Below are positions 1 through 64,000 of a stretch of 64,000 bases of DNA, in pieces. Location of the stretch: the NCBI GenBank assembly GCA_019358945.1, contig JAHHIE010000026.1, positions 23,627 through 87,626 on the forward strand, written 5' to 3'. The position numbers and the translations under genes were made by a program. The DNA is from Stenomitos rutilans HA7619-LM2 (GTDB lineage: Bacteria; Cyanobacteriota; Cyanobacteriia; Leptolyngbyales; Leptolyngbyaceae). Below the pieces are notes generated by a model, which saw nothing but the letters and a program-made list of their open reading frames with translations, ran no database searches and was not told where the DNA came from. Positions within the stretch are counted from its first letter, which is position 1; every line of letters starts with the position of its first letter.

Positions 1-1213
1 TGGTAAAGTAGCGCAACACGGTAGCATCCGCAAAGTTGCCACGGTTATCGCCAGAAGGGCTAAAGTGCAGATGGGTTCCAGAGAGCGGATTTCCTTCTAC
101 ATCGTTGGGCACTTTCAGGAAGTTATTGATGAGCGAAACAGGATCTGAGCCATTGAGGATGGTCGCTTTGGGGTCAATTTCCTTTTCACCCTGGCTAAAC
201 AGTGGAAAAGCATCAAAGTTTTTGTAGGATCCAGTAGCACGAAGCACCCCATCTTTCAACTCAAGACTGACTTCACTCGATCCAGGGCTATCATTTTTGA
301 ATGGAAATTCATTAGCGCCAGATTCTGCTGTAGCCGTGTTGAATTTAAATCCATCGTCGCCGACATACAGGAAGTCATCACCTTTCCCACCAATCAGGCG
401 ATCGTGTCCCAATGTGCCGTTGAGTTGACCATCGCCGCGCTGATTCTTAAAGCCAAGCTCTTTGAGTTCTTGATTGCTCAGGCTCTGGTTTGCCTCACCT
501 GTGAGCCGTGAGAAATGGCTTTCATTGATATCTGAGGCTTTAGCGAATGTCAACGATGCGAGAATGTGACCTTCTCTTTTATCAATGATGAGCGCATTAT
601 TTACAGAGTCGAGAGGCTGCTCTAGTCCGCCTTTACCGGGGTTCTTACCTTGCGCGATGACAATATCTTTAGGGCTGACTCCCTGTAGAACAAAGCGATC
701 GTTGGCTGGGTCAAAATCAAAGATCCGGTTTGTCGTTTCTTTACCCAGGATAATGACATCTTTGCCAGTACCAGTGGTGATTGTATTCAGCCCTTGTCCA
801 GCGCCCCGAATGACATCATTACCACCACCAGCAATGACGGTATTGTTGCCACCACCAGGGTTGAGAAAATCACCTTTATCACCAAACTTATCCTCAAAGG
901 AATCTTCCTTACCAACCCGCTTCGCATTTAACGTTTTGGCATCGGCAACGTTATTCAGATCCACATGAGTTTCAAACGGGCCGACCTTAGGTGCATGGTC
1001 GTGGTCGTCAACTCCAACGGTGGCTGCTGGAGTGGTCGCTTTTTCATCGGCTGATAGAGTCTGATTCAGCGCTTGTTCAAGGTCGGACGTTAATACGGAA
1101 GACCCTGTTGAGTTGTTTGCAACAGCAGCATTTGTTGTGCTGGTTGAGGCATCAGAGATGCCAGACGCATTGTGTTGTTCTAGATGAGATTTGTTGTGGT
1201 CAAAGCCTTCCAT
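1..1213 (-). CDS. RTX-like / CHRD-domain protein (3' end outside window)
   Basis: The reading frame opens with ATG at 1213, preceded by AAGGAG five bases upstream, and runs without a stop to the left edge, so about 404 residues are visible. It is a clear paralogue of the next gene (1927-4038). Both begin MEGFDH, then have a low-complexity stretch, one Asp/Gly-rich module with GGGNNTVIAGGGND-like RTX-type nonapeptides, a 'YVGDDGF' junction, and from about residue 300 a CHRD-type domain containing GSYKNFD and THLHFSP. By comparison roughly 75 C-terminal residues are missing. No signal peptide is seen, which fits export by a type I system such as the one at 6.9-12.3 kb; this link is inference. 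It carries one RTX-like module where the neighbour has two. Confidence 0.8.
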   Translation of the reverse strand, partial: MEGFDHNKSHLEQHNASGISDASTSTTNAAVANNSTGSSVLTSDLEQALNQTLSADEKATTPAATVGVDDHDHAPKVGPFETHVDLNNVADAKTLNAKRVGKEDSFEDKFGDKGDFLNPGGGNNTVIAGGGNDVIRGAGQGLNTITTGTGKDVIILGKETTNRIFDFDPANDRFVLQGVSPKDIVIAQGKNPGKGGLEQPLDSVNNALIIDKREGHILASLTFAKASDINESHFSRLTGEANQSLSNQELKELGFKNQRGDGQLNGTLGHDRLIGGKGDDFLYVGDDGFKFNTATAESGANEFPFKNDSPGSSEVSLELKDGVLRATGSYKNFDAFPLFSQGEKEIDPKATILNGSDPVSLINNFLKVPNDVEGNPLSGTHLHFSPSGDNRGNFADATVLRYFT

Positions 1214-1926
1214 AAGGACTCCTTAAAGTTTGAGAACAGAACGAAGAGGTGCCACAGACCGAACGTTAGAAAGCCATCTACAGAAAAGCTTTTAGTCACT
1301 AAAACGCAATTGTGGCACTGACATACAAATGGCTTTACAGCCTGACCAATGGGCATGGTGCTCAAATGTGCGCTCAAAGTCTTAAACGCAAGCAATGGTA
1401 AATGCAGAACTGTAAATGCAGAATTAGAGACAGGTCGCCCTATCCGCAGCTTTGAATGATGAGTAATGTAGGTGGTATAGCGCCTGTGAAAGGTGAAAGT
1501 CTGTGAGACGTGAAAAACTGACTAAGCTTGTGGAGACTTACAATCATGGACGATCGGTCGATCTCTGGGTCTCTTCGTTACAACTATAGCAAATGAATAT
1601 CGAATGGCAAGACTGAATTGGTTGGTTTGAGGCTTTAAACTGGAATTAATTGGAACCCCCCTCAAGTTCCAGGTTCTAATTGTTGGTAAACACAGCATCG
1701 AGTCTTTCTAAAAGCCGTGATGTTGACGGAAGAGCTATAGCCGATTTCATTTACGTCCATCCTACCCCAGACCCCTAACTCGATACTTGTCTTCATGAAA
1801 CTGTGGCTGCTATTGAGAGAAATGGCATAACTGGAACGATCGCACAGAAAAAGCCTGCTGAAGGATCACAACCTCAGCAGGCTTTTGTTGTTGGGTAGCG
1901 ATAACGAACGCTGCCGCCTTGCGGGG
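1214..1926. other. Intergenic spacer between two CHRD genes
   Basis: About 710 bases separate the start of the left CHRD gene from the end of the right one. It should contain the promoter of the left gene. The only structured element I see is the terminator hairpin near 1850-1882. Short open frames here lack convincing ribosome binding sites. Confidence 0.5.
1848..1882 (-). terminator. Rho-independent terminator of the 1927-4038 gene
   Basis: A perfect 9-bp stem (GCCTGCTGA / TCAGCAGGC, 1853-1861 and 1874-1882) with a 12-base loop is followed on the minus strand by five T residues. It lies 45 bases past the stop codon of the minus-strand CHRD gene. T-rich sequence on the other side would also let it act on plus-strand transcripts. 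Confidence 0.8.
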
Positions 1927-4038
1927 TTAGACAAGGCGCACTACATTCTGGTTAAAGTTGAGACGGTTTTCACCTGTGGCAAAGCCCGCTCTGCCATCGC
2001 CATCCAGATCCAGGTTGGAGTGAATATTCACATACAGATCGCCAGCCAGGAAGGCCGCTTGCTCTTCGGGCGACAGTTCAAACGTGCCGCTCAAAGTGCC
2101 AGACTTGGCATCAATGGGAGTATTCTCGAAGTAGCGTACAACGGTCGCATCGGCAAAGTTACCTCGACTGTCTTCTGCCGGACTAAAGTGGAGGTGGGTG
2201 CCAGAGATGAGATTGCCTTCCTTATCTTGCGGCACTTTCAGAAAGCCTTCCATCAGTGCTTGAGGGTTAGCACCACTGAGGATCTTGGCATTGGGGTCGA
2301 GTTCCTTTTCGCCCTGACTAAAGAGTGGTGCGCCATCAAAGTTTTTGTAAGACCCAGACAAGCTGAGGACACCATTCTTGAGTTGTGGGGTGAGTTCTGA
2401 GGTGCCAGGGCTGTCGGTCTTGAAGGGAAACTCGGTGCCACCGCCACCTTTGGCTGTGCCTAAGGTAAACCCATCGTCGCCGACATACAGGAAGTCATCA
2501 CCTTTACCGCCTACCAACTTGTCACGTCCACGTGTCCCTGTGAGTTGTCCGTTGCCTTCCTGAACTTTACCGAACTTCACCGCATTGAGCGTGTCAAAGA
2601 CTTTGTCGTCTACCAGGCTAAAGCCTTTTCTGCCGCTCTGTTCAATGCCTTGCAGCGCTGTTGCTTTGGTAAATGCTAGCGATGCGAGGATGTGCCCATC
2701 GGACTTATCGATCACTAAGGTGTTGTTAACAGAGTCCAGCGGTTGATCGACCCCTCCCTTACCGGGATTTTTCCCTTGTGCAATCACAATGTTGTCCAGA
2801 TCCATGCCCTGTGTAAAGAGCAGCCGATCGAGGGTTGGATCGAAGTCCAGAATGCGATTGGTGGTGTGGTCATCGAGCAAAATGCTGTCTTTGCCGCCAC
2901 CTGTCGTAATGGTGTTGAAGCCACCACCACGCCCATCGATCAGGTCTTTATCGCCAGTGCCAATGACGGTGTTTTTACCCGCGCCTGGAACAAGAAAATC
3001 ACCTCTGGTGCCAATATCATCGTTGAATGAAATCTCTTTCTTCAGGTTCTTCAAATCAAGCCCGCGCACAACGTCAACTTTACTGAGATCGACGTGATTT
3101 TCGCTGCTGGCTCCTGCTCCTGTATGGTCGTGGTCATCACCGCCAGTCGTGCCGCCAGTGGTACCGCCAGTGGTATTGCCTGGTGAAGTTGATGTGTCAG
3201 TGGCTTCGCCTAAGAGCGTGTCGTTGCCCTTGCCGCCGACCAACTTGTCGCGACCAGATGTGCCTGCAATTTGCCCATTCCCTTCTTTAGTTTGATCAAA
3301 CTTTACCCCGTTGAGTGTGGTAAAGATTTTATCATCCACAAGGCTAAAGCCCTTTCTGCCACTCTGTTCAATCCCTTGAAGCGCTGTTGCCTTTGTAGAA
3401 TCTAGCGATGCCAGAATGTGACCATCGGACTTATCAATGATCAGCGTATTGTTGATTGAATCGAGTGGCGTTGTATTGCCTTCCTTCGTTGTGTTTTTGC
3501 CCTGTGCGATGACAATATCACTAGGGTCGATCGCTTTTGAGAAAAGGAGGCGATCGAGGGTTGGATCAAAGTCTAGAATACGGTTAGTTGTGCGATCGTC
3601 GAGCAGGATGCTGTCTTTCCCACCCCCTGTTTTAATGGTGTTGAAACCACCACCACGTCCATCAATTAAATCTTTGTCTGCTGTCCCAGTAACGGTGTTG
3701 GTGCCAGCCCCCGGAATAAAAAAGTCGCCTTTAGTGCCGATGTCATCGCTAAAAGTGGACTCTTTTTGCAGTTTGTTGAGATCAAGACCCCGCACAACGT
3801 CAACGTTGTTGAGTGAAACATGGAAAGGGGCCGCACCAACCTTCTCCGAGTGTGTTGCCGTATCATGATTGCTATCATCCGTATGCAGCGCTTCATCGAT
3901 CGCCGCTTTTAAGCTGCCCGTTTGCACTAGGGAGCCTTTAGACTTAGCTGACTGGCTGGCATCAGATTTGCTGAGAGACACATCTGCTAGCCCAGTGGCA
4001 TGTTGATCTTGATAGGTTTTATGGTCAAAGCCTTCCAT
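1927..4038 (-). CDS. Large RTX-like protein with duplicated module and C-terminal CHRD domain
   Basis: This 703-residue protein starts at an ATG preceded by AAGGAA. Residues 1-72 are a polar N-terminus. About 73-277 and 313-518 are two near-identical modules, each beginning VDVVRGLDL, then GDFxxPGAGxNTV, DLIDGRGGGFNTI, a TNRILDFDPTLDRLLF strand and an RDKLVGGKG RTX-type motif. They are joined by a Gly/Thr/His-rich linker with TTGG repeats. From about 537 to the end is a CHRD domain (NFDGAPLFSQGEK, GTHLHFSP, DLYVNIHSNLD). The Asp/Gly motifs suggest calcium binding and type I secretion. CHRD is a chordin-derived domain found in many secreted bacterial proteins, and its function is not established. 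No signal peptide is seen. A terminator follows. Confidence 0.85.
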   Translation of the reverse strand: MEGFDHKTYQDQHATGLADVSLSKSDASQSAKSKGSLVQTGSLKAAIDEALHTDDSNHDTATHSEKVGAAPFHVSLNNVDVVRGLDLNKLQKESTFSDDIGTKGDFFIPGAGTNTVTGTADKDLIDGRGGGFNTIKTGGGKDSILLDDRTTNRILDFDPTLDRLLFSKAIDPSDIVIAQGKNTTKEGNTTPLDSINNTLIIDKSDGHILASLDSTKATALQGIEQSGRKGFSLVDDKIFTTLNGVKFDQTKEGNGQIAGTSGRDKLVGGKGNDTLLGEATDTSTSPGNTTGGTTGGTTGGDDHDHTGAGASSENHVDLSKVDVVRGLDLKNLKKEISFNDDIGTRGDFLVPGAGKNTVIGTGDKDLIDGRGGGFNTITTGGGKDSILLDDHTTNRILDFDPTLDRLLFTQGMDLDNIVIAQGKNPGKGGVDQPLDSVNNTLVIDKSDGHILASLAFTKATALQGIEQSGRKGFSLVDDKVFDTLNAVKFGKVQEGNGQLTGTRGRDKLVGGKGDDFLYVGDDGFTLGTAKGGGGTEFPFKTDSPGTSELTPQLKNGVLSLSGSYKNFDGAPLFSQGEKELDPNAKILSGANPQALMEGFLKVPQDKEGNLISGTHLHFSPAEDSRGNFADATVVRYFENTPIDAKSGTLSGTFELSPEEQAAFLAGDLYVNIHSNLDLDGDGRAGFATGENRLNFNQNVVRLV

Positions 4039-4695
4039 AGAGTTCCTTTGAAGTAAGTAAATAGAACTGTGGTTGCCTCATGACAACCGTAAACAGACAC
4101 GATCAGGATCATGCTTCACAATGAAAACTGTGAAGTGCAGCGATGCGTTCCCTAACAGACAGGCAGATTGCCCCACTTTGCCTGAACGCAAGCTGAATTC
4201 GTCTTCTAAAGCTTAGAAAAAAGGTAAATGCAGGTAACTACAGCCAAATCGCCATTGTTGGTAGTGCGAGGCGATCGTTCAGCCTAGATCGTTCAGCCTA
4301 AACATAGGATGACGGCTGAAAATGGTAGAAAGGATGATTCCTGCGAGAGGTATTGAAGCTTTAACAAAGGCTTGAACCTCTTGAAGAGTTTTTGTACTCT
4401 ATTCAGTAGATTAGAACAAGAACTTATGGAAAAGCAACTGGTTTACAATAGCTTTACAGCAGGCTCAATGTGCTGGTGCTGTGTGATTCCATCGACCTTA
4501 AGCGAATGAGTTCACATATAGATGTGTTTGCGTTGCCCTAACGTTAAGGTTTGTGCAGCATCGATATTCTATGTTGAGTAGCGCTTTACCGCTGACTATG
4601 GCATATTAAGTGCGAGCGCTTGCTTGAACCTTAACGAAAGTATAAGTAAGTGCTTCCACCCTTTGAAGGCTGTGTCTACGGCAAGGAGAATTCTG
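4039..4695. promoter_or_regulatory. Divergent intergenic region
   Basis: This 657-base spacer separates two divergently transcribed genes and must hold both promoters. It contains a perfect 14-bp tandem duplication (4273-4300). I see no RNA gene and no confident promoter motif. Confidence 0.4.
4273..4300. repeat. Perfect 14-bp tandem duplication
   Basis: The sequence GATCGTTCAGCCTA occurs twice head to tail in the divergent promoter region. It may be a duplicated regulator half-site or a replication-slippage product. Confidence 0.7.
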
Positions 4696-5490
4696 ATGCT
4701 ATCGACCTTAACGACTTCTAATGTGAGTTTAGTGACGATCAACGGCGAGCCTGCGGTACCGCTTGAAGCAATGCCAGAAAGCTGGCGACGCATTGCAACT
4801 GGAACATGGATGACTGAGCCACGAGTCTACACCGCAATGGCACAGGTGTTTTTGGCGAAGAACCAGCAGGGACATATTCTGTTTGCTGAGCGTCCTGAGA
4901 CGGCCCATTTAAAGCCCTCCTACTGCGAAGGGAATGGGCTGTTAGCGTGGGAAGCGGTTTCTCACTTTGGGGAGGCATTTTTGCCAGAGAGCTATCCTGA
5001 TTTACAGCAGCTTCGGGATGCTTTGAAGGTTAGCGATCGCCAGCATCCAGAGCGCCTGGCACTGGTTAACGTGGTGAGCGATCTCTTTGCTGAGCTTGGG
5101 TATGACGTACCTGCAACGTTCTACTGGACGTTTTTACATCCTTTGCAGCGATCGGATTTGTTTGAGCTGCGATCGTTCCGCTTTAGTGAGCAAGATCTTG
5201 GTGTAGCGCGAAAATTTGATGCGATCCTGCATGGTGGCTATGTCTCAATGCTCCGCCGCTTGATTGACAGTATTTCTAGCCAATACGGGTATTTTCTTGA
5301 GCATGGCTGTGGTTGTGAAAACCATTTGGCAAAGCTGAAACCCTGTGATGCTCCCTTTGTCTACGCTATTCCAACCGAAGCACGCCAAAAAACACTACGC
5401 GCTTTTCTTTGGAGCGTGATGGAAGAGTACATGCTGTTTGAATTGCGATCGGCTACGCGCTTGGTCTATGCCGATAATTTGGCTCTTTAA
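4696..5490 (+). CDS. Conserved-looking protein of unknown function, 264 aa
   Basis: I do not recognise this protein. The frame is open from 4624, but the ATG at 4696 is chosen because AAGGAG lies seven bases before it. The product is soluble, with no signal peptide or membrane segment. It has a mixed helical composition with many aromatics and a Cys/His cluster near the C-terminus (LEHGCGCENHLAKLKPC) that could bind a metal. It stands alone between the CHRD genes and a minus-strand hypothetical. Third-position choice and HIP1 sites look native. Confidence 0.75.
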   Translation: MLSTLTTSNVSLVTINGEPAVPLEAMPESWRRIATGTWMTEPRVYTAMAQVFLAKNQQGHILFAERPETAHLKPSYCEGNGLLAWEAVSHFGEAFLPESYPDLQQLRDALKVSDRQHPERLALVNVVSDLFAELGYDVPATFYWTFLHPLQRSDLFELRSFRFSEQDLGVARKFDAILHGGYVSMLRRLIDSISSQYGYFLEHGCGCENHLAKLKPCDAPFVYAIPTEARQKTLRAFLWSVMEEYMLFELRSATRLVYADNLAL

Positions 5491-5549
5491 TGGCAGACAG
5501 CAATCCTAAAGCAATCTTCTTTAATGTGTGGAAGTTGTTTTAAACTAGT

Positions 5550-5602
5550 GGTCAGCAATCAGCACTCAGCTTTCAGGCCCAGGCGATCGCTGACCGCTGA
5601 TG
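5550..5602. repeat. GGTCAGC-type heptamer repeats
   Basis: Degenerate tandem heptamers of the type GGTCAGC/AATCAGC/ACTCAGC are followed by the complementary GCTGACC-GCTGATG run. Members of the same family occur in at least eight other spacers of the window. Confidence 0.6.
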
Positions 5603-5733
5603 GTTTAACTTACATCTTGCACCTTTCCCCATGAACCACCCTGCAATAATGCAGGCTAATAGAATGAAGTCCGTTTCAATGGGCTGATCATCCACCCCGC
5701 TGGCTCTGAGTTCCAGCAAACATTTAACCTCCT

Positions 5734-6180
5734 TTATGTTCCGCAGACGGCTTTTGGCAAAGGAGGTAATTCCAGAGGATCAACATCACCAACATTGCGG
5801 TAAATCGTCCACGGGTGGTCGTTGCGGTGTAGCAAAGAGCCTTTTGCTGTAACACAAATGGCTACGGTCGCCTTTTGATTAGGACCACGAAATAAAATTG
5901 CAGTATCGTGCTTGCTTCCGCCCAATTCATACTGATCACAGGTAATTGCTTCTTCCACTACAATGAACGTTTTCTCAAGCGTTTTGCAGTAGCTCTGAAT
6001 GGCTAAAAGGCTTTTTTCAACTTCCTCTAGACAATCATGAGGGGGTAAATCTTTGGCGATTTGTAGGGCTGTCTGGATTTTTTGTTGCAATTCTTGTCTG
6101 ATGCGCGATCGCTGAAGTTGAGTCGCAACATCATCACTGGTAGCAGAAATATCTGCTTTTTGGTCAAACAATACAGTCAT
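5734..6180 (-). CDS. Hypothetical protein, 148 aa
   Basis: I do not recognise this protein. The frame extends to 6204, but the ATG at 6180 has GGTGAG six bases upstream and is preferred. Residues 25-75 are strongly helical (RSRIRQELQQKIQTALQIA) and may form a coiled coil. The C-terminal half is a beta-rich region (TAILFRGPNQKATVAICVTA) ending in a Pro-rich tail. There is no membrane segment or signal peptide. It lies downstream of the small exported protein gene at 6395-6838 on the same strand, separated by a heptamer array. Confidence 0.6.
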   Translation of the reverse strand: MTVLFDQKADISATSDDVATQLQRSRIRQELQQKIQTALQIAKDLPPHDCLEEVEKSLLAIQSYCKTLEKTFIVVEEAITCDQYELGGSKHDTAILFRGPNQKATVAICVTAKGSLLHRNDHPWTIYRNVGDVDPLELPPLPKAVCGT

Positions 6181-6302
6181 GGTCTCACCACATCCTAGAA
6201 TCAAAAAATGACGTGGAGAGCACCCTGGTTAAGCGCTTACAGCAGTTTGCAGCGAAACGAATACATCTCGAAGTCTAAAAGCCCTATTTTTCCGTCTTTC
6301 AC

Positions 6303-6379
6303 TTCTGGCTTCTGGCTTCTGGCTTCTGGCTTCTGGCTTCTGGCTTCTGGCTTCTGGCTTCTGGCTCCTGGCTTCTGGC
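6303..6379. repeat. Eleven-copy TTCTGGC heptamer array
   Basis: Eleven uninterrupted tandem copies of TTCTGGC (GCCAGAA on the other strand) are present; the tenth copy has one T-to-C change. This is a short tandemly repeated repetitive sequence of the kind known from filamentous cyanobacteria. The open frame across it only encodes the repeat (AEARSQKP...) and is not counted as a gene. Confidence 0.95.
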
Positions 6380-6394
6380 TGTAAGCCCACACAA

Positions 6395-6838
6395 TTACGG
6401 ACGAACCGTGACCGGAAACTTCGTTTCAAACGGTGCGAAACTCTTATCTTTGGCTTGTCCGCTTAGAACAACGGTATAAGCACCTGGTTTGGGAAAGGTG
6501 ATGGTGGTGCGAATGGCCCGATGCCCTTTTTGATGCCCTTCAAGTTCCATTGTGGACAGGGGGAGACTACGAGCGATCGCTTGATTGCGCCCATCGTAAA
6601 CAGTAACACGGCAATTGCAAGTTGTGGGTGAAATCATGTTGCCACCGCGACGGGTCAACATAAACCAGGTGAGCGTCGGCTTACTAGCATAGGGTGAGTC
6701 ATTAGGATCGAGATGAATCATGACGCCAACGCTCGCACCAGTCTGTTCTTGATGAGCAATCAATGGCAAAGCAAAGGCCAACGGTATGATTGCACTGCTG
6801 CACATAGCCCAAATAAAAAGCGGTAAAAGTCTATACAT
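6395..6838 (-). CDS. Small exported protein, possibly YtkA/FixH-like
   Basis: The 147-residue product has a clear signal sequence (hydrophobic residues 5-25 ending in AFA-LPLIA). A beta-sandwich-like body follows, containing LTWFMLTRRGG, RVTVYDG and the C-terminal GAYTVVLSGQAKD strand pair. The last part resembles the immunoglobulin-like YtkA/FixH-type domains of small periplasmic proteins, but I call this only tentatively. It lies 92 bases downstream of the HlyD gene on the same strand and could be the last gene of the secretion operon. Confidence 0.65.
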   Translation of the reverse strand: MYRLLPLFIWAMCSSAIIPLAFALPLIAHQEQTGASVGVMIHLDPNDSPYASKPTLTWFMLTRRGGNMISPTTCNCRVTVYDGRNQAIARSLPLSTMELEGHQKGHRAIRTTITFPKPGAYTVVLSGQAKDKSFAPFETKFPVTVRP

Positions 6839-6930
6839 GGAAATCTCCTTGGCAATACATGGTAGTGAAAATCGTTTGATGTGATTACAGTACGGCTTTC
6901 ACACGGGGTTAATTGGAGATGCCCCTGCTT

Positions 6931-8403
6931 TTAATGAACGGCTTTGAGGCCATCAAACGCTTTGGTAATTTCTTCCGTCACATAGCTGATGGGTGCTCGC
7001 TGGCGCACTTTAACCAGTGCTGCAATACTCATCCCCGGTGTGAGCGGAAAGCGTTCTGCTCTGCGCTCTAAAAATTGGCGATCGAGCTGAACTTCGATCG
7101 GGAACACAGTAGGGCCTGGGGCTTGCTCGCTTAACTTCACAGCCTCACTGCCAATTTTTGAAACAACCCCTTTTACAGATCCATATTCTGTAAAGGGGTA
7201 GGCATCAATGCGAACATCAACAGGCATACCAACACGAATATTAGCAATATCGGCATTCGCCACTCGCACCTGAGCCGTTAACGACTCATTGGGCACCACT
7301 TGCAGTAAGGTTTGTCCTGGCTGCGAGACCACTCCCGGAAGCTTTGGCCCCAACTCAAACACAATGCCATCAGTAGGGGCTAGTAAATCCTGCGCCTTTA
7401 AATCAAGCTGAGTTTGGCTGAGCTTACCATTGATGTCAATAAGTTGACGCTGACTGTCTTTGATGCTGGCATCAAACCTCGTGTCTAAGTCACTGAGCTG
7501 ACGCTGAATATCTTGCAGCGTATCGGTCATCTGCTTACCGTCTTGAACTTGTGTTTGCACTCGTCCAATTTCTAACTGCTGCTTTTTCAAAAGTGCCTGT
7601 GCTCGTTGGCTTTGTAACTCACTGACACTAATCTTACGTTGAAGTAAATTAACGCGAGAAATGGCTCCTTGATCTGCCAGTGGTTTCATCCGCGCCAGCA
7701 GTTCTTGCTCCGCTTGTAGTTGAAATTCGGTTTGATTTCGTTGCGCGTCTGTTTCGTTAATTTTTGATTGACTGTCTGAATCTTGTAGCGTAGTGATGGA
7801 TTGCCGTTCACGTAATTGGCGCTCAAACAATTCATAGCGTTGTCGTTGCTCTGGCGAAAGGTTGCTAGGATTGCCAGACAGTTGTGCAACCAACAGCAAG
7901 CGTGTTTGCACTTGATTTAATAATTCAGGTGAAACGCCAGACGTACTTCTGCTAAGCGTATCTATGGGCCTTCCTTCTCGTGCCGTTCGCAACACTGCAA
8001 TTTCTTTAACTAGAAGATCGCGCTGAAGCAATAATTGCTGTAATTGATTGTAAATGGGTGTTTTATCCAATTGCATCAATAGCTGGCCTTGCTTAACTTT
8101 TTGCCCTTCGCGTACCAGTACGGCTGTTACAACGCCACCTGCGCGTGATTGAATGACCTGTGATTGCGACAGTGGTTCCAGTTTGCCGCTTGCTGTGACC
8201 ACAACATCAACCCGTGCTACGATCGACCACCCAGCACCAATGGCGATACCGACCAACATCACCTGTGTGACAAGCTTTGTCCAGGGTGCTACGGCTGGTA
8301 ACGTGACCGTTTTTAATTCTAGGCTTTGTTCAACTTGATCTAACTTTGTCCGGTAGTGCTTTTGCAGTGCGCCTAGCGGATTGATTAACCAATTGTGGCT
8401 CAT
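6931..8403 (-). CDS. HlyD-family membrane fusion protein of a type I secretion system
   Basis: This 490-residue periplasmic adaptor connects an inner-membrane ABC exporter to an outer-membrane channel. The frame is open further upstream, but that would overlap the ABC gene. ATG 8403 with GGAG nine bases upstream gives a normal HlyD protein. It has a cytoplasmic N-terminus, one membrane helix near residues 55-75 (VTQVMLVGIAIGAGWSIVA), the first half of a lipoyl-like domain (SGKLEPLSQSQVIQSRAGG), about 230 residues of coiled coil, the second lipoyl half (LLAPTDGIV) and a C-terminal beta-barrel (VRIDAYPFTEYGSVKG). It starts 29 bases after the ABC transporter gene, so the two are co-transcribed. 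Confidence 0.92.
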   Translation of the reverse strand: MSHNWLINPLGALQKHYRTKLDQVEQSLELKTVTLPAVAPWTKLVTQVMLVGIAIGAGWSIVARVDVVVTASGKLEPLSQSQVIQSRAGGVVTAVLVREGQKVKQGQLLMQLDKTPIYNQLQQLLLQRDLLVKEIAVLRTAREGRPIDTLSRSTSGVSPELLNQVQTRLLLVAQLSGNPSNLSPEQRQRYELFERQLRERQSITTLQDSDSQSKINETDAQRNQTEFQLQAEQELLARMKPLADQGAISRVNLLQRKISVSELQSQRAQALLKKQQLEIGRVQTQVQDGKQMTDTLQDIQRQLSDLDTRFDASIKDSQRQLIDINGKLSQTQLDLKAQDLLAPTDGIVFELGPKLPGVVSQPGQTLLQVVPNESLTAQVRVANADIANIRVGMPVDVRIDAYPFTEYGSVKGVVSKIGSEAVKLSEQAPGPTVFPIEVQLDRQFLERRAERFPLTPGMSIAALVKVRQRAPISYVTEEITKAFDGLKAVH

Positions 8404-8432
8404 AACGCTTCTCCAGGTAAAGAGGGTTTTAG

Positions 8433-11400
8433 TTACGCTTCGCGCGACTGTTGGGCATAGAGGCAGTAGTAGAGTTGGCGACGAGCCATTAATTCTTGAT
8501 GGGTTCCTTGTTCTGCAATGATGCCAGCCTGCATAAAGAGAATCCAATTGGCATGCGCGATCGTGTTCAATCTGTGGGTAATGAAAAAGCACGTTCGCCC
8601 TTGAAAGCGCTGCATGAGATTCTGACAAACTCGCCGCTCTGTTTCGTAATCTAATGCACTCGTTGCCTCATCAAAGATCAATAAGCGAGGGTTACGAATG
8701 ACCACTCTAGCGATCGCAATCCGCTGTCGCTGCCCGCCTGACAGGGCTGAACCACGCTCACCAATCTGGGTGGCATACCCATCCGGTAATTGCATGATGA
8801 AGTCGTGGGCTTCTGCGACTCGTGCCGCTTCGATGACTAATTCATCAGGCATTTCTTCAAATAAAGCAATGTTGTCGCGGATGGTGCCTTGAAATAGCAC
8901 GGCATCTTGAGAGACGATGCCCACCTGCGACCGTAGTGAGCTTAAATCGACTTTATTCACATCGTAACCATCAATCGTGATATTGCCCGTTTGAGGCATA
9001 TATAACCGTGGCAGGAGCTTCATCAGCGTACTTTTGCCAGAGCCACTTTGCCCCACAATGCCGATAAAGGTGCCCGGTGGCACTTCTAAATGAACATTCA
9101 TGAGCTGGAGTTGCCCTGGTTTGAACCCAAAGCTCACGTCGTGGAACTTGACATGGCCCTCAAGTGCAGGCATCCGCAGATAGCTTTTCTCTTTAGATAG
9201 TTCTCCTTCCATCGGTGCGTCGGCAATATCTGCCAACAGTTCCATCGAAAGCGAGGTTTCTTGAAACCGTTGCCAGAGACGAGACAGGCGCAGCAAGGGG
9301 CTGGTGACATAACCTGTGAGAATCCGGAAGGCAATTAAACCACCCAGGGATAATTCTCCTTTTAAGACCAGTGAGGCACCAACCCAAAGCACAATTAAAC
9401 TGCTTACCGTATTCAAAAATTGACTGTAGGAATAGAAAACGGTGTTAATGGTTGAGGTGGTAAAGCCGCTGGTCAGATACTGCACATAGCGATCGCGCCA
9501 AGTTGCTTCTACCAACGATTCCATATGCTGGGCTTTGACCGATGAAATGCCTCCCAGCACTTCCACAATGTACGATTGCACTTTGGCACCCTGTTCTGCC
9601 TTCACCCGAATTAATTTTTGCTGGATGGCTGACATCAGCAAGGTCGAAACAATCACGATCGGAATCGTTCCCAACACGCAAACCGTCAGTAGAGGGCTAT
9701 AGAGGAACATAACGCCGATATAAAAGACTGAAAAGGCCACATCCATCACCGTTGTGATTGCGGTATCAGTCATAAATTGGCGAATATTTTCTAGCTCCAA
9801 CAGGCGTGATGATAATTCACCGACAGGGCGTTTCTCAAAAAAGTTGAGCGGCAAATGCAGCAAATGCCGAATGAGTTCCACACCCAGATGCAAATCCATC
9901 CGATTGGTTGTACTGAGCAGCAAATAGGTGCGTAGAATGGTGAGAATGCCTTCCACAAACGCAAACGACACCATCAAAACACCAAACATCGTCATGGCAT
10001 CTGCATTGGCCTTAATGATGACGTTATCAATGACCTGCTGAATCAACAGTGGATTCGCTAAGCCCAACAGTTGAATGACGATCGACGCCAGTAAAACCTG
10101 TATGAGTGTGCCCCGTTGCTTGATCACCAGTGGGATGAACCAATCAAAACCAAAGCGTTTTGTGGGTGTGGTGGCAAACCGCTCTAGCACGATCGCGCGA
10201 CAGGTGGCGGTATCACGCTGGTTGGTAGAAGTCGCATCTAGCGTTAGCCGCGAGGCGAGTTCAGTTGGAGACAGGCGCAATAAACCAGTGCGGGGTGACC
10301 CGATGGTGGTGGTGGTTGGGGTCGCATCATACAGCACAGCAAGAATGTTGCTACATTCTACCAGAGCGGGCGTTGCCAATCGATTAATGCCCCCTGCTGT
10401 AGGCGTAAAGCGCACAATATGGGCATTTAAGCCGATCGCCTGTGCAATTCGCACATACAGATCAAACGGTTCAAATTTGTCGAGCGTTTGTTGCTTGAGC
10501 GATCGGCGTAGCGAATCTGGTCGGAAGGGCACCAGTAAGCGCTCACACACCATGCCAAAACACGCCACTACATCTTCAATCGGATCGGGTGAAGCTGCTT
10601 TCCAGACCGGATAGGTCTTAGCGTGTGCTGGTAGAACTTCGGGGCTGCTATAGTCTGTCTCTGTGCGAGCAGCCTCTGGAAGACTTAAATTTAAAGCTGC
10701 TACCATTGGTGCCGCTGCGTCTTCGGCAGCAGGCAAACTTGGCATCGTTCGGTTTAAAACAGCCGAGGCTAAGCAGGTGCGATCAATTCCCAGTAAACGG
10801 ACTGGAAACCGTGAGGAACGGGTCTGCTGCAATTGCTCGATGCTTTTAACTGGAGCACCAATGGGCAGATTGAGCCACTCACCGCCACTGACTAACCAAA
10901 CGCGGTCGGGCGATAGGTTAAGCGACAAGCCATCCATCTCCGGCATGTCAGGGTGCCAATGTCGAACCACGGCTAACTTCTCTCGATCGATGTGATGCAC
11001 CACCTCAGTGAGATTGATGCCAGCTCCACGATCGGGCATTTTAGCCAGGGCGCGCGATAACGTATCAAACAATTCAATTAAGCTTACGCGCCGCATGAGA
11101 ATGGGCATCAAATGAGCAACGGCCAGCGCTTCAAACTCATCGGCTGGTAATGCCAGGGTCAACACCTGGCGATCGGTCTCTGGCGATGCCATTGCCGCTC
11201 GAATAGAGCCGACTGCCACGCGCCTGAGCAAGCTATCCCATCCAATGACAGTGCCTTCACCAACCACTTCTAACGTGGGACTTTGGAAGGAGGTCGGCCC
11301 CAGAATGCGCACACGCTCTTGCACCACACAGTGCACTGCGGAAGGAAGTTCCCTCGATGGGTAAATTAATTCCCCTGCTTGAAACGAGCACAACTGAAGT

Positions 11401-11504
11401 TTGGAAGCAATCTGTTTCTGTACTTGAGCAGAAAGGTGATTGAACGGCCAGGCCGCAAAAAAATCTGTAAGGAACGATTGGACGGGTGCATCAACCTGCA
11501 TCAT
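8433..11504 (-). CDS. Type I secretion ABC exporter with cNMP-like and degenerate C39-like domains
   Basis: This 1023-residue half-transporter energises protein or peptide export. About 1-150 resembles a cyclic-nucleotide-binding (Crp-type) fold (FQAGELIYPS, VVGEGTVIGWDS). A spacer of about 150 residues follows. About 310-430 is a C39 peptidase-like domain (EDVVACFGMVCERL) in which the catalytic Cys position appears to be Asp and the His strand (NILAVLYD) lacks His, so it is probably a substrate-docking domain as in HlyB and not a protease. Next come six membrane helices (about 465-740). The nucleotide-binding domain has Walker A GQSGSGKST, signature LSGGQRQRIAIAR, Walker B LLIFDEATSALD and the switch His in FFITHRLN. 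It lies between a parvulin gene and hlyD. Confidence 0.92.
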   Translation of the reverse strand: MMQVDAPVQSFLTDFFAAWPFNHLSAQVQKQIASKLQLCSFQAGELIYPSRELPSAVHCVVQERVRILGPTSFQSPTLEVVGEGTVIGWDSLLRRVAVGSIRAAMASPETDRQVLTLALPADEFEALAVAHLMPILMRRVSLIELFDTLSRALAKMPDRGAGINLTEVVHHIDREKLAVVRHWHPDMPEMDGLSLNLSPDRVWLVSGGEWLNLPIGAPVKSIEQLQQTRSSRFPVRLLGIDRTCLASAVLNRTMPSLPAAEDAAAPMVAALNLSLPEAARTETDYSSPEVLPAHAKTYPVWKAASPDPIEDVVACFGMVCERLLVPFRPDSLRRSLKQQTLDKFEPFDLYVRIAQAIGLNAHIVRFTPTAGGINRLATPALVECSNILAVLYDATPTTTTIGSPRTGLLRLSPTELASRLTLDATSTNQRDTATCRAIVLERFATTPTKRFGFDWFIPLVIKQRGTLIQVLLASIVIQLLGLANPLLIQQVIDNVIIKANADAMTMFGVLMVSFAFVEGILTILRTYLLLSTTNRMDLHLGVELIRHLLHLPLNFFEKRPVGELSSRLLELENIRQFMTDTAITTVMDVAFSVFYIGVMFLYSPLLTVCVLGTIPIVIVSTLLMSAIQQKLIRVKAEQGAKVQSYIVEVLGGISSVKAQHMESLVEATWRDRYVQYLTSGFTTSTINTVFYSYSQFLNTVSSLIVLWVGASLVLKGELSLGGLIAFRILTGYVTSPLLRLSRLWQRFQETSLSMELLADIADAPMEGELSKEKSYLRMPALEGHVKFHDVSFGFKPGQLQLMNVHLEVPPGTFIGIVGQSGSGKSTLMKLLPRLYMPQTGNITIDGYDVNKVDLSSLRSQVGIVSQDAVLFQGTIRDNIALFEEMPDELVIEAARVAEAHDFIMQLPDGYATQIGERGSALSGGQRQRIAIARVVIRNPRLLIFDEATSALDYETERRVCQNLMQRFQGRTCFFITHRLNTIAHANWILFMQAGIIAEQGTHQELMARRQLYYCLYAQQSREA

Positions 11505-11536
11505 TGCTTATAAGCCCTCAAGCCTTGCTTTATGTC

Positions 11537-12331
11537 TTAATTTGCTGCGACTGGCAACCGTTCCATCGCACCTGGTTGCGGCGCATTGGTTAGCACGGCG
11601 ATCGTGCCTGGTATCGCAGTCATGGTTTGAATTTGGGCCTGTAGCCACTGGTTATAAAGGCGATTGGTCAAATCAGCGCGAGTAGCATCAGTGAGTCTTG
11701 CGGCTGTAAATTGCTCTAGCCGCGCAATCCAAAAACCATCCGCGATCGGGATGGGGCCATAAACAATGCCTACTTGTTCATTGCGAAACAGCGTTGCTAC
11801 TTCGACTGGTAGGGTTGACAATGGCACAGGGCCGATCCATCCGCCTGTCGATCGTTCATTTCCCAGTGAGTAGTGCTGCGCCAGTTGAGCAAAATCCGCG
11901 CCATCGTCTCGAAGCTGAAAATAGAGTTCTTGCGCCTGCGCCAAATTAGTTAATTGGATTAAGGAATATTCCACCTGATCCAGGTCAGATTTAATCCGCA
12001 GAAACTCCGATTCCACCTGACTGGCAAACCGCAATTGCTTAAATTTTTGCACTTGCAATTCTCGCAATATAACCGTGCTGAAATAGTCTAACGTTACGCC
12101 TTTGATCTGGCACCATTGATGGATAAACCCTTCAAAATCATCTGGCAACGGAGCTTCTGTTGCTCCAAACAGGGTATAAAACAACTCCTGCTTTGATAGA
12201 GGCACATCTTTGAGCGCCTCATCTAGCAAAATTTGACCCACCATTGGTTCCAGCAGTTTGTACCGAACTAACGCAGAAATGATTTGATCACCATCTAAGA
12301 GGTAATCGCCAATCTTCAAACAGTTGCCCAT
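11537..12331 (-). CDS. PpiC-type peptidyl-prolyl isomerase (parvulin)
   Basis: The 264-residue protein has an N-terminal helical part (about 1-110) and a parvulin domain at about 120-220 recognised by FAQLAQHYSLGNERSTGGWIG and GPIPIADGFWIARLEQ. There is no signal peptide, so it probably acts in the cytoplasm, folding or presenting a substrate before export. It is the first gene of the operon with the ABC exporter (33 bases downstream) and HlyD. Parvulin genes next to cNMP/C39-type exporters recur in cyanobacteria; a dedicated chaperone role is inference. Confidence 0.88.
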   Translation of the reverse strand: MGNCLKIGDYLLDGDQIISALVRYKLLEPMVGQILLDEALKDVPLSKQELFYTLFGATEAPLPDDFEGFIHQWCQIKGVTLDYFSTVILRELQVQKFKQLRFASQVESEFLRIKSDLDQVEYSLIQLTNLAQAQELYFQLRDDGADFAQLAQHYSLGNERSTGGWIGPVPLSTLPVEVATLFRNEQVGIVYGPIPIADGFWIARLEQFTAARLTDATRADLTNRLYNQWLQAQIQTMTAIPGTIAVLTNAPQPGAMERLPVAAN

Positions 12332-13504
12332 AGCAATGTTCCTAACCCACCATCCAGAGAAGTTTTGCGTTCAATCTATGCCTGTAGGCGCGGGCACTCC
12401 TCACATTTACCAGTGCGCAAATTGTGCAACTGGCTCAAACCACATTAATGAAAGGGCCTATCAACGACGATCGTCGTTGCCCCATTAAACACGCCTAAAA
12501 GCGACGTTGCTGAGCTTGAGAGATAAATGAAACTAAAGCAGACCTATAAGCCCTTTTGTGGATCCATCTTCCGTTTCCGCCGCACCCCAAATACTTCCAG
12601 TGGGTTGTGAAAACAGTCGCCAAGTTGCACCCAGCATCTTTCAGGCTAAATACAGATGATCGATAAAACGTCAGATGACCTGACGCGTACAGGTTCAATC
12701 ACAGAGACAAGGAATTTCTGTAGGGACACTAAATTGATGCACTTGACCCAGACAATAGCACACTCGCTCGCATGATCACTTAATTGGAACCAATTTACAA
12801 ACTGTTCTAGTTAAATGACTAGCGATCGCGCCAACCCATTACTGAGCTTCACCATACTTAACACCAAACCAGGACATGTGCAAGTTAGAACGCAATTAGA
12901 ACTGCAATATCAAATTAGTTCTAATTAGCCAATTTACTGCTTTTAAGTTAAAAAAATAACATTCATCCTCTACGTAAAAACTATGCTTTGCCCAATCCTC
13001 CTTATTTTAGTGCACTCTATGAAGGAACTTTAGCCCTAATCTCATTAAGCCAGCACTGCTAATATCTGGTATAAAAACGTTAGACATACTCTGAAAAGTT
13101 CTGAGAATTTTGGGTTGGCTAAATCCTTCAGCTTCTTTACCTTGGTACAGAGCAGTGTTGCCTTTACGTTAAAAGCGTTGATGTGGCTCTACCAGTAAAC
13201 CCTTTGCAGGCACCACTTGAAACGACCGCAGACCCTACCTGGTAAGCATTACCGCATTTTTCTCTTGACCCGCGATCGCTGCGGCCCCTGTTGCTAAAGC
13301 CATTTGTTGGATAGCTTGTATCGTATCCATCAGACATCGGCAACGCCTCTTAAACTTTTGATGATGAGCGCTGTTGTGCAAGCGGTATACAAGCCGCAGC
13401 GAACGACCGCGTCAGTCTGTCTGACGCAGATTCAGCTTTTGCCAGGTGTGCATCAATCTTTTAGGTTCAACACAAGCAAACCAACTACACACAAGGAACC
13501 GATC
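12332..13504. promoter_or_regulatory. Long divergent spacer between secretion operon and RTX gene
   Basis: This spacer of 1.17 kb must hold the promoters of the leftward parvulin-ABC-HlyD operon and the rightward RTX gene. About 12770-13040 is AT-rich and includes the dyad TTGGAACCAA near 12785. The plus-strand frame upstream of the RTX start is open from 13304 but has no ribosome binding site. I see no other gene. Confidence 0.45.
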
Positions 13505-14443
13505 ATGGCTAACAGTGCACAGAAAGGATTAGACACCCTTCTCACATTTTTGCAGTCTAATCCATCGTCTTTCCTAGGGCAGGATCAATTTCAAGGCCCC
13601 TTCAACACCCGTATCTCTGGCGATCTAACCGCTGGTGTTAATTTTATTGGGGATGCAGGTGATAATACTGTTCGGACTGGCGATAGCTCTAATGCAGCGC
13701 AAGCAGGCAACGATTTGCTCATTGGCAACGATGGGAGTGATTTTCTGGCTGCTGGTGCTGGCGATGATGCCTTGTTTGGTGGAAATGGCAACGATCGCCT
13801 GGAGGCTGATGGCGGTAATGATACCGTCTTTGGCGGCGCTGGGGATGATCAACTCTTTGCCAGTACAGGTGATGACTTTATTGCAGGTGGCATTGGTAAA
13901 GATACACTGGAAGGTGAAGAAGGCAACGACACCCTCATTGGCGGAGACGGTGTTGACCTGATGAAAGGTGGTCAGGGGATTGACCAGTTTGTTTACGAAG
14001 GCAATGTGTTTGCGAATGGAACACCTGCACCCGCCGGACAAACGGGAATTAATGCGCTCAATACCCCTGACGTTATTTTGGACTACACGATCGGCGAAGA
14101 CAAGTTTGCCTTTAACGCTCAAGATTTGGGGCTGAAAAATTTGACCTTCCAAAAAGGGCAATCGTCTCAAATTGCGGGTGATGGTAACCTCATTGTCCTC
14201 ACAGATCCTTTCCCAGCCGCAGGAGCCGCTGCTCGCGCGATCGCAAACAATGCCAACATCACCTCTGATGCCGGAGCGTTTGTTTACTTCAACTCAACGC
14301 TAGGGCTGACTCGGTTGGTGTATTCCAATGATCTCAGCGATGGCGGCGACATCAGCGTTCTTGCAAACTTAGACAACCAGCGCGGTGCCACTGGGTTAGC
14401 CAATATTGCGAACTTCTCGGCAAATGACTTCACGCTAGTGTAA
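13505..14443 (+). CDS. RTX calcium-binding protein, probable type I secretion substrate
   Basis: The 312-residue product starts at ATG 13505 with AAGGA seven bases upstream; the frame upstream of it is open but unlikely to be used. A 40-residue N-terminal part is followed by about ten RTX nonapeptides between residues 55 and 155 (GNDLLIGNDGSDFLAAG, GGAGDDQLF, GGDGVDLMKGG). A C-terminal region (VILDYTIGEDKFAF, GAFVYFNST, FSANDFTLV) is typical of secreted RTX proteins. Calcium binding to the repeats after export and an uncleaved C-terminal secretion signal are known family traits. Its position beside the divergent secretion operon makes it the best candidate substrate. Confidence 0.88.
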   Translation: MANSAQKGLDTLLTFLQSNPSSFLGQDQFQGPFNTRISGDLTAGVNFIGDAGDNTVRTGDSSNAAQAGNDLLIGNDGSDFLAAGAGDDALFGGNGNDRLEADGGNDTVFGGAGDDQLFASTGDDFIAGGIGKDTLEGEEGNDTLIGGDGVDLMKGGQGIDQFVYEGNVFANGTPAPAGQTGINALNTPDVILDYTIGEDKFAFNAQDLGLKNLTFQKGQSSQIAGDGNLIVLTDPFPAAGAAARAIANNANITSDAGAFVYFNSTLGLTRLVYSNDLSDGGDISVLANLDNQRGATGLANIANFSANDFTLV

Positions 14444-14521
14444 GTTTCGCCGCCGCAGACTGGCGTAATTCTACCTGAGTAGTGCAGCGTTTGCTTGCAC
14501 ATATTGAAGCATAACGTTGCA

Positions 14522-14545
14522 GGGGCAATCAGAAATGGTTGCCCC
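14522..14545 (+). terminator. Hairpin downstream of the RTX gene
   Basis: A perfect 7-bp stem (GGGGCAA / TTGCCCC) with a 10-base loop lies about 80 bases past the stop codon. The following sequence has T residues but no strong T run, so termination activity is likely but unproven. Confidence 0.5.
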
Positions 14546-15188
14546 GATTGCTATTGGTTTAAAGATTCAATCATTCTGTATGAGTCAGTAGAAACTCCTC
14601 ACGAAAAAGATGCTCTCTTAAAGCGGTTAGCCGTCAACGGTCAGCCCATTTAAGTAGATGCCTTCGATTAAACGGACGCACTTTCACAGCCGTCAGCGGT
14701 CAGCAGTCAGTTTTCAGTCCATCTAGCTTATGCTTTCTAGTAGAATCGCGGCTCAAATCGCTTCGACGAGTTAAATTCGCTGTAGGGAGTGTATGGTGGT
14801 GTGCCCACGTTGGTTGCATGCAGCTCTTATAACAATCCTAGTTGGCTCATGAAAATGTCTTGCGATCGGTGCTCAATGATCAGCGTCATCAAAACCTAGT
14901 AGCTGACCGCTGACCGCTCGATAGCTCTTGATACTGAGTCCCGTTTACAGTTAACTTAATGCATCATTATCATATAAGACAGTTAATACTCTGTCTCTTA
15001 AGAATGAAAAGATTTAAACGTAGTTCTATCCTGAAGGAGGAGTGAATGTCTGTAAATTAAACTAACAGGTGTGAGTTTGTGGCTCAGATGATAGCGCTGC
15101 TGCACAAGTATGCCGTAGCGTTCATTGCTTTCATCGATATTGAGTAGCCACGTCCTGGTTTGTTACTGTTTATTTGGAAAATTTGGTT
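14546..15188. other. Spacer with heptamer repeats and an isolated Shine-Dalgarno
   Basis: This spacer holds GTCAGCG-type heptamer runs (about 14686-14718 and 14900-14919). It also holds a very strong AAGGAGGAG (15035-15043) followed only by a four-codon frame. No larger gene is visible. Confidence 0.5.
14686..14718. repeat. GTCAGCG/GTCAGCA heptamer run
   Basis: Four to five degenerate heptamers (GTCAGCG, GTCAGCA, GTCAGTT) stand in tandem. They belong to the same family as the runs at 25.3, 27.1, 44.9 and 46.0 kb. Confidence 0.6.
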
Positions 15189-15962
15189 ATGAGCCGTCAG
15201 GTATTAGAGCGTGGAGCACTTGCTTGCTCTGCATTAGCACTGTACGGTTGGACGCAACCTTCTGTATCAGAACCCGTTATCCATCATGACTGCGAAACCA
15301 CTGCTAGGGTTTCCAGCACCGAAAGCCGTTGCTTGCAGCTTGCTCAAAAGCCAACGTCGAATACAACTCCTGAACGCTTTACAAGCAACCCGTGGAGCGA
15401 TCGCACCCGTGAACGCCTGCCCGATAAGATGGAAGCGGTCTATAGTGATCTGGTCGTGCAGGCCCAGGCACTGGTCGATCGCAACCAGTTAACGCAAGCG
15501 GTAGATCTGGTTGCTGGCATTCCTAAAAATAGTCAGCACTATGGCATGGCGCAGCAACTACAGGACGACTGGTCGCGAGAACTTTTGAGGCAGGCCGCTA
15601 GCGAATGTCGGCAGGGCCGTGTTGGCAAAGCACTCTTAATGCTCAACACGATTCCATCTCAGAGTCAGTTGCACGATCGCATTACGGAACTGAGACAACG
15701 CTGGGGCAACCAGGATAAACTGCTGCAACAGGCGATCGCCCTCAAGCAAAGGAGTGATTGGCAAGGTGTGATTGACACCGTCAAGGCATTAGAAGGTGCA
15801 CCTATGTATCAAAGTCTTTTGGTGCAGGGGATGCTGCAACAAGCGATGACGCAGCTCTATAAGCCTGATGCTGCAATGCTGCAAGTAGCGATGGAAGATC
15901 TGCCAACCGTCCAGCCTGCGGTCGCTCCACCAGAAACCATTTCTGTGTCACAAAACCAGTAA
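15189..15962 (+). CDS. Probable exported helical-repeat protein
   Basis: I do not recognise a named family. ATG 15189 is preferred to the TTG at 15174; a weak GGA lies ten bases before it. The N-terminus (LERGALACSALALYGWTQP) looks like a short signal sequence. Residues 85-225 are helical with repeated motifs of TPR-like or Sel1-like spacing (AQALVDRNQLTQAVDLVAGI, then LLRQAASECRQGRVGKALLMLN, then LLQQAIALKQRSDWQGVIDT). This pattern recurs in cyanobacterial proteins that contain signal peptides and tandem helical hairpins. The tail is Pro/Val-rich. It stands alone and is followed by a hairpin. Confidence 0.65.
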   Translation: MSRQVLERGALACSALALYGWTQPSVSEPVIHHDCETTARVSSTESRCLQLAQKPTSNTTPERFTSNPWSDRTRERLPDKMEAVYSDLVVQAQALVDRNQLTQAVDLVAGIPKNSQHYGMAQQLQDDWSRELLRQAASECRQGRVGKALLMLNTIPSQSQLHDRITELRQRWGNQDKLLQQAIALKQRSDWQGVIDTVKALEGAPMYQSLLVQGMLQQAMTQLYKPDAAMLQVAMEDLPTVQPAVAPPETISVSQNQ

Positions 15963-16030
15963 GCCGCATAGTGAGCGATTAGTGTCGCTGTGAGGGGTAT
16001 TGAGATAGAGATGGCTATCGTGCTTTTCTC

Positions 16031-16057
16031 AAAGGGACGTTGTTGCAATGTCCCTTT
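16031..16057 (+). terminator. Hairpin after the exported repeat protein gene
   Basis: An 8-bp stem AAAGGGAC / GTCCCTTT with an 11-base loop lies about 70 bases past the stop codon. It is a plausible terminator, although no T run follows beyond the stem. Confidence 0.45.
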
Positions 16058-16070
16058 AGAAGCAGCAGTG

Positions 16071-16201
16071 TTAGGGGTTTTCATCAATGACTCACACACA
16101 TCGCTTTCAGCAAGGGTTCCAGCCCTCAACCTTGTTTTTTAAAACGGGCGCGGTAAGGCTAATACTCAAGGCTTCTAAGCTTAATTGATGACGTGCCCTA
16201 G
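16071..16201 (+). mobile_element. MITE-like element, family A, copy 1
   Basis: This non-coding element of 131 bp has imperfect terminal inverted repeats: TTAGGGGTTTTCATCAA at the left, and TTGATGACGTGCCCTAG at the right, whose complement is CTAGGGCACGTCATCAA. Similar copies lie at 33455-33575 and 41307-41436, sharing internal blocks such as ACGGGCGCGGTAAGGCT. Its right end contains the stop codon of the minus-strand gene 16198-17682. Confidence 0.8.
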
Positions 16202-17682
16202 CGTTTGTCAGGCGCTGCTTTAGCAAACTCCACTCCAAACAGTTTTTTCAGCACCACGATCGGATCGGTTTGGGGAAGACTCATATCCACAAAGAGGCTA
16301 TGAGCAAGCTGTAGCTGTGCGGCACTGTATTGGCGCTGGTTCTGAGCTTGAGACACGGCTAGTCCTAAATCATGAAACCAGCGCACTAAGACAGGTAGCG
16401 AGTTTTCAAACGCAACAGACCCGCGATCGCTAGAAAATCTCAGAATACGACGTTTGAAGTGTGCATTCATCAAAGTGTGGGTTGTGCCATCCTGCACCAA
16501 TTCCCAACGCGATTGCGGCATTGCTTTCTCGCTCCAAGCAGCCCACAGGCGCATTCGCTTTAAAGTTGCGTCTGAGTCCTGGCGTTTCGACAGGTAGAAG
16601 GTAACCCATCGCGTTGTGGGCAGCTCAAGAACACGTCGGGGCGTTTGAGCCGTTACAGCGTCAAGCTGGCTCAATGTGGGTTGAACGTCACTCCAGACCT
16701 GAGCTGCGATCGCGCCTGGATTAAACTCATCTAAAAGCGCGGCTGCATGACCAGGCAGCGAAGGAAGGCTGAGATCAGTCAGTGACTGAGAAGAGTCAAT
16801 TAATCGGTTGGCTGGCAGGGGTTCCAGAAGGGGCGATGGCTCAATGAGCGATGGCTCAAGGGACGATTGTTCAAGGGACGATGGCTGTACTGCAATCTCT
16901 GGCAGCAGCAGCGGCGTTACGTCCCAACGATAACGATCGAGCCTTCCCCCTTCATGCATACAGCTTGGGAAGGGATACGTTTGTTTTGCGATCGGTTGAT
17001 ACGTTTTAGGGTCAAGATATTCTAGATGTAATTGAATCGCTGGCGTATCATGCTGCTGTTTGTCAAAGGTGTAGCTGGGTGGTGGTGGTTCCAGGCAAAG
17101 CAACCGTACCACTTGATGAACGGCTGGGTTCGTGCAGTCCTGCAACTGAAAAACATTATGAGGCGGCTTAAACACCATCCGCCCGTCAAGATCTAAAAAG
17201 TAATCGAGCGTACACCCTTGAGGAACATAAAAAAGAGTCCCAATATAGCGATCGAGCTTAGGTTTTCGCCGTCTTAAATAGACGTAATACTGAGTTGGCT
17301 CTTCTAGCCCCCGGTCTTGGTAGCTATAGTCTTTTTTGAGCAGGAGGCGCGTATTGTGCTGCTCAGCCGCGATGCCTCGACGGTGGCGATCGCCAATCTC
17401 CCGCAACCCAAATTCTAAAACCGTTTGGATCTGGTCAGCTTCAAGCTGAGTCAGCAAACGGCGGATCAATGCAATTTTTGCTTTTGTTTTTAGCTGGCTC
17501 ACATGGTCAAAAATGCCATCGGCATCTGCTAACTCGCCCGTTAGCGGATTGTTGGCTTCAGCAAGCACGCCTTGCCCGAACGGCATCGTTACCGCTTGTA
17601 CATCTTGTGCTTGTACATCTTGTGGAGGGGCTGATTGCACATATCCCTCATCAACTGCTGCAACAGGAACATCACGACTCAT
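16198..17682 (-). CDS. Unrecognised 494-aa protein
   Basis: I do not recognise a family. The predicted protein is soluble and appears to have two globular parts. About 60-245 contains ADQIQTVLEFGLREIGDRH and TQYYVYLRRRKPKLDRYIG; about 350-494 contains TRWVTFYLSKRQDSDATLK and ENSLPVLVRWFHDLGLAVS. A low-complexity Ser/Leu/Pro/Glu linker with tandem SSLEPS-like units joins them. The YYVYLRRRKPKLDRYIGTL block is reminiscent of short DNA-associated modules in plasmid or phage proteins, but I would not assign a function. The stop codon TAG lies inside the terminal repeat of the adjacent MITE-like element. Confidence 0.7.
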   Translation of the reverse strand: MSRDVPVAAVDEGYVQSAPPQDVQAQDVQAVTMPFGQGVLAEANNPLTGELADADGIFDHVSQLKTKAKIALIRRLLTQLEADQIQTVLEFGLREIGDRHRRGIAAEQHNTRLLLKKDYSYQDRGLEEPTQYYVYLRRRKPKLDRYIGTLFYVPQGCTLDYFLDLDGRMVFKPPHNVFQLQDCTNPAVHQVVRLLCLEPPPPSYTFDKQQHDTPAIQLHLEYLDPKTYQPIAKQTYPFPSCMHEGGRLDRYRWDVTPLLLPEIAVQPSSLEQSSLEPSLIEPSPLLEPLPANRLIDSSQSLTDLSLPSLPGHAAALLDEFNPGAIAAQVWSDVQPTLSQLDAVTAQTPRRVLELPTTRWVTFYLSKRQDSDATLKRMRLWAAWSEKAMPQSRWELVQDGTTHTLMNAHFKRRILRFSSDRGSVAFENSLPVLVRWFHDLGLAVSQAQNQRQYSAAQLQLAHSLFVDMSLPQTDPIVVLKKLFGVEFAKAAPDKR

Positions 17683-18370
17683 ATCAGGAAAAAATCAGGG
17701 GCTGTATATCACACTCGACAGCTAATCAACCGGATAAATTCACTAACCTAGGTTGATCAATTGCAATGGGTCAATCTTAGCCCAAAAAAATCTACAAACA
17801 GATCGCTCCAATGAAAGATTGTACAAAGCAATGCAGGGGTTTTGTTAAGACTTGAGATTTAACCTAAACAGTAAAATAGCTAGATGCCGACAAACAATCC
17901 CGTTGGAATGTCTATCGGCTCTGAAAAAACCTGCTAGAGGCTGTTTAGACTAATTTGAAGAGTGACGGCTACAAATCAGTTGCTGGGTAGGGGCAAGGCA
18001 TTGCCTTGCCCCTACAGGATGTGTCGTATCTTCGGTTTGAGTTGGTACGAGAGGCTTCAAGCCTTCTAAATTTTCTTAGAAAGGACGGCACTGAACCATT
18101 TAAATTCCTTTCTTGCTGGCGGTGCGGACGTTGGGTTGAGGCACGAAATTCAGCCTACACTGTTTAGATTGATCCCACTTATCTACTCAGGTCACGGCTT
18201 TATTAAGGTGTAATACCTGACGTAGGGGCGTGACATACCTTACGGGAAGCAAGCTACGGTAAAAAGCCTTTGCCATTGTTCCAGGGATCTCTGTCGAAGG
18301 CCGCGTCTGTGCAGGTAAAGGGGTACAGTTGATCAGATTATTTAATTCACAATCCTTAGTACATCTGCTG
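17683..18370. other. Spacer with palindromic repeat
   Basis: This 690-base spacer carries the promoter of the 16198-17682 gene and the 29-bp palindrome at 17987-18015. I see no gene in it, and no kinase fragment continuing the PAS protein that ends at 18371. Confidence 0.5.
17987..18015. repeat. 29-bp near-perfect palindrome
   Basis: GTAGGGGCAAGGCA and its exact complement TGCCTTGCCCCTAC flank a single T. It belongs to the GTAGGGGC...GCCCCTAC class of intergenic palindromes seen in many cyanobacterial and environmental genomes. A degenerate relative lies at 33619-33645. Confidence 0.85.
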
Positions 18371-19927
18371 CTAATCAAGCAGGATGGTCTCGTAGCGATT
18401 CAAGGCCGCTTCAGTTTGTTTACGATCGGTAATATCCAGCAGTACGCCATCTAGCCAAAGCAAATTGCCGTTCTGGTCAAAAACGCCTTGCTTACGCTCG
18501 AAAACCCAGCGAACATAGCCGTTTGCGTGAATAATGCGATACTCGATCGAGCAACGGTGTCGGTCTAAAACCGATTGAACCAGTGAATCTTTAATGATGG
18601 CGATATCATCTGGATGAACAATGCTTAGAAAAGATTGCATTTGATTATTTACCAGAGCCAAGGCTGGATAACCAGTAATCGCTTCAATGCCATCGCTTAC
18701 AAATTCCATCGTGTAGGTTGAACTACAGCGGAAGACAGCGCCCGGAATGTTTAATACTAGCGATTTGAATCTTTCTTCACTGGCTTTTAACTCCACCTCC
18801 AAACATTTACGGTCGGTAATGGCGTATCCACTTAAAACGACACCATCGACTCTTAAAGCAGAGGGAAACGATTGCCCTTGCAGAGAAAGAGCTACCCACC
18901 GACCTGCCTTGGTGCGCCACCAGCACTCAATCTCTGGTTGATGGGGCTGAACGCCGCTGCTCCAGAGTTGCAAGAGTAGCTCAAATTCATTGAAATGGTT
19001 GGGATGGAGAAGCTCTGTGATGTGCCGTCCTAATAATTCCGTTTCGCTATAGCCTAAGAGACGTTCAACGGCAGCGCTCACATAAACAATTTGTCCCGTG
19101 TGACTCGTTTGAATAAACAAATAAGGACTATTGAAGACAAATGCCTTCCATTTTTCCTCCGTTCTGACAAGCGCATTGTAAACGTTGCGGCTCTCCGTTA
19201 TATCCTCTATCAGAACCATAAAGCAGTGTTGCTGTTCATCGGTACAGCCACTCACATTTGTTAGAGAAACTTGGCTTTTTGTCCAGATAATTTCGTTGCT
19301 CCGAGTAATAAAGCGCTTTTCGACTGTATAAGAAGGAATGGCACCATTCAATAACTTTTGCTTCAGGTCTGCATCAATTAAGCGATCGTCAGGGCAAACA
19401 AAATCCTCTAAAAAGATTGTTTCATCTCTATCTGTTTTTAGGAGTTCATGCAGCCGCCAATTACACTTAACAATGACTCCCTCTTGACTGACGAGTGCAC
19501 TTGCCAGACTAGGATGATCAAAAACGGTCAGCGATCGCTCAGTTGCGTCTACACATTTGGTCATGGCTGCTTCTGACTCGACTCTTTCGGCCGTGAAGAA
19601 CATTGACGTTGCTTCTGCCTGAAATTTTAGGGAACATTCAAGCATCTTCTGGCCGTCTCTGGTTTTAGCCATGAAATCAACCGTTTTTCCCTGTAAAGCT
19701 AGCTCCCAAAGCGATTCTAAAACGGCCTTTGGTGTCAGCTCTGACTGAAAATAAAGGAAAAAATCAATGTCTTCTGTAGTCGCTTGTAGCAACGTTAGAA
19801 AGCTTTGACTGGCGTATAATGGCTGCCCGCGATCGCTATAGATACAAAGGGGACCCAGCGATCGTTCGAGAAACTCTAATGATCCATGAGACTGAATCCC
19901 AGGAAGATTCCAGAGAGTAGAAACCAT
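18371..19927 (-). CDS. PAS/PAC sensory protein without an output domain
   Basis: The 518-residue protein consists of about four PAS-type modules. A divergent N-terminal PAS-like region covers about 20-110. A second at about 130-255 ends in MVLIEDITESRN. A third at 260-390 has KAFVFNSPYLFIQTS, YSETELLGRHITELLHP and a PAC segment GYAITDRKCLE. A fourth at 390-515 has VLNIPGAVFRCS and ends DGVLLDITDRKQTEAALNR. It stops at the linker helix that normally leads into a histidine kinase or GGDEF domain. No membrane helix is present. It may act as a stand-alone sensor, or be a truncated sensor kinase. Confidence 0.85.
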   Translation of the reverse strand: MVSTLWNLPGIQSHGSLEFLERSLGPLCIYSDRGQPLYASQSFLTLLQATTEDIDFFLYFQSELTPKAVLESLWELALQGKTVDFMAKTRDGQKMLECSLKFQAEATSMFFTAERVESEAAMTKCVDATERSLTVFDHPSLASALVSQEGVIVKCNWRLHELLKTDRDETIFLEDFVCPDDRLIDADLKQKLLNGAIPSYTVEKRFITRSNEIIWTKSQVSLTNVSGCTDEQQHCFMVLIEDITESRNVYNALVRTEEKWKAFVFNSPYLFIQTSHTGQIVYVSAAVERLLGYSETELLGRHITELLHPNHFNEFELLLQLWSSGVQPHQPEIECWWRTKAGRWVALSLQGQSFPSALRVDGVVLSGYAITDRKCLEVELKASEERFKSLVLNIPGAVFRCSSTYTMEFVSDGIEAITGYPALALVNNQMQSFLSIVHPDDIAIIKDSLVQSVLDRHRCSIEYRIIHANGYVRWVFERKQGVFDQNGNLLWLDGVLLDITDRKQTEAALNRYETILLD

Positions 19928-20132
19928 ACTTCAGTGTATTCCTTACATGCAAAAAGAGCGATACCAGGAGTGAGCTTCAGGTCGTTTGGAGGCTTTGTGC
20001 TGGTTTAAAAGATGCGTAGTGAGTGTGTTAGCACTTGCCGAGATCGAAGTGCAACAGGCGATCAACGTCTCAAACGCTATTATTTCGCTACTAAAGGTTT
20101 GCTGTTTCAAAGGTGGTAAAGCGACTGGATAA

Positions 20133-20399
20133 ATGCATCACTTGGGTCAGTTCATTTTGCTTTCAGCACTGAGCCAGTTCATTTTGCTTTCAGCACTGAG
20201 CCAGTTCATTTTGCTTTCAGCAAAAATTCGTGATTACTTCCGTTTTGTTCGATGCACCCATACAGGGTTGGCAGATGTGATTCTAGCTCAGCATGCTATT
20301 TTAGCAGCAGTTGTGAGCAACATTCCTGAACTAGCAATTGCTTTTTCAGCCGTAGCTTTTGTTTACCAGATGACAACTCGCTTTTCGCACCCATCTTAA
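20133..20399 (+). CDS. Doubtful small protein containing a 9-residue tandem repeat
   Basis: The 88-residue frame starts with ATG 20133 and is largely hydrophobic. Three SQFILLSAL-type units are encoded by the 27-bp DNA repeat, followed by two possible membrane segments. I find no good ribosome binding site. Past its stop the same frame continues open with protein-like sequence (LIGAALRRLGMMMDSGYYA), so it may be part of a decayed gene. Confidence 0.25.
   Translation: MHHLGQFILLSALSQFILLSALSQFILLSAKIRDYFRFVRCTHTGLADVILAQHAILAAVVSNIPELAIAFSAVAFVYQMTTRFSHPS
20148..20222. repeat. 27-bp tandem repeat, about 2.8 copies
   Basis: The unit starting CAGTTCATTTTGCTTTCAGC and ending ACTGAGC is repeated without mismatch at 20148-20174 and 20175-20201 and partially from 20202. 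Confidence 0.9.
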
Positions 20400-21064
20400 C
20401 TCATTGGTGCTGCGCTACGTCGCCTTGGCATGATGATGGACTCCGGCTACTACGCTTTTATCGTTGTGCATTTCACAGTTTCTAGATCTCTACTATATGC
20501 TTGTTTATAGATTGTCACAGCCGTTTTTTAGGCTGGTAAAATAAATTTGCTGTAGAGCGAAATCGCCTCATTGGCCTTTCTGCTTCTATCAGCCTTCTTT
20601 TTCTCTTGTGCCAGTTAACTGCCGTTGAGATTGGGTAAAAACTAATTAGAACAGTAGCACTGAGCGGGTTCCAGTTAAAATAGCTCTACTTTATGTACTT
20701 AGTTCTGGCATAAGAGATGGACACTCGTGTTTCTGATGACTATAATTTACGGAAGCATCTGTCAGCACTATCGCCAAGTTGAAGTTGGCTCTTGAAAGTG
20801 GCTTCTGAAATTGGCTTCCAAAATTGGCTCAATGAGCTTGACCAGACGTAAGCAAGCTTGAGCAAGCAAGGCTTCATCTACCGCTCTCACTTGATTCTTC
20901 TAACTTGATCCACACTAGCAAACATTCTGTACTGTGTTGATCTGTACTACATTAATCTGTACCGCGTTAGAACGATCGGCTGTATGGTTCTAATGAAAGA
21001 CGGTTGAAGCACTTTGAGCGATCGAACTCTAACCTCGTTCAAGCGTCTAGATTTTTACGGCTTG

Positions 21065-21265
21065 TCAAATGAAGTTTGACAGCTCATTTGGTGTGATGGA
21101 TTGATCGCAGTTGCGACTGCGGTGGTAACTACAAGTTTCAGCGGTATTGTCAGCGTTGTCATTGTTTGGCTTTGGTTTCAGCACTCGATCGCCTGTAGGG
21201 CGATAGTCGTGCCATATTTCTACGGCCACAAAGGAACTGCAATCAAGTAAAAACTGCTGACGCAT
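21065..21265 (-). CDS. Possible small hypothetical protein, 66 aa
   Basis: This minus-strand frame starts at an ATG preceded by GGGAG at eight bases, better than most short frames here. It is divergent from the kinase gene at 21328. The product is polar (MRQQFLLDCSSFVAVEIWHD...) with three Cys residues and no recognised domain. Confidence 0.35.
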   Translation of the reverse strand: MRQQFLLDCSSFVAVEIWHDYRPTGDRVLKPKPNNDNADNTAETCSYHRSRNCDQSITPNELSNFI

Positions 21266-21327
21266 AGTGGAACTCCCGTAGACTCTGAAAGCAAGCGGTG
21301 TCTCAGCTCACAAAAGGTTGAATCGAT

Positions 21328-23259
21328 ATGATTGGGCAACTATTGACAGGACGTTATCTCATTCTAGAGAAGCTGGGTGGCGGGGGGTTTAGCGAAACCT
21401 ACCTGGCTCGTGATAAATACCTTCCCCACCATCCTCTGTGTGTTGTCAAATCACTTCAACTATCAGATAGCAGCACCCTTTCACCAGAAACGGCGTTGCA
21501 GTTATTTGAAACTGAAGCAAAGCTTTTGGAGCAGCTAGGGCAACACCACGCTCAAATTCCAACGCTCCTGGCTTATAGTCACGAGCAGGAGCAGGCGTAT
21601 TTAATTCAGGAGTACATTGAGGGTGAAAGCTTACGCCATTGGCTGACCCGTCAGCAGCGTCTAACCATAGAAGCGGCGGTCAAGCTATTGTCAGAAATGC
21701 TGTCGATTTTGACTTACCTCCATTCGCGTCGCATTGCCCACTGCGATATCAAACCCAGCAATATCATTCGCCGTAAGCGGGATGGCAAGTTAGTGCTGAT
21801 TGACTTTGGGGCGGCCTGCCAGGTGCCTGAAACGCCTTCTGGCCCTTCTACATCATCTGTAACAAATGAACTTCAAATGGCGATCGGCACGCCAGATTAC
21901 ATGCCCGATGAACAAAAGCTGGGTTATACCCAATTGAATAGCGATCTCTACGCATTAGGGATTCTGGTCATTCACCTCTTGACAGGCATTTTGCCGCGAC
22001 AATTTCAGCGCGATCTAATTTCGGGACAACTGGACTGGCAAACCCATTTGGCCGATTCCACTCCTAATCCTCGTTTGATTGCGCTTTTAAATCGTATGGT
22101 GCAGAGCGATTTTCGCGATCGCTACCAGCAAGCAACGGATGTGTTGGCAGATCTTCAAGCCTTACCCATGACCAAACGATTTCAATCGCCGAGGGTAAGA
22201 GGCTTGCAAGGACTGGTGCCTAAAGTGGCGTTCCCCGCGATGGCAGGCATTTTACTGGGTGCAGTTGGCATCCAATATGGTCACACTCAAAGTCAATTGC
22301 CTGAATTATGGCTGAATCAGTTAGAACAGCGGTTTCATCCGTCGCCTGTGCAGTTAACCATGATGCATGATGTCTCCGTGCAGGCTGGGGTCGATCGGAT
22401 GGTGATTGCACCGAATAATCGCATCCTGGTGACAGCCGGGTCAGACCACGCGCTCCGTTTATGGTCATTGCCCACAGGCACTCTGTTCAACACATTAATG
22501 AAGCATGGGGCTACGATTACAGCCTTAAACATCAGCCAGAATAGCAAGCTGTTAGTAAGTGGTCGTGAAGATGGCTCGATCGATCTGTGGGATCTCTCTA
22601 CTGGAAGGCTTCTACGGTCTTTTGCAGGCCATCGACAGCCTGTCATGGCTGTGGCGATTAGCCCTGATGGGAGTACGGTGGTCAGCGGTTGCAAAGAGGG
22701 TAAAATTCGTCGCTGGGATGCCCAAACAGGGGTGCGGTTGCAAACGATGCAACTTCTGCGGGGTGGGGTGACTGCACTAACCTATGATGAAACCTCCGAT
22801 CGTTTAATCAGCGCTAGCAGCGACAGCGCACGTGCAGATGCATCAGCCCGCCAGATTCAGGTATGGGATCTTAACTCTAGCAAGCTAGTCCGCACCTTTG
22901 TGGGCCATACCGCAACCATTGATGGATTGCAGGTAGCAGGCGACCACATGCTGTTCAGCGTTGGTAAAGACCGGGGCTTAATGTGGGATCTCAAACGCGA
23001 AGAACTCGTCACTGTGTTCCCTCAGGACTCTGCTGATGCGATCGCGACATCATTTAACGAGCAAAACATTGTGACCGTCCATGACAACGGCAGCATCCGC
23101 GTTTGGATGCGTAAAGCAGGTCGGCTCGTGCAACGAGAGACGGGTGCGTTAGGGCGCAATTTGGACGTGGCGCTAAGCCCTAACCATCGCTATTTGGTGA
23201 GCTGGAGTGCTGATCGACGGCTGCGTGTCTGGCAGCTCAATGCCAGCAATATCCAATAA
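21328..23259 (+). CDS. Ser/Thr protein kinase with C-terminal WD40 propeller
   Basis: This 643-residue Hanks-type kinase has the glycine loop LGGGGFSETYLA, ATP-binding Lys41 (VVKSL), catalytic loop HCDIKPSN (138-145), DFG at 159-161 and a GTPDYMPDEQ activation segment. The usual HRD arginine is Cys, a variant (non-RD) form. A hydrophobic segment near 290-310 probably anchors it in the membrane. About 340-640 form seven WD40-type repeats (TAGSDHALRLWSL, SGREDGSIDLWDL, SGCKEGKIRRWDA, SWSADRRLRVWQL) that would lie on the other side of that segment. It is followed after 85 bases by the Fe-S membrane protein gene, and next by an FHA-containing reductase, a potential phosphotarget reader. Confidence 0.92.
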   Translation: MIGQLLTGRYLILEKLGGGGFSETYLARDKYLPHHPLCVVKSLQLSDSSTLSPETALQLFETEAKLLEQLGQHHAQIPTLLAYSHEQEQAYLIQEYIEGESLRHWLTRQQRLTIEAAVKLLSEMLSILTYLHSRRIAHCDIKPSNIIRRKRDGKLVLIDFGAACQVPETPSGPSTSSVTNELQMAIGTPDYMPDEQKLGYTQLNSDLYALGILVIHLLTGILPRQFQRDLISGQLDWQTHLADSTPNPRLIALLNRMVQSDFRDRYQQATDVLADLQALPMTKRFQSPRVRGLQGLVPKVAFPAMAGILLGAVGIQYGHTQSQLPELWLNQLEQRFHPSPVQLTMMHDVSVQAGVDRMVIAPNNRILVTAGSDHALRLWSLPTGTLFNTLMKHGATITALNISQNSKLLVSGREDGSIDLWDLSTGRLLRSFAGHRQPVMAVAISPDGSTVVSGCKEGKIRRWDAQTGVRLQTMQLLRGGVTALTYDETSDRLISASSDSARADASARQIQVWDLNSSKLVRTFVGHTATIDGLQVAGDHMLFSVGKDRGLMWDLKREELVTVFPQDSADAIATSFNEQNIVTVHDNGSIRVWMRKAGRLVQRETGALGRNLDVALSPNHRYLVSWSADRRLRVWQLNASNIQ

Positions 23260-23344
23260 GGCCAAAGCGCTAAAACTGGGCAGACGGACGTTCACTTTTC
23301 ACGGCTCATTTAGCCACTCATGATTTCAACACAAGGTAAAACGT

Positions 23345-25075
23345 ATGCTGCACAACGTTTCTGAAACTACGATGCACCGTGTCCGCTGGCTCTTAACCAT
23401 CGGCTGGCTGCTGTTAATCGCTTCGTTTTTCTACGATCCGATTACGCCGATGTTTACATCACCAGAGGCCGTGGGAAGTCCCTTTCGGCTGCATCCAGAA
23501 ATTTATTTAGACCCGACGAAGTGTACCAAAATTCGAGAGGCTTGCTTGCCAGAACAGCCCTTTTCCATGAGCGCCATTATGTGGTGGGCGATGATTGTCC
23601 CGGCTGGTATTTTCATCCTGCTCGTGCTTGGGCATGAGTTTTGGCGGCGGATTTGCCCCCTCTCTTTTATGTCGCAAATTCCGCGTGCTTTGGGGTTACA
23701 GCGTAAGCGAAAGGTGGTTGACCCCCTTACAGGTGAAATACGTTGGGACGTTGTGGTAATTGGTGAAAAATCCTGGCTGGGACGCAATCATCTGTATCTG
23801 CAGTTTGGCTTGTTTGTGGTGGGTTTGTGGCTGCGTATCCTCTTTGTGAATTCCGATCGCGTGGCGCTAGGCAGCTTTTTGCTCTTTAGCATTTCCTGCT
23901 CGATGTTGGTGGGATTCCTCTATGCCGGGAAAAGCTGGTGCCAATATTTCTGCCCGATGGCGATCGTTCAGACCGTTTACACAGGCCCACGATCGTTGCT
24001 GGGAAGCCAAAACCATTTGCAGCCCAAAGCCGCTGTCACCCAATCCATGTGTCGCATGGTTGACCCCAAAACGGGCAAAGAACAGAGTGCTTGTGTGAGT
24101 TGCAAATCTCCCTGTATTGATATTGATGCTGAAAAAACGTACTGGGCTGAACTGAATAAACCGGGTCGTCGCCTGGTACAGTACGGCTATCTGGGCATGG
24201 TGATTGCTTTCTACCTGTACTACTACCTCTACGCAGGCAACTGGGATTATTACTTCACTGGGGCATGGACGCATGAAGAAGATCAGCTTGCCAAAATCAT
24301 GGATACAGGCTTCTACATTTATGGTCACACCATTCCCATTCCCAAAATAGCAGCGGTGTTGATCACGTATTTTGTGCTGGTTACCATCACTTACACGATC
24401 GGAATCATTGTCGAGAAGCTATGCCGTCGCTTAACCTTCCGCAAACGCCCTATATCGGCTGAGCAGGCGCAGCATATTGCATTCACCTTGTTTACGATCG
24501 TCTCATTCTGGACATTTTTCTCCTACGGAGCGCGTCCATCGTTGAATCGCCTGCCTTACTGGCCGCTGCTTGCATTCAATGCGCTGATTGTTTTAGTGGG
24601 TTCTCTGTGGCTCTACCGCACCATCAAACGTACCCATGCTCAATATGAGCGCGAGCACATGGCAAATAGTCTACGAAAGCAACTGCACAAGCTTGAGCTT
24701 AATCCATCATTGCTAGAAGGTCGATCGATCGATGAGTTAACTCCAGACGAAATCTACACGCTGGTAAAAGTGTTGCAGGGTTTCTCTCAACAGCTACGGC
24801 TACAAACCTATACCGGGGTTGTGCTGGATTCACTCCAGCAGCAGGCAACTGATACATCAAGCAGTTTTGAATTTTGTCGCAAGCTTCGACAAGATCTGCA
24901 ACTGACAGATGCCGACCATTTTGCGGCGCTAGAAGCGATCGCAGTCACCCATCCTCAAATTTTCACGGCGGCGGGTGCTCAACCTGTTTCCACTCAAATT
25001 CATGATGAGGACACGATGGCTAGAACGATTGCCCGATCGTTCAAAAAACCGACTGCCAAACGCGTCCGCAGTTAA
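23345..25075 (+). CDS. NapH/NosR/CcoG-like polytopic Fe-S membrane protein
   Basis: The 576-residue protein has about eight hydrophobic segments (near 15-32, 78-97, 152-170, 175-195, 278-298, 337-358, 385-405, 412-430). Its cysteine motifs are typical of polyferredoxin membrane proteins: RRICP (Cys104), WCQYFCPM (Cys199, Cys203) and a possible [4Fe-4S] site Cys236-x13-Cys250-x2-Cys253-x3-Cys257 (CVSCKSPC). NapH/NosR/CcoG proteins pass electrons through or along the membrane. The last 140 residues are soluble and helical with no known domain. ATG 23345 is used; a weak AAGG lies before it. The next gene encodes a flavin/[2Fe-2S] reductase, a natural electron donor. Confidence 0.85.
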   Translation: MLHNVSETTMHRVRWLLTIGWLLLIASFFYDPITPMFTSPEAVGSPFRLHPEIYLDPTKCTKIREACLPEQPFSMSAIMWWAMIVPAGIFILLVLGHEFWRRICPLSFMSQIPRALGLQRKRKVVDPLTGEIRWDVVVIGEKSWLGRNHLYLQFGLFVVGLWLRILFVNSDRVALGSFLLFSISCSMLVGFLYAGKSWCQYFCPMAIVQTVYTGPRSLLGSQNHLQPKAAVTQSMCRMVDPKTGKEQSACVSCKSPCIDIDAEKTYWAELNKPGRRLVQYGYLGMVIAFYLYYYLYAGNWDYYFTGAWTHEEDQLAKIMDTGFYIYGHTIPIPKIAAVLITYFVLVTITYTIGIIVEKLCRRLTFRKRPISAEQAQHIAFTLFTIVSFWTFFSYGARPSLNRLPYWPLLAFNALIVLVGSLWLYRTIKRTHAQYEREHMANSLRKQLHKLELNPSLLEGRSIDELTPDEIYTLVKVLQGFSQQLRLQTYTGVVLDSLQQQATDTSSSFEFCRKLRQDLQLTDADHFAALEAIAVTHPQIFTAAGAQPVSTQIHDEDTMARTIARSFKKPTAKRVRS

Positions 25076-25138
25076 TGGTTTATGGGTGCCTCTCTACGCT
25101 TGCCATCGCATGAGAGATACCCTGCATTGGCTGTGAAT

Positions 25139-25272
25139 AGGACTTACGCAAATTCTCTAAAACCAGCCCCCAGCCCCCAATTTATAGCCCTAGCGGGCAT
25201 ACAAGAAAGGGGGAGCAAGAACTCAGAGTCCCCCAGAGTTGGGAGATTTAAGGGGGCGGATGCGTAAGTCCT
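25139..25272. mobile_element. MITE-like element, family B, copy 1
   Basis: This 134-bp element is bounded by perfect 12-bp inverted repeats, AGGACTTACGCA and TGCGTAAGTCCT. The interior contains blocks shared with copies 2 and 3 (53701-53813, 57676-57828), such as CAGCCCCCAATT and AAGAAAGGGGGAGC. It encodes nothing convincing. Confidence 0.85.
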
Positions 25273-25290
25273 GTAAATAAGATTCACATC

Positions 25291-25378
25291 AAGCCTTCAG
25301 CGGTCAGTCAACCTTTCGGGACGTAAACGATAGCCTCTTACCGATCGCTGACCGCTAACTGCTGACCGCTGACTGCAA
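25291..25378. repeat. GCTGACC/GGTCAGC heptamer cluster in inverted arrangement
   Basis: AGCGGTCAGTC on the left faces four GCTGACC/GCTAACT-type heptamers on the right, so transcripts could fold into a hairpin. It belongs to the heptamer family found throughout the window. Confidence 0.6.
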
Positions 25379-25522
25379 AAGCAATGTTTCCCACGGCTCA
25401 AACAGCATTGCCACAGCTCACCACAGTACCCATCACCGCTGAGTGCGAATAGCGCTAGAGCGGCAATAGCGTTCCCCCCACGCGAATCGCCCTACACTCT
25501 TTGCTAAGGAATCTACACGCCT

Positions 25523-27103
25523 ATGTTGACCTTAAAGTCAATTAACTTCGAGCAACAGCAATTTCAAATCCATCAATTGCAGCAATCCCATCCTGAAAAG
25601 ATGGAATGGTTGATTGGACGCAGTACCGCTTGTGATCTGGTGTTACCCAATCCAGAGGTTAGCCGGGTACATGGCAGAATTATCTACCTGGACGATGCCT
25701 ATTATTTTACGGATATGGGTAGCAGCTTTGGATCATCGCTCAATGGCAAAAGCATCGCTGCGAATGAACAGCATGAACTGCACTTAGCTGATATTCTGCA
25801 ATTGGGAGAAACCTTTTTGTATGTGGAAGGGATTACGGCCCCTTCGCCCCTTTCATCAACAGCAGCCTTAGAAACTTATGCCTCCGTTTTGCTGCCGGAA
25901 GCAACCTGGGCGGGCGAAGACTTGCTGTGTCGTTGCTGCCGCATTATTGATGAAACGCCAGATGCCAGGACGTTTTGTTTCGTTGCCGATCCTCCAGTGC
26001 TGTTCGACTATAAGCCAGGGCAGTTTGTCAATCTGGCGATCGACGTTGATGACAAGCCTGTCATTCGCTCTTATTCCATTTCATCCTCGCCCACACGCCC
26101 CCATCACCTCAGTCTCACTATTAAGCGAGTGCCTGCGCCCTCAGATCAACCCGATGCCCCTGCTGGTCTTGTTTCCAACTGGATGCATGACCATTTGCAG
26201 GTGGGCGATCGCGTCCAGTTCATTGGTGGCGCGTTAGGGCACTTCACCTGTCTGCCCAACTTACCACCCAAGCTGCTGCTCATTTCGGCTGGTAGTGGCA
26301 TCACGCCCATGATGTCGATGACACGATGGGTACAGGATACGCTGGCAGACTGTGACATTATCTTTTTGCACAGCGCTCGTACACCAGAAGACATCATCTT
26401 TCGTACCGAACTAGAAATGATCGCGGCTCAGATGCCTAACTTCCATCTCGCCATCACTTTGACCCAGAAGCCACTGCAACACGCCTGGATGGGCTTGACT
26501 GGGCGGATTTCTACCTCAATGCTGCACATGATTGCTCCGGATCTCATGGAGCGATCGGTGTTTGTCTGCGGCCCAGAAGGATTTATGGAGGGCACGCGAT
26601 CGCTCCTGGAAACCATGAAATTCCCCATGCAGAACTACCAGGAAGAAAGCTTTGGTCGCAGCAAAAAAGCCAAGCCTGCCCCACGAGAAGCTGCCGCTAC
26701 CGTTTGGCGAATCGAATCAGAAACAGCGATCGCCCGCAATGGCAATGGTAATGGCAATGGACATCAAACAAAAACACTCTCTCCCACAAAGCTTGCCCCA
26801 GCAAAGTCCGCTCCTGCCAAACCTGCACCCGCTCAGACTGCCCCAATGGTGCACTTCCTCAAAGCCGAGCGACAGCTTCCAGTTGATGATACGGCCTCTA
26901 TTCTGGAATTAGCAGAGCAAGAAGGTATTCAAATTCGTCATGCCTGCCGTGTAGGTGCATGTGGTGCCTGCAAAGTGCATGTCCGCCAGGGAAACGTCCG
27001 TTACGATACACCCCCCTCTGCGCTCAGTGCTGCTGACAAACAAGCTGGCTATGCTTTAGCGTGTGTGGCTTATCCTCAAGGTGCTTTAGCGATCGACGCT
27101 TAG
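25523..27103 (+). CDS. FHA domain - flavin/NAD reductase - [2Fe-2S] ferredoxin fusion
   Basis: This 526-residue protein joins three functions. Residues about 8-100 are an FHA domain (GRS 32-34, SRVH 47-50, DMGSSFGSSLNG 64-75) that binds phosphothreonine. About 130-370 are a ferredoxin-reductase module: FAD site RSYSISSSP (182-190), NAD-binding SAGSGITPMM (255-264), and VCGPEGF (348-354). After a Gly/Asn then Lys/Ala/Pro-rich linker (403-440), residues 441-526 are a plant-type [2Fe-2S] ferredoxin with Cys475, Cys480, Cys483 and Cys514. The reductase-ferredoxin part resembles oxygenase or Hcr-type reductases. It follows the Ser/Thr kinase and the Fe-S membrane protein on the same strand. Confidence 0.9.
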   Translation: MLTLKSINFEQQQFQIHQLQQSHPEKMEWLIGRSTACDLVLPNPEVSRVHGRIIYLDDAYYFTDMGSSFGSSLNGKSIAANEQHELHLADILQLGETFLYVEGITAPSPLSSTAALETYASVLLPEATWAGEDLLCRCCRIIDETPDARTFCFVADPPVLFDYKPGQFVNLAIDVDDKPVIRSYSISSSPTRPHHLSLTIKRVPAPSDQPDAPAGLVSNWMHDHLQVGDRVQFIGGALGHFTCLPNLPPKLLLISAGSGITPMMSMTRWVQDTLADCDIIFLHSARTPEDIIFRTELEMIAAQMPNFHLAITLTQKPLQHAWMGLTGRISTSMLHMIAPDLMERSVFVCGPEGFMEGTRSLLETMKFPMQNYQEESFGRSKKAKPAPREAAATVWRIESETAIARNGNGNGNGHQTKTLSPTKLAPAKSAPAKPAPAQTAPMVHFLKAERQLPVDDTASILELAEQEGIQIRHACRVGACGACKVHVRQGNVRYDTPPSALSAADKQAGYALACVAYPQGALAIDA

Positions 27104-27132
27104 AATCCGCAGAGGGATCGTGTTGTGAACGA

Positions 27133-27190
27133 CAGCGGTCAGTGGTCAGCTTTCTAAGCAAAGCCAACCACTGACCGCTAACTGCTGATT
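27133..27190. repeat. GGTCAGT / ACTGACC inverted heptamers
   Basis: AGCGGTCAGTGGTCAGCTTT faces CCAACCACTGACCGCTAACT, giving a hairpin just after the reductase gene that could also help terminate its transcript. Confidence 0.6.
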
Positions 27191-27303
27191 GCCGTCAATA
27201 GAACGATCGCGCCTTTCACGTTGCACAAGTTAGGGATGCCTGTTACGCTCCATAAAATATCAGTCTGGCTGCAACCAGTCATTCCCATTGTGACATTTCC
27301 ATT

Positions 27304-29196
27304 GTGAAAATTCTTCTGGTAGAAGATGATGAGCCAGTTGCTGCCATGCTGGTAGACGTGCTGACAGCCCAGCACTATACCGTTGATGTTGCAGCGGATG
27401 GTGAACTTGGGCTGGAATTAGCGATCAACTGGGACTATGAGCTGATTTTGCTCGATTTGCAGATTCCAAAGCTGGATGGCATTCGCCTTTGCCGTAAAAT
27501 CCGAGCACAAGGATTTCAAAAACCTATTCTTTTATTAACGGCCAAAGATTCTAGTGAAGATGTGGTAAGGGGTCTGGATGCAGGGGCCGATGACTATGTG
27601 ACGAAGCCCTACAATTTGTCTGAATTGCTTGCCCGGTTGCGGGCGTTGCTCCGACGGCGCGAGACGAGTTTGGCACCACTGGTGCTGACGTGGGAAAAGC
27701 TGCGAGTGAATCTCTATGCGGCAGACGTCACATATGCGGAAGAACCACTTGCGCTCACGCCCAAAGAATACAGTTTGTTGAGCTTGTTTTTACGCAATCC
27801 TCAGAGGGCCTTTAGCCGCAGCGATATTCTCGATCGCCTCTGGTCGATCGATGCGTCGCCCAGTGAAGGTACGGTGACCAATCTCATCAAAGATTTGCGG
27901 CAAAAGCTGAAAGCGGCTGGGATGACGGCAGCTTTGCTGGAAACGGTTTACGGGTTAGGTTACCGCTTGAAAGCCCCACCCCAAACCCGCTCGATCGCCG
28001 AAGGGTCAGACGCTTCACCCCCAACAATGACTACTGTCCTATCACGGTCTGAGCAAACGTCGGATTTTGACAAGCAACTGATGTCGATCAACAAGGTGTT
28101 GCAGCGGTATCAAAAGACGTTTGTCGATCGGGTAGCATTACTGGAGCAGGTTGAAATGTCCTTGCAACAGGGCACCTTAAGCCAGGACTTACAGCTAGAA
28201 GCCGTTCAGGAAGCGCACCGCTTGGCCGGAACTTTAGGCTCTTTTGGCTATGGTACGGGGTCGCAATTGGCACGAACGATCGAGCAATTGTTGCACACGG
28301 AGCTAGCACCCGCTGATCGCCCGTCCCTTACCAATCTGATTGCAGCGCTCAAGCAAGAGCTAGCAGGCCCACCGACCCCATTTAGTGTGCATGATGTTCA
28401 GCCCAGGACAACGCACCTGGTTCTGACCATTGATGAAGAGACCACCTTTACCCAACAATTGGAAGCAGCGGCCTCGGCGTGGAACATTCATCTTGAAGTT
28501 GCGCCTCAGATTGAAATGGTTCAGGTTGTGCTGGCTAAGGTTAAGCCCGATGCTATTTTGCTGACGCTCAATCCCCATCAGGTAGAAGCAGCGTTGGGAT
28601 TGTTGCAGACCTTGAGGATACAACTGCCAGCCGTACCGATTTTAGTGATGACGGAACACGATCGCCTGGTCGATCGCGTCACTGTTTCTCGTCTGGGTGT
28701 CCGGCGCTTTTTGCACAAAGCTGTGGGCACGACCCAGATTGTTGAAGCGCTGCTGCAACTACTACCCAGGGTTGCTACCTCTGATGCCAGGGTACTGCTC
28801 GTCGATGATGACCCCCTCATGCTGGAGGGCTTGCAACATCACCTGCAACCCTGGGGTCTGGATGTGATTAGCCTGCAAGATTCGAGTCAATTTTGGGATG
28901 TACTTACCGTCACCAAGCCCGACTTACTGGTGTTAGATCTGGAAATGCCCACGTTTGATGGAATTGACCTGTGCCGCGTGGTACGTCAGGATCTCCAGTG
29001 GGGCAATTTGCCCATCTTAGTGGTTACAGCTCATACCGATATGACTTCCATTCAGCAGGTTTTTGCGGCAGGTGCTGACGATTTTATTGGTAAGCCAGTT
29101 GTAGGGCCAGAACTGGTCACGCGCGTGATTAGCCGCCTCGATCGCGTTCGCTTGCAGCACGAACTGGAAACCATGAAGCGGAGCATTGGCGCATGA
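27304..29196 (+). CDS. Multidomain response regulator: REC - OmpR DNA-binding - HPt - REC-like - REC
   Basis: The 630-residue protein starts at GTG 27304. A receiver domain at 1-120 has phosphoacceptor Asp51, DD at 8-9 and Lys in VTKP. A winged-helix domain at about 130-225 (EEPLALTPKEYSLL, TVYGLGYRL) is of OmpR type. About 255-345 is an HPt domain with the motif EAHRLAGTLGSFGYG. About 365-480 is a degenerate receiver (VLTIDEETTF) lacking the Asp. About 488-615 is a second canonical receiver (LLVDDDPLM, DLEMPTFDG, GKP). It thus combines DNA binding with phosphorelay parts. Its stop overlaps the start of the histidine kinase gene (ATGA), showing translational coupling. Confidence 0.92.
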   Translation: MKILLVEDDEPVAAMLVDVLTAQHYTVDVAADGELGLELAINWDYELILLDLQIPKLDGIRLCRKIRAQGFQKPILLLTAKDSSEDVVRGLDAGADDYVTKPYNLSELLARLRALLRRRETSLAPLVLTWEKLRVNLYAADVTYAEEPLALTPKEYSLLSLFLRNPQRAFSRSDILDRLWSIDASPSEGTVTNLIKDLRQKLKAAGMTAALLETVYGLGYRLKAPPQTRSIAEGSDASPPTMTTVLSRSEQTSDFDKQLMSINKVLQRYQKTFVDRVALLEQVEMSLQQGTLSQDLQLEAVQEAHRLAGTLGSFGYGTGSQLARTIEQLLHTELAPADRPSLTNLIAALKQELAGPPTPFSVHDVQPRTTHLVLTIDEETTFTQQLEAAASAWNIHLEVAPQIEMVQVVLAKVKPDAILLTLNPHQVEAALGLLQTLRIQLPAVPILVMTEHDRLVDRVTVSRLGVRRFLHKAVGTTQIVEALLQLLPRVATSDARVLLVDDDPLMLEGLQHHLQPWGLDVISLQDSSQFWDVLTVTKPDLLVLDLEMPTFDGIDLCRVVRQDLQWGNLPILVVTAHTDMTSIQQVFAAGADDFIGKPVVGPELVTRVISRLDRVRLQHELETMKRSIGA

Positions 29197-32100
29197 TTCC
29201 ACTGCGGCGATTAGACTGGCCTACGTTGCAGAAGCAAAAGCGCGATCGACAGACGGCCATTCCCTTGCGGTGGGTGCTGGTTGTGCCCTTTGTGCTGCTG
29301 GTTGTGGGCACCGTTGGACTGGTCGAGTATCTGTATCTTCGGAACGAGCAACAGTTGGTGCAAGACTTTGCAGGCAGATTGATGGAAGAGGTAAGCAATC
29401 GCGTGGCGCTTTATCTCAACAATTATCTTGAAACGCCGCAGCAGATTAACCGAGTGAATGCCAGCCTAATTCAATTTGAGGATAGCGATCGCAGGAACCC
29501 AAGCCAGTTACAACGTCGCTTTTTGCACCAGATTCAAGCGTTCAGCTCTGTAAACCGGATTCATTTCACCAATCCTCAGGGCGGCTATGTCTCTGTGGGC
29601 AGCGATCAACGGGGCCTTACCGTGGCAGCGACCGATCGCTTCGTCAAAGGAACACTCAGAGTCTACAGCATCGATCGTGCGGGCACATGGACAAGCCTGT
29701 TGCTCACGCGACACCCTTACGATGCCACAACCCGTCCTTTTTATCGACGAGCTGCCGAAACAGGCAAACCCACATGGGCACCGATCTACGCCTATGTACC
29801 ATCATTTCAAGGCTTGGGGCTTGCTGCCACCTACCCCCTCTATGACAAAAACCGTCAATTACAAGGGGTTTTAGCAAGCGATCTGTCGTTGGTCTCAATC
29901 ACACAGTATTTGAGAAAGCTGAGCATTGGGACGCATGGAATGGCGTTCATCATGGAGCGATCGGGGCTACTGGTCGCCTCTTCAACCACTGAAGATGCCT
30001 TTGTGACAAACACCGATCGCACGCGTTATCGCCGTCTGCAAGCGTTTGACAGCCAGGAACCGCTGATCCACTTAGCGGCAAGGCACCTGGTCTCTCGCTA
30101 CGGCACCTTAGATCACATTACAGCCCCTACCCAGCTTCACGTTGAAACAGAGGGCAGGCGGCAATTTCTTCAGGTGACACCCGTGCGCGATCGCCTGGGG
30201 TTAGATTGGCTGCTGGTCGTGACTATACCAGAAGCAGATTTTACGGAGCAAATGGATGCGAATACACACCTGGCGATTTTGTTCAGCCTGGGTGCCCTGG
30301 TTAGCGCGATCGCGTTGGGTCTTGTGACAGCCCAGAGGATTGTGCAGCCAATCCAGCGGTTGAGTTGGGCTAGCCGCGCACTGGCGCAGGGAGACTGGCA
30401 TGAAACCCTCCAGGAAGATAGTGCGATCGCCGAATTGCAGGGCCTCACACGCTCTTTTAACCAGACGGCTGCACAGTTACAGCGCTCTTTTGATCACGTT
30501 AAAACCGCACTGCAAGCCTCAGAAGAACGCTTTGCCAAAGTGTTTCGCGCCAGCCCCGATCCGATCGCGATCGCCACTCCTGACGGGCGTTACCTGGACG
30601 TAAACGATGCCTTTATCAGCTTATTTGGTTATCCACGGGATGCATTGGTGGGTCGCACCGCGGCAGAGGTCGGTTTGTGGTCTAACCTGGCTGACCGAGA
30701 ACACGCCATGCAGCGAGTGTTGGCAGGTGAACGGGTGCGCAATCTCGAAGTGACCTTTCAAAACCACCTGGGTCAGCAACTCACGGCGCTGTACTCAGCC
30801 GAAAGCATGGACATTCAGGGGCAGCAGTGCATTATTGCCATTGCCAAAGAAATTACCGATCGCAAGCAATTGGAATTGGCGCTGCAACAATCGGAAGCGA
30901 AGCTCAATGATATTTTAAGCAGTGCCATCACCTCGATTTGTTGTTATCGCCTCCATCCAGACGGGCAGCTAGCATACGAATATTTTTCGCCCAGCAACAC
31001 GATCGTGTTTGGCTACACCCCAGAGGAACTGTGTGCTGATCCAGCGCTGTGGCGATCACGAGTGCATCCAGCCGATCGCAATCAAGCGCTGGGGGTCATA
31101 CCACCAACGTTTGCCGAAGGTTTCATCACCACAGAATACCGGTTTCGCCACAAAGATGGAACCCAACGGTGGATTCTCGATCATCTAACCTTTTGCCCCC
31201 ATCAGGATGAGGGCTGGATTGTCACCGCTGTGGCGATCGACAACACCGATCGCAAGCGCGTTGAAGCGGCCCTGCGCCACAGTGAAGCGGCACTCCGTCG
31301 TGCTCAGCAGGTGGCTCACGTGGGCAGTTGGGAACTAGATGTTGCCACAGAAAACGTCGTCTGGTCAGAAGAAAGCTTCCACATTTTTGGCTGGGATGTC
31401 ACGCAGCCAGAACCAACGCTTGCTCAATTTATGGCGTTGCTTCATCCCGACGATCGCTACTCCCTGGAGCACAGTGTAAGGCACACGATCGCCACTGGAA
31501 TGCCTTACAGCACTGACTTTCGCGCGGTGCTACCCGATGGCACTATCCGTTATGTTGAGGCCAAAGGCGAAGCGATCGTCAACCAGTATGAGCAGGTGAC
31601 CCAACTCATTGGCACCAATCTTGATATTACAGACCGTACGCAAGCAGAACTGGCGCTCCGCCAAAGCGAAGCCATCAAAAATCAAATTCTTAAAGCCATT
31701 CCAGATTTAATCCTCTGGATGAAGGTAGACGGCACCTGTATTGATTTAATCGACAGCCCGACGATTAGCAGTTTGTTTGATAAAACAAAAGCCATTGGTA
31801 AAAACCTCTACGACTTCCTGCCCTCAGACCTCATACAGCCAAGGAGGAACGCCATTCAACAAGCGCTCAGCACGGGAGATGTCATCGTCTATGAGCATCA
31901 GATACACGTACAAGGGGGTATCAGATATGAAGAAGTGCGGGTTGTGAAGGTGGAGGACGATCGCATCTTAGTCATTGTGAGAGATGTAACCGATCGTAAA
32001 CGGGCAGAAGATGCCTTACGTCAGTACGAACGCATTGTTGCCGCTACCACCGATGGCATTTCACTGATTGATCGCAACTATATCTATCGTGCGATCAATC

Positions 32101-33440
32101 CTTCTTACCTCAGTCGCTTTAACAAAAAACACGATGATATTGTGGGACATTCCGTGGCGGAATTAATCGGTCAAGACATTTTTGAGGCCGTGATTAAAGA
32201 GCGTCTGGATGCCTGCTTTGCAGGACAAACCATTCAGTATGAAGACTGGTTTACCTTCCCAACAATGGGAACTCAGTTCATGGGTGTGACTTACGATCCA
32301 TATCTTGAATTGGATCAAACCATTTCTGGCGCAGTGGTTACGGTGCGCAACCTGACTGACCTGAAACAGGCAGAAGCCGCACTGCGCGACAGTGAAGCAC
32401 GCTTTCGCAGTGCCTTTCAGGATGCCCCTATTGGGATGGCATTAATTGCGTTGGGCGATCGCTGGCTGAAAGTGAATCCCATGCTCTGCGCCATGCTGGG
32501 CTACAGCGAAACCGAACTACTTTCAATGCAAGCTTCTGTTCTTGTGCATGCAGACGATCGCCAACGATTCCAGCAGTGTGCAGAGCAGGTCTTATCACAA
32601 CGCAACGATGCGGCTCAGGCTGAATTACGCTATCAGTGCAGTGGAGGACGCATAGCATGGGGGCGACAAAGTCTATCACTGGTGCGCGATGGCGAGAACT
32701 ACCCGCTTTACTACGTAGCACAGATTCAAGATGTCACAGAGCAGCAAGCGATTGACCAGATAAAGAATGAATTTATTGCCATCGTTAGCCATGAATTACG
32801 CACACCGCTAACGGCCATTAAAGGCTTTTTGGGCTTGCTCAACACAGGCATTTACGAGAGTAAGCCTGAAAAAGCAAAACGCATGGTTGAACTGGCTTTG
32901 TCCAACAGCGATCGTCTGGTGCGTCTGGTGAACGATATCCTGGATTTAGAACGGCTCTCTTCGGGGAAGGTGCCACTTGTCCTTGAAGCTTGTCAGGCGG
33001 AGGAGCTAGTGCAACAAGCTGTGGAGGGCGTACACTTGATCGCCGATGCAGCCCACGTCACGCTACTGGTTATCCCGGCTGCTATCAAACTTTGGGCGGC
33101 TCCTGATGCCATCATCCAAACTCTCACCAATTTGCTGAGTAACGCGATCAAATTTTCCCCTGCCCATGCCACCATCACGATCGCAACCAGCCTTCAGACG
33201 AATGCCGTGCTGTTTCAGGTCCAGGATCAGGGCAGGGGCATTCCCGCAGACAAATTAAAAACCATCTTTGGGCGCTTTCAGCAGGTCGATGTTTCAGATG
33301 CTCGACAACGAGGTGGTACTGGGCTGGGACTGGCAATTTGCCAGAGCATCATACAGCAGCATAACGGCAGCATCTGGGTTGAAAGCGAAGTCGGTCATGG
33401 CAGCACCTTCTATTTCACAGTACCCACGCCAGAAGCGTAA
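29193..33440 (+). CDS. Membrane histidine kinase: dCache - HAMP - multiple PAS - HisKA - HATPase
   Basis: The 1415-residue sensor kinase has a membrane helix at about 25-48 (VLVVPFVLLVVGTVGLVEYL), a periplasmic dCache-type sensor (about 50-350), a second helix at about 365-385, a HAMP region and six PAS/PAC modules (about 440-1180; PAC ends such as EITDRKQLE, AIDNTDRKRVE, LDITDRTQAE, VRDVTDRKRAE). The HisKA domain has His1200 in SHELRTP. The ATPase domain has N box NLLSNAIKFSP, G1 DQGRGIP and G2 GGTGLGLAI. It begins inside the stop codon of the upstream response regulator, which is its likely partner; two further receivers follow downstream. Confidence 0.93.
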   Translation: MIPLRRLDWPTLQKQKRDRQTAIPLRWVLVVPFVLLVVGTVGLVEYLYLRNEQQLVQDFAGRLMEEVSNRVALYLNNYLETPQQINRVNASLIQFEDSDRRNPSQLQRRFLHQIQAFSSVNRIHFTNPQGGYVSVGSDQRGLTVAATDRFVKGTLRVYSIDRAGTWTSLLLTRHPYDATTRPFYRRAAETGKPTWAPIYAYVPSFQGLGLAATYPLYDKNRQLQGVLASDLSLVSITQYLRKLSIGTHGMAFIMERSGLLVASSTTEDAFVTNTDRTRYRRLQAFDSQEPLIHLAARHLVSRYGTLDHITAPTQLHVETEGRRQFLQVTPVRDRLGLDWLLVVTIPEADFTEQMDANTHLAILFSLGALVSAIALGLVTAQRIVQPIQRLSWASRALAQGDWHETLQEDSAIAELQGLTRSFNQTAAQLQRSFDHVKTALQASEERFAKVFRASPDPIAIATPDGRYLDVNDAFISLFGYPRDALVGRTAAEVGLWSNLADREHAMQRVLAGERVRNLEVTFQNHLGQQLTALYSAESMDIQGQQCIIAIAKEITDRKQLELALQQSEAKLNDILSSAITSICCYRLHPDGQLAYEYFSPSNTIVFGYTPEELCADPALWRSRVHPADRNQALGVIPPTFAEGFITTEYRFRHKDGTQRWILDHLTFCPHQDEGWIVTAVAIDNTDRKRVEAALRHSEAALRRAQQVAHVGSWELDVATENVVWSEESFHIFGWDVTQPEPTLAQFMALLHPDDRYSLEHSVRHTIATGMPYSTDFRAVLPDGTIRYVEAKGEAIVNQYEQVTQLIGTNLDITDRTQAELALRQSEAIKNQILKAIPDLILWMKVDGTCIDLIDSPTISSLFDKTKAIGKNLYDFLPSDLIQPRRNAIQQALSTGDVIVYEHQIHVQGGIRYEEVRVVKVEDDRILVIVRDVTDRKRAEDALRQYERIVAATTDGISLIDRNYIYRAINPSYLSRFNKKHDDIVGHSVAELIGQDIFEAVIKERLDACFAGQTIQYEDWFTFPTMGTQFMGVTYDPYLELDQTISGAVVTVRNLTDLKQAEAALRDSEARFRSAFQDAPIGMALIALGDRWLKVNPMLCAMLGYSETELLSMQASVLVHADDRQRFQQCAEQVLSQRNDAAQAELRYQCSGGRIAWGRQSLSLVRDGENYPLYYVAQIQDVTEQQAIDQIKNEFIAIVSHELRTPLTAIKGFLGLLNTGIYESKPEKAKRMVELALSNSDRLVRLVNDILDLERLSSGKVPLVLEACQAEELVQQAVEGVHLIADAAHVTLLVIPAAIKLWAAPDAIIQTLTNLLSNAIKFSPAHATITIATSLQTNAVLFQVQDQGRGIPADKLKTIFGRFQQVDVSDARQRGGTGLGLAICQSIIQQHNGSIWVESEVGHGSTFYFTVPTPEA

Positions 33441-33454
33441 GGGGCGATCGCGAA

Positions 33455-33575
33455 GGCACGTCAATTAAGTTTAGAAACCTTGTATCAGCCTTATCGCGCC
33501 CGTCCTCATAAACCAGGCTAGGGGCTGGAACCCTTGCTACAAATCATGTCATGAGTCATTGATGACAGCCCCTAG
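33455..33575 (-). mobile_element. MITE-like element, family A, copy 3 (reverse orientation)
   Basis: Read on the minus strand, this 121-bp stretch begins CTAGGGGCTGTCATCAAT. It shares the blocks GCAAGGGTTCCAGCCC, ACGGGCGCG and CAAGGTTTCTAA with copies 1 and 2. Its right terminal repeat is shortened (AATTGACGTGCC without the final CTAG). It lies just after the histidine kinase stop codon. Confidence 0.75.
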
Positions 33576-33618
33576 CATAATACTAAGGAACGAAAGTTCT
33601 AAAGTGTGATCTTGAGTT

Positions 33619-33645
33619 ACAGGCGCACGGCCGTGCGTCCCCTAC
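33619..33645. repeat. Degenerate relative of the GTAGGGGC palindrome
   Basis: GGCGCACGGCCGTGCGTCC followed by CCTAC is palindromic around GCACGGCCGTGC and has the CCCCTAC end of the repeat class seen at 17987-18015, but its left end is eroded. Confidence 0.6.
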
Positions 33646-33806
33646 AGAACATCTCACTAGTCGAAGTTCTTTAATCCGCGATCCTAAGCTCTGTGGGTTC
33701 TAGTGCTGAGTACTGAGGCGGAGTACAGAGTACTGAATGCTGTCTACAGCATTTAGGGAAATGGTATAAGAAAGGCTGGCTACCCGTTAAGCAATGTCAG
33801 AGCAGC

Positions 33807-34181
33807 ATGAACAAGCGCATTCTCGTGATCGATGATGAAGAAGCGTTGCGCGAACTTGCGGCGATTTGTCTGGAAGATCTGGGCGGATGGGACGTTACCG
33901 TCGCGGCATCAGGCCACGAAGGTCTCATGCAAGCGGCAACCCATACCCCAGACGCGATCTTGCTGGATGTTTCGATGCCTGATATGGATGGGTTTGCTGT
34001 CTACGAACAGCTTAAAGCAGATGACTCTTTGTGCCAGCTTCCTGTAGTACTGTTGACCGCCAAAGTTTTACCCGGCGATCGCTCCCGCTTTGCCCAAATG
34101 GATGTTGCAGGCGTAATTACAAAACCCTTCGACCCAACCTCGCTCTGTGCCGAGCTAGCAGCCATCTTAGGATGGGAATAA
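33807..34181 (+). CDS. Single-domain response regulator (CheY-like)
   Basis: The 124-residue protein is one receiver domain. It has acidic pair DDEE near residues 9-12, phosphoacceptor Asp in LLDVSMPDMDG, Thr in LLTAK and Lys in ITKPFDP. It starts at ATG 33807. No output domain is present, so it probably acts by protein interaction or as a phosphate sink or shuttle. It is paralogous to the receiver at 34575-34979; both end in a Leu-Gly-Trp motif. Its position downstream of the large hybrid signalling pair suggests it takes phosphate from that kinase. Confidence 0.9.
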   Translation: MNKRILVIDDEEALRELAAICLEDLGGWDVTVAASGHEGLMQAATHTPDAILLDVSMPDMDGFAVYEQLKADDSLCQLPVVLLTAKVLPGDRSRFAQMDVAGVITKPFDPTSLCAELAAILGWE

Positions 34182-34574
34182 CCTGGCTGTCATCCGCTTA
34201 TGAGTTCCTTATTTTTTTGCTCTAGTCTCTATTTACATTAGTCCCTGCCTACCAGTGACAGATGTCCTCAGCGATTCGATACGCTCAGTCGTGCGTTGTT
34301 ATTTGAGCGCTAATTGAGTATGGCACCTTCAGTTCATAGGAAGCGCTGTGATGAATCGATCGTGTTGCGGATATGTCTTGTGGTCATGTATCGATTCCTA
34401 GTTCTCACAAGGCTCGATCGCTGAGTTTGCACTCGTGGCTTCTGTCATTGTCTATTTTGAGGAGATACTAAATGCCACGACCAGTCATCCGCTTTTGATG
34501 GCTCTGGCTGCTTGATAGCAAGATGATTCTCATGACTCAGATCGGATTGCGATGTAAGCCTCACATATAAGCGA
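34182..34574. other. Spacer between two receivers
   Basis: This spacer of 390 bases has no gene except a strong GAGGAG (34459-34464) followed by an eight-codon frame with stop (34472-34498). I see no repeat or terminator. Confidence 0.4.
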
Positions 34575-34979
34575 ATGAAAGGTATTAAGCCGCCCAAATT
34601 GATTTTGCTCATTGATGATGAGACAAGTATTCAAGAGCTTGTACATGCCTGTTTGAGCGATTTGGCTGGATGGACTGTTATTACCGTTTCATCAGCTCAG
34701 GAAGGACTAAAACGTTTAGCATCAGAGCGTCCAGATGTAATCCTGCTGGATCTGCTGATGCCCGGTATGAATGGCATCACCTTTATTCAAAATCTTTATA
34801 AGAACCCTGCCGCCAGAACGATCCCCATCATTCTTCTCACCGTTCAAGCAGGCTACTTTACACCCAAAAAATTGCAACAGCTTGGCGTGATTGATGCGAT
34901 CGCTAAACCATTCAATCCTGTCACTCTACCAGAAATGATCGCTCAAACATTGGGGTGGAATGCACCTGTTGAAGAGTGA
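34575..34979 (+). CDS. Single-domain response regulator (CheY-like)
   Basis: This 134-residue receiver has LLIDDETS at the N-terminus, phosphoacceptor Asp in LLDLLMPGMNG, Thr in ILLTVQ and Lys in IAKPFNP. It is clearly related to the 33807-34181 protein (shared DLAGW/DLGGW and LGW motifs), so the pair probably arose by local duplication and has since diverged. No output domain is present. Confidence 0.9.
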   Translation: MKGIKPPKLILLIDDETSIQELVHACLSDLAGWTVITVSSAQEGLKRLASERPDVILLDLLMPGMNGITFIQNLYKNPAARTIPIILLTVQAGYFTPKKLQQLGVIDAIAKPFNPVTLPEMIAQTLGWNAPVEE

Positions 34980-35021
34980 TCCCTCCGTTGGTAGCTTGCC
35001 TCCACGGGCCACTGCAATCCG

Positions 35022-36083
35022 TTATGGATAGAAGGCCAATTGAGGTAAACCCAGCGTTTCGTCCCAACCCATCATGAGGTTGACGCACTGAATGGCTTGT
35101 CCGGCTTGTCCTTTCATCAGGTTGTCGATTGCCGACATGACAATCACGCGATCGGTGCGGGGATCAACTTCTAGCCCGATGTAACAGAGATTTGTGCCTG
35201 CGGCCCACTTGGTTTGAGGGTAGGTGCCACTGGGCAAGACTCGCACCCAGGGTGCGTTACGGTAAAAGGCGTTGTAAATGGTCAACAAATCTTCGCGCAC
35301 AAGACCGGGATCACGTAGGGTTGCATAAATTGTTGCTAGAATGCCGCGCACCATTGGCACCAGATGCGGCGTGAACTGAATGAGCACTTCATGCCCTGCA
35401 AGGTCGCTACAAATTTGCTCAATCTCTGGTGTGTGGCGATGGCGACCTGCCACATTGTAGGCTGCAAACGAGTTATCAGCTTCTGCCAGCAACATCCCGA
35501 CCTTCGCCTGCCTGCCACCGCCAGAGGTGCCCGATTTCGCATCAATAATGGCTGTTTCGGGAACGACTAAGCCCTGTTTGAGCAGGGGAGAAAGACCGAG
35601 AAGGCTGGCGGTTGGATAGCAACCAGGACAGCCAATTAGTTGGGCTTCAGCGATGCGATCGCGGTACAGTTCTGGCAACCCATATACCGCCGTTTCAGCA
35701 ATAGCCTGATCGGTGCGATCGCCCCCGTACCAGGCTGTGTAAGTAGAAAGATCCGTAAAGCGGTAATCTGCCGACAGATCTAGTACTTTACAGCCCTTTG
35801 CCAGCAAGGTTGGAGCCATCTTATAGGCTAAACCGTTGGGTAAGGAGAGAAAGACTACCTGACAGCGATCGGCAATTTTATCCAGGTCAAGCGGTTCGAC
35901 CACCTGCTGTACCCGATGCCCAAGGTGAGGATAAAGCTCTGCAAATGCTTTTCCAGCGCTACTTTCGCCACCAAGATAAGCAAGTTCCAGACGCGGATGA
36001 TCCATCAGTAGGCGCACTAGCTGTACACCGCCGTAACCTGACGCACCGACAATGCCAACCGGAATGCGTCCTACATCACCCAT
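35022..36083 (-). CDS. argC: N-acetyl-gamma-glutamyl-phosphate reductase
   Basis: The 353-residue enzyme catalyses the NADPH-dependent third step of arginine synthesis. It shows the N-terminal nucleotide-binding motif [17 protein letters not shown], catalytic Cys155 in [10 protein letters not shown], a Gly-rich [11 protein letters not shown] segment and the C-terminal [12 protein letters not shown] typical of ArgC. The length is normal. AAGG lies ten bases before the ATG. It is a single gene transcribed convergently with the receiver gene at 34575-34979. Confidence 0.97.
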
Positions 36084-36423
36084 GATGATTTACCTTTTTT
36101 GCAGATCGAATGACTCAATAATTGCTGCATTGTAGTACCAGAGAACCCGTTTTGGGGAAATCGCTTGTCTTCTACCAAGAATTGCTGACTTTACGGTGAT
36201 GTGAGGAGAAGGAGCGAGGAGCCGTCAGCGATCAGCGTAGAAGTTTTGAGTTGAAGAGCGATCAGCCATCAGCGATCGGCGTTCAATCACCAGAAGCAAT
36301 TTAATCTCCCCGCTGCCCCGCTTCCCCTGCTTCCCCCGCTTCCCCCGCTCCTCCATACTGCCCAGACAAAAGACTACAATTTAAAGGTAAGTTCGCTTCA
36401 TAAAACCTTACGGGACTCTGGCC
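36084..36423. promoter_or_regulatory. Divergent argC / ribBA spacer with repeats
   Basis: This spacer of 340 bases holds the promoters of argC and ribBA, a cluster of GATCAGC-type heptamers (about 36218-36290) and a pyrimidine-rich tandem repeat (36302-36357). Confidence 0.5.
36302..36357. repeat. Pyrimidine-rich tandem repeat (GCTTCCCCC)
   Basis: Five or six degenerate copies of an 8-10 bp unit such as GCTTCCCCC or GCTGCCCC stand in tandem upstream of ribBA. The purine-pyrimidine asymmetry is strong. Confidence 0.75.
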
Positions 36424-38115
36424 TTGAACGTCTTTGTCGATTCTTCTCAACTTACCCCCTTCGCTTTTGACACGATCGAAACGGCGTTGGCCGATCTCAA
36501 ATGTGGTCGCGCGATCGTCGTCGTCGATGACGAAAACCGCGAAAACGAGGGCGACCTCATCGGTGCGGCCCAGTTTGCGACACCCGACATGATCAACTTC
36601 ATGGCGGTAGAGGCACGCGGGCTGATTTGTCTGGCTATGTCAGGCGATCGACTGGATGAACTCGATCTGCCGCTGATGGTGACCAACAATACCGATAGCA
36701 ACCAGACCGCCTTCACTGTCAGCATTGATGCCTCTCCCGGTGCAGGCGTGACCACAGGCATTTCGGCTGAAGACCGTGCTCGCACCATTCAAATTGCCAT
36801 TAACTCAGCCACGCGACCCAGCGATTTGCGCCGTCCTGGGCATGTGTTTCCGCTGCGGGCCAGAGAAGGTGGTGTCCTTAAACGTGCAGGGCACACCGAA
36901 GCGGCGGTTGATTTGTCGCGTCTAGCTGGGCTGTACCCTGCTGGCGTGATTTGCGAAATTCAAAACGCTGATGGTTCAATGGCACGGTTACCCGAACTTA
37001 TTGCATACGCCAAAACCCACCAGCTCAAGATCATCAGCATTGCTGACCTCATCAGCTATCGGCTGGAGCACGAGCGACTCATCCAGCGGGAAGCTGTTGC
37101 CGATTTGCCTACGGAATTTGGGCACTTTCAGATCTACGCTTACCGTCACACGTTGGATAATACCGAGCATGTGGCGATCGTCAAAGGCAATCCTGCCACC
37201 TTTCATGAGACTCCGGTGATGGTGCGGATGCACTCTGAATGCCTGACTGGAGACGCGATCGGTTCACTTCGCTGTGACTGTCGCATGCAGCTTCAAGCCG
37301 CCTTGAAGATGATTGAAAATGCGGGACAGGGTGTTGTGGTCTATCTGCGGCAGGAAGGTCGCGGCATTGGGCTAGTGAACAAGCTCAAAGCGTATTCACT
37401 TCAAGATATGGGGTTGGATACTGTAGAAGCCAACGAACATCTGGGCTTTCCGGCTGATCTGCGGAATTACGGAATGGGTGCCCAAATGCTCAATGATTTG
37501 GGTGTGCGCCAGATGCGGCTAATTACCAACAATCCCCGCAAAATCGCCGGACTCAAAGGCTATGAATTGGAAGTGGTTGAGCGAGTACCGTTGCTGATTG
37601 AAGCCACGGCTTACAACTCCGACTATCTGGCAACCAAAGCTGAAAAGCTGGGTCACTTGTTTCTACGGACGTACCTGGTCACACTGGCTATTCGCTGGCA
37701 AGAGTTAGCAGACACCGTGACGGAACGCTACGATCGCCTCCAAAAGTTGCGCTACTTGGCAAAAGTGCATGACCTGCTGCTGCAAGAAGAAGTCCGTCCA
37801 GTGGCTAAAGCACTGTTTGGCGAAACAGCGTTGATTGTCCATCTTGGCTTTGACCAACCACTTCTGGGCAATCCAGATTGGTATCACACCCCAGAACACC
37901 CATACCTGAAGTCGATCGCCAGTATTCTTGATAGTCTTGCATCGCTGCCCAATCTGCAAAAGCTCGAATTTATCGTGTCTCCCGGCACTGATCCCCTCAC
38001 AGGCTTACAGGTGCAGATCGATCGGCAGGTTTTCTCGCTCCAGCAAAAGCCTTCCAGTATCACCGATACCCTCCAAACGCAAACCATTTACAGCTTCACA
38101 ACAGATGTGGTTTAA
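36424..38115 (+). CDS. ribBA: Bifunctional DHBP synthase / GTP cyclohydrolase II, with C-terminal extension
   Basis: The 563-residue enzyme supplies both branches entering riboflavin synthesis. Residues about 15-215 are RibB ([35 protein letters not shown]). About 220-415 are RibA with zinc-binding Cys residues in [17 protein letters not shown] and the GTP-binding [10 protein letters not shown]. The remaining 145 residues are an extension beyond the usual RibBA length, unrelated to known catalytic parts. The only plausible start is TTG 36424, since an in-frame stop lies at 36388 and no ATG or GTG intervenes; GGGA lies about nine bases before it. Confidence 0.95.
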
Positions 38116-38122
38116 GGTCAAT

Positions 38123-38233
38123 ATGATTGAAGAACAGAGCTGTGTAGAACACTCGGTAGACATAGGAACCGTGGCAGCTTTACAGCAGCATCTACGAGAA
38201 CCCGTGCTGAGGAATGCAATTCGTGTGTTCTAG
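38123..38233 (+). pseudogene. Remnant of MNT-type nucleotidyltransferase (MntA antitoxin) C-terminus
   Basis: The 36 codons after ATG 38123 end in VDIGTVAALQQHLREPVLRN plus AIRVF and a stop. This pattern (Val-Asp, then Leu-x-x-x-Leu-Arg, then an Ala-rich end) matches the C-terminus of small MNT-domain nucleotidyltransferases that pair with HepT. The catalytic GSxxxG part is absent, so it is a fragment. The hepT remnant begins at the next base. Confidence 0.55.
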
Positions 38234-38577
38234 ATGACTGGAGGCTTCGCACTCAAGATATTCTGACGGCGATCGTAGACATTCGACGTCGCACGGCAGT
38301 TATGACTTGGGCAGAATTTGAGTCAAACGAGATGATCCTGAGAGCAGTGCTCTTTGACTTTATTGTCATTGGAGAGGCAGCAAGGAGCATTCCTGTCGCT
38401 GTTCAAAGTCGTGCGCCGCAGCTTCCTTGAAGACAGATGGGAGATATACGAAACCTGATCGCTCACGAATATTTTCAGATCGATCCACAAATTGTTTGGG
38501 ATGGCATCCGGAGTGATCTGCCCTCGCTCGCTGCCCCGTTACAGCAGTTATTGGAAGCAGAGCCGATCGATCCCTAA
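38234..38577 (+). pseudogene. Decayed HepT-like toxin (DUF86) gene
   Basis: Read from 38236 the frame encodes about 113 residues of a HepT/DUF86 protein: DWRLRTQDILTAIVDI, FIVIGEAARSIP and the RNase motif R-x4-H-x-Y in RNLIAHEYF, then IDPQIVWDGI. Two lesions inactivate it. The ATG at 38234 is out of frame by one base (consistent with loss of one G from ATGGAC), and codon 64 is TGA (38428-38430) where family members have Trp before RQMGDIRN. The full-length frame to TAA 38577 is otherwise intact, so decay is recent. Confidence 0.8.
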
Positions 38578-38607
38578 TCGATCGCAGCCTGCTCCGGTTT
38601 CTATTCT

Positions 38608-40386
38608 TTACGGCGATCGTGTCGTGACGGATGCAGTGGTGTTTGCCAGTCCTTGAGCAAGCTGATCAGCCGTTAAGGTACGAATCAGCGTCAGCGGTAA
38701 CAGTGATTCGCTGATGGCGTTGCTGTAGGTCGCACTGAGATAACTGCGATCGGCGTTGTTGTTAGCAAGATACGTCTGAAAAAAGGCGACCGCTAGCGCA
38801 TTTATGTAGCGTCGAGCGGTCGCGGGACTAGGCCCAACCACTTCCTGTGGTAGTGGCAGCGCGTCTCTAGAGTTTGTGGAATCTAGTGTCGAAAAGTGCG
38901 TGCCCCCTTGCAGCATAACCAGGTATCGATCAGTCGTTGTCAGCCACGTAAAGGGTTGAATTTGTTCGAGCATTGCGGGTGCGATCGTGTCAGCATTGCC
39001 CGTGACAATCATGGTAGGCACTTTAATTTGGCTAATGCTAGTCTGCCCCATCACCGCGCTGGTAATGGGGTTAATGGCAATGACCGCTTTGATGCGACTA
39101 TCCTGAAGCACAGGTTCGGGTGGCTTGAGGTCGATCGCCCGACACTGCAAGAGCAGCGACAAATTCAGCGTATTCTCTAAATTTTGACAGCTTGCCTGTA
39201 GCTGCTGTGGATTGATCGGAGCACCCGCTACGGCCAGAGCTGTGTAACCGCCAAACGATTGACCCAACATCCCAACCTGCTGAAAGTTGAACCGACCACG
39301 AAGGTCTGGGGTAGCGTTCACCAGATTCTCCACCTGGTTCAACACAAACGTGATATCCAACGGTCGATTCACAAATTCGGCTGGCTCTGATACCTCATTG
39401 GCTGTGCCATTAATGAGTGCTTGAAGGCGTGCCGCGTTGCTACCAGGATGTTCGGGCACCAGTACCGCAAACCCATAAGAGGCAAGATGAATGGCTAAAT
39501 AGGCAAAGGTCGTCCGATCAGAACCAAGGCCGTGAGAAATCACGATCACAGGCATGGGTGTGGATGTTGGAGTGACCTGATTTGGCAAGTACAGATCCAC
39601 AGGGACTGATCGACCGATCACAGCGCCCCCTGGCGACACCGGAGGTAAAGCACTCCCAAGGGGGGGGATTGCTGTGCCAGGAGTGGTTGGGTTAAGGACG
39701 GCGCTACGAGTGGGATCAACCAGTGCAAGCGTTTGCTTTTGCCAGGTAAAAGGCCCTCGCTGACGAATATCTGGTAGTTGGTTAACGGCGATCGCTTCCG
39801 TTGCCTGTTCCTGCTGTGCGACTTGAAGGACGAGTGCAGTTGCCTGCCTTGCCTGGTTCACCAGTTGTTGCAGAGCGGCAGCAATTTCCAGGCTGCGCTC
39901 CACATCAATTCGCAAGCCTCGTGTGGGAAATTGCCGCAGCACGTTGAGTAACGTTAACCCGTCCTGGTTGGCAGCAGCCAAAATCAGCGCGGCACGAATG
40001 GCCTTAAAGCCAGAATCGCGCGATTCTGGCTGAATGACCTGCCCCAAACGCTTAAGCAGCACCTCACCCTGAGGCGTGTAAAGAAATTGCGATACTGTCA
40101 CCAGATCAATGTCAGCCCGCGCTACGAGCACGCTTCTGAGCTGCTGAAGCTGCTTGGCATCTCCATAGCGGGCATAGACGGCAAGATCATCATCGATCGT
40201 CCCATTTTTGGCATAGGCTTCGAGTGAAGATACCGGGATCGATCGCTCCAAAATGCCATAAGAGACATAAACCCGATCTGCCGCCTGCACAGGTTTTTGC
40301 AGTGCCCCTAACCAGCCAAAAGCACTGAGCAGGATTCCCGTCCAGAGAAGGTAGGGATAGCGCAGCGCGGGTTTTGTGAGGTTCAT
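38608..40386 (-). CDS. Exported alpha/beta hydrolase with N-terminal DUF1400-like domain
   Basis: The 592-residue protein has a signal sequence ending near KPVQAADR (about residue 36). A helical region at 36-165 (YGILERSIPVSSLEAYAKNG, VLLKRLGQVI) matches the cyanobacterial DUF1400 type. An alpha/beta-hydrolase domain spans about 245-560, with oxyanion region VISHGLGSD, nucleophile Ser in GQSFGGYTALA, a probable acid in TGNADTIAP and a His in GGTHFSTLD. The substrate is unknown; relatives are annotated as lipases or chlorophyllase/dienelactone hydrolase-like. It starts two bases after the stop of the DUF4168 gene, so the two form an operon. Confidence 0.85.
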   Translation of the reverse strand: MNLTKPALRYPYLLWTGILLSAFGWLGALQKPVQAADRVYVSYGILERSIPVSSLEAYAKNGTIDDDLAVYARYGDAKQLQQLRSVLVARADIDLVTVSQFLYTPQGEVLLKRLGQVIQPESRDSGFKAIRAALILAAANQDGLTLLNVLRQFPTRGLRIDVERSLEIAAALQQLVNQARQATALVLQVAQQEQATEAIAVNQLPDIRQRGPFTWQKQTLALVDPTRSAVLNPTTPGTAIPPLGSALPPVSPGGAVIGRSVPVDLYLPNQVTPTSTPMPVIVISHGLGSDRTTFAYLAIHLASYGFAVLVPEHPGSNAARLQALINGTANEVSEPAEFVNRPLDITFVLNQVENLVNATPDLRGRFNFQQVGMLGQSFGGYTALAVAGAPINPQQLQASCQNLENTLNLSLLLQCRAIDLKPPEPVLQDSRIKAVIAINPITSAVMGQTSISQIKVPTMIVTGNADTIAPAMLEQIQPFTWLTTTDRYLVMLQGGTHFSTLDSTNSRDALPLPQEVVGPSPATARRYINALAVAFFQTYLANNNADRSYLSATYSNAISESLLPLTLIRTLTADQLAQGLANTTASVTTRSP

Positions 40387-40388
40387 CG

Positions 40389-40931
40389 TTAGTTTTGAAT
40401 CATTTTTCGCACTTCTTGCCGCAGTTGAGGATCATTTTGTACGGCAACAAAAATCTGGTTGAACCGCTCCATCTGTAATCCCTGCGCTTGCACAGCCTTG
40501 TCCATCTTAGCTCGAGCAGCCTCTTGGATCTGAGTGAGTTGGCTAACCGCTTGCTTGTAGCTTTCTTCTTCCTTCGGCGTAATCTGAGCCGTTGGTTTTG
40601 CAGCTGGGTTTTTCTTTAATTGGTAAATTTCGTTGAAGCGGGTTTCGGAAAGTCCTTGCTTTTGCACCGCTTGCACCATTTGACCTTCGGCGTCATTCAC
40701 GATCGTCAGCAATTGCTTGGTCGCAACGGCAAACTTTTTCAGCTCATCATCACTGATCTTGGCTTGAGGTGTTGTTGCGGGAGCGGGGCTTGCTGCGGGA
40801 GCAGGCTTTTCAGTCGGAGCAGGCTTTTCAGTCGGGGCAGGCTTAGAGGGCGAGGTCTGTGCGTGGACTGGTACACTGCTCACTGCTGCAACAACAAGAA
40901 GTGAACCGATTGCCAACATTGACTTCATCAT
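40389..40931 (-). CDS. DUF4168-type exported protein
   Basis: ATG 40931 (MMKSMLAIG) is preferred because AGGA lies eight to nine bases before it and a signal peptide with cleavage after VHA follows directly; an upstream start at 40997 would precede the signal peptide. The mature 155-residue protein has a Pro/Ala/Lys linker with TEKPAP repeats, then two similar helical units (DELKKFAVATKQLLTIVND / KQAVSQLTQIQEAARAKMDK), each followed by a 'GL..RFN.I' motif, as in DUF4168. It is the first gene of a two-gene operon with the hydrolase. Confidence 0.8.
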   Translation of the reverse strand: MMKSMLAIGSLLVVAAVSSVPVHAQTSPSKPAPTEKPAPTEKPAPAASPAPATTPQAKISDDELKKFAVATKQLLTIVNDAEGQMVQAVQKQGLSETRFNEIYQLKKNPAAKPTAQITPKEEESYKQAVSQLTQIQEAARAKMDKAVQAQGLQMERFNQIFVAVQNDPQLRQEVRKMIQN

Positions 40932-41511
40932 GGGTGAATTCCTGGAATAAGTGACTGGGTTCATGACGACCTGCCTCACAAGCAGGTGTATTCGCAATCA
41001 GATTTGATCGCGTTCAACCTTGATCAGGTAAACGTATAGTTTTTGGTAAACGCATAGCTTAAGTCTAATCAAACTCAAAATTTCTGCAATTTTGGTTAGC
41101 GTCATACGCTCCGTAGCAGTGTAGTAGGGACTCGCCAAAAACGATGCTCAACCAAAGACTGACTAATTGCTACAAATGTTTCTACCTTTTTAAGGATGTT
41201 TTTGAGCGATCGACCCCAACTTGCAGTAAATTTAGCAATACTCTTGTACCAAATATTTGAGCGCTCATCTTTTGGATTGTAAGAGATTAACTAAAACACG
41301 TGCATACTAAGGGCTGTCATCAATTTCTCATATACATGGCTTTCAGCACGCATTCTAGCCCCTAGCCTTGTTTGTTAGAACGGGCGCGGTAAGGCTGATG
41401 TCAAGGTTTCTGAGCTTAGTTGATGACGCGCTCTAGCGCAAGCAACAGCATCAGCTTTTGCTGTTCGGCAAAAATGCTTGATCTGAAGCATGACTAGATG
41501 TCTCCAATTCT
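40932..41511. promoter_or_regulatory. Divergent spacer upstream of recJ
   Basis: This 580-base spacer holds the promoter of the DUF4168-hydrolase operon, the second copy of MITE family A (41307-41436) and the recJ start region. No gene is visible. Confidence 0.45.
41307..41436 (+). mobile_element. MITE-like element, family A, copy 2
   Basis: This 130-bp element has inverted ends CTAAGGGCTGTCATCAA and TTGATGACGCGCTCTAG. Internally it shares CTTTCAGCA, TAGCCTTGTTTGTTAGAACG and GGGCGCGGTAAGGCTGAT with copy 1 at 16071-16201. It ends 75 bases before the recJ start. Confidence 0.85.
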
Positions 41512-43581
41512 TTGAAAGAATCTGTGATTACTCAAAGCTCACCTTCTTCCGTTAAACCAGTCTTAAGTAAGCAGCTTGACCAGCGCTGGCAAATTGCGCC
41601 TGCTCAGTGCGAACAAGCCGCAACGATCGCGCAAGCAACAAACCTTTCACCCCTGTTAGCGCAAGTGCTGCTGAATCGCGACATTACATCACCCGCTCAG
41701 GCACAGATTTTTTTACACCCAGAGTTAGAGGTTTTGCCCTCGCCGCTAGAAGACTTTACTGATCTACCGCTGAGCCTGGAATTGCTCATTAATGCCATTA
41801 ACCAGCGTCGGAAAATTGCCATTTGTGGCGATTACGATGCTGATGGTATGACCAGCACAGCGCTACTGTTACGCGCCCTGCGAACGTTAGACGCACAGGT
41901 CGATTATGCCATTCCCAGCCGCATGAGCGAAGGCTATGGCATCAATCAGCGTATCGTTGAAGAATTTTACGATGAAGGTGTGGGGTTGATTTTGACGGTG
42001 GATAACGGGATTGCAGCCCATCAGCCGATCGCTCGTGCCCGCGAACTGGGGCTTGCCGTCATCATCACCGACCATCACGACCTGCCTCCCGAACTACCCG
42101 ATGCCAATGCGATCCTCAACCCCAAGCTGATTGCCGAAACATCTCCCTATCGAGGTGTTGCAGGTGTTGGCGTGGCCTACATTCTGGCGATCGCGCTGGC
42201 ACAAAGTCTGGGTAAAACCCACGAGCTAGGTAATTCGTTGCTGGAGTTGTTCACGCTGGGCACGATCGCCGATTTAGCCCCACTCACAGGCGTTAACCGT
42301 CGCTGGGTGAGACAGGGACTCCAACTGTTGCCAAAATCCAAGCTGGCTGGCGTGCAGGCGCTCATTCAAGTCACTGGGCTGAGTGGTGCCAAACAGATGA
42401 AGCCAGAGGCGATCGGGTTCCGGTTGGGGCCTCGCATCAACGCTGTAGGTCGCTTAGCCGATCCGCAAATTGTGATCGAGCTATTGACGACTGATGATGA
42501 TGGGGTCGCGCTCGAACGAGCCATGCAGTGCGAACAAATCAACAAACAGCGTCAGCAGTTGTGTGAGCAGATTGAGCAAGAAGCGATCGCGATCGTCGAA
42601 GATGCCATCAATCGATCCGGTAATCCTGCGGCCCCTTTTGTCTCACCAGCCGAGAGTCGAGTCTTAGTAGTGGTACAACCCAACTGGCATCATGGTGTGA
42701 TTGGCATCGTTGCGTCGCGGCTGGTTGAGCGCTATGGCGTGCCCGTATTCATTGGCACTTATGAAGATGAGGCACAGACACACATACGCGGATCAGCACG
42801 GAGTATTCCTGAGTTCAACGTGTTTGACGCCCTGCAATTCTGCAAAGATTTGCTTGGTAAATTTGGAGGACACCGTGCGGCTGGCGGCTTTTCTCTGGAA
42901 GCAGCAAATTTGCAAAACCTGCGATCGCGCCTTCAAACCTTCGCGCACCAATGCCTGCAACCCGAACACCTGAAACCCCTCGTTGTGATCGATGCTCAAG
43001 CCACGTTCGATCAACTTGATCTCAGCCTTTACGCTCAGATCGATGCGCTCCATCCCTGTGGTATTGAAAATCCCGATCCAGTCTTCTGGTCTGCTAATGT
43101 GCGCGTCATCGAGCAAAAACGCATTGGCAAAGGACACATCAAGTTCACGTTGAGTCAGGAGGGGGCTTTACCTGGCAAGCCCCGCAAATTTACCGCGATC
43201 GCGTGGCGCTGGGGCGACTACTCTCCCCTACCCAGCCAACTCGACATTGCTTATCGTCTCCGCACCAACGACTGGAACGGTGAGATTTCACTGGAACTAG
43301 AATTAGTCGGAGTTCGCAAGCCTGTGGCGATCGCGGCTTCCATCACCTTTCTGCATAACAAGCGCGAATATCATTGCGAGGTTCTACAGCAAGCTACAGG
43401 CAAACAACTCAGAATCCTGAGTCCACAGGGCAAAGAACTCATCGTGCAGCAAGGCCAGAAAATGGGCACGGTTAACGAACATCAGTGCGACCCCATCTCA
43501 GTTAGCGTCTGCAAGCCTCCTTACTACGAGGTCGTTAAAGCTGCGGTTATTGCATTGGAAAATGCTAATCAATCGCCGTAA
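41512..43581 (+). CDS. recJ: Single-stranded-DNA-specific 5'-3' exonuclease
   Basis: The 689-residue RecJ acts in recombination and repair. It has the DHH-family motifs GDYDADGMTSTALL, VDNGIAAHQ, ITDHHDLP, GVAGVGVAY and GTIADLAPLTG. The DHHA1 domain shows HHGVIGIVASRLVERYG and GGHRAAGGFSLE. A C-terminal extension of about 100 residues beyond the core follows, as in other cyanobacterial RecJ proteins. No ATG start exists after the upstream in-frame stop (TGA at 41491); TTG 41512 is the likely start, with GTG 41524 as an alternative. Confidence 0.94.
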   Translation: MKESVITQSSPSSVKPVLSKQLDQRWQIAPAQCEQAATIAQATNLSPLLAQVLLNRDITSPAQAQIFLHPELEVLPSPLEDFTDLPLSLELLINAINQRRKIAICGDYDADGMTSTALLLRALRTLDAQVDYAIPSRMSEGYGINQRIVEEFYDEGVGLILTVDNGIAAHQPIARARELGLAVIITDHHDLPPELPDANAILNPKLIAETSPYRGVAGVGVAYILAIALAQSLGKTHELGNSLLELFTLGTIADLAPLTGVNRRWVRQGLQLLPKSKLAGVQALIQVTGLSGAKQMKPEAIGFRLGPRINAVGRLADPQIVIELLTTDDDGVALERAMQCEQINKQRQQLCEQIEQEAIAIVEDAINRSGNPAAPFVSPAESRVLVVVQPNWHHGVIGIVASRLVERYGVPVFIGTYEDEAQTHIRGSARSIPEFNVFDALQFCKDLLGKFGGHRAAGGFSLEAANLQNLRSRLQTFAHQCLQPEHLKPLVVIDAQATFDQLDLSLYAQIDALHPCGIENPDPVFWSANVRVIEQKRIGKGHIKFTLSQEGALPGKPRKFTAIAWRWGDYSPLPSQLDIAYRLRTNDWNGEISLELELVGVRKPVAIAASITFLHNKREYHCEVLQQATGKQLRILSPQGKELIVQQGQKMGTVNEHQCDPISVSVCKPPYYEVVKAAVIALENANQSP

Positions 43582-43606
43582 CACAATCAAAATTGGAGCC
43601 AAATGC

Positions 43607-44473
43607 ATGGAACCTGACGGTGATCAAAAAGTAAGCCGCAATCGCCTTCGCATGCTACTGTTTGGCACCTTCTCCTGGGGGCGTATTATGCGATCGCTAC
43701 TCTTCATCTATCTTGCAATCGGTGGCTATGCGTACTTCTTCAGCGATCGTCAAATCTTCCAACCCCAGCCTTCCAGCTATCAAGACACGCGTGAATTGAT
43801 TAAGCTCACAACGGCCAACAAAAAGCAAATTTCCGCCGTTTATTTACCCAGCCCACAAACAAAGCAACAGCAACCCTACACTGTTCTTTACAGCCACGGG
43901 AATGGCGAAGATTTAGGTGACGTGCGTCCTTTGCTGGAGCAAATTCGAGCGATCGGCGTGAATGTTTTTGCCTACGACTATCAGGGCTACGGCACCAGTC
44001 AGGGCAAGGCATCCGAGCAAAACGCCTATCGCGATATTGATGCGGCTTACCAGTATTTAACCACGACACTCAAACAGCCGCCCAGCCGCATTATTCTCTA
44101 CGGGCGATCGGTCGGCAGCGGCCCTAGTATTGACCTGGCAACCCGACAGCCCGTTGGTGGCCTCATTGTAGAAAGTGGGTTCACCAGCATTTTTCGGGTG
44201 ATTACTCGCGTGCCCCTTTTCCCGTTCGACAAATTCGCTAATATCCACAAAATTGGTGCGGTGCATTGCCCAATTCTCTTCGTTCACGGCACCAACGATC
44301 AGACCATTCCCCTCTGGCACGGACGAGCATTGTTCGATCGAGCCAATCAGCCCAAGACTTTTTTAGAAGTCACTGGCGCAGACCATAACGATGTTGAACA
44401 AATTGCAGGAGAGCAATACAACCAGGCATTGCGAAACTATTTGAAAACGGTCGAGCAAACTCAAAAGCCCTAA
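43607..44473 (+). CDS. Membrane-anchored alpha/beta hydrolase (BEM46/ABHD-like)
   Basis: ATG 43607 has GGAG eight bases upstream and starts 25 bases after recJ; a further upstream start would overlap recJ. The 288-residue product has an N-terminal hydrophobic anchor (SLLFIYLAIGGYAYFF), the oxyanion motif YSHGNGEDLGD, nucleophile Ser in YGRSVGSG, Asp in VHGTNDQTIP and His in TGADHNDVE. The substrate is unknown. It may be co-transcribed with recJ. Confidence 0.88.
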   Translation: MEPDGDQKVSRNRLRMLLFGTFSWGRIMRSLLFIYLAIGGYAYFFSDRQIFQPQPSSYQDTRELIKLTTANKKQISAVYLPSPQTKQQQPYTVLYSHGNGEDLGDVRPLLEQIRAIGVNVFAYDYQGYGTSQGKASEQNAYRDIDAAYQYLTTTLKQPPSRIILYGRSVGSGPSIDLATRQPVGGLIVESGFTSIFRVITRVPLFPFDKFANIHKIGAVHCPILFVHGTNDQTIPLWHGRALFDRANQPKTFLEVTGADHNDVEQIAGEQYNQALRNYLKTVEQTQKP

Positions 44474-44486
44474 AACGAGTCGCCAA

Positions 44487-44512
44487 TAAAAAAGCCCGAC
44501 GTGAATCGGGCT
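44487..44512 (-). terminator. Rho-independent terminator of psb30
   Basis: A perfect 7-bp stem AGCCCGA / TCGGGCT with a 6-base loop is followed on the minus strand by six T residues (complement of A 44488-44493). It lies about 120 bases downstream of psb30. Confidence 0.8.
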
Positions 44513-44629
44513 AGTCACTACTCTCTCATACTAGAAAAAATCTCAAAAGCGCGCTATTAGGGGGTTTAAATGGCTTCAACCAATAGCCTTGGCACTTAAA
44601 CACGATCGCCCGTAGGCAGGTACAATGCC

Positions 44630-44725
44630 CTAGAGGTCGCCACCACGGGCTGCCAGTAGAAAAATTACAGCAGGGCCAGCGATGACGATCGCGGCTAACA
44701 TTGTAAGCTGAATAATCGACTCCAT
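44630..44725 (-). CDS. psb30: Photosystem II reaction centre protein Psb30 (Ycf12)
   Basis: A 31-residue single-span membrane protein starts at ATG 44725 with GGGAG and AAGGAC upstream. The sequence reads MESIIQLTMLAAIVIAG, then PAVIFLLAARGGDL. The C-terminal LLAARGG(N/D)L and the AGP turn are the hallmark of Psb30/Ycf12, a small subunit at the periphery of the photosystem II core in the thylakoid membrane. The length matches the family (about 30-45 residues). It is transcribed away from the cysteine-cluster gene and ends in a clear terminator. Confidence 0.9.
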   Translation of the reverse strand: MESIIQLTMLAAIVIAGPAVIFLLAARGGDL

Positions 44726-44907
44726 GTCCTTACTCCCTATCCGTCGCTGAACTAAACTTGATGAGCAGTCGTAACATTTCTGCAACGATTAAATTTTATC
44801 TGGGTCTTTTGCCCACTTCTAAGAAAGTTTACAAAAGTTAAAATAATGGCGAAACTTCATCTATATCTACTAAGTGCAAGCCGTTAAGCTGACGGGGAAT
44901 AGCTATC

Positions 44908-44962
44908 AACGGTCAGCAGTCAGCGGTCAGCCGTAACTCAAAACCCAAAACTCAAAACTCAT
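44908..44962. repeat. Two heptamer families side by side
   Basis: GGTCAGC/AGTCAGC/GGTCAGC heptamers (44910-44931) are followed directly by AACTCAA-type heptamers (44936-44962). Pyrimidine-rich CTCTCCC units then run up to the start codon at 45005. Confidence 0.75.
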
Positions 44963-45004
44963 TCCCTGCTTCTCCTCTCTCCTTACATCTCTCCCCTCTC
45001 CCCT

Positions 45005-45379
45005 ATGGCAACCTGGCGTTGTGTAAAACAGTGTGGTGCATGTTGCCACTTAGACCCAGCTGATCGACCTGATTTAGCAGACTACCTCTCGCCTCAAGAA
45101 CTGACACTTTACCTGAGCCTGGTAGGTGAGAATGGCTGGTGCATTCACTTTGACCACGCAACCCGCGAATGTGGCATTTACACCGATCGCCCACGTTTTT
45201 GCCGCGTCGAGCCAGACGTATTCCAGGATATGTTTGGGGTCGAGCCAGAAGACCTCAACGATTTTGCGATCGCCTGCTGCCAGGAACAGATTGAAGGTGT
45301 CTACGGCGATCGTAGCCTGGAAATGTTGCGGTTCGATCGTGAAGTGGGCACTACCATAGACAGCGCGCTTGACCTTTAG
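45005..45379 (+). CDS. YkgJ-type cysteine-cluster (zinc/iron-chelating) protein
   Basis: This 124-residue soluble protein has the CxxxCGACC signature near the N-terminus (CVKQCGACC), followed by WCIHFD, ECGIYTDRPRFCR and ACCQEQ. This spacing defines the YkgJ/UPF0153 cysteine-cluster family, thought to bind zinc or an iron-sulfur centre. No Shine-Dalgarno is visible: the bases before ATG 45005 are a CTCTCCC repeat. It is followed by two UPF0016 genes on the same strand. Confidence 0.85.
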   Translation: MATWRCVKQCGACCHLDPADRPDLADYLSPQELTLYLSLVGENGWCIHFDHATRECGIYTDRPRFCRVEPDVFQDMFGVEPEDLNDFAIACCQEQIEGVYGDRSLEMLRFDREVGTTIDSALDL

Positions 45380-45440
45380 CAACAAATTTAAGATAATGAA
45401 AAGAATATGAAAACAAGTCATCCCCAACCTTGAATTTGCC

Positions 45441-45920
45441 GTGGAAGCTTCATCAATTGCCGTTTACGGACTGTCTCAGATCTCTCAACGTACTCATCTC
45501 AGCGCTACTAGTGTGTTGATAGACCCGGAAGCCCCAAACGACCCAAAGTTCCTGGTGCATGAGCAGCCAGTTGATTCAGCGATCGCTCAGATAACCACGC
45601 AAACTGCTGAGCCACTTCAACCTCTAGCTGGATCAAACGCACAGTTTTGGAAGATATTTGGCTCCACGTTTATTACGATCTTTCTGGCAGAACTCGGCGA
45701 TAAAACCCAGGTAGCAACGCTTCTAATGTCTGCTCAATCACACGCTCCCTGGTCTGTTTTTACAGGAGCCGCGATCGCCCTTATTACGACAAGCTTGCTG
45801 GGCGTTCTCGTCGGTCAATGGCTGTCTTCTCGCGTCTCTCCTAGAACGCTGGATATTGCGGCTGGTATTACCCTGGCACTGCTGTCGATCGCAATGTTGT
45901 GGGATGCCGTTGGCATATAG
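45441..45920 (+). CDS. UPF0016 (Gdt1/TMEM165) half-size cation exchanger, subunit 1
   Basis: The 159-residue protein starts at GTG 45441. About 70 polar residues precede three hydrophobic segments. The first contains the family signature E-x-G-D-K-T in FLAELGDKTQVATLLM. Full-length UPF0016 proteins have two such motifs in inverted halves; this one has a single half, so it probably pairs with the product of 46052-46357. Cyanobacterial members export or redistribute manganese (Mnx and the half-size Hmx1/Hmx2 of Synechocystis). The long N-terminus is unusual and the start is uncertain. Confidence 0.82.
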   Translation: MEASSIAVYGLSQISQRTHLSATSVLIDPEAPNDPKFLVHEQPVDSAIAQITTQTAEPLQPLAGSNAQFWKIFGSTFITIFLAELGDKTQVATLLMSAQSHAPWSVFTGAAIALITTSLLGVLVGQWLSSRVSPRTLDIAAGITLALLSIAMLWDAVGI

Positions 45921-45976
45921 GCGACAGAAGGCAAAGGGCGGAGGGCAAAAGGCAGAAGGGAGAAGATGAGAAGCTC

Positions 45977-46049
45977 AATGCTGATGGCTGACCACTGATA
46001 GCTGATAGCTTTCCACTAAACCAACTTAAAACTCAAAACTCAAAACTTC
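45977..46049. repeat. Heptamer repeats up to the start codon of 46052
   Basis: GCTGATGGCTGACC and GCTGATAGCTGATAG units are followed by four AACTCAA/AACTTAA heptamers that end two bases before the ATG at 46052. No Shine-Dalgarno is left in between. Confidence 0.75.
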
Positions 46050-46051
46050 TT

Positions 46052-46357
46052 ATGGATTGGCATCTCTTGGGACTCAGCTTCATTACCGTGTTTCTATCAG
46101 AGTTGGGCGATAAAAGCCAACTGGCAGCGATCGCGCTCAGTGGTAACTCCAAGTCGCCGCGAACCATCTTTTTGGGCACGGCTGCGGCTCTGTTGCTGGC
46201 AAGTTTGTTAGGGGTTTTTTTGGGAGAAGGTACCGCTCATTTGCTGCCGCAACGGTTGGTCAAAATTGCTGCCGCGATCGGGTTTGCTGTGATGGCGTTA
46301 CGCTTACTGCTACCTAAATCAGACTCATCTGAAGTTCTAGAAACGTCCCCTGAATAA
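46052..46357 (+). CDS. UPF0016 (Gdt1/TMEM165) half-size cation exchanger, subunit 2
   Basis: The 101-residue protein has three hydrophobic segments, with the signature E-x-G-D-K-S in FLSELGDKSQLAAIALSG and a second hydrophobic pair LLLASLLGVFLGEG / IAAAIGFAVMALRLLLP. It corresponds to one half of a two-motif exchanger, and lies 130 bases after the other half gene. The two would form a heteromeric Mn(2+)/Ca(2+)-H(+) exchanger; substrate assignment is by family knowledge only. Confidence 0.85.
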   Translation: MDWHLLGLSFITVFLSELGDKSQLAAIALSGNSKSPRTIFLGTAAALLLASLLGVFLGEGTAHLLPQRLVKIAAAIGFAVMALRLLLPKSDSSEVLETSPE

Positions 46358-46450
46358 GCTTCGTTGACAGCGTTTTCCATCTTCACGACTTAAAATAGAG
46401 ATTGACAACCCTGTTGAAAACGCTTGCAGAAACCCTGCACTGAGAGAACT

Positions 46451-46714
46451 ATGGCTGCTAATGTTGAGATTTACACCTGGAGCTCCTGTCCCTACTGCAT
46501 TCGGGCAAAGGCATTACTCGATCGTAAGGGCGTAGAGTACACCGAATACTGCATTGATGGCGATGAAGCGGCTAGAGCCAAGATGTCGCAACGTGCTCAC
46601 GGTCATCGCTCTCTACCGCAGATTTTTATCAACGATCAGCATGTTGGTGGGTGTGACGACATTACGGCTTTGAATGCTCAAGGGAAGCTCGATCCGCTAC
46701 TCCAGGCCAGTTAA
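46451..46714 (+). CDS. grxC: Glutaredoxin (GrxC type)
   Basis: ATG 46451, not the in-frame start at 46424, begins the conserved protein; GAGAG lies upstream. The 87-residue dithiol glutaredoxin has active-site CPYC (YTWSSCPYCIRAK), the cis-Pro motif SLPQIFIND and the glutathione-binding GGCDD. It reduces disulfides with glutathione in the cytosol. It lies 80 bases before gshB, an adjacency common in cyanobacteria, so glutathione supply and use are co-expressed. Confidence 0.95.
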   Translation: MAANVEIYTWSSCPYCIRAKALLDRKGVEYTEYCIDGDEAARAKMSQRAHGHRSLPQIFINDQHVGGCDDITALNAQGKLDPLLQAS

Positions 46715-46795
46715 ACTGTCCATAGCCCACCATTAGTCGTCTGCTGTCTATGTGCGATTGACGGCCCACGATTAATCTTCGCCTAAGGACACCCC

Positions 46796-47767
46796 GTGAA
46801 ATTTGCCTTCATCATTGACCCGATTCAGCGGCTCGACCCTGGACATGATACCAGCGTGGCGCTGATGGAAGCAGCACAAGCGTTGGGACACGACGTTTGG
46901 ATCACTCAAGCGCAACAGCTAGGTGTCGCCAACGGTAAGGCGTTTGCGCTGTTAGAACGCGTTGAATTTACACCTGTACAGTTGAGCGAAGGGCTTTGGG
47001 TAGCGGTTAATCCCTGGTTTACGTTGGGCGATCGCACGTTGCTTCCCCTTGAGGCGATGGATGCCGTCTTCATGCGGACTGATCCCCCCGTGACGGTGCC
47101 TTACCTCTACGCAACCTACATTCTGGACTACATTAATCCCGCCAGAGCATTGGTGGTTAACGCACCCGCAGGCATTCGGGCAGCCAATGAAAAAATGTAT
47201 GCCTTACAGTTCAGCGATGCCATCCCAGAAACCATCGTCAGCCAAGATAAGCAGGTCATTCGAGCCTTTGTAGAGCGTAAGGGCCTTGCCGTCTTAAAGC
47301 CACTGGGCGGCAAAGCTGGGGAGGGCATTCTCATCCTTGAGGCGGGCGATCGCAACATTAATTCCTTAATTGAAATTAGTACGCATCAGGGCATCGTCCC
47401 GGTAATGGTGCAGACGTATCTGCCAGAAGCGAAAGACGGCGATAAACGGATCATTTTGCTGAACGGTGAGCCGATCGGCGCGGTCAATCGCATTCCTACA
47501 GGCAACGAATTTCGAGGCAATATGGCGGTTGGCGGTAGGGTTGCTCAAACGACGATAACCGATCGAGAGCAGCAAATTTGCCGCCAACTGGCACCAACGT
47601 TACAGCGCGACGGCCTGATCTTCGTCGGCATTGACATCATTGGTGGCTACTTGACCGAAGTGAATGTGACCAGTCCTACAGGTATTCGTGAGATCGATCG
47701 ATTAGACAACATTCGCCTGGGGCAACAGGTCATTGAGTGGGTTGTACGCACTCGCCAAGGCAAGTAG
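46796..47767 (+). CDS. gshB: Glutathione synthetase
   Basis: The 323-residue ATP-grasp enzyme adds glycine to gamma-glutamylcysteine. It starts at GTG 46796 with AAGGAC six bases before. It has the family N-terminus IIDPIQRLDPGHDTS, then RTDPPVTVPYLYATYILD, the ATP-binding loop KPLGGKAGEGI, RIILLNGEPIGAVNRIP and the metal-binding EVNVTSPTGIREI. The length is normal. It is the second gene of the glutaredoxin-gshB pair. Confidence 0.97.
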   Translation: MKFAFIIDPIQRLDPGHDTSVALMEAAQALGHDVWITQAQQLGVANGKAFALLERVEFTPVQLSEGLWVAVNPWFTLGDRTLLPLEAMDAVFMRTDPPVTVPYLYATYILDYINPARALVVNAPAGIRAANEKMYALQFSDAIPETIVSQDKQVIRAFVERKGLAVLKPLGGKAGEGILILEAGDRNINSLIEISTHQGIVPVMVQTYLPEAKDGDKRIILLNGEPIGAVNRIPTGNEFRGNMAVGGRVAQTTITDREQQICRQLAPTLQRDGLIFVGIDIIGGYLTEVNVTSPTGIREIDRLDNIRLGQQVIEWVVRTRQGK

Positions 47768-48212
47768 GACTGTGCAACACAGTCATTTTCACTTGCATCC
47801 ACTACACCCTACACCTCACACCCATCTTCAAGGAACTGTGGCTTGACCAATCAACAACCGTGAGTAGGGCAATGCACCCACGTCGGTCGAAACTGATGTC
47901 GGCAAAATGGCTGCTATGTAACGTTGTGCTACAACCATACAGCACCACCCGAAATTCACTCGATCGCAGTTGATGGGTACTTTAGCCCCTAAGACAAGAG
48001 GGACAGTAACAAGCCCCCCGTTACTGTCCCTCTCGTTCTTCTCGTGGAGTGGGCATCTACACAGCCCAACCTGCTTCAAGATAGCCAGTACAAGGGTGCT
48101 GGTGGGTGAAGCAGCCATAAAGGGGGAATGAGAAATCTGTGAGGTTTAAAGGCTCGTTCTACCAAAGTAGAGTGTCAAAACCGTCTGAATCAATGGCTAT
48201 TAGCCGTCATCA
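47768..48212. other. Spacer between convergent genes with a strong hairpin
   Basis: This 445-base spacer contains the 14-bp-stem hairpin at 47997-48033 and otherwise no recognisable feature. The short frame at 47737-47973 overlaps gshB and has no ribosome binding site. Confidence 0.5.
47997..48033. terminator. Strong inverted repeat, possible bidirectional terminator
   Basis: A perfect 14-bp stem (AGAGGGACAGTAAC / GTTACTGTCCCTCT) has a 9-base C-rich loop and is followed on the plus strand by a T/C-rich tail. It lies between convergent gshB and the GIY-YIG-like gene and could terminate both; the lack of a pure T run leaves some doubt. Confidence 0.6.
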
Positions 48213-48842
48213 TTAACCGATGACAAGTCCGGTAAACGGTGTTCCCCACATGTCCCAGTTTTCCTTATTGAACGGCGATCGCCACTTGTGGATGAGCGCT
48301 GATTCTAGCCGTTGGCGATCGCGAGTTTGAGTGGGCGCTAATGACCAAAAAGCTATCCCTAACTGCGTTTCAAGCTGGTTTTGGTAGTGAGCTTGCCGAT
48401 AGTTCAGCAAATAGCGCTTGCAGTCATGTTCACCTTTCCAACGCTGTCCAGATTTCACCGTTTCGCCAACGTACAGCAAGATTGGCAGTTCGTAATCAAT
48501 CACAAAATACAGCGCTGCCACTCCCTGTCCATCAGCTTTCCACCGCCAAAACTCAGTGTTCTGCTGAGGCAGGCTAAACGGATCAATGTGATTAGGATCA
48601 ACGGCAATGCTTTCTGTCATTGAGTCTAAGAGAAAGGCTTGCTGCAAGGATGGGGTAAGACAAACCTGCTGCTGATAGTGAAACAGGCGCTGTTTCCAAG
48701 CTTGCAAAGTGTCGCTACTGATTTTTAGCCGTTCTGGTTGTTGGCTCCCATACTTTAAGGTCTTCTGCTCAGCAACCGAAAAAAGCGAGAGTTGATCGCG
48801 GCTGTACGTCAAGCCAACCTCCACCTGTAGAATTACCACCAT
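48213..48842 (-). CDS. GIY-YIG-like nuclease-family protein
   Basis: The 209-residue protein has a C-terminal domain resembling GIY-YIG endonucleases: ALYFVIDYELPILLYVGET (the two short strands), Arg in GQRWKGEHDCKRYL, and a Glu in RQRLESALIHKWRSPFNKENW. Residues 1-100 are an N-terminal extension of unknown fold. No membrane segment is present. It stands alone, convergent with gshB. Its role (repair or a selfish-element remnant) is not known. Confidence 0.72.
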   Translation of the reverse strand: MVVILQVEVGLTYSRDQLSLFSVAEQKTLKYGSQQPERLKISSDTLQAWKQRLFHYQQQVCLTPSLQQAFLLDSMTESIAVDPNHIDPFSLPQQNTEFWRWKADGQGVAALYFVIDYELPILLYVGETVKSGQRWKGEHDCKRYLLNYRQAHYQNQLETQLGIAFWSLAPTQTRDRQRLESALIHKWRSPFNKENWDMWGTPFTGLVIG

Positions 48843-48998
48843 ACAGACTACGCTATATCTGTAAAAACGGCACAGAAATGGCGCTAATTGGCTCAGAGTT
48901 CTTTGATGTGCAGTTATGTCTCGTGCAAAGGTCGGTTTTTAATGGCTCGTATGAGTGCAGTAAACTTTGAGTGACCGCTTCAGGCAACCGTTGACGAC

Positions 48999-49589
48999 AT
49001 GACCGCAAACAATATCAATCTTGAACCGGGTTACTGGGATGGCATTTGGCAACAAGAACGCGACGTAACCTGGCGACAATACCCAGGCTGTTTTGGTAGA
49101 ATCTGCTGGGCTATAGGGCATTTCAACGAAGTTCTGGAGTTAGGCTGCGGCACAGGAGTGTTAGCGCGTCGGCTACTCGGCTTTGGGAATGCTGTAACTG
49201 GGCTGGATATTTCTGCAACGGCGATCGCTCAGTTACCGCCTGAGATCACAGGGATTGTGGCAACCCTGCCGGATATTCCGTTGCCCGACCACAGTTTTGA
49301 TGTGATTGTGGCAACTGAAACCCTGGAGCATATCGAAGATGATCGTGGTTGCATCGAGAGGGCTGTTCAAGTCTTGCGCCCCGGAGGTCGGCTCTATGTA
49401 GCCGTGCCCAACGATTGCCTGGGGCCAGAGGAAGAACCAGAACACTTACGAAAATACACCCCGGAAGCGATCGAGGCGTTGCTTTCACCCTATGGTCAGG
49501 TGTTTATTGAGACGTTTGTGGATGAGTTTGTGGTCACACCGGGGCAAATCGTCGCCCAACCCACAATTCTAGCTGCACTTTACACCTAG
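48999..49589 (+). CDS. Class I SAM-dependent methyltransferase
   Basis: The 196-residue protein shows motif I VLELGCGTGVLARRL, the post-I acidic residue in VTGLDIS, motif II region DHSFDVIVATETLEHI and motif III VLRPGGRLYVAVPN. The fold is of Methyltransf_11 type; the substrate cannot be told from sequence. It is divergent from the GIY-YIG-like gene. Confidence 0.88.
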   Translation: MTANNINLEPGYWDGIWQQERDVTWRQYPGCFGRICWAIGHFNEVLELGCGTGVLARRLLGFGNAVTGLDISATAIAQLPPEITGIVATLPDIPLPDHSFDVIVATETLEHIEDDRGCIERAVQVLRPGGRLYVAVPNDCLGPEEEPEHLRKYTPEAIEALLSPYGQVFIETFVDEFVVTPGQIVAQPTILAALYT

Positions 49590-49789
49590 CTTTAGCGTCA
49601 TGGGAGGATGTACCTCATTTGGCTTCCAGCCCTGGATATGGCAAGGCCCACCTTCACAGCTCACCTTTAGAATGGTCTCTACGGAATAAGGGGTTTGAAA
49701 ATTTGCACTTGCATGCTAAGCGGCCAGTAAATCCTGTTAACGATGGGTTGAAAAGCCGAATGTCGGCCTCCTTATCTAAAAGCTTGACT

Positions 49790-50170
49790 TTAGGTCGCAA
49801 CACCTCTGGGCACCCCTTCTAGGGCTTCTTGTTCCGTTTCAAAAATTTCAAACACTGAGTCCATCATGGTCACTTCAAAGACTAGCTTGGCTTCGGGATG
49901 AACATTACAAATGCGAAAGCTGCCGCGTACCTTGTCAGCATCACGCATACCCGCAACCAGAGAAGTCAAGCCAGAGCTATCAATAAAGTTAACTTGCCCA
50001 AGATTGACCACCACATGGCGACTGAGTTTAGAAATACATTCTTGCAACTTCAGGCGAAACTGCCATGCGGTTGTAATATCAAGCCGTCCAGTAGGCGTTA
50101 AAACAATGACGGTGGTGCCGTCTTGCGTTGTATGGGTTTTCTGCTCCATGTGAATCGATTTTTGCTCCAT
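49790..50170 (-). CDS. STAS-domain anti-sigma-factor antagonist-like protein
   Basis: The 126-residue protein is a single STAS domain (VIVLTPTGRLDITTAWQFR, VVVNLGQVNFIDSSGLTSLV) with the conserved Asp-Ser-Ser at the usual phosphorylation site. Such proteins bind anti-sigma factors or act in partner-switching networks. Two in-frame ATGs (50170, 50149) lie in a local ATGGAGCA duplication; the start is uncertain. No anti-sigma kinase gene is adjacent. Confidence 0.88.
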   Translation of the reverse strand: MEQKSIHMEQKTHTTQDGTTVIVLTPTGRLDITTAWQFRLKLQECISKLSRHVVVNLGQVNFIDSSGLTSLVAGMRDADKVRGSFRICNVHPEAKLVFEVTMMDSVFEIFETEQEALEGVPRGVAT

Positions 50171-50448
50171 AAGGCTCGCTTTACCCTCTCCTACGAACGG
50201 TGGACGCTTGGGCTGATTTTAACCGAAGATCTGAAATACGTCTCTAGCCTTCAAGTGCGCAAGAGCAGATTGCAGCGGCAAATAGTCGCCTTTAAGCAGA
50301 CTAGCGGCACAAATAACTACACTTAAGCACACCCACTTAGAAGCATCCGTTTGTTGGAGGCTCTGGGCATAAGTTTTGGTTAGATCTCGATCGCAGTAAG
50401 CTTAAGCGCCGCATGGTAATACCACACAAACCCTATAAGCAGTCTACT

Positions 50449-51504
50449 CTACCCAGCTTGACTTGGTAGAGTCCAGTTTACCCAATCTTGCGGTTTCAAA
50501 AACGTCTCGTAAAGTGAGGCTTCTGGGGTATTGGGTTCTGGGGTATAGCTATACTCCCAGCGAACTAACGGTGGCAAAGACATCAGAATCGACTCCGTGC
50601 GTCCGTTTGTCTGTAAGCCAAAAATCGTGCCTCGATCGTAGACCAGGTTGAATTCAACGTAGCGGCCCCGTCGATAAAGCTGGAAATTGCGCTCACGCTC
50701 ACCATAAGCATGAGACTGTCGCCGTTCAATGATGGGTAGATAAGCGGGTAAAAACGCTGTACCGCAACTTTGAATGAACCCAAAGATATCGTCCCAGGTG
50801 CGTCCCTTCACAGCACCCACTGTTTGGCTATGGCGAGCGGCGTCTGTGTCACTTTGAGAGCCAGGATACGTGATTGGGTAAAGAATGCCTTGCGTGTCTT
50901 GATAATCAAAGAAGATGCCGCCAACACCACGCGTTTCCTGACGGTGCTTAAGGTAGAAGTATTCATCGCACCAGAGTTTAAAGGTCGGATAATACTCTGG
51001 ATGATGGCGATCGCAGGCCTGCTTCAGCGTTTGGTGGAAGTGAACGACATCTTCCGCAAACGGGTAGTAAGGGGTAAGGTCAATGCCACCACCGAACCAC
51101 CAGACAGGCCCCGCCTCAAAGTAGCGGTAGTTGAGATGCACCGTAGGAATGTAGGGATTGCGGGGATGCAACACCATTGATGTGCCCGTCGCGTAAAACT
51201 CGTAGCCTCTTGCCTCTGGTCGCTGCATCACGATCGACGGCGGCAGGTCTTTACCCCATACTTCTGAGAAATTAACGCCACCCTGTTCAAAGACCTTGCC
51301 CTCTCGCAGCACACGCGATCGTCCACCACCGCCTTCTTCCCGCACCCAGCTATCTTCCTGAAAGGTGCCTCCATCGTCTGCTTGCTCTAAGCCCTGACAA
51401 ATTTGATCCTGTAAGCCTCGCAAGAACTGGCTGACTCGCTGCCGCGAATCACTGGGAGGAAGCGGTGAAGATACAGCCGTTTCAGAGGTGGAAAACGCAG
51501 TCAT
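50449..51504 (-). CDS. hemF: Oxygen-dependent coproporphyrinogen III oxidase
   Basis: The 351-residue enzyme makes protoporphyrinogen IX for haem and chlorophyll. The family motifs are [45 protein letters not shown] and [22 protein letters not shown] 51504 is preferred over the TTG two codons earlier. The length is normal. It lies downstream of ruvX on the same strand with a 170-base gap. Confidence 0.97.
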
Positions 51505-51607
51505 AGTCAATCTCGATCGCTCTTAATGCTTTCTTAGCCTACCGTGAATTGTACCCACAACCAAGTTAGTGTGAGATTTATAAATAAGTGTGAAGGGAAG
51601 GGGAAAG

Positions 51608-51688
51608 TTTTGAGTTTTGAGTTGTTCCTTGACCTACTCCCTACTCCCCACCTTCTGCCTTCTACCTCCTACCCTCACCCCTCATCCA
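51608..51688. repeat. TTTTGAG heptamers and pyrimidine-rich repeats
   Basis: TTTTGAGTTTTGAG (complement of the CTCAAAA family) is followed by degenerate CCTACTC/CCTTCTG-type heptamers that reach the 3' end of the ruvX gene. Confidence 0.6.
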
Positions 51689-52133
51689 CTAACCGTTCCA
51701 GGTACCGCTCAATTAAAAGAATTGCCACGATGTCGTCGATCGGGCGAGAAATTGTGCGAAAGGATTGTGGAATCAGGCTTGCAAGTCCTTGGGCGGGGTA
51801 CATTTGCCAGTAGCGATCGCGAGCTTGGAGGGTGCTGTGGCGCTCATCAACCATCACGACGCGGAGAGGTTCAACTAATTCATGGTTCAGCCGTTGTTTC
51901 CAATCCTTGGCTGTGGTTTGGTCGCCCATCACCAGCAACGAAATGGGAAATTGCTGCCGCAGGTGCTGAATGGTTGCGATCGCCGCTTCCGCTTCAATAA
52001 CCTTGTGGTAGCGCAGCGTTCGATCAACGCCAATAACGGCCAGACCACACTTGCGACGACCGGGATCAAACCCTAAAATGACAGGCTGGTCAGACGGAGG
52101 GAGGTCAGGTTGTGAAGGAGGGCTGGATAGCAT
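51675..52133 (-). CDS. ruvX: RuvX/YqgF-type RNase H-fold nuclease
   Basis: The 152-residue RNase H-fold protein has the catalytic Asp motif ILGFDPGRRKCGLAVIG, a central LLVMGDQTT, the DERHST motif (VVMVDERHSTLQARDRYW) and the C-terminal RPIDDIVAILLIERYL. Members process pre-16S rRNA 5' ends and have been called Holliday junction resolvase-like. It lies just after the DUF3084 gene (36-base gap), giving an operon ntcA-side DUF3084-ruvX. Confidence 0.9.
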   Translation of the reverse strand: MLSSPPSQPDLPPSDQPVILGFDPGRRKCGLAVIGVDRTLRYHKVIEAEAAIATIQHLRQQFPISLLVMGDQTTAKDWKQRLNHELVEPLRVVMVDERHSTLQARDRYWQMYPAQGLASLIPQSFRTISRPIDDIVAILLIERYLERLVDEG

Positions 52134-52169
52134 AGCGTGGCATGACCAAAGAGCATCAACGTGAAACCG

Positions 52170-53555
52170 TTAGGGATTTTGTCCGCCTGTGGCAGGTGCT
52201 AGATTCTTTGTGCGGAGCAGCACTTGTCCATTCTGGCTGGCGATTAAATCGATATTAAGCGGTCCAACTGTATACGTAACATCTGACGTAACGGCCTGTA
52301 GTTCGATCGTCTGCTTGTACTGCTTTAGTTGTTCAATAAAGGTAATGACATCTTGAATCCGCCCAATCTGAACAGAATCTGTGAGAATCCCAAGATTACG
52401 GGCACGAAAATTAGCGGCGGTCAGCAATTGGTTAATGCGCTGCTGAATTTGAGCATCTGACAAGGTAGAGGGGTTGAACGACGTGCCAGCAACCACATCA
52501 CCTGCTAGAAAGACAACCCGATTGCGCACAGCATCGCCAAACACCTGAATGAACTTTTCACCCACAAGGTAGTTGGCACCGGAGTAGATGCGAACAATAT
52601 AGTCCTGCCCGTCATCAATTTGTTCAATGAGTTGTTTCACATCTGCACTGGTGATCTGCACAATGCGATCGCGGGTTCCAGGTCGTACTAATCGAATAGC
52701 CGATTGATTGGCTTCACGAAGGAGTTGATCAATGGCTTGCTGCGCTGCTGCTGTGTTGGTAGTACGAATGCCGATCGATGCCAGCACCTGCCCTCGCAGA
52801 ATTACCACATTGCCGATGCGTAACCCTTGTGCAGTTGATTGCAACGCTTGCACGCTTCTTGTCAAATCTTCTTGCTGCGTTTCCAGATCCTTAAGACGGG
52901 CTTCGCGCTGTTGAATAATTTGGTCTCTGGCGCGAATCTCCTGTTCTCGTTGCCCAATCACACGATCGCGTGCCGCTTGCAGTTGACCAATCTCCGATCG
53001 CAACCGCAGGGCTTGTGCAGAAACATTTGCCAATCGCCCCTGGGTGAGACTCAGTGCCGTTTGAATGCGAGCCGCTTCGGCCTGGGCTCGAGATCGTTCT
53101 GCGATCGCGCCTTTTAACGATTGATTGGTTTCGGCAAGCTGCTTTTTGGCAGACGCTCGATCGGAGCGCGATTTTGTCAATTCTCGTTCGATTTGCCCTT
53201 TTTGAATTCTCGCTTCTTCCAACTCAGTCCGAGTGTTTCGCAGTCGGCGTTGAATGGTGCCTAACTCAAACACTCCGGTACGCAGTTGGTTGCTGGCAGC
53301 AAACAAGACGCCCAGAGTCGAAGCCGAAATTAGAATTCCCGTAATAATGGTGACCAACGTTGCCGTCTTGCGGGGACGCAGCTTAAACAAGCTAAGACGA
53401 GCTTTACCAACACGAGTGCCGATGCGATCGCCCAATGTGGCAATGACCGCACCAAGTATCAGCACTGCCAAAATCAGAATTTCCCCGCCGGACACACTTA
53501 CACTCCCAAAGGCCCCTGTTTCACAACCCTGATGAAGCTGTTGGAGCGAATTCAC
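52170..53555 (-). CDS. DUF3084 membrane/coiled-coil protein
   Basis: The 461-residue protein has two N-terminal membrane helices (ILILAVLILGAVIATLG, TLVTIITGILISASTLGVL). A coiled coil of about 160 residues follows (RNTRTELEEARIQKGQIERE onward), then a globular C-terminal domain (GQVLASIGIRTTNTAAA, YSGANYLVGEKFIQVFG). This arrangement is typical of DUF3084, which is widespread in cyanobacteria. The start is GTG 53555 with GAGGT ten bases before it; the ATG nearby is out of frame. The role is unknown. Confidence 0.88.
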   Translation of the reverse strand: MNSLQQLHQGCETGAFGSVSVSGGEILILAVLILGAVIATLGDRIGTRVGKARLSLFKLRPRKTATLVTIITGILISASTLGVLFAASNQLRTGVFELGTIQRRLRNTRTELEEARIQKGQIERELTKSRSDRASAKKQLAETNQSLKGAIAERSRAQAEAARIQTALSLTQGRLANVSAQALRLRSEIGQLQAARDRVIGQREQEIRARDQIIQQREARLKDLETQQEDLTRSVQALQSTAQGLRIGNVVILRGQVLASIGIRTTNTAAAQQAIDQLLREANQSAIRLVRPGTRDRIVQITSADVKQLIEQIDDGQDYIVRIYSGANYLVGEKFIQVFGDAVRNRVVFLAGDVVAGTSFNPSTLSDAQIQQRINQLLTAANFRARNLGILTDSVQIGRIQDVITFIEQLKQYKQTIELQAVTSDVTYTVGPLNIDLIASQNGQVLLRTKNLAPATGGQNP

Positions 53556-53648
53556 ATACAGCGTACCTCAAGTCGTTAAATTTTGTTGTGCGTTGCTAAA
53601 TTTGTAACTTGCGATGATGAGAAAGAGACGTTTGAAGTTGGCTTAGTG

Positions 53649-53676
53649 GCAGTTTTCAGCTTTCAGCCGTCAGCTT
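53649..53676. repeat. Short TTTCAGC/CGTCAGC heptamers
   Basis: CAGTTTTCAGC-TTTCAGC-CGTCAGC heptamers lie upstream of the DUF3084 gene. They belong to the window-wide GTCAGC family. Confidence 0.55.
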
Positions 53677-53700
53677 TAAAGCCCTCTGCCTTTTACTTTT

Positions 53701-53813
53701 AGGATTTACGCAAGAGCGGTCATCTTTCGCCCTCCTAGCCCCTAATTCTGAGAGAACCGAGCCAATTAAAGCCCCGAAGGATCGAGGATTTGGGGACCAA
53801 ATGCGTAAGTCCT
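53701..53813. mobile_element. MITE-like element, family B, copy 2
   Basis: This 113-bp element has ends AGGATTTACGCA and TGCGTAAGTCCT (one mismatch). The interior block AGAGCGGTCATCTTTCGCC is shared with copy 3 at 57676-57828. It lies just past the ntcA stop codon. Confidence 0.85.
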
Positions 53814-53830
53814 AACCTTCTTCCTTTTTC

Positions 53831-54502
53831 CTACGTAAACTGCTGACTCAATGTCACTGGGTTATGCACAGTGATTTTTTTCTTGTGGATGGAGATCATC
53901 TTGTCTTGCCGCAGATCGCCGAGTAAGCGAGTTACCGTCACGCGGGTAGACCCGATTGCCTCTGCGATCGCCTGGTGAGACAGCTTAAGGTCGATCGTAA
54001 TACCATCGTTGGTCGGCACGCCAAAGTCACGACATAGAATGAGCAAGAAACTCACCAACCGAGAACCCATGTCTCGATGCGCTAGAGTTTCGATCATCAT
54101 CTCAGTTTGCAAAATGCGAGACGACAAGCCGCGCAGCAGAATCATCGACAGCTCAGGGTTATCTTTAAGTGCTTTTTCTACCTGCTCGATTGGCACTGAC
54201 AGCAACTCAACGGAGGTAAACGCAACGGCATGATAAAAGCGATCGGATTTATGTCCTGTAATTAGCGATAGCACACCAAAAACGCTATTTTCTCGTAAGA
54301 GTGCAACGGTGATTTCTTCCCCTGCTTCATACACTCTAGAAAGCTTGACCGCGCCTCGCAGCAAAAAATACACACGTTCTGCTGGGTCGCCTGGAAAGAA
54401 GATGGTTTTACCCCGTTCAAACGTCTCGACAACGGGTGGAAAGGCCCCTCCACCTATCTGACGAAATACAGATGCTAGCGGTCTATCTTGCGTCACTACC
54501 AT
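53831..54502 (-). CDS. ntcA: Global nitrogen regulator NtcA
   Basis: The 223-residue Crp/Fnr-family activator controls nitrogen assimilation in response to 2-oxoglutarate. It has the effector-binding beta-roll ([40 protein letters not shown]), dimerisation helix [19 protein letters not shown] and the recognition helix in [21 protein letters not shown], which is essentially invariant in cyanobacterial NtcA. The length matches exactly. It is followed by the DUF3084-ruvX genes on the same strand, with MITE copy 2 in between. Confidence 0.98.
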
Positions 54503-54909
54503 ATCCCCTTACCTGGTGCCCAAGAAACTGCTCAGCCTTGCCCCAAACGAAACACCGATAAAGTGTTTGTAGCTTAGAACACTTAAACTCACTCCGAGCT
54601 GCTTTTTTGTGCCTGATGTTACACATTTCTCTTTGATCGCCACATTGAGCACCTTACAGCAGCTATTTGTCTCTAAGTAAGACTACTTCTAGCTATGCTG
54701 CTGACCCAGAGGCAAAAGCAATAACTGCTTCAAGGTATCTCAACTACAGCAGATCGGCTCAACAAATTCGCTCGATCGCTCCTAAAACCGAGTTGTACGT
54801 CTCGCTTGTGAGTGGGCAGTCAAAAAGCACCACTCTATGCGCTACCCGTTGTGTCCCATCTTTGAGTATTCTTGAAGCACTCTTACTGTTGCTGTTGAAG
54901 ATAGTCGCT
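54503..54909. promoter_or_regulatory. ntcA / fabI divergent regulatory region
   Basis: This region of about 400 bases holds both promoters. A dyad AGTGTT-N10-AACACT (54562-54583) lies about 60 bases before ntcA. I do not find a perfect GTA-N8-TAC NtcA box by eye. The frame in front of fabI is open for 81 codons but low-complexity and probably untranslated. Confidence 0.45.
54562..54583. promoter_or_regulatory. Dyad-symmetric candidate operator upstream of ntcA
   Basis: AGTGTT and AACACT are exact complements separated by 10 bases, the spacing expected for a Crp-family dimer site. The core differs from the canonical TGTA-N8-TACA consensus, so binding by NtcA itself is uncertain. Confidence 0.3.
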
Positions 54910-55701
54910 ATGCTAGACCTGACTGGAAAAAATGCTCTTGTGACAGGCATTGCTAACAATCGTTCGATCGCCTGGGGCATTGCCCAGCAGCTTCACAAAG
55001 CAGGCGCAAACATTGGCGTTACCTACCTACCAGACGATAAAGGTCGGTTTGAAAAAAAAGTGGCTGAGCTAGTAGAACCTTTGCAGCCTAGCCTTTTTGT
55101 GCCTTGCAACGTTCAGGATGACGCCCAAGTTGAAGAAACCTTCACGACTGTAAAAAAACAGTGGGGCAAGCTAGATATCTTGATTCATTGCCTTGCCTTC
55201 GCCAATAAAGAAGATTTGACCGGAAATTTTGTGAATACCTCTCGTGATGGCTTCGCGACCGCGTTAGATATCAGCGCTTACTCATTGGTAAAGCTGTGTG
55301 CTGCCGCAAAACCGCTAATGACTGAAGGTGGCAGCATTGTAACCCTCACATACATTGGGGGGGCACGCGTGATCCCCAATTACAACGTGATGGGCATTGC
55401 GAAAGCTGCGTTAGAAATGAATGTCCGTTATCTCGCTGCTGATGTGGGGCCGCACAATATTCGAGTCAATGCCATTTCAGCGGGGCCTATCCGCACGCTT
55501 GCCTCTTCTGCTGTAGGTGGCATTTTGGACATGATTCATCACGTTGAGGAGGTTGCCCCCCTCCGACGAACCGTGACGCAGATCGAAGTGGGTAACGCCG
55601 CCACGTTTCTTTGCAGCGACCTAGCAAGCGGCATCACGGGCCAAATTCTGTATGTGGATGCAGGCTATGAAGTGATGGGTATGTCAGAAACAAAGGGCTA
55701 A
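54910..55701 (+). CDS. fabI: Enoyl-[acyl-carrier-protein] reductase (NADH)
   Basis: ATG 54910 begins the conserved N-terminus MLDLTGKNALVTGIANNRS; the frame upstream is open but lacks family similarity. The 263-residue short-chain dehydrogenase fold enzyme completes each round of fatty acid elongation. It shows the FabI active-site Y-x6-K in YNVMGIAKAALE, the NADH site ANNRSIAWGIA, the HCLAFANKEDL segment and ISAGPIRTLAS. The length is normal. It is convergent with thrC. Confidence 0.96.
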   Translation: MLDLTGKNALVTGIANNRSIAWGIAQQLHKAGANIGVTYLPDDKGRFEKKVAELVEPLQPSLFVPCNVQDDAQVEETFTTVKKQWGKLDILIHCLAFANKEDLTGNFVNTSRDGFATALDISAYSLVKLCAAAKPLMTEGGSIVTLTYIGGARVIPNYNVMGIAKAALEMNVRYLAADVGPHNIRVNAISAGPIRTLASSAVGGILDMIHHVEEVAPLRRTVTQIEVGNAATFLCSDLASGITGQILYVDAGYEVMGMSETKG

Positions 55702-55767
55702 AGACTGTAGTTTACTTCTGCGAAGCAGTTAGGCTAAAAGCTAAATTTTATCCTTTAGCCTTTCCTC

Positions 55768-56898
55768 CTAAAACCCCATTGCTCGTGCCACGGCGGTCAA
55801 CTCTGGCTCGATTCCCTGATGCAGTTGGTTGTTGCTGTGTTTAATTGCTGTGTCGGGGTCTTTAAGACCGTTGCCTGTCAGCACACACACAACCGTGGCA
55901 CCTGTAGGAACCTGTTCTTTCACTTTCAACAACCCAGCTACAGAGGCAGCACTGGCAGGTTCACAAAAAATGCCTTCCTCAGAGGCCAGTAGGCGATACG
56001 CATCCAAAATTTCGTCATCGGTAACGGCATTAAACGAACCCTGGCTGGCGTGCTGTACCGCGATCGCCCGCTCCCAGTTTGCCGGGTTGCCAATGCGAAT
56101 TGCCGTAGCCAGTGTTTCGGGATAGTCTACGGGGTGCCCTGCGATAAAGGGAGCGGCTCCAGCAGCCTGAAAGCCCATCATGTGCGGTAGTTTGGTGCAG
56201 CGCTGTTCCTGATGGTACTGGCAAAAGCCCATCCAGTACGCCGTAATATTGCCTGCATTACCCACGGGGATGCAGAGCCAGTCAGGCGCATCACCCAAGT
56301 CATCCACCACTTCAAAGGCAGCGGTTTTTTGCCCTTCCAAACGGTAGGGATTGACTGAGTTGACCAGCGTGACGGGATAGTGGGCGGACATATCCCGGAC
56401 GATCGTGAGCGCCTGGTCAAAATTGCCTTTGATCGCCATCACCTCTGCGCCATAGAGCAACGCCTGCGCCAGCTTGCCCAAGGCAACGTAGCCATCGGGA
56501 ATCAGCACAAATGCCCTCATGCCACCACGACGAGCATAGGCCGCCGCTGCCGCAGAGGTATTCCCTGTACTGGCGCATATCACAGCTTTTGCGCCCGCTT
56601 CCTTTGCCTTCGAGATCGCCATTGTCATGCCCCGGTCTTTGAAGCTCCCGGTTGGGTTTAAACCGTCGTACTTCACCAGAACACGTACTTGCCTGCCAAT
56701 TTGAGCCGCGATCGCAGGCACAGGGATCAAAGGAGTGTTACCTTCATGCAACGACACAATAGGGGTCTGATCGGTAACAGGCAAGTAGGGGCGGTAGGCT
56801 TCAATCAGCCCACGCCAGCCAGCGTTCGTTGTGCGCGTGTCGTGGCTGGAGGATGGAGCAGAATGGCTATGAGAATCGGCAGATAAAGCTATGGTCAC
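55768..56898 (-). CDS. thrC: Threonine synthase
   Basis: The 376-residue PLP enzyme converts O-phosphohomoserine to threonine. The Lys Schiff-base motif is [16 protein letters not shown]. Other motifs are [28 protein letters not shown] and the phosphate-binding [13 protein letters not shown] 20-residue His/Ser-rich N-terminus precedes the core. It is transcribed convergently with fabI, separated by 66 bases. Confidence 0.96.
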
Positions 56899-57271
56899 AG
56901 GAGGTACGCGATCGGGCTAAGCAGGTTTATAGAGGGCAAGGCTACCAAATACAATGCGTCGAGCCATGTCTTGTGAATGTGGCATTAAGCATTCGTGTTG
57001 CATCCACTGAATCGGTTGCAGTTGCTCTAGCAATAGTTTAACCTGAACGCTCATTTTACTTCGATCGTTGAGTAGCCCGTATGCAGTTTCACTGATTGCT
57101 GAGGTTTTCTTGGGCTCTTTCCTCTGCAATTGCTAAGTATCAAGCGTTTAACTTCCGTAGTTTTGCCCAGTTAGAAAACTGACCCCTCGACTTACAATCT
57201 GCCAGTACGGGAAATTACAATTTTCTGTAAAGTTTAGGTTAAGATGAGACGTGTGATGCGAGTGAGTACAA
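56899..57271. promoter_or_regulatory. Divergent spacer thrC / small coiled-coil gene
   Basis: This 370-base spacer has promoters of thrC and the 57272 gene. A minus-strand frame (start 57054 or TTG 57129, end 56917) is too weakly supported to call. Confidence 0.35.
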
Positions 57272-57481
57272 ATGACTAGCCAACTTATTACAGATAGACA
57301 AACTCCCGAAGCGGCCGTTGATCAGCAGCGTTCACGATTAATTGAGGCAATGAAAGCTCAGTATCGGCTGGATCAGCAAGTCAAATTCCTTCACCTTCAG
57401 GCAGAAGCTGATTCCTTATTACAGCAGCTACAGACTCTTAAGCAACAGCGTCAAACAGAAGGCTCCTCTTCACAACAATAG
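57272..57481 (+). CDS. Small coiled-coil protein, 69 aa
   Basis: This small hydrophilic protein starts at ATG 57272 and is helical throughout. Heptad-like hydrophobic spacing (FLHLQAEADSLLQQLQTLKQ) suggests a short coiled coil. It contains no Cys and no membrane segment. I know of similar short cyanobacterial proteins without function. It is monocistronic and followed by MITE copy 3. Confidence 0.65.
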   Translation: MTSQLITDRQTPEAAVDQQRSRLIEAMKAQYRLDQQVKFLHLQAEADSLLQQLQTLKQQRQTEGSSSQQ

Positions 57482-57943
57482 AGAGCAAGCTGGCTTCGCT
57501 GTAATGGGTCACTTTAGTCCAGATGCCCGTTCTGTTAAATTAAGAATGTCCGTTGCTAGCCATCACACAGTAACTGGCATCGCTGAACTAGCTGCTTGTA
57601 CTTTAGCGACCCGTGTTTCTCCACGTCAAAAGACACTTGACCGAGTCTACGGCTCGATTGAGGGCATTATTTTTTAGGACTTACGCAAGAGTGGTCATCT
57701 TTCGCCTCCTAGCCCCCAATTCATAGCCCTTTGGGCATACCCTTTGGGAAGCAAGCTACAAGAAAGGGGGAGCCGGGCCAATTAAAGCCCCCAGCATTGG
57801 AGGTCGAGGGGCCAAATGCGTAAGCCCTATTTTTGTCAGAAGAGCCTTACCTGGAAATCAGCAGGTAGAGAATCTCTACCTTCAAGTGCTTCGGTGCCAC
57901 CAGGTTTTATACTTGGCATGGCTTTATTTGGTTGAAGGTCGTG
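57482..57943. other. Spacer with MITE copy 3
   Basis: This 460-base spacer is dominated by the family B element. No other gene or terminator is evident. Confidence 0.5.
57676..57828. mobile_element. MITE-like element, family B, copy 3
   Basis: This element of 153 bp has ends AGGACTTACGCA and TGCGTAAGCCCT (one mismatch). It shares AAGAAAGGGGGAGC with copy 1 and AGCCAATTAAAGCCCC-like sequence with copy 2. ATTTTT occurs immediately outside both ends and may be a target-site duplication, though T-rich context weakens this. Confidence 0.85.
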
Positions 57944-58876
57944 ATGCGCTCTTTCTGGTCTGATCCCTATTTGTGGATTCACCTGACAGGCTTAGCAGCC
58001 GTTCCACTCTTTGTAGAAGGATGTTTAGTTGGGTTTGCTTTAGGTGATCCCTTATTGCCAGTTTGGTTAGAGCTTCTGCTGGTTGCAGCAGTGGGCATCG
58101 TGCCGATTTTTTGGATGCAGTGGCGGCGACCGTTCTATATCTTCAGCCTGGTAACGGTTTGCCTAAAGCCCGCAGCCCTAACGGACGATCAGCGAAGACT
58201 ACTAACGTTGTTTAAGTCGTCTCGCAATCGTGTTTTAGCGGTTCTAGCTGCGATCGCGCTGATTGTTGTGCTGTGGAAAGTTTACGCGCTGGCACCGATC
58301 GCGGCCTCGTCTGTCTCGTTTTTGCCTGCATCGCGATGGCTGGGCTTGTTGATAGCGGCAGTCGCTTTTCTAGCCTGCAACCTTTTTGTACAGGTTCCAC
58401 TCAGTGTTAGCAGCGTCATGCTTTCTAGTGAATCGGCGTTTACACAGACAGTTCCTTATCCGCAGGAGCAAATTCGACAGAGCTTTTCGCTGCTTGGGTT
58501 ACAGCTAAGCCGCATTTTGCCGCCCGTAGTGCCTGCCACAAAACCAGCGATCGTCCCACAAGAAGGACTTTCTGCTGCTGCTGCGACTGCCGGCTCGATC
58601 GAGACGACGGTAGCTTCACCACCAGTGAAACCACTCACCGATGACCTATGGGCAGAGCCAGCAGGTTCTTTGGAAGACTCACCAATAGCTAGCGATGATC
58701 AAGCATCGATGCGGGGAGCAAGTACAGTCGATCACTCCGATGTGGAAGCGCCTGAGACCTTAACCGCGACTGACGAGAGCTTGACTTCTGAGGCACCTTC
58801 GATCGCAGACACTTCAATTAAGGACCCATCGGTTGAACCAGCATCATCTGAGACGGAAGATGATCGCATCGTGTGA
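57944..58876 (+). CDS. Low-complexity-tail membrane protein
   Basis: ATG 57944 (MRSFWSDPYLWIHLTGLA) with GAAGG six bases upstream is preferred to TTG 57932. The 310-residue protein has four or five hydrophobic segments in residues 10-165 and then a Ser/Thr/Pro/Asp/Glu-rich tail (about 190-310) with little expected structure. This matches the cyanobacterial family named for that tail. The function is unknown. It lies 96 bases before the RDD gene. Confidence 0.82.
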   Translation: MRSFWSDPYLWIHLTGLAAVPLFVEGCLVGFALGDPLLPVWLELLLVAAVGIVPIFWMQWRRPFYIFSLVTVCLKPAALTDDQRRLLTLFKSSRNRVLAVLAAIALIVVLWKVYALAPIAASSVSFLPASRWLGLLIAAVAFLACNLFVQVPLSVSSVMLSSESAFTQTVPYPQEQIRQSFSLLGLQLSRILPPVVPATKPAIVPQEGLSAAAATAGSIETTVASPPVKPLTDDLWAEPAGSLEDSPIASDDQASMRGASTVDHSDVEAPETLTATDESLTSEAPSIADTSIKDPSVEPASSETEDDRIV

Positions 58877-58972
58877 GGGACGTGAGCCTTCCCTCGCCCG
58901 TCCTTGAGTCATGCAACGCCTCGCAACTTCAGCTTCACGCCTAGAATAAAATGAGTCCTCTTGAGCTTTGCA

Positions 58973-59500
58973 ATGCGTCGTGATCTAGGCTCGCCTCAAC
59001 GCTTTCCCAGAGTACCGAACGATCGACGGGTCGCTGCGTTTGCGATCGATTTCGGCGTAGCGTCGTTGCTGAGTACGTTGGGAGGGTCAGGCGCAGTCAT
59101 TCCGCTCTTTATCCTGAGTTGGTATGGATTGCGCGTCATTCTCGTTGCCAAAAACCAGGGGCAGAGTTTGGGGCAGTGGGCGTTAGATATGAAGGTGCTC
59201 GATCCCAGGACACGATCGCGACCAGGTCTTCTGGAACTAATGAAACGAGAAACCTTAACAGGCTTGGAGAGCTTGTTGCTTTTACTGGGCCTGGTAAACC
59301 TTAGCCCCACCAATGGCCTGATTCTAGTCGCACCCATTCCCCTGCTGATCGATTGTGGGCTGGCGTTTCTGGACGATGATTTTCGGCAAGCGTGGCACGA
59401 TCGCCTTGCGCAGACGGTCATGATTCAAACGCAGCGAGGCTACTCACTGGATATTAAAGTGAAAAAATTCTTTGCTCAACTTGGCGATCGTGTGAAATAA
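58973..59500 (+). CDS. RDD-family membrane protein
   Basis: The 175-residue protein begins at ATG 58973 ([19 protein letters not shown]); a TTG four codons earlier is less likely. It has the RDD pattern: Arg near the first helix ([15 protein letters not shown]), Asp in AIDFG and a second conserved region [15 protein letters not shown]. Three hydrophobic segments are predicted, and the C-terminus is [20 protein letters not shown] proteins have been linked to ion transport in some bacteria; the substrate here is unknown. Confidence 0.88.
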
Positions 59501-59546
59501 TGGGTGTTTGTGTATAAATCATCCTTCTTCGCTGACTTGTCGAATT

Positions 59547-59741
59547 ATGGCTAAGAGTAAAGGTGTTCGCATTGTAATTACGCTGGAATGTACCGAATGT
59601 CGCACCAATCCCGACAAGCGATCGCCAGGGGTTTCTCGCTACACGTCTACTAAAAATCGGCGCAACACCACTGCGCGGATTGAGTTGAACAAGTTCTGCC
59701 CACACTGCAACAAGCACACAGTGCATAAGGAAATCAAATAA
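59547..59741 (+). CDS. rpmG: 50S ribosomal protein L33
   Basis: ATG 59547 starts the 64-residue protein [18 protein letters not shown], with the zinc-binding CxxC pairs (ECTEC and CPHC) and the C-terminal HTVHKEIK typical of cyanobacterial and plastid L33. It is followed by rpsR, as in many cyanobacteria and plastids. Confidence 0.97.
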
Positions 59742-59841
59742 CCTGCTGTTGCGCTCAGGCGGTCGTCTATCTTGATTGATGTGACGGCTGTCCCTTATAG
59801 CCACGATATTGACCACTGATCACTGACTACCGACCATCATC

Positions 59842-60057
59842 ATGACCTATTTCCGCCGCCGGGTTTCACCCATCAAGCCCGAAGATCCCATCGATTACAA
59901 AGACGTTGATTTGCTGCGTAAATTCATTACCGAGCGTGGCAAAATCCTGCCTCGTCGGATTACTGGCCTCACTGCAAAGCAGCAGCGTGACCTTACGCAG
60001 TCGATTAAGCGTGCTCGTATTTTGGCTTTATTGCCCTTTGTTAACCAGGAAGGGTAG
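59842..60057 (+). CDS. rpsR: 30S ribosomal protein S18
   Basis: The 71-residue protein contains the S18 core [18 protein letters not shown] plus [12 protein letters not shown] and [13 protein letters not shown]. The length is typical for cyanobacteria. It lies 100 bases after rpmG and probably shares its transcript. Confidence 0.97.
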
Positions 60058-60191
60058 GTGAGGGACGTAGGGTGTATGGTACAGGAACTTTGAGGGTTTC
60101 GCTTCGGCGGCTCGAAGAAGGGTAACGCATCATCCTGTACCCTGTACCTCATTCTCGATCTTTAATCTCTCACCTTAAACCTCGCACCTCA

Positions 60192-62204
60192 ATGGAGAAG
60201 GGCACGCTTGTCGAATTTCGTCTAAACGGTGAACGCCGCCTTGCGGTTGCCGACCGTTCTGAAGGCAAAAAACACTGGATCGTCACCGACGATCGTGGTC
60301 AGGCGCATACGCTTCATCCCCGTCAGATCACCTATGAGGTTGAAGGTACTTACAAGCCAGCAGACATCTCTCGCTTTCTTCAAGAGGTTCAGCCATACCT
60401 TGACCCTTCTAACCTGGAGGTTGCCTGGGAAATCCTGGTCGAAGACGGTGAAACCGTTGATCCTGCGTCAATGGCTTTATTGCTGTTCTCTGACAAAAAT
60501 CCCCCTTTGCATTACGCGGCTCATTGGCTGCTCAGCGATGACAAGCTTTACTTCAAGCTCAAGGGCGATCGCTACGAACCACGTCCCCAAGCTCAGGTGA
60601 TGGAGCTGAAGCATCAGCTTGAAATGGAAGCACAGCGAGAGCAGGAATGGCAAGGCTTTTTAGCGCGGATCGAGCAGGGCTTAGCCGGAGAACCTGTCAC
60701 CTGGCTTGCGAGCGATCGTGCCCGCTTAGATGCCCTCGAACGCTTTGCAACCTTTGGTGAGGAGGCGACTCACCGCGTACCAGCTTTAGAAACCCTGCTA
60801 CACTTAAAACGACCTGAGACATCTCAGGCTGCGTTTCAACTACTGGTCGATCTGGGACTATGGAGTTCCCATGAAAATCTCTTCTTGCGTCGCAGTCAGA
60901 TTCCAGTTCACTTTCCTCCCAGGGTATTGGAAGTGGCACATCATTGTCTGAACTCTCCGCCGCCTGACCTCAATGCCGATCGCCTGGATTTAACTCATCT
61001 CAAGGTTTACACCATTGATGATGAAAGCACCCTTGAAATTGATGATGGTCTGAGCCTGGAGTACCTTCCCGGTGGTGGGCAGCGGCTATGGATTCACATT
61101 GCCGACCCGACCCGTTGGCTACAGCCAGGCGATGAGCTTGATTTAGAAGCCCGTCGCCGCATTACCACACTCTATTTGCCCACGGGGATGATTTCGATGT
61201 TCCCGGCAGAGTTGGCGACAGGGCCGATGAGTTTAATTCAGGGACAGGTGTGTTGTGCCCTGAGCTTTAGTGTCATTTTGAGTCCTGCAGGTGCCATCGA
61301 GGACTACAGCATTCACGCCAGTCTGATTAAGGCAACCTATCGTCTCACCTACGATGATGTGGATGAAATGCTGGAGCTTGGCGTACAGGCTGAGTCAGAG
61401 CTAGAGGCGATCGCGCAGTGGGCCAAACGTCGCCAAACCTGGCGGCAGTCCCAGGGTGCCATCAGCATTCATATGCCAGAGTCATCTATCAAAGTTTACG
61501 AGGACGAGATTACGATTCAGGTACTGAACGATTCGCTAGCACGTCAGCTCGTCGCAGAGATGATGATTTTGACGGGTGAGGTGGCGGCTCGTTATGGGCA
61601 GGCACACAACCTACCGCTACCGTTCCGCAACCAGCCGCAGCCCGAATTACCGTCTGAAGAAGAACTGCTGCAATTACCGTCAGGGCCGGTGCGTTCTTGT
61701 GCGATTCGGCGGTGTATGCCTCGCAGCGAACTCAGCATTACCCCCGCTCGTCACGCCAGCCTGGGATTGGATACCTATACTCAAGTCACGTCGCCAATCC
61801 GTCGCTATAGCGATTTATTGGCACACTTTCAGATTAAGGCACATCTGCGGGGGGCTACCCTTCCCTTTTCGGCGGAAGCCATGAAGGAACTGATCTTAAC
61901 CATCAGTGCTGCCGCTTACGAAGCGGTGCTGGTTGAACGTCAGACAAACCGCTATTGGGGGCTAGAGTTTTTGCGGCGTAATGCTGATGAGATCTGGGAT
62001 GCTCTCATGCTGCGCTGGCTGAGAGAGCACGAAAACCTGGGACTGGTGCTGTTGGAAGATTTGGGCATTGAACTGCCCATGCGCTTCACCCGACCTGTAA
62101 CACCGGGCGATCGCCTGGAACTAAAAGTGAGCCACGCTGATCCTCGCCACGATATTATTCAGTTTCAAGAAATGGTGTACCAAGAAGCTCAGACTAAAAA
62201 CTAG
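60192..62204 (+). CDS. RNase II/R-family 3'-5' exoribonuclease
   Basis: The 670-residue protein has an N-terminal oligonucleotide-binding-like region (EFRLNGERRLAVADRSEGKK). After a helical middle comes the RNB catalytic domain (about 275-570) with the acidic cluster TIDDESTLEIDDG, IHIADPTRWL, TLYLPTGMISMFP and SPIRRYSDLLAHFQI. A C-terminal S1-like region (VTPGDRLELKVSHAD) follows. It processively degrades RNA. The length is that of RNase II. It follows rpmG-rpsR; no Shine-Dalgarno precedes the ATG, whose upstream sequence is a CCTTAAAC/CTCGCACC-type repeat. Confidence 0.92.
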   Translation: MEKGTLVEFRLNGERRLAVADRSEGKKHWIVTDDRGQAHTLHPRQITYEVEGTYKPADISRFLQEVQPYLDPSNLEVAWEILVEDGETVDPASMALLLFSDKNPPLHYAAHWLLSDDKLYFKLKGDRYEPRPQAQVMELKHQLEMEAQREQEWQGFLARIEQGLAGEPVTWLASDRARLDALERFATFGEEATHRVPALETLLHLKRPETSQAAFQLLVDLGLWSSHENLFLRRSQIPVHFPPRVLEVAHHCLNSPPPDLNADRLDLTHLKVYTIDDESTLEIDDGLSLEYLPGGGQRLWIHIADPTRWLQPGDELDLEARRRITTLYLPTGMISMFPAELATGPMSLIQGQVCCALSFSVILSPAGAIEDYSIHASLIKATYRLTYDDVDEMLELGVQAESELEAIAQWAKRRQTWRQSQGAISIHMPESSIKVYEDEITIQVLNDSLARQLVAEMMILTGEVAARYGQAHNLPLPFRNQPQPELPSEEELLQLPSGPVRSCAIRRCMPRSELSITPARHASLGLDTYTQVTSPIRRYSDLLAHFQIKAHLRGATLPFSAEAMKELILTISAAAYEAVLVERQTNRYWGLEFLRRNADEIWDALMLRWLREHENLGLVLLEDLGIELPMRFTRPVTPGDRLELKVSHADPRHDIIQFQEMVYQEAQTKN

Positions 62205-62537
62205 GCACTCTTGACCCGATCGTTTCGTCTATAGCAGCAGCCTCTGCCAGCGGTGTGAACGCATCTCTGGCGAGAATATTTTATCGAAGCTTTAGAACTA
62301 CTTGACTTCTACGTGGCTTTTATGTGAAATCTACCGGATCTTGCGGTTTAACCTTCGTAGAGATGGGAGGGCAATACCGAGAAAGGTTGATTCACAAGTC
62401 CTGGCAGCTCTGCCTTTAGCCAGTACGGTTGCGAATCAGTGAATACAGATATTGGGTGACTACCTTCTCAAAGCATCGCTTGAACAAGGCTGAACGTTGA
62501 GACAGCCAAATCATGACGAAAAGGTAGGTAGCGATAA
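62205..62537. other. Spacer before the glycosyltransferase
   Basis: About 330 bases contain no gene, repeat or terminator that I can support. The promoter of the glycosyltransferase gene should lie here. Confidence 0.4.
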
Positions 62538-63386
62538 GTGAATTATAGAACCAAGTTCGTAGCAGCCAGCACTCTAACTAAGCTGAAACCGCACGATCGG
62601 GTTTCGATCAAGCACCGCCACATCCTGGGAATGCGCGTGGATGCTACCAGTTACCAGGATGCTACGCAACAAGTAATCAATTGGGCAAAGGCCGCTGAAA
62701 GCCGTTATGTCTGTGCTGCCAACGTTCATATGGTCATGGAAGCCTATGATCAAGGCGAGTTTGCCCGCACAGTCAACAATGCAGATTTAGTCACCCCCGA
62801 TGGCAAGCCGTTAGTCCAGGCATTGCGCGCTTTGGGGATTAAAGAAGCCTCTCAAGTACGCGGCCCCAATCTCACGTTGCATATTTGTGAAGCGGCGGCA
62901 AAGGAAGGAGTGGCGATCGGGCTTTATGGTGGCACACCTGAAAGCCTCGCGCTGTTCACAACGTTCCTGCAAAAACGGTATCCAGGCATCAATATTGTGT
63001 GCCAGATTTCGCCCCCGTTTCGATCGCTGACAGCCGCAGAAGATGCCGCATACACCCGGCAAATCGTTGAATCAAAAGCACGAATCGTTTTTGTAGGCAT
63101 CGGTTGCCCAAAGCAAGAGCTATGGATGGCTGCGCATCACAACAAGATTCCAGCCGTCATGCTGGGCGTTGGGGCCGCGTTCGATTTTCACTCTGGCCGC
63201 GTTAAAGAAGCCCCCGTTTGGATGCAGCAGGCTGGTTTGGAGTGGGTCTTTCGCCTGAAAGCAGAACCACGGCGATTATGGAAACGCTATGCCAGACACA
63301 ATCCACGGTTCCTGCTCTTCTTTTTTACCCAATGGTTGACTAGTTTGTCCGCACGGCGTTGGTCTGAAGCAACCAGCCACGATTAA
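62538..63386 (+). CDS. WecG/TagA/CpsF-family glycosyltransferase
   Basis: The 282-residue protein starts at GTG 62538 with AGGTAG about ten bases before. It has the GT26 family pattern: NADLVTPDGKPLVQALRALG, LYGGTPESLALF, VFVGIGCPKQELWMAAH and GVGAAFDFHSGRVKEAPVWM, then GLEWVFRLKAEPRRLWKRY. Members transfer N-acetylmannosaminuronic acid or similar sugars to a lipid-linked acceptor in surface polysaccharide synthesis. An N-terminal 30-residue extension precedes the core. Downstream begins a GDP-fucose synthase-like gene, which fits a polysaccharide locus continuing to the right. Confidence 0.92.
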   Translation: MNYRTKFVAASTLTKLKPHDRVSIKHRHILGMRVDATSYQDATQQVINWAKAAESRYVCAANVHMVMEAYDQGEFARTVNNADLVTPDGKPLVQALRALGIKEASQVRGPNLTLHICEAAAKEGVAIGLYGGTPESLALFTTFLQKRYPGINIVCQISPPFRSLTAAEDAAYTRQIVESKARIVFVGIGCPKQELWMAAHHNKIPAVMLGVGAAFDFHSGRVKEAPVWMQQAGLEWVFRLKAEPRRLWKRYARHNPRFLLFFFTQWLTSLSARRWSEATSHD

Positions 63387-63819
63387 TTCAGAGGCTGCGT
63401 TTAGGTTTCTTTCTACTTCCTCTGAAGCAAAAACACTATTTGAGTGAACGGCTGCTAGAGCAGAGATATGAAGTACACGGTATCATCCGCTGCACCTCCA
63501 CAAGCACCAGCGCTAAACTGGGAAGGTCGTCACGTTTGAGCTGTGAGTGCCGTTGATGGTGGACGCCGACCTCCGAGCGTTGGACTTGTTACCGCTCGTG
63601 TGCCTATTCAAATGCGCAGTGTAGCGATCGTCCGTTAGCGAGTCGTCGCCAGCTGTTGTTGTGGTTTTAGGCTACGGTTACTTGAATGCTATGTGCGCTT
63701 AAACTGACCGAGCAACTGTAGAAGGGGTATTGTGTTAAAGCGTTGGCTTCAGCACGATCGGTTTTTGGTGCGAGTCTTTTTTTAGAATGGTATACAGCTT
63801 CGACGGGCAAAAATAAACC
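63387..63819. other. Spacer before the GDP-fucose synthase gene
   Basis: About 430 bases hold no convincing gene; the minus-strand frame at 63667-63981 overlaps the next gene and has no support. The promoter of the next gene should lie here. Confidence 0.4.
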
Positions 63820-64000
63820 ATGACAACAGCATTGGATCTGACAAAGCAGCGCATTGTGGTAACGGGGGGTGGAGGTTTTCTGGGACGGCAGGTCGTGGCG
63901 CAACTGTGCCAAGCAGGGGCTGACCGGAGCAAAATTACGGTGCCCCGTTCGCGGGAGTGCGACCTGCGCCAACTGTCCCATTGCGAACGGGTGGTAGACC
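63820..64000 (+). CDS. fcl: GDP-L-fucose synthase-like epimerase (5' part only)
   Basis: ATG 63820 opens a frame that runs off the right edge after 60 codons. It begins MTTALDLTKQRIVVTGGGGF followed by LGRQVVAQL, a Rossmann NAD(P)-binding loop (TGGGGFLG), and continues VPRSRECDLRQ. This is characteristic of GDP-L-fucose synthase (WcaG/Fcl), which makes GDP-fucose from GDP-4-keto-6-deoxymannose. The catalytic Ser-Tyr-Lys part lies outside the window, so a related epimerase is possible. Confidence 0.82.
   Translation, partial: MTTALDLTKQRIVVTGGGGFLGRQVVAQLCQAGADRSKITVPRSRECDLRQLSHCERVVD

Follow-up and report, generated by a model that had tools for sequence, protein, structure and literature searches.

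The kinase, the membrane protein and the FHA-reductase-ferredoxin fusion encoded in one row in the cyanobacterium Stenomitos rutilans HA7619-LM2 (hereafter K, M and F) are kept together as a unit in one large cyanobacterial group. The established part comprises the three families, their invariant cofactor-type residues, the conserved gene order and a Thr-repeat tail on M. We tentatively propose, as a reading that we hold to be possible and rather less than probable, that K-M-F is a conserved cyanobacterial unit acting as a phosphorylation-gated electron switch, in which F would dock on M via its FHA domain and pass on electrons from NAD(P)H. Docking and gating are predicted from sequence, and the Thr-repeat tail of M offers a concrete candidate site. 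In line with the initial annotation, which held the layout to be undescribed, no account of it was found among the matches listed in the literature searched. The window referred to below is the whole stretch of 64,000 nucleotides that was analysed.

Results

Domain architecture of the three proteins

The three open reading frames were found where they had first been placed, and on the same strand (Table 1). K is indeed a kinase with WD40 repeats, as had been read from the letters: its Pkinase match reaches 121 bits against a Pfam cut-off of 31.7, WD40 is likewise matched, and the HCDIKPSN and DFG catalytic residues of a Hanks-type kinase are present on reading the sequence. Hydropathy between kinase and propeller exceeded 1.2 in 20 of the 23 K homologues examined, the exceptions being those of L025, L026 and L030. 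Because a likely transmembrane helix separates the kinase from the propeller, the WD40 part is probably extracytoplasmic.

Table 1. Features of the K-M-F region (window positions)
Feature	Position	Strand	Basis
K, Hanks-type Ser/Thr kinase, one likely TM helix, WD40 propeller, 643 aa	21328..23259	+	ORF and Pfam
K kinase domain, residues 12-269	21361..22134	+	Pfam Pkinase, 121 bits
K likely transmembrane helix, residues ~296-315	22213..22272	+	Sequence reading; hydropathy of homologues
K WD40 propeller, predicted extracytoplasmic	22378..23256	+	Pfam; predicted topology
M, polytopic, likely Fe-S type, 8 predicted TM helices, 576 aa	23345..25075	+	ORF, alignment, structure model
M C60 and C67, invariant pair, predicted outer loop	23522..23545	+	Alignment
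M CX3CP motif, C199-C203-P204	23939..23956	+	200/200 rows among the matches listed
M C236, C250, C253, C257, likely one [4Fe-4S] site	24050..24115	+	Alignment; putative cluster
M C-terminal tail T557-M-A-R-T561-I-A-R, candidate phospho-Thr repeat	25013..25036	+	Motif count; model
MITE-like element, AGGACTTACGCA inverted ends, in M-F spacer	25139..25272	+	Sequence search
F, FHA-FAD/NAD reductase-[2Fe-2S] ferredoxin fusion, 526 aa	25523..27103	+	ORF and Pfam
F FHA domain, residues 28-95	25604..25807	+	Pfam FHA, 58.2 bits; residue profile
F flavin/NAD(P)H reductase part, residues 145-359	25955..26599	+	Pfam; fold comparison
F plant-type [2Fe-2S] domain, residues 449-519, C475, C480, C483, C514	26867..27079	+	Pfam; alignment

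The description of F as a fusion of FHA, FAD/NAD reductase and plant-type [2Fe-2S] ferredoxin was borne out, all Pfam matches lying over their cut-offs: FHA with 58.2 bits (cut-off 20.7), Fer2 with 59.5 bits (cut-off 21), and both FAD_binding_6 and NAD_binding_1. The ferredoxin ligands C475, C480, C483 and C514 are invariant (38/38 aligned), and the reductase part has a fold like those of NqrF and phthalate dioxygenase reductase. The best NCBIfam models were GbcB (335.5 bits) and Hcr (188.6 bits). Naming F a GbcB reductase (NF058606) was rejected at a cut-off of 500, as was naming it a type VI secretion Fha/TagH protein (TIGR03354; 50.9 bits, cut-off 120.25).

M matched no Pfam family at E<=0.001; its Fer4_5 (PF12801) match of 15.9 bits lies under the cut-off of 22, which some relatives pass (L059, 26.7 bits; L152, 24.3 bits). 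Among the matches listed, an alignment of 200 M rows has nine invariant cysteines: C60 and C67 are Cys in 199/199 rows with a letter there, CX3CP occurs exactly once per row (200/200), a second CP motif takes the form W-x3-C104-P105 (WRRICP in 199/200), and the set C236-x13-C250-x2-C253-x3-C257 is kept in 200/200 rows. These last four, the only conserved cysteines besides C60, C67 and those of the CP motifs, likely form one [4Fe-4S] site.

The NapH/NosR/RdhC proteins are defined by two CX3CP motifs (PMC5928378, in excerpt), and share with M a polytopic build, CX3CP and Fe-S-type cysteines. M differs from them in its single CX3CP per row (200 rows among the matches listed) with one W-x3-CP, its one four-Cys set where NapH/NosR have two [4Fe-4S] motifs at the C-terminal end, its 8 predicted TM helices, its outer C60/C67 pair and its long cytoplasmic C-terminal part; the FMN-binding motif of NosR/RdhC, [ST]G[AS]T.[ST], occurs in 0/200 M rows among the matches listed. 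The initial annotation had called M NapH/NosR-like, with CxxxCP and Cys-rich [4Fe-4S] motifs; what stands is one CX3CP, one four-Cys set with a putative cluster and weak NapH matches in 18/47 M, but not the paired motifs or the FMN site. The model of CcoG (TIGR02745), of the CcoG/RdxA/FixG cupric reductases (PMC8456105, in excerpt), gave weak matches in 32/47 M at E<=1 (best 3.8e-4), but none in the window M, and M relatives differ further in carrying FHA/cNMP domains or Thr tails and, in some cases, in having a dedicated FHA-reductase partner. No functional name for the M family was found in the material searched.

The FHA pocket of F and the tail of M

The phosphothreonine pocket of F keeps the canonical Arg/Ser/His (GR...SxxH): among the matches listed, G32, R33 and S47 are kept in 168/169 rows and H50 in 167/169. 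At the usual Asn of S/T-N-G, by contrast, the window F has Phe69, and the ligand-side Asn is found in 2/169 rows among the matches listed; the "NG" cited at first is N74-G75, and that claim was dropped. A check for loss of FHA binding residues among relatives therefore came out divided, with Arg/Ser/His kept but the Asn lost. In the other FHA domains of the same genome (14 of 17 places readable by pattern), N-G is kept in 13/14.

At position Ser-2, F carries an acid (Glu 161/169, Asp 5/169, among the matches listed), seen in 0/14 of the other FHA domains of the genome. This position presumably matches Arg83 of Rad53 FHA1. An acid there would fit a basic +3 residue, because Arg83 selects Asp at +3 (PMC4037201, in excerpt). 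That F presumably has Glu in place of this +3-reading Arg is an observation new here. The Nostocales F keeps this Glu although M there has no Thr tail, so the residue is not tied to the tail.

The tail of M is rich in a short Thr motif. T[ILVM][AG][KR] lies within the last 45 residues of 137/151 short M, and in at least two copies in 76/151, among the matches listed, where shuffled tails would give 3.1 and 0.015, respectively; these counts include protein rows from outside the loci, so that some of these short M may have no adjoining F. Counted by distinct tails, the motif is present in 127/140 among the matches listed. The motif is rare in F linkers (2/169 among the matches listed) and in K (3 matches in 23 proteins). 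Residues 542-576 of M fall under pLDDT 50 in the predicted structure, i.e. are modelled as disordered. An own FHA (21) or a Thr tail (26) is carried by 47/53 complete M beside F, and by 8/27 M without F (L051 being scored as without F since its F is fragmented). Of the complete M beside F, five lack tail, FHA and cNMP alike (L024, L029, L035, L097, L152), and that of L150 has cNMP alone. The Thr-repeat tail is thus put forward here for the first time as a candidate kinase/FHA site.

Gene neighbourhood across cyanobacteria

In 42 genomes of the window's order, M lies directly upstream of F on the same strand for 26/27 F copies, with K also upstream in 23/26 of these units (K set: 24 rows, near-full-length or beside M, from a search with at most 29 candidates scored per genome), so that the check for a conserved neighbourhood was strongly positive within the order. 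M was also present in 23/23 order genomes with F. No K was found within 3 kb of the 25 M matches without F (0/25), some of which are fragments (G395:C338 contributes two pieces, G423 and G405 incomplete matches), and by eye no other K row stood near them. Three genomes (G402, G403, G407) hold two K-M-F sets each, with K as low as 35-38% identity.

Across the phylum, F was found in 15/386 genomes (cut >=280 bits, set after viewing the list, the next best genome having 102) and M in 50/386, with at most 3 candidates scored per genome. All 15 F genomes have M, a fragment in G278 (hypergeometric 6e-15, ignoring genome relatedness). From the coordinates, M and F are side by side in 10/15; in the other 5/15 they lie apart, and no kinase was found within 14-15 kb around F.

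Where 5 kb were available on both sides, a kinase was linked in 24/24 M+F loci vs 0/15 M-only loci, or 24/25 M+F loci when L152 is added; none was found near M-F in L150, L152, L153 and L031. Kinase linkage is lineage-bound, in two lineages; it needs only 3 changes on the M tree, and the pairs available to an independent-pairs test are too few for a significant result. The three genes in one row of the initial annotation are thus conserved in the order, but the kinase is linked in two lineages only. The Nostocales M has an FHA domain of its own, and the kinase nearby is a different one, of CHASE2 type; some Nostocales kinases stand at the edge of a CHAT/ShlB cluster and may belong to it. In Nostocales, a gene for a SodC lipoprotein is located near F, and SodC was found in 13/53 M+F loci vs 0/60 M-only loci, most of the latter with short flanks.

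Other neighbours vary. In L153, a Rieske domain (53.8 bits) is encoded by the gene adjoining F on the opposite strand, with identical sequences in L067 and L121; the rest of the 131 loci searched showed no such neighbour of F, weaker relatives lying far from F in L025 and far off in the M-only L061. A divergent PAS-protein gene is found upstream, by eye, in 14/19 K-M-F loci with at least 4 kb upstream of K, and in L024-L026 neither upstream gene was found while K-M-F is retained.

The M-F spacer of the window measures 447 bases and holds a MITE-like element, as had been noted at first (about 450 bases) in weakening a single operon; this length is local, since in 23 related K-M-F loci the gap has a median of 67 bases and a range of 2-332 (in L010 measured to the ORF start, not to the conserved ATG).

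Locus and row counts lean to Leptolyngbyaceae and their kin, and the locus counts also to Nostocales, because best-matching rows were used: the 80 loci are the best 80 of 281 by match to the window M, and the non-locus protein (P) rows the best 120 of 2113 and the best 120 of 2538. Rows are partly repeated (194 distinct of 200 for M, 159 of 169 for F). Some loci enter the M+F and M-only tallies as more than one piece (both L089 and L119 represent the window, and L093/L151, L097/L124, L116/L150 and L067/L153 are partly identical pairs), and L068 was scored M+F with F about 7 kb off on the other strand.

Discussion

The neighbourhood and the conserved Arg/Ser/His thus uphold part of the interpretation first given, whereas the lost FHA Asn and the lineage-bound kinase do not. 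From a mechanistic point of view, the WD40 propeller of K would sense a signal outside the cytoplasm, and K would phosphorylate the cytoplasmic M tail on Thr557/Thr561 (T-phi-A-[KR]). Binding of F, through its FHA domain, to the phosphorylated tail would then carry the FAD, together with the tethered [2Fe-2S] domain, to the membrane. Electrons could pass from NAD(P)H to FAD, the [2Fe-2S] centre, the four-Cys site of M and CX3CP, and from there to C60/C67 or quinone, with a destination in or across the membrane; dephosphorylation would release F. In Nostocales, the CHASE2 kinase, together with the FHA (and cNMP) domains that M has there, would wire the M-F pair. As final acceptor, our preferred guess is a thiol, metal ion or oxygen outside the cytoplasm, because of the C60/C67 pair and the SodC lipoprotein gene near F in Nostocales. 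In a bolder version, which we regard as doubtful, F would represent a novel redox enzyme class: an altered-specificity FHA in an NAD(P)H reductase-ferredoxin would read pThr-phi-Ala-Lys/Arg repeats on the tail of a cyanobacterial transmembrane Fe-S protein, thereby letting a receptor kinase with an outside propeller gate electron export across the membrane.

M and F could also be a true redox pair with constitutive, phosphorylation-independent docking by the FHA domain, K regulating something else. The lost FHA Asn, the M-F pairs without a linked kinase and the wider M-F core (side by side in 10/15 phylum F genomes) all point this way; we nevertheless consider it unlikely, as Arg33, Ser47 and His50 hardly vary, most M beside F carry either a Thr tail or an FHA of their own (47/53), and a kinase is linked in two lineages. 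Hanks kinases commonly autophosphorylate, and K, a direct neighbour, might itself be the scaffold on which F docks, alone or together with M, in place of the M tail. The conserved Thr repeat lies on M and hardly on K, however, and a search of the M-F loci in other lineages turned up no kinase, which makes docking on K quite unlikely. That F serves an oxygenase or another soluble partner, as GbcB and Hcr do, its place beside M reflecting shared regulation only, would agree with its two best NCBIfam models and with the Rieske gene adjoining F in L153, L067 and L121, which share one sequence; such a neighbour would be expected of a plain oxygenase reductase. We judge it very unlikely: the GbcB score is under the cut-off, F was never found without M (15/15 phylum and 23/23 order genomes), and the Rieske gene stands beside F in one locus only of 131 searched. 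Inherited synteny with no functional link, for which the PAS-protein gene kept upstream and the few independent events on the M tree speak, is highly improbable given the short M-F gaps, the K-M-F sets duplicated in three genomes, the absence of K from M matches without F (0/25) and the retention of K-M-F in L024-L026.

The phosphorylation-gated reading of K-M-F finds its closest known counterpart in the type VI secretion of Agrobacterium, where PpkA phosphorylates a Thr of TssL and Fha binds (PMC3953482, in excerpt). As far as that excerpt goes, the logic is the one proposed here, from kinase to membrane-protein pThr to FHA reader. Its client is a secretion machine, whereas that of K-M-F would be redox, with FHA fused to a flavin/ferredoxin reductase; the K-M-F membrane protein is likely of Fe-S type, and its phosphorylation is predicted. 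Of that switch, K-M-F displays, as read from sequence, the conserved Thr tail and the FHA domain only. NqrF, phthalate dioxygenase reductase, GbcB and Hcr share with F the FAD/NAD reductase and the [2Fe-2S] domain, but F adds an N-terminal FHA and a disordered linker, and scores under the curated cut-offs of GbcB and Hcr. In Synechocystis, the genes for SpkG and ferredoxin 5 share an operon, slr0144-slr0152. SpkG is a Ser/Thr kinase, the last gene of that operon, on which ferredoxin 5 phosphorylation depends (PMC11863333, in excerpt). It resembles K in being a cyanobacterial Ser/Thr kinase, but the excerpt describes neither an FHA-reductase fusion nor an M protein, and the main text of that paper has 0 occurrences of FHA.

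If an electron-transfer enzyme does dock on a membrane protein in a phospho-dependent way, this would be a switch of electron flow that needs no new protein synthesis. K-M-F likely lets the cell switch NAD(P)H electron flow into the membrane by a predicted Thr phosphorylation. For iron reduction by cyanobacteria, ARTO or superoxide have been named as candidates (PMC7676907, in excerpt), and the route of electron export from photosynthetic microbes is described as yet to be determined (PMC5016757, in excerpt). K-M-F offers a testable candidate, with named residues, for outward electron transfer in cyanobacteria.

Conservation of the Gene Neighborhood

The open reading frames for a Ser/Thr kinase (K), a polytopic membrane protein (M) and an FHA-reductase-ferredoxin fusion (F) were found where the initial annotation had placed them. 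K consisted of a kinase domain, then a likely transmembrane segment, then WD40 repeats; F indeed fused FHA, reductase and ferredoxin domains, and the polytopic M matched no Pfam family at E ≤ 0.001.

Features in the window and related loci
Feature	Location	Strand	Remarks
494-aa protein without Pfam family	window 16198-17682	-	divergent from K
PAS-only protein, 518 aa	window 18371-19927	-	divergent from K
Repeat of a ~27-base stretch	window about 20140-20220		head-to-tail, copies near-identical (read from sequence)
K	window 21328-23259	+	
M	window 23345-25075	+	
F	window 25523-27103	+	
Response regulator; PAS/Cache histidine kinase of 1415 aa	window 27304-33440	+	downstream of F
Three MITE-like elements	window 25139-25272, 53701-53813, 57676-57828		each with inverted AGGACTTACGCA-type ends
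Second M copy	same assembly, C6:108218-109717		47% identical; no F match on the same contig
Rieske-domain gene	L153 4347-5357	opposite to F	convergent with F, directly adjoining it; identical in L067, L121
F with degenerate FHA	L035 6154-7719		SGFN replacing SRxH; adjoins an M without Thr tail; natural test case

The proposal that these genes belong together was borne out in Leptolyngbyales, where 42 genomes contained F in 23 and M in 32: M lay directly upstream of 26 of the 27 F copies, and K upstream of 23 of these 26 pairs. The 27th copy (G395:C88) had no M match on its contig, and the pairs without K had M at a contig edge (G396), in a 341-aa short open frame (G388) or with in-frame stops (G395). 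No K was found within 3 kb of the 25 M matches without F. Two K-M-F sets each occurred in G402, G403 and G407, with K identity down to 35-38%. Among the fetched loci with M relatives (80 from named genomes, the best 80 of 281 by match to the window's M), those of Leptolyngbyaceae and kin carried K, M and F in this order on one strand, with median gaps over 23 loci of 98 bases (K-M) and 67 bases (M-F). Among 386 genomes of the phylum, M occurred in 50 and F in 15, all 15 with M, and the two were adjacent by coordinates in 10. The window's own genome (7.28 Mb) held 18 FHA and 35 Pkinase matches, so that, by our arithmetic, a kinase within 5 kb of any given gene is expected about once in 20.

Part of this neighborhood may be plain synteny, since the divergent PAS-protein gene was kept in 14 of the 19 K-M-F loci with at least 4 kb upstream. 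The PAS-only and 494-aa genes are possibly further members or plain synteny; neither was found in L024-L026, which retained K-M-F. The two-component genes downstream of F had counterparts in the corresponding position in L010 and L039 alone; L009 contained a cut end.

M and F as the Core Unit

Among loci with 5 kb on both sides, a linked kinase was present in 24/24 with M and F vs. 0/15 with M only, a strong contrast which nevertheless reflects few independent events, because the kinase trait needs three changes on the tree of M and F needs nine. In Nostocales, M reached about 1,100 residues and included an FHA of its own as well as a cyclic-nucleotide domain (by Pfam in L056 and L036, and by our own profiles), and F followed M, with a CHASE2-Ser/Thr kinase, not K, farther along. 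These kinases bordered a CHAT/ShlB cluster in L056 and L043; no CHAT match appeared in roughly 2 kb beyond the kinase in L036-L038 and L041. A SodC gene followed F within about 1.1 kb in 13 Nostocales loci (L036-L038, L040-L044, L048, L050, L052, L057, L069), many with DUF928-like proteins upstream of M; that of L043 was Sod_Cu by Pfam, with a lipoprotein-like signal by eye. No kinase was found in the M-F units L150, L152, L153 and L031 (one flank below 5 kb in L150, L153 and L031), nor within the 14-15 kb around F in G280, G105, G143, G346 and G296, where F stood apart from M. As M-F units occurred without a detected kinase, and the kinase differed by lineage, the core is M-F, to which two lineages have added a linked kinase. 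An oxygenase partner for F is suggested in the locus of L153, L067 and L121, given the Rieske-domain gene adjoining F there; none adjoined F in the remaining loci searched.

M, Its Tail and the FHA Domain

Nine cysteines of M were invariant in 199-200 of 200 aligned homologues, copies without F included. The structure model (mean pLDDT 79) and helix-flanking charges suggest, in our reading, eight transmembrane helices and a topology that puts C60/C67 outside and has the two CP motifs, the C-terminus and the four-Cys set facing the cytoplasm; the cluster region was weakly modelled (229-238 and 245-259 below pLDDT 50). Fer4_5 matched 47 of 47 M members scanned at E ≤ 1, the window's M falling below the cut-off, and weak model matches among these 47 were to CcoG (32) and NapH (18). 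Membership tests placed M in none of NapH, NosR and RdhC, and a tie to CcoG is possible. F was not filed as GbcB after such a test.

In short M, a variable linker led up to a C-terminal T557-phi-A-[KR]-T561-[IV]-A-[KR], with Thr at 557 in 143/151 and at 561 in 137/151 sequences. The motif T[ILVM][AG][KR] occurred within the last 45 residues of 137/151 short M, vs. a mean of 3.1 in shuffled tails, and at least twice in the tail of 76/151 vs. 0.015; elsewhere it was rare (2/169 F linkers, three hits in 23 K). A Thr tail or an own FHA was present in 47/53 complete M beside F vs. 8/27 M without F.

The FHA binding residues initially read in F stood in part: G32, R33, S47 and H50 were kept, but Asn at 69 was found in just 2/169 F sequences, a real weakness which may mean weaker or altered binding. 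Arg83 of Rad53 FHA1 reads Asp at +3, according to PMC4037201; by our own residue matching, Glu45 of F occupies this position, and this acidic residue is predicted to suit Lys/Arg at +3, as offered by the M tail.

Proposed Mechanism

No account of a K-M-F layout appeared among the matches listed in the literature searched, and one may exist elsewhere, since most subscription papers lie outside this coverage. FHA did not occur in the available main text of a 2025 review on cyanobacterial Ser/Thr phosphorylation (PMC11863333). By its logic, the system is kin to PpkA-TssL-Fha (PMC3953482). From a mechanistic point of view, K would phosphorylate the M tail, F would dock on the phosphorylated tail, and docked F would feed electrons to M; this whole chain is the preferred explanation, offered tentatively, as somewhat less probable than its failure at one step or another, while M and F very probably act together.
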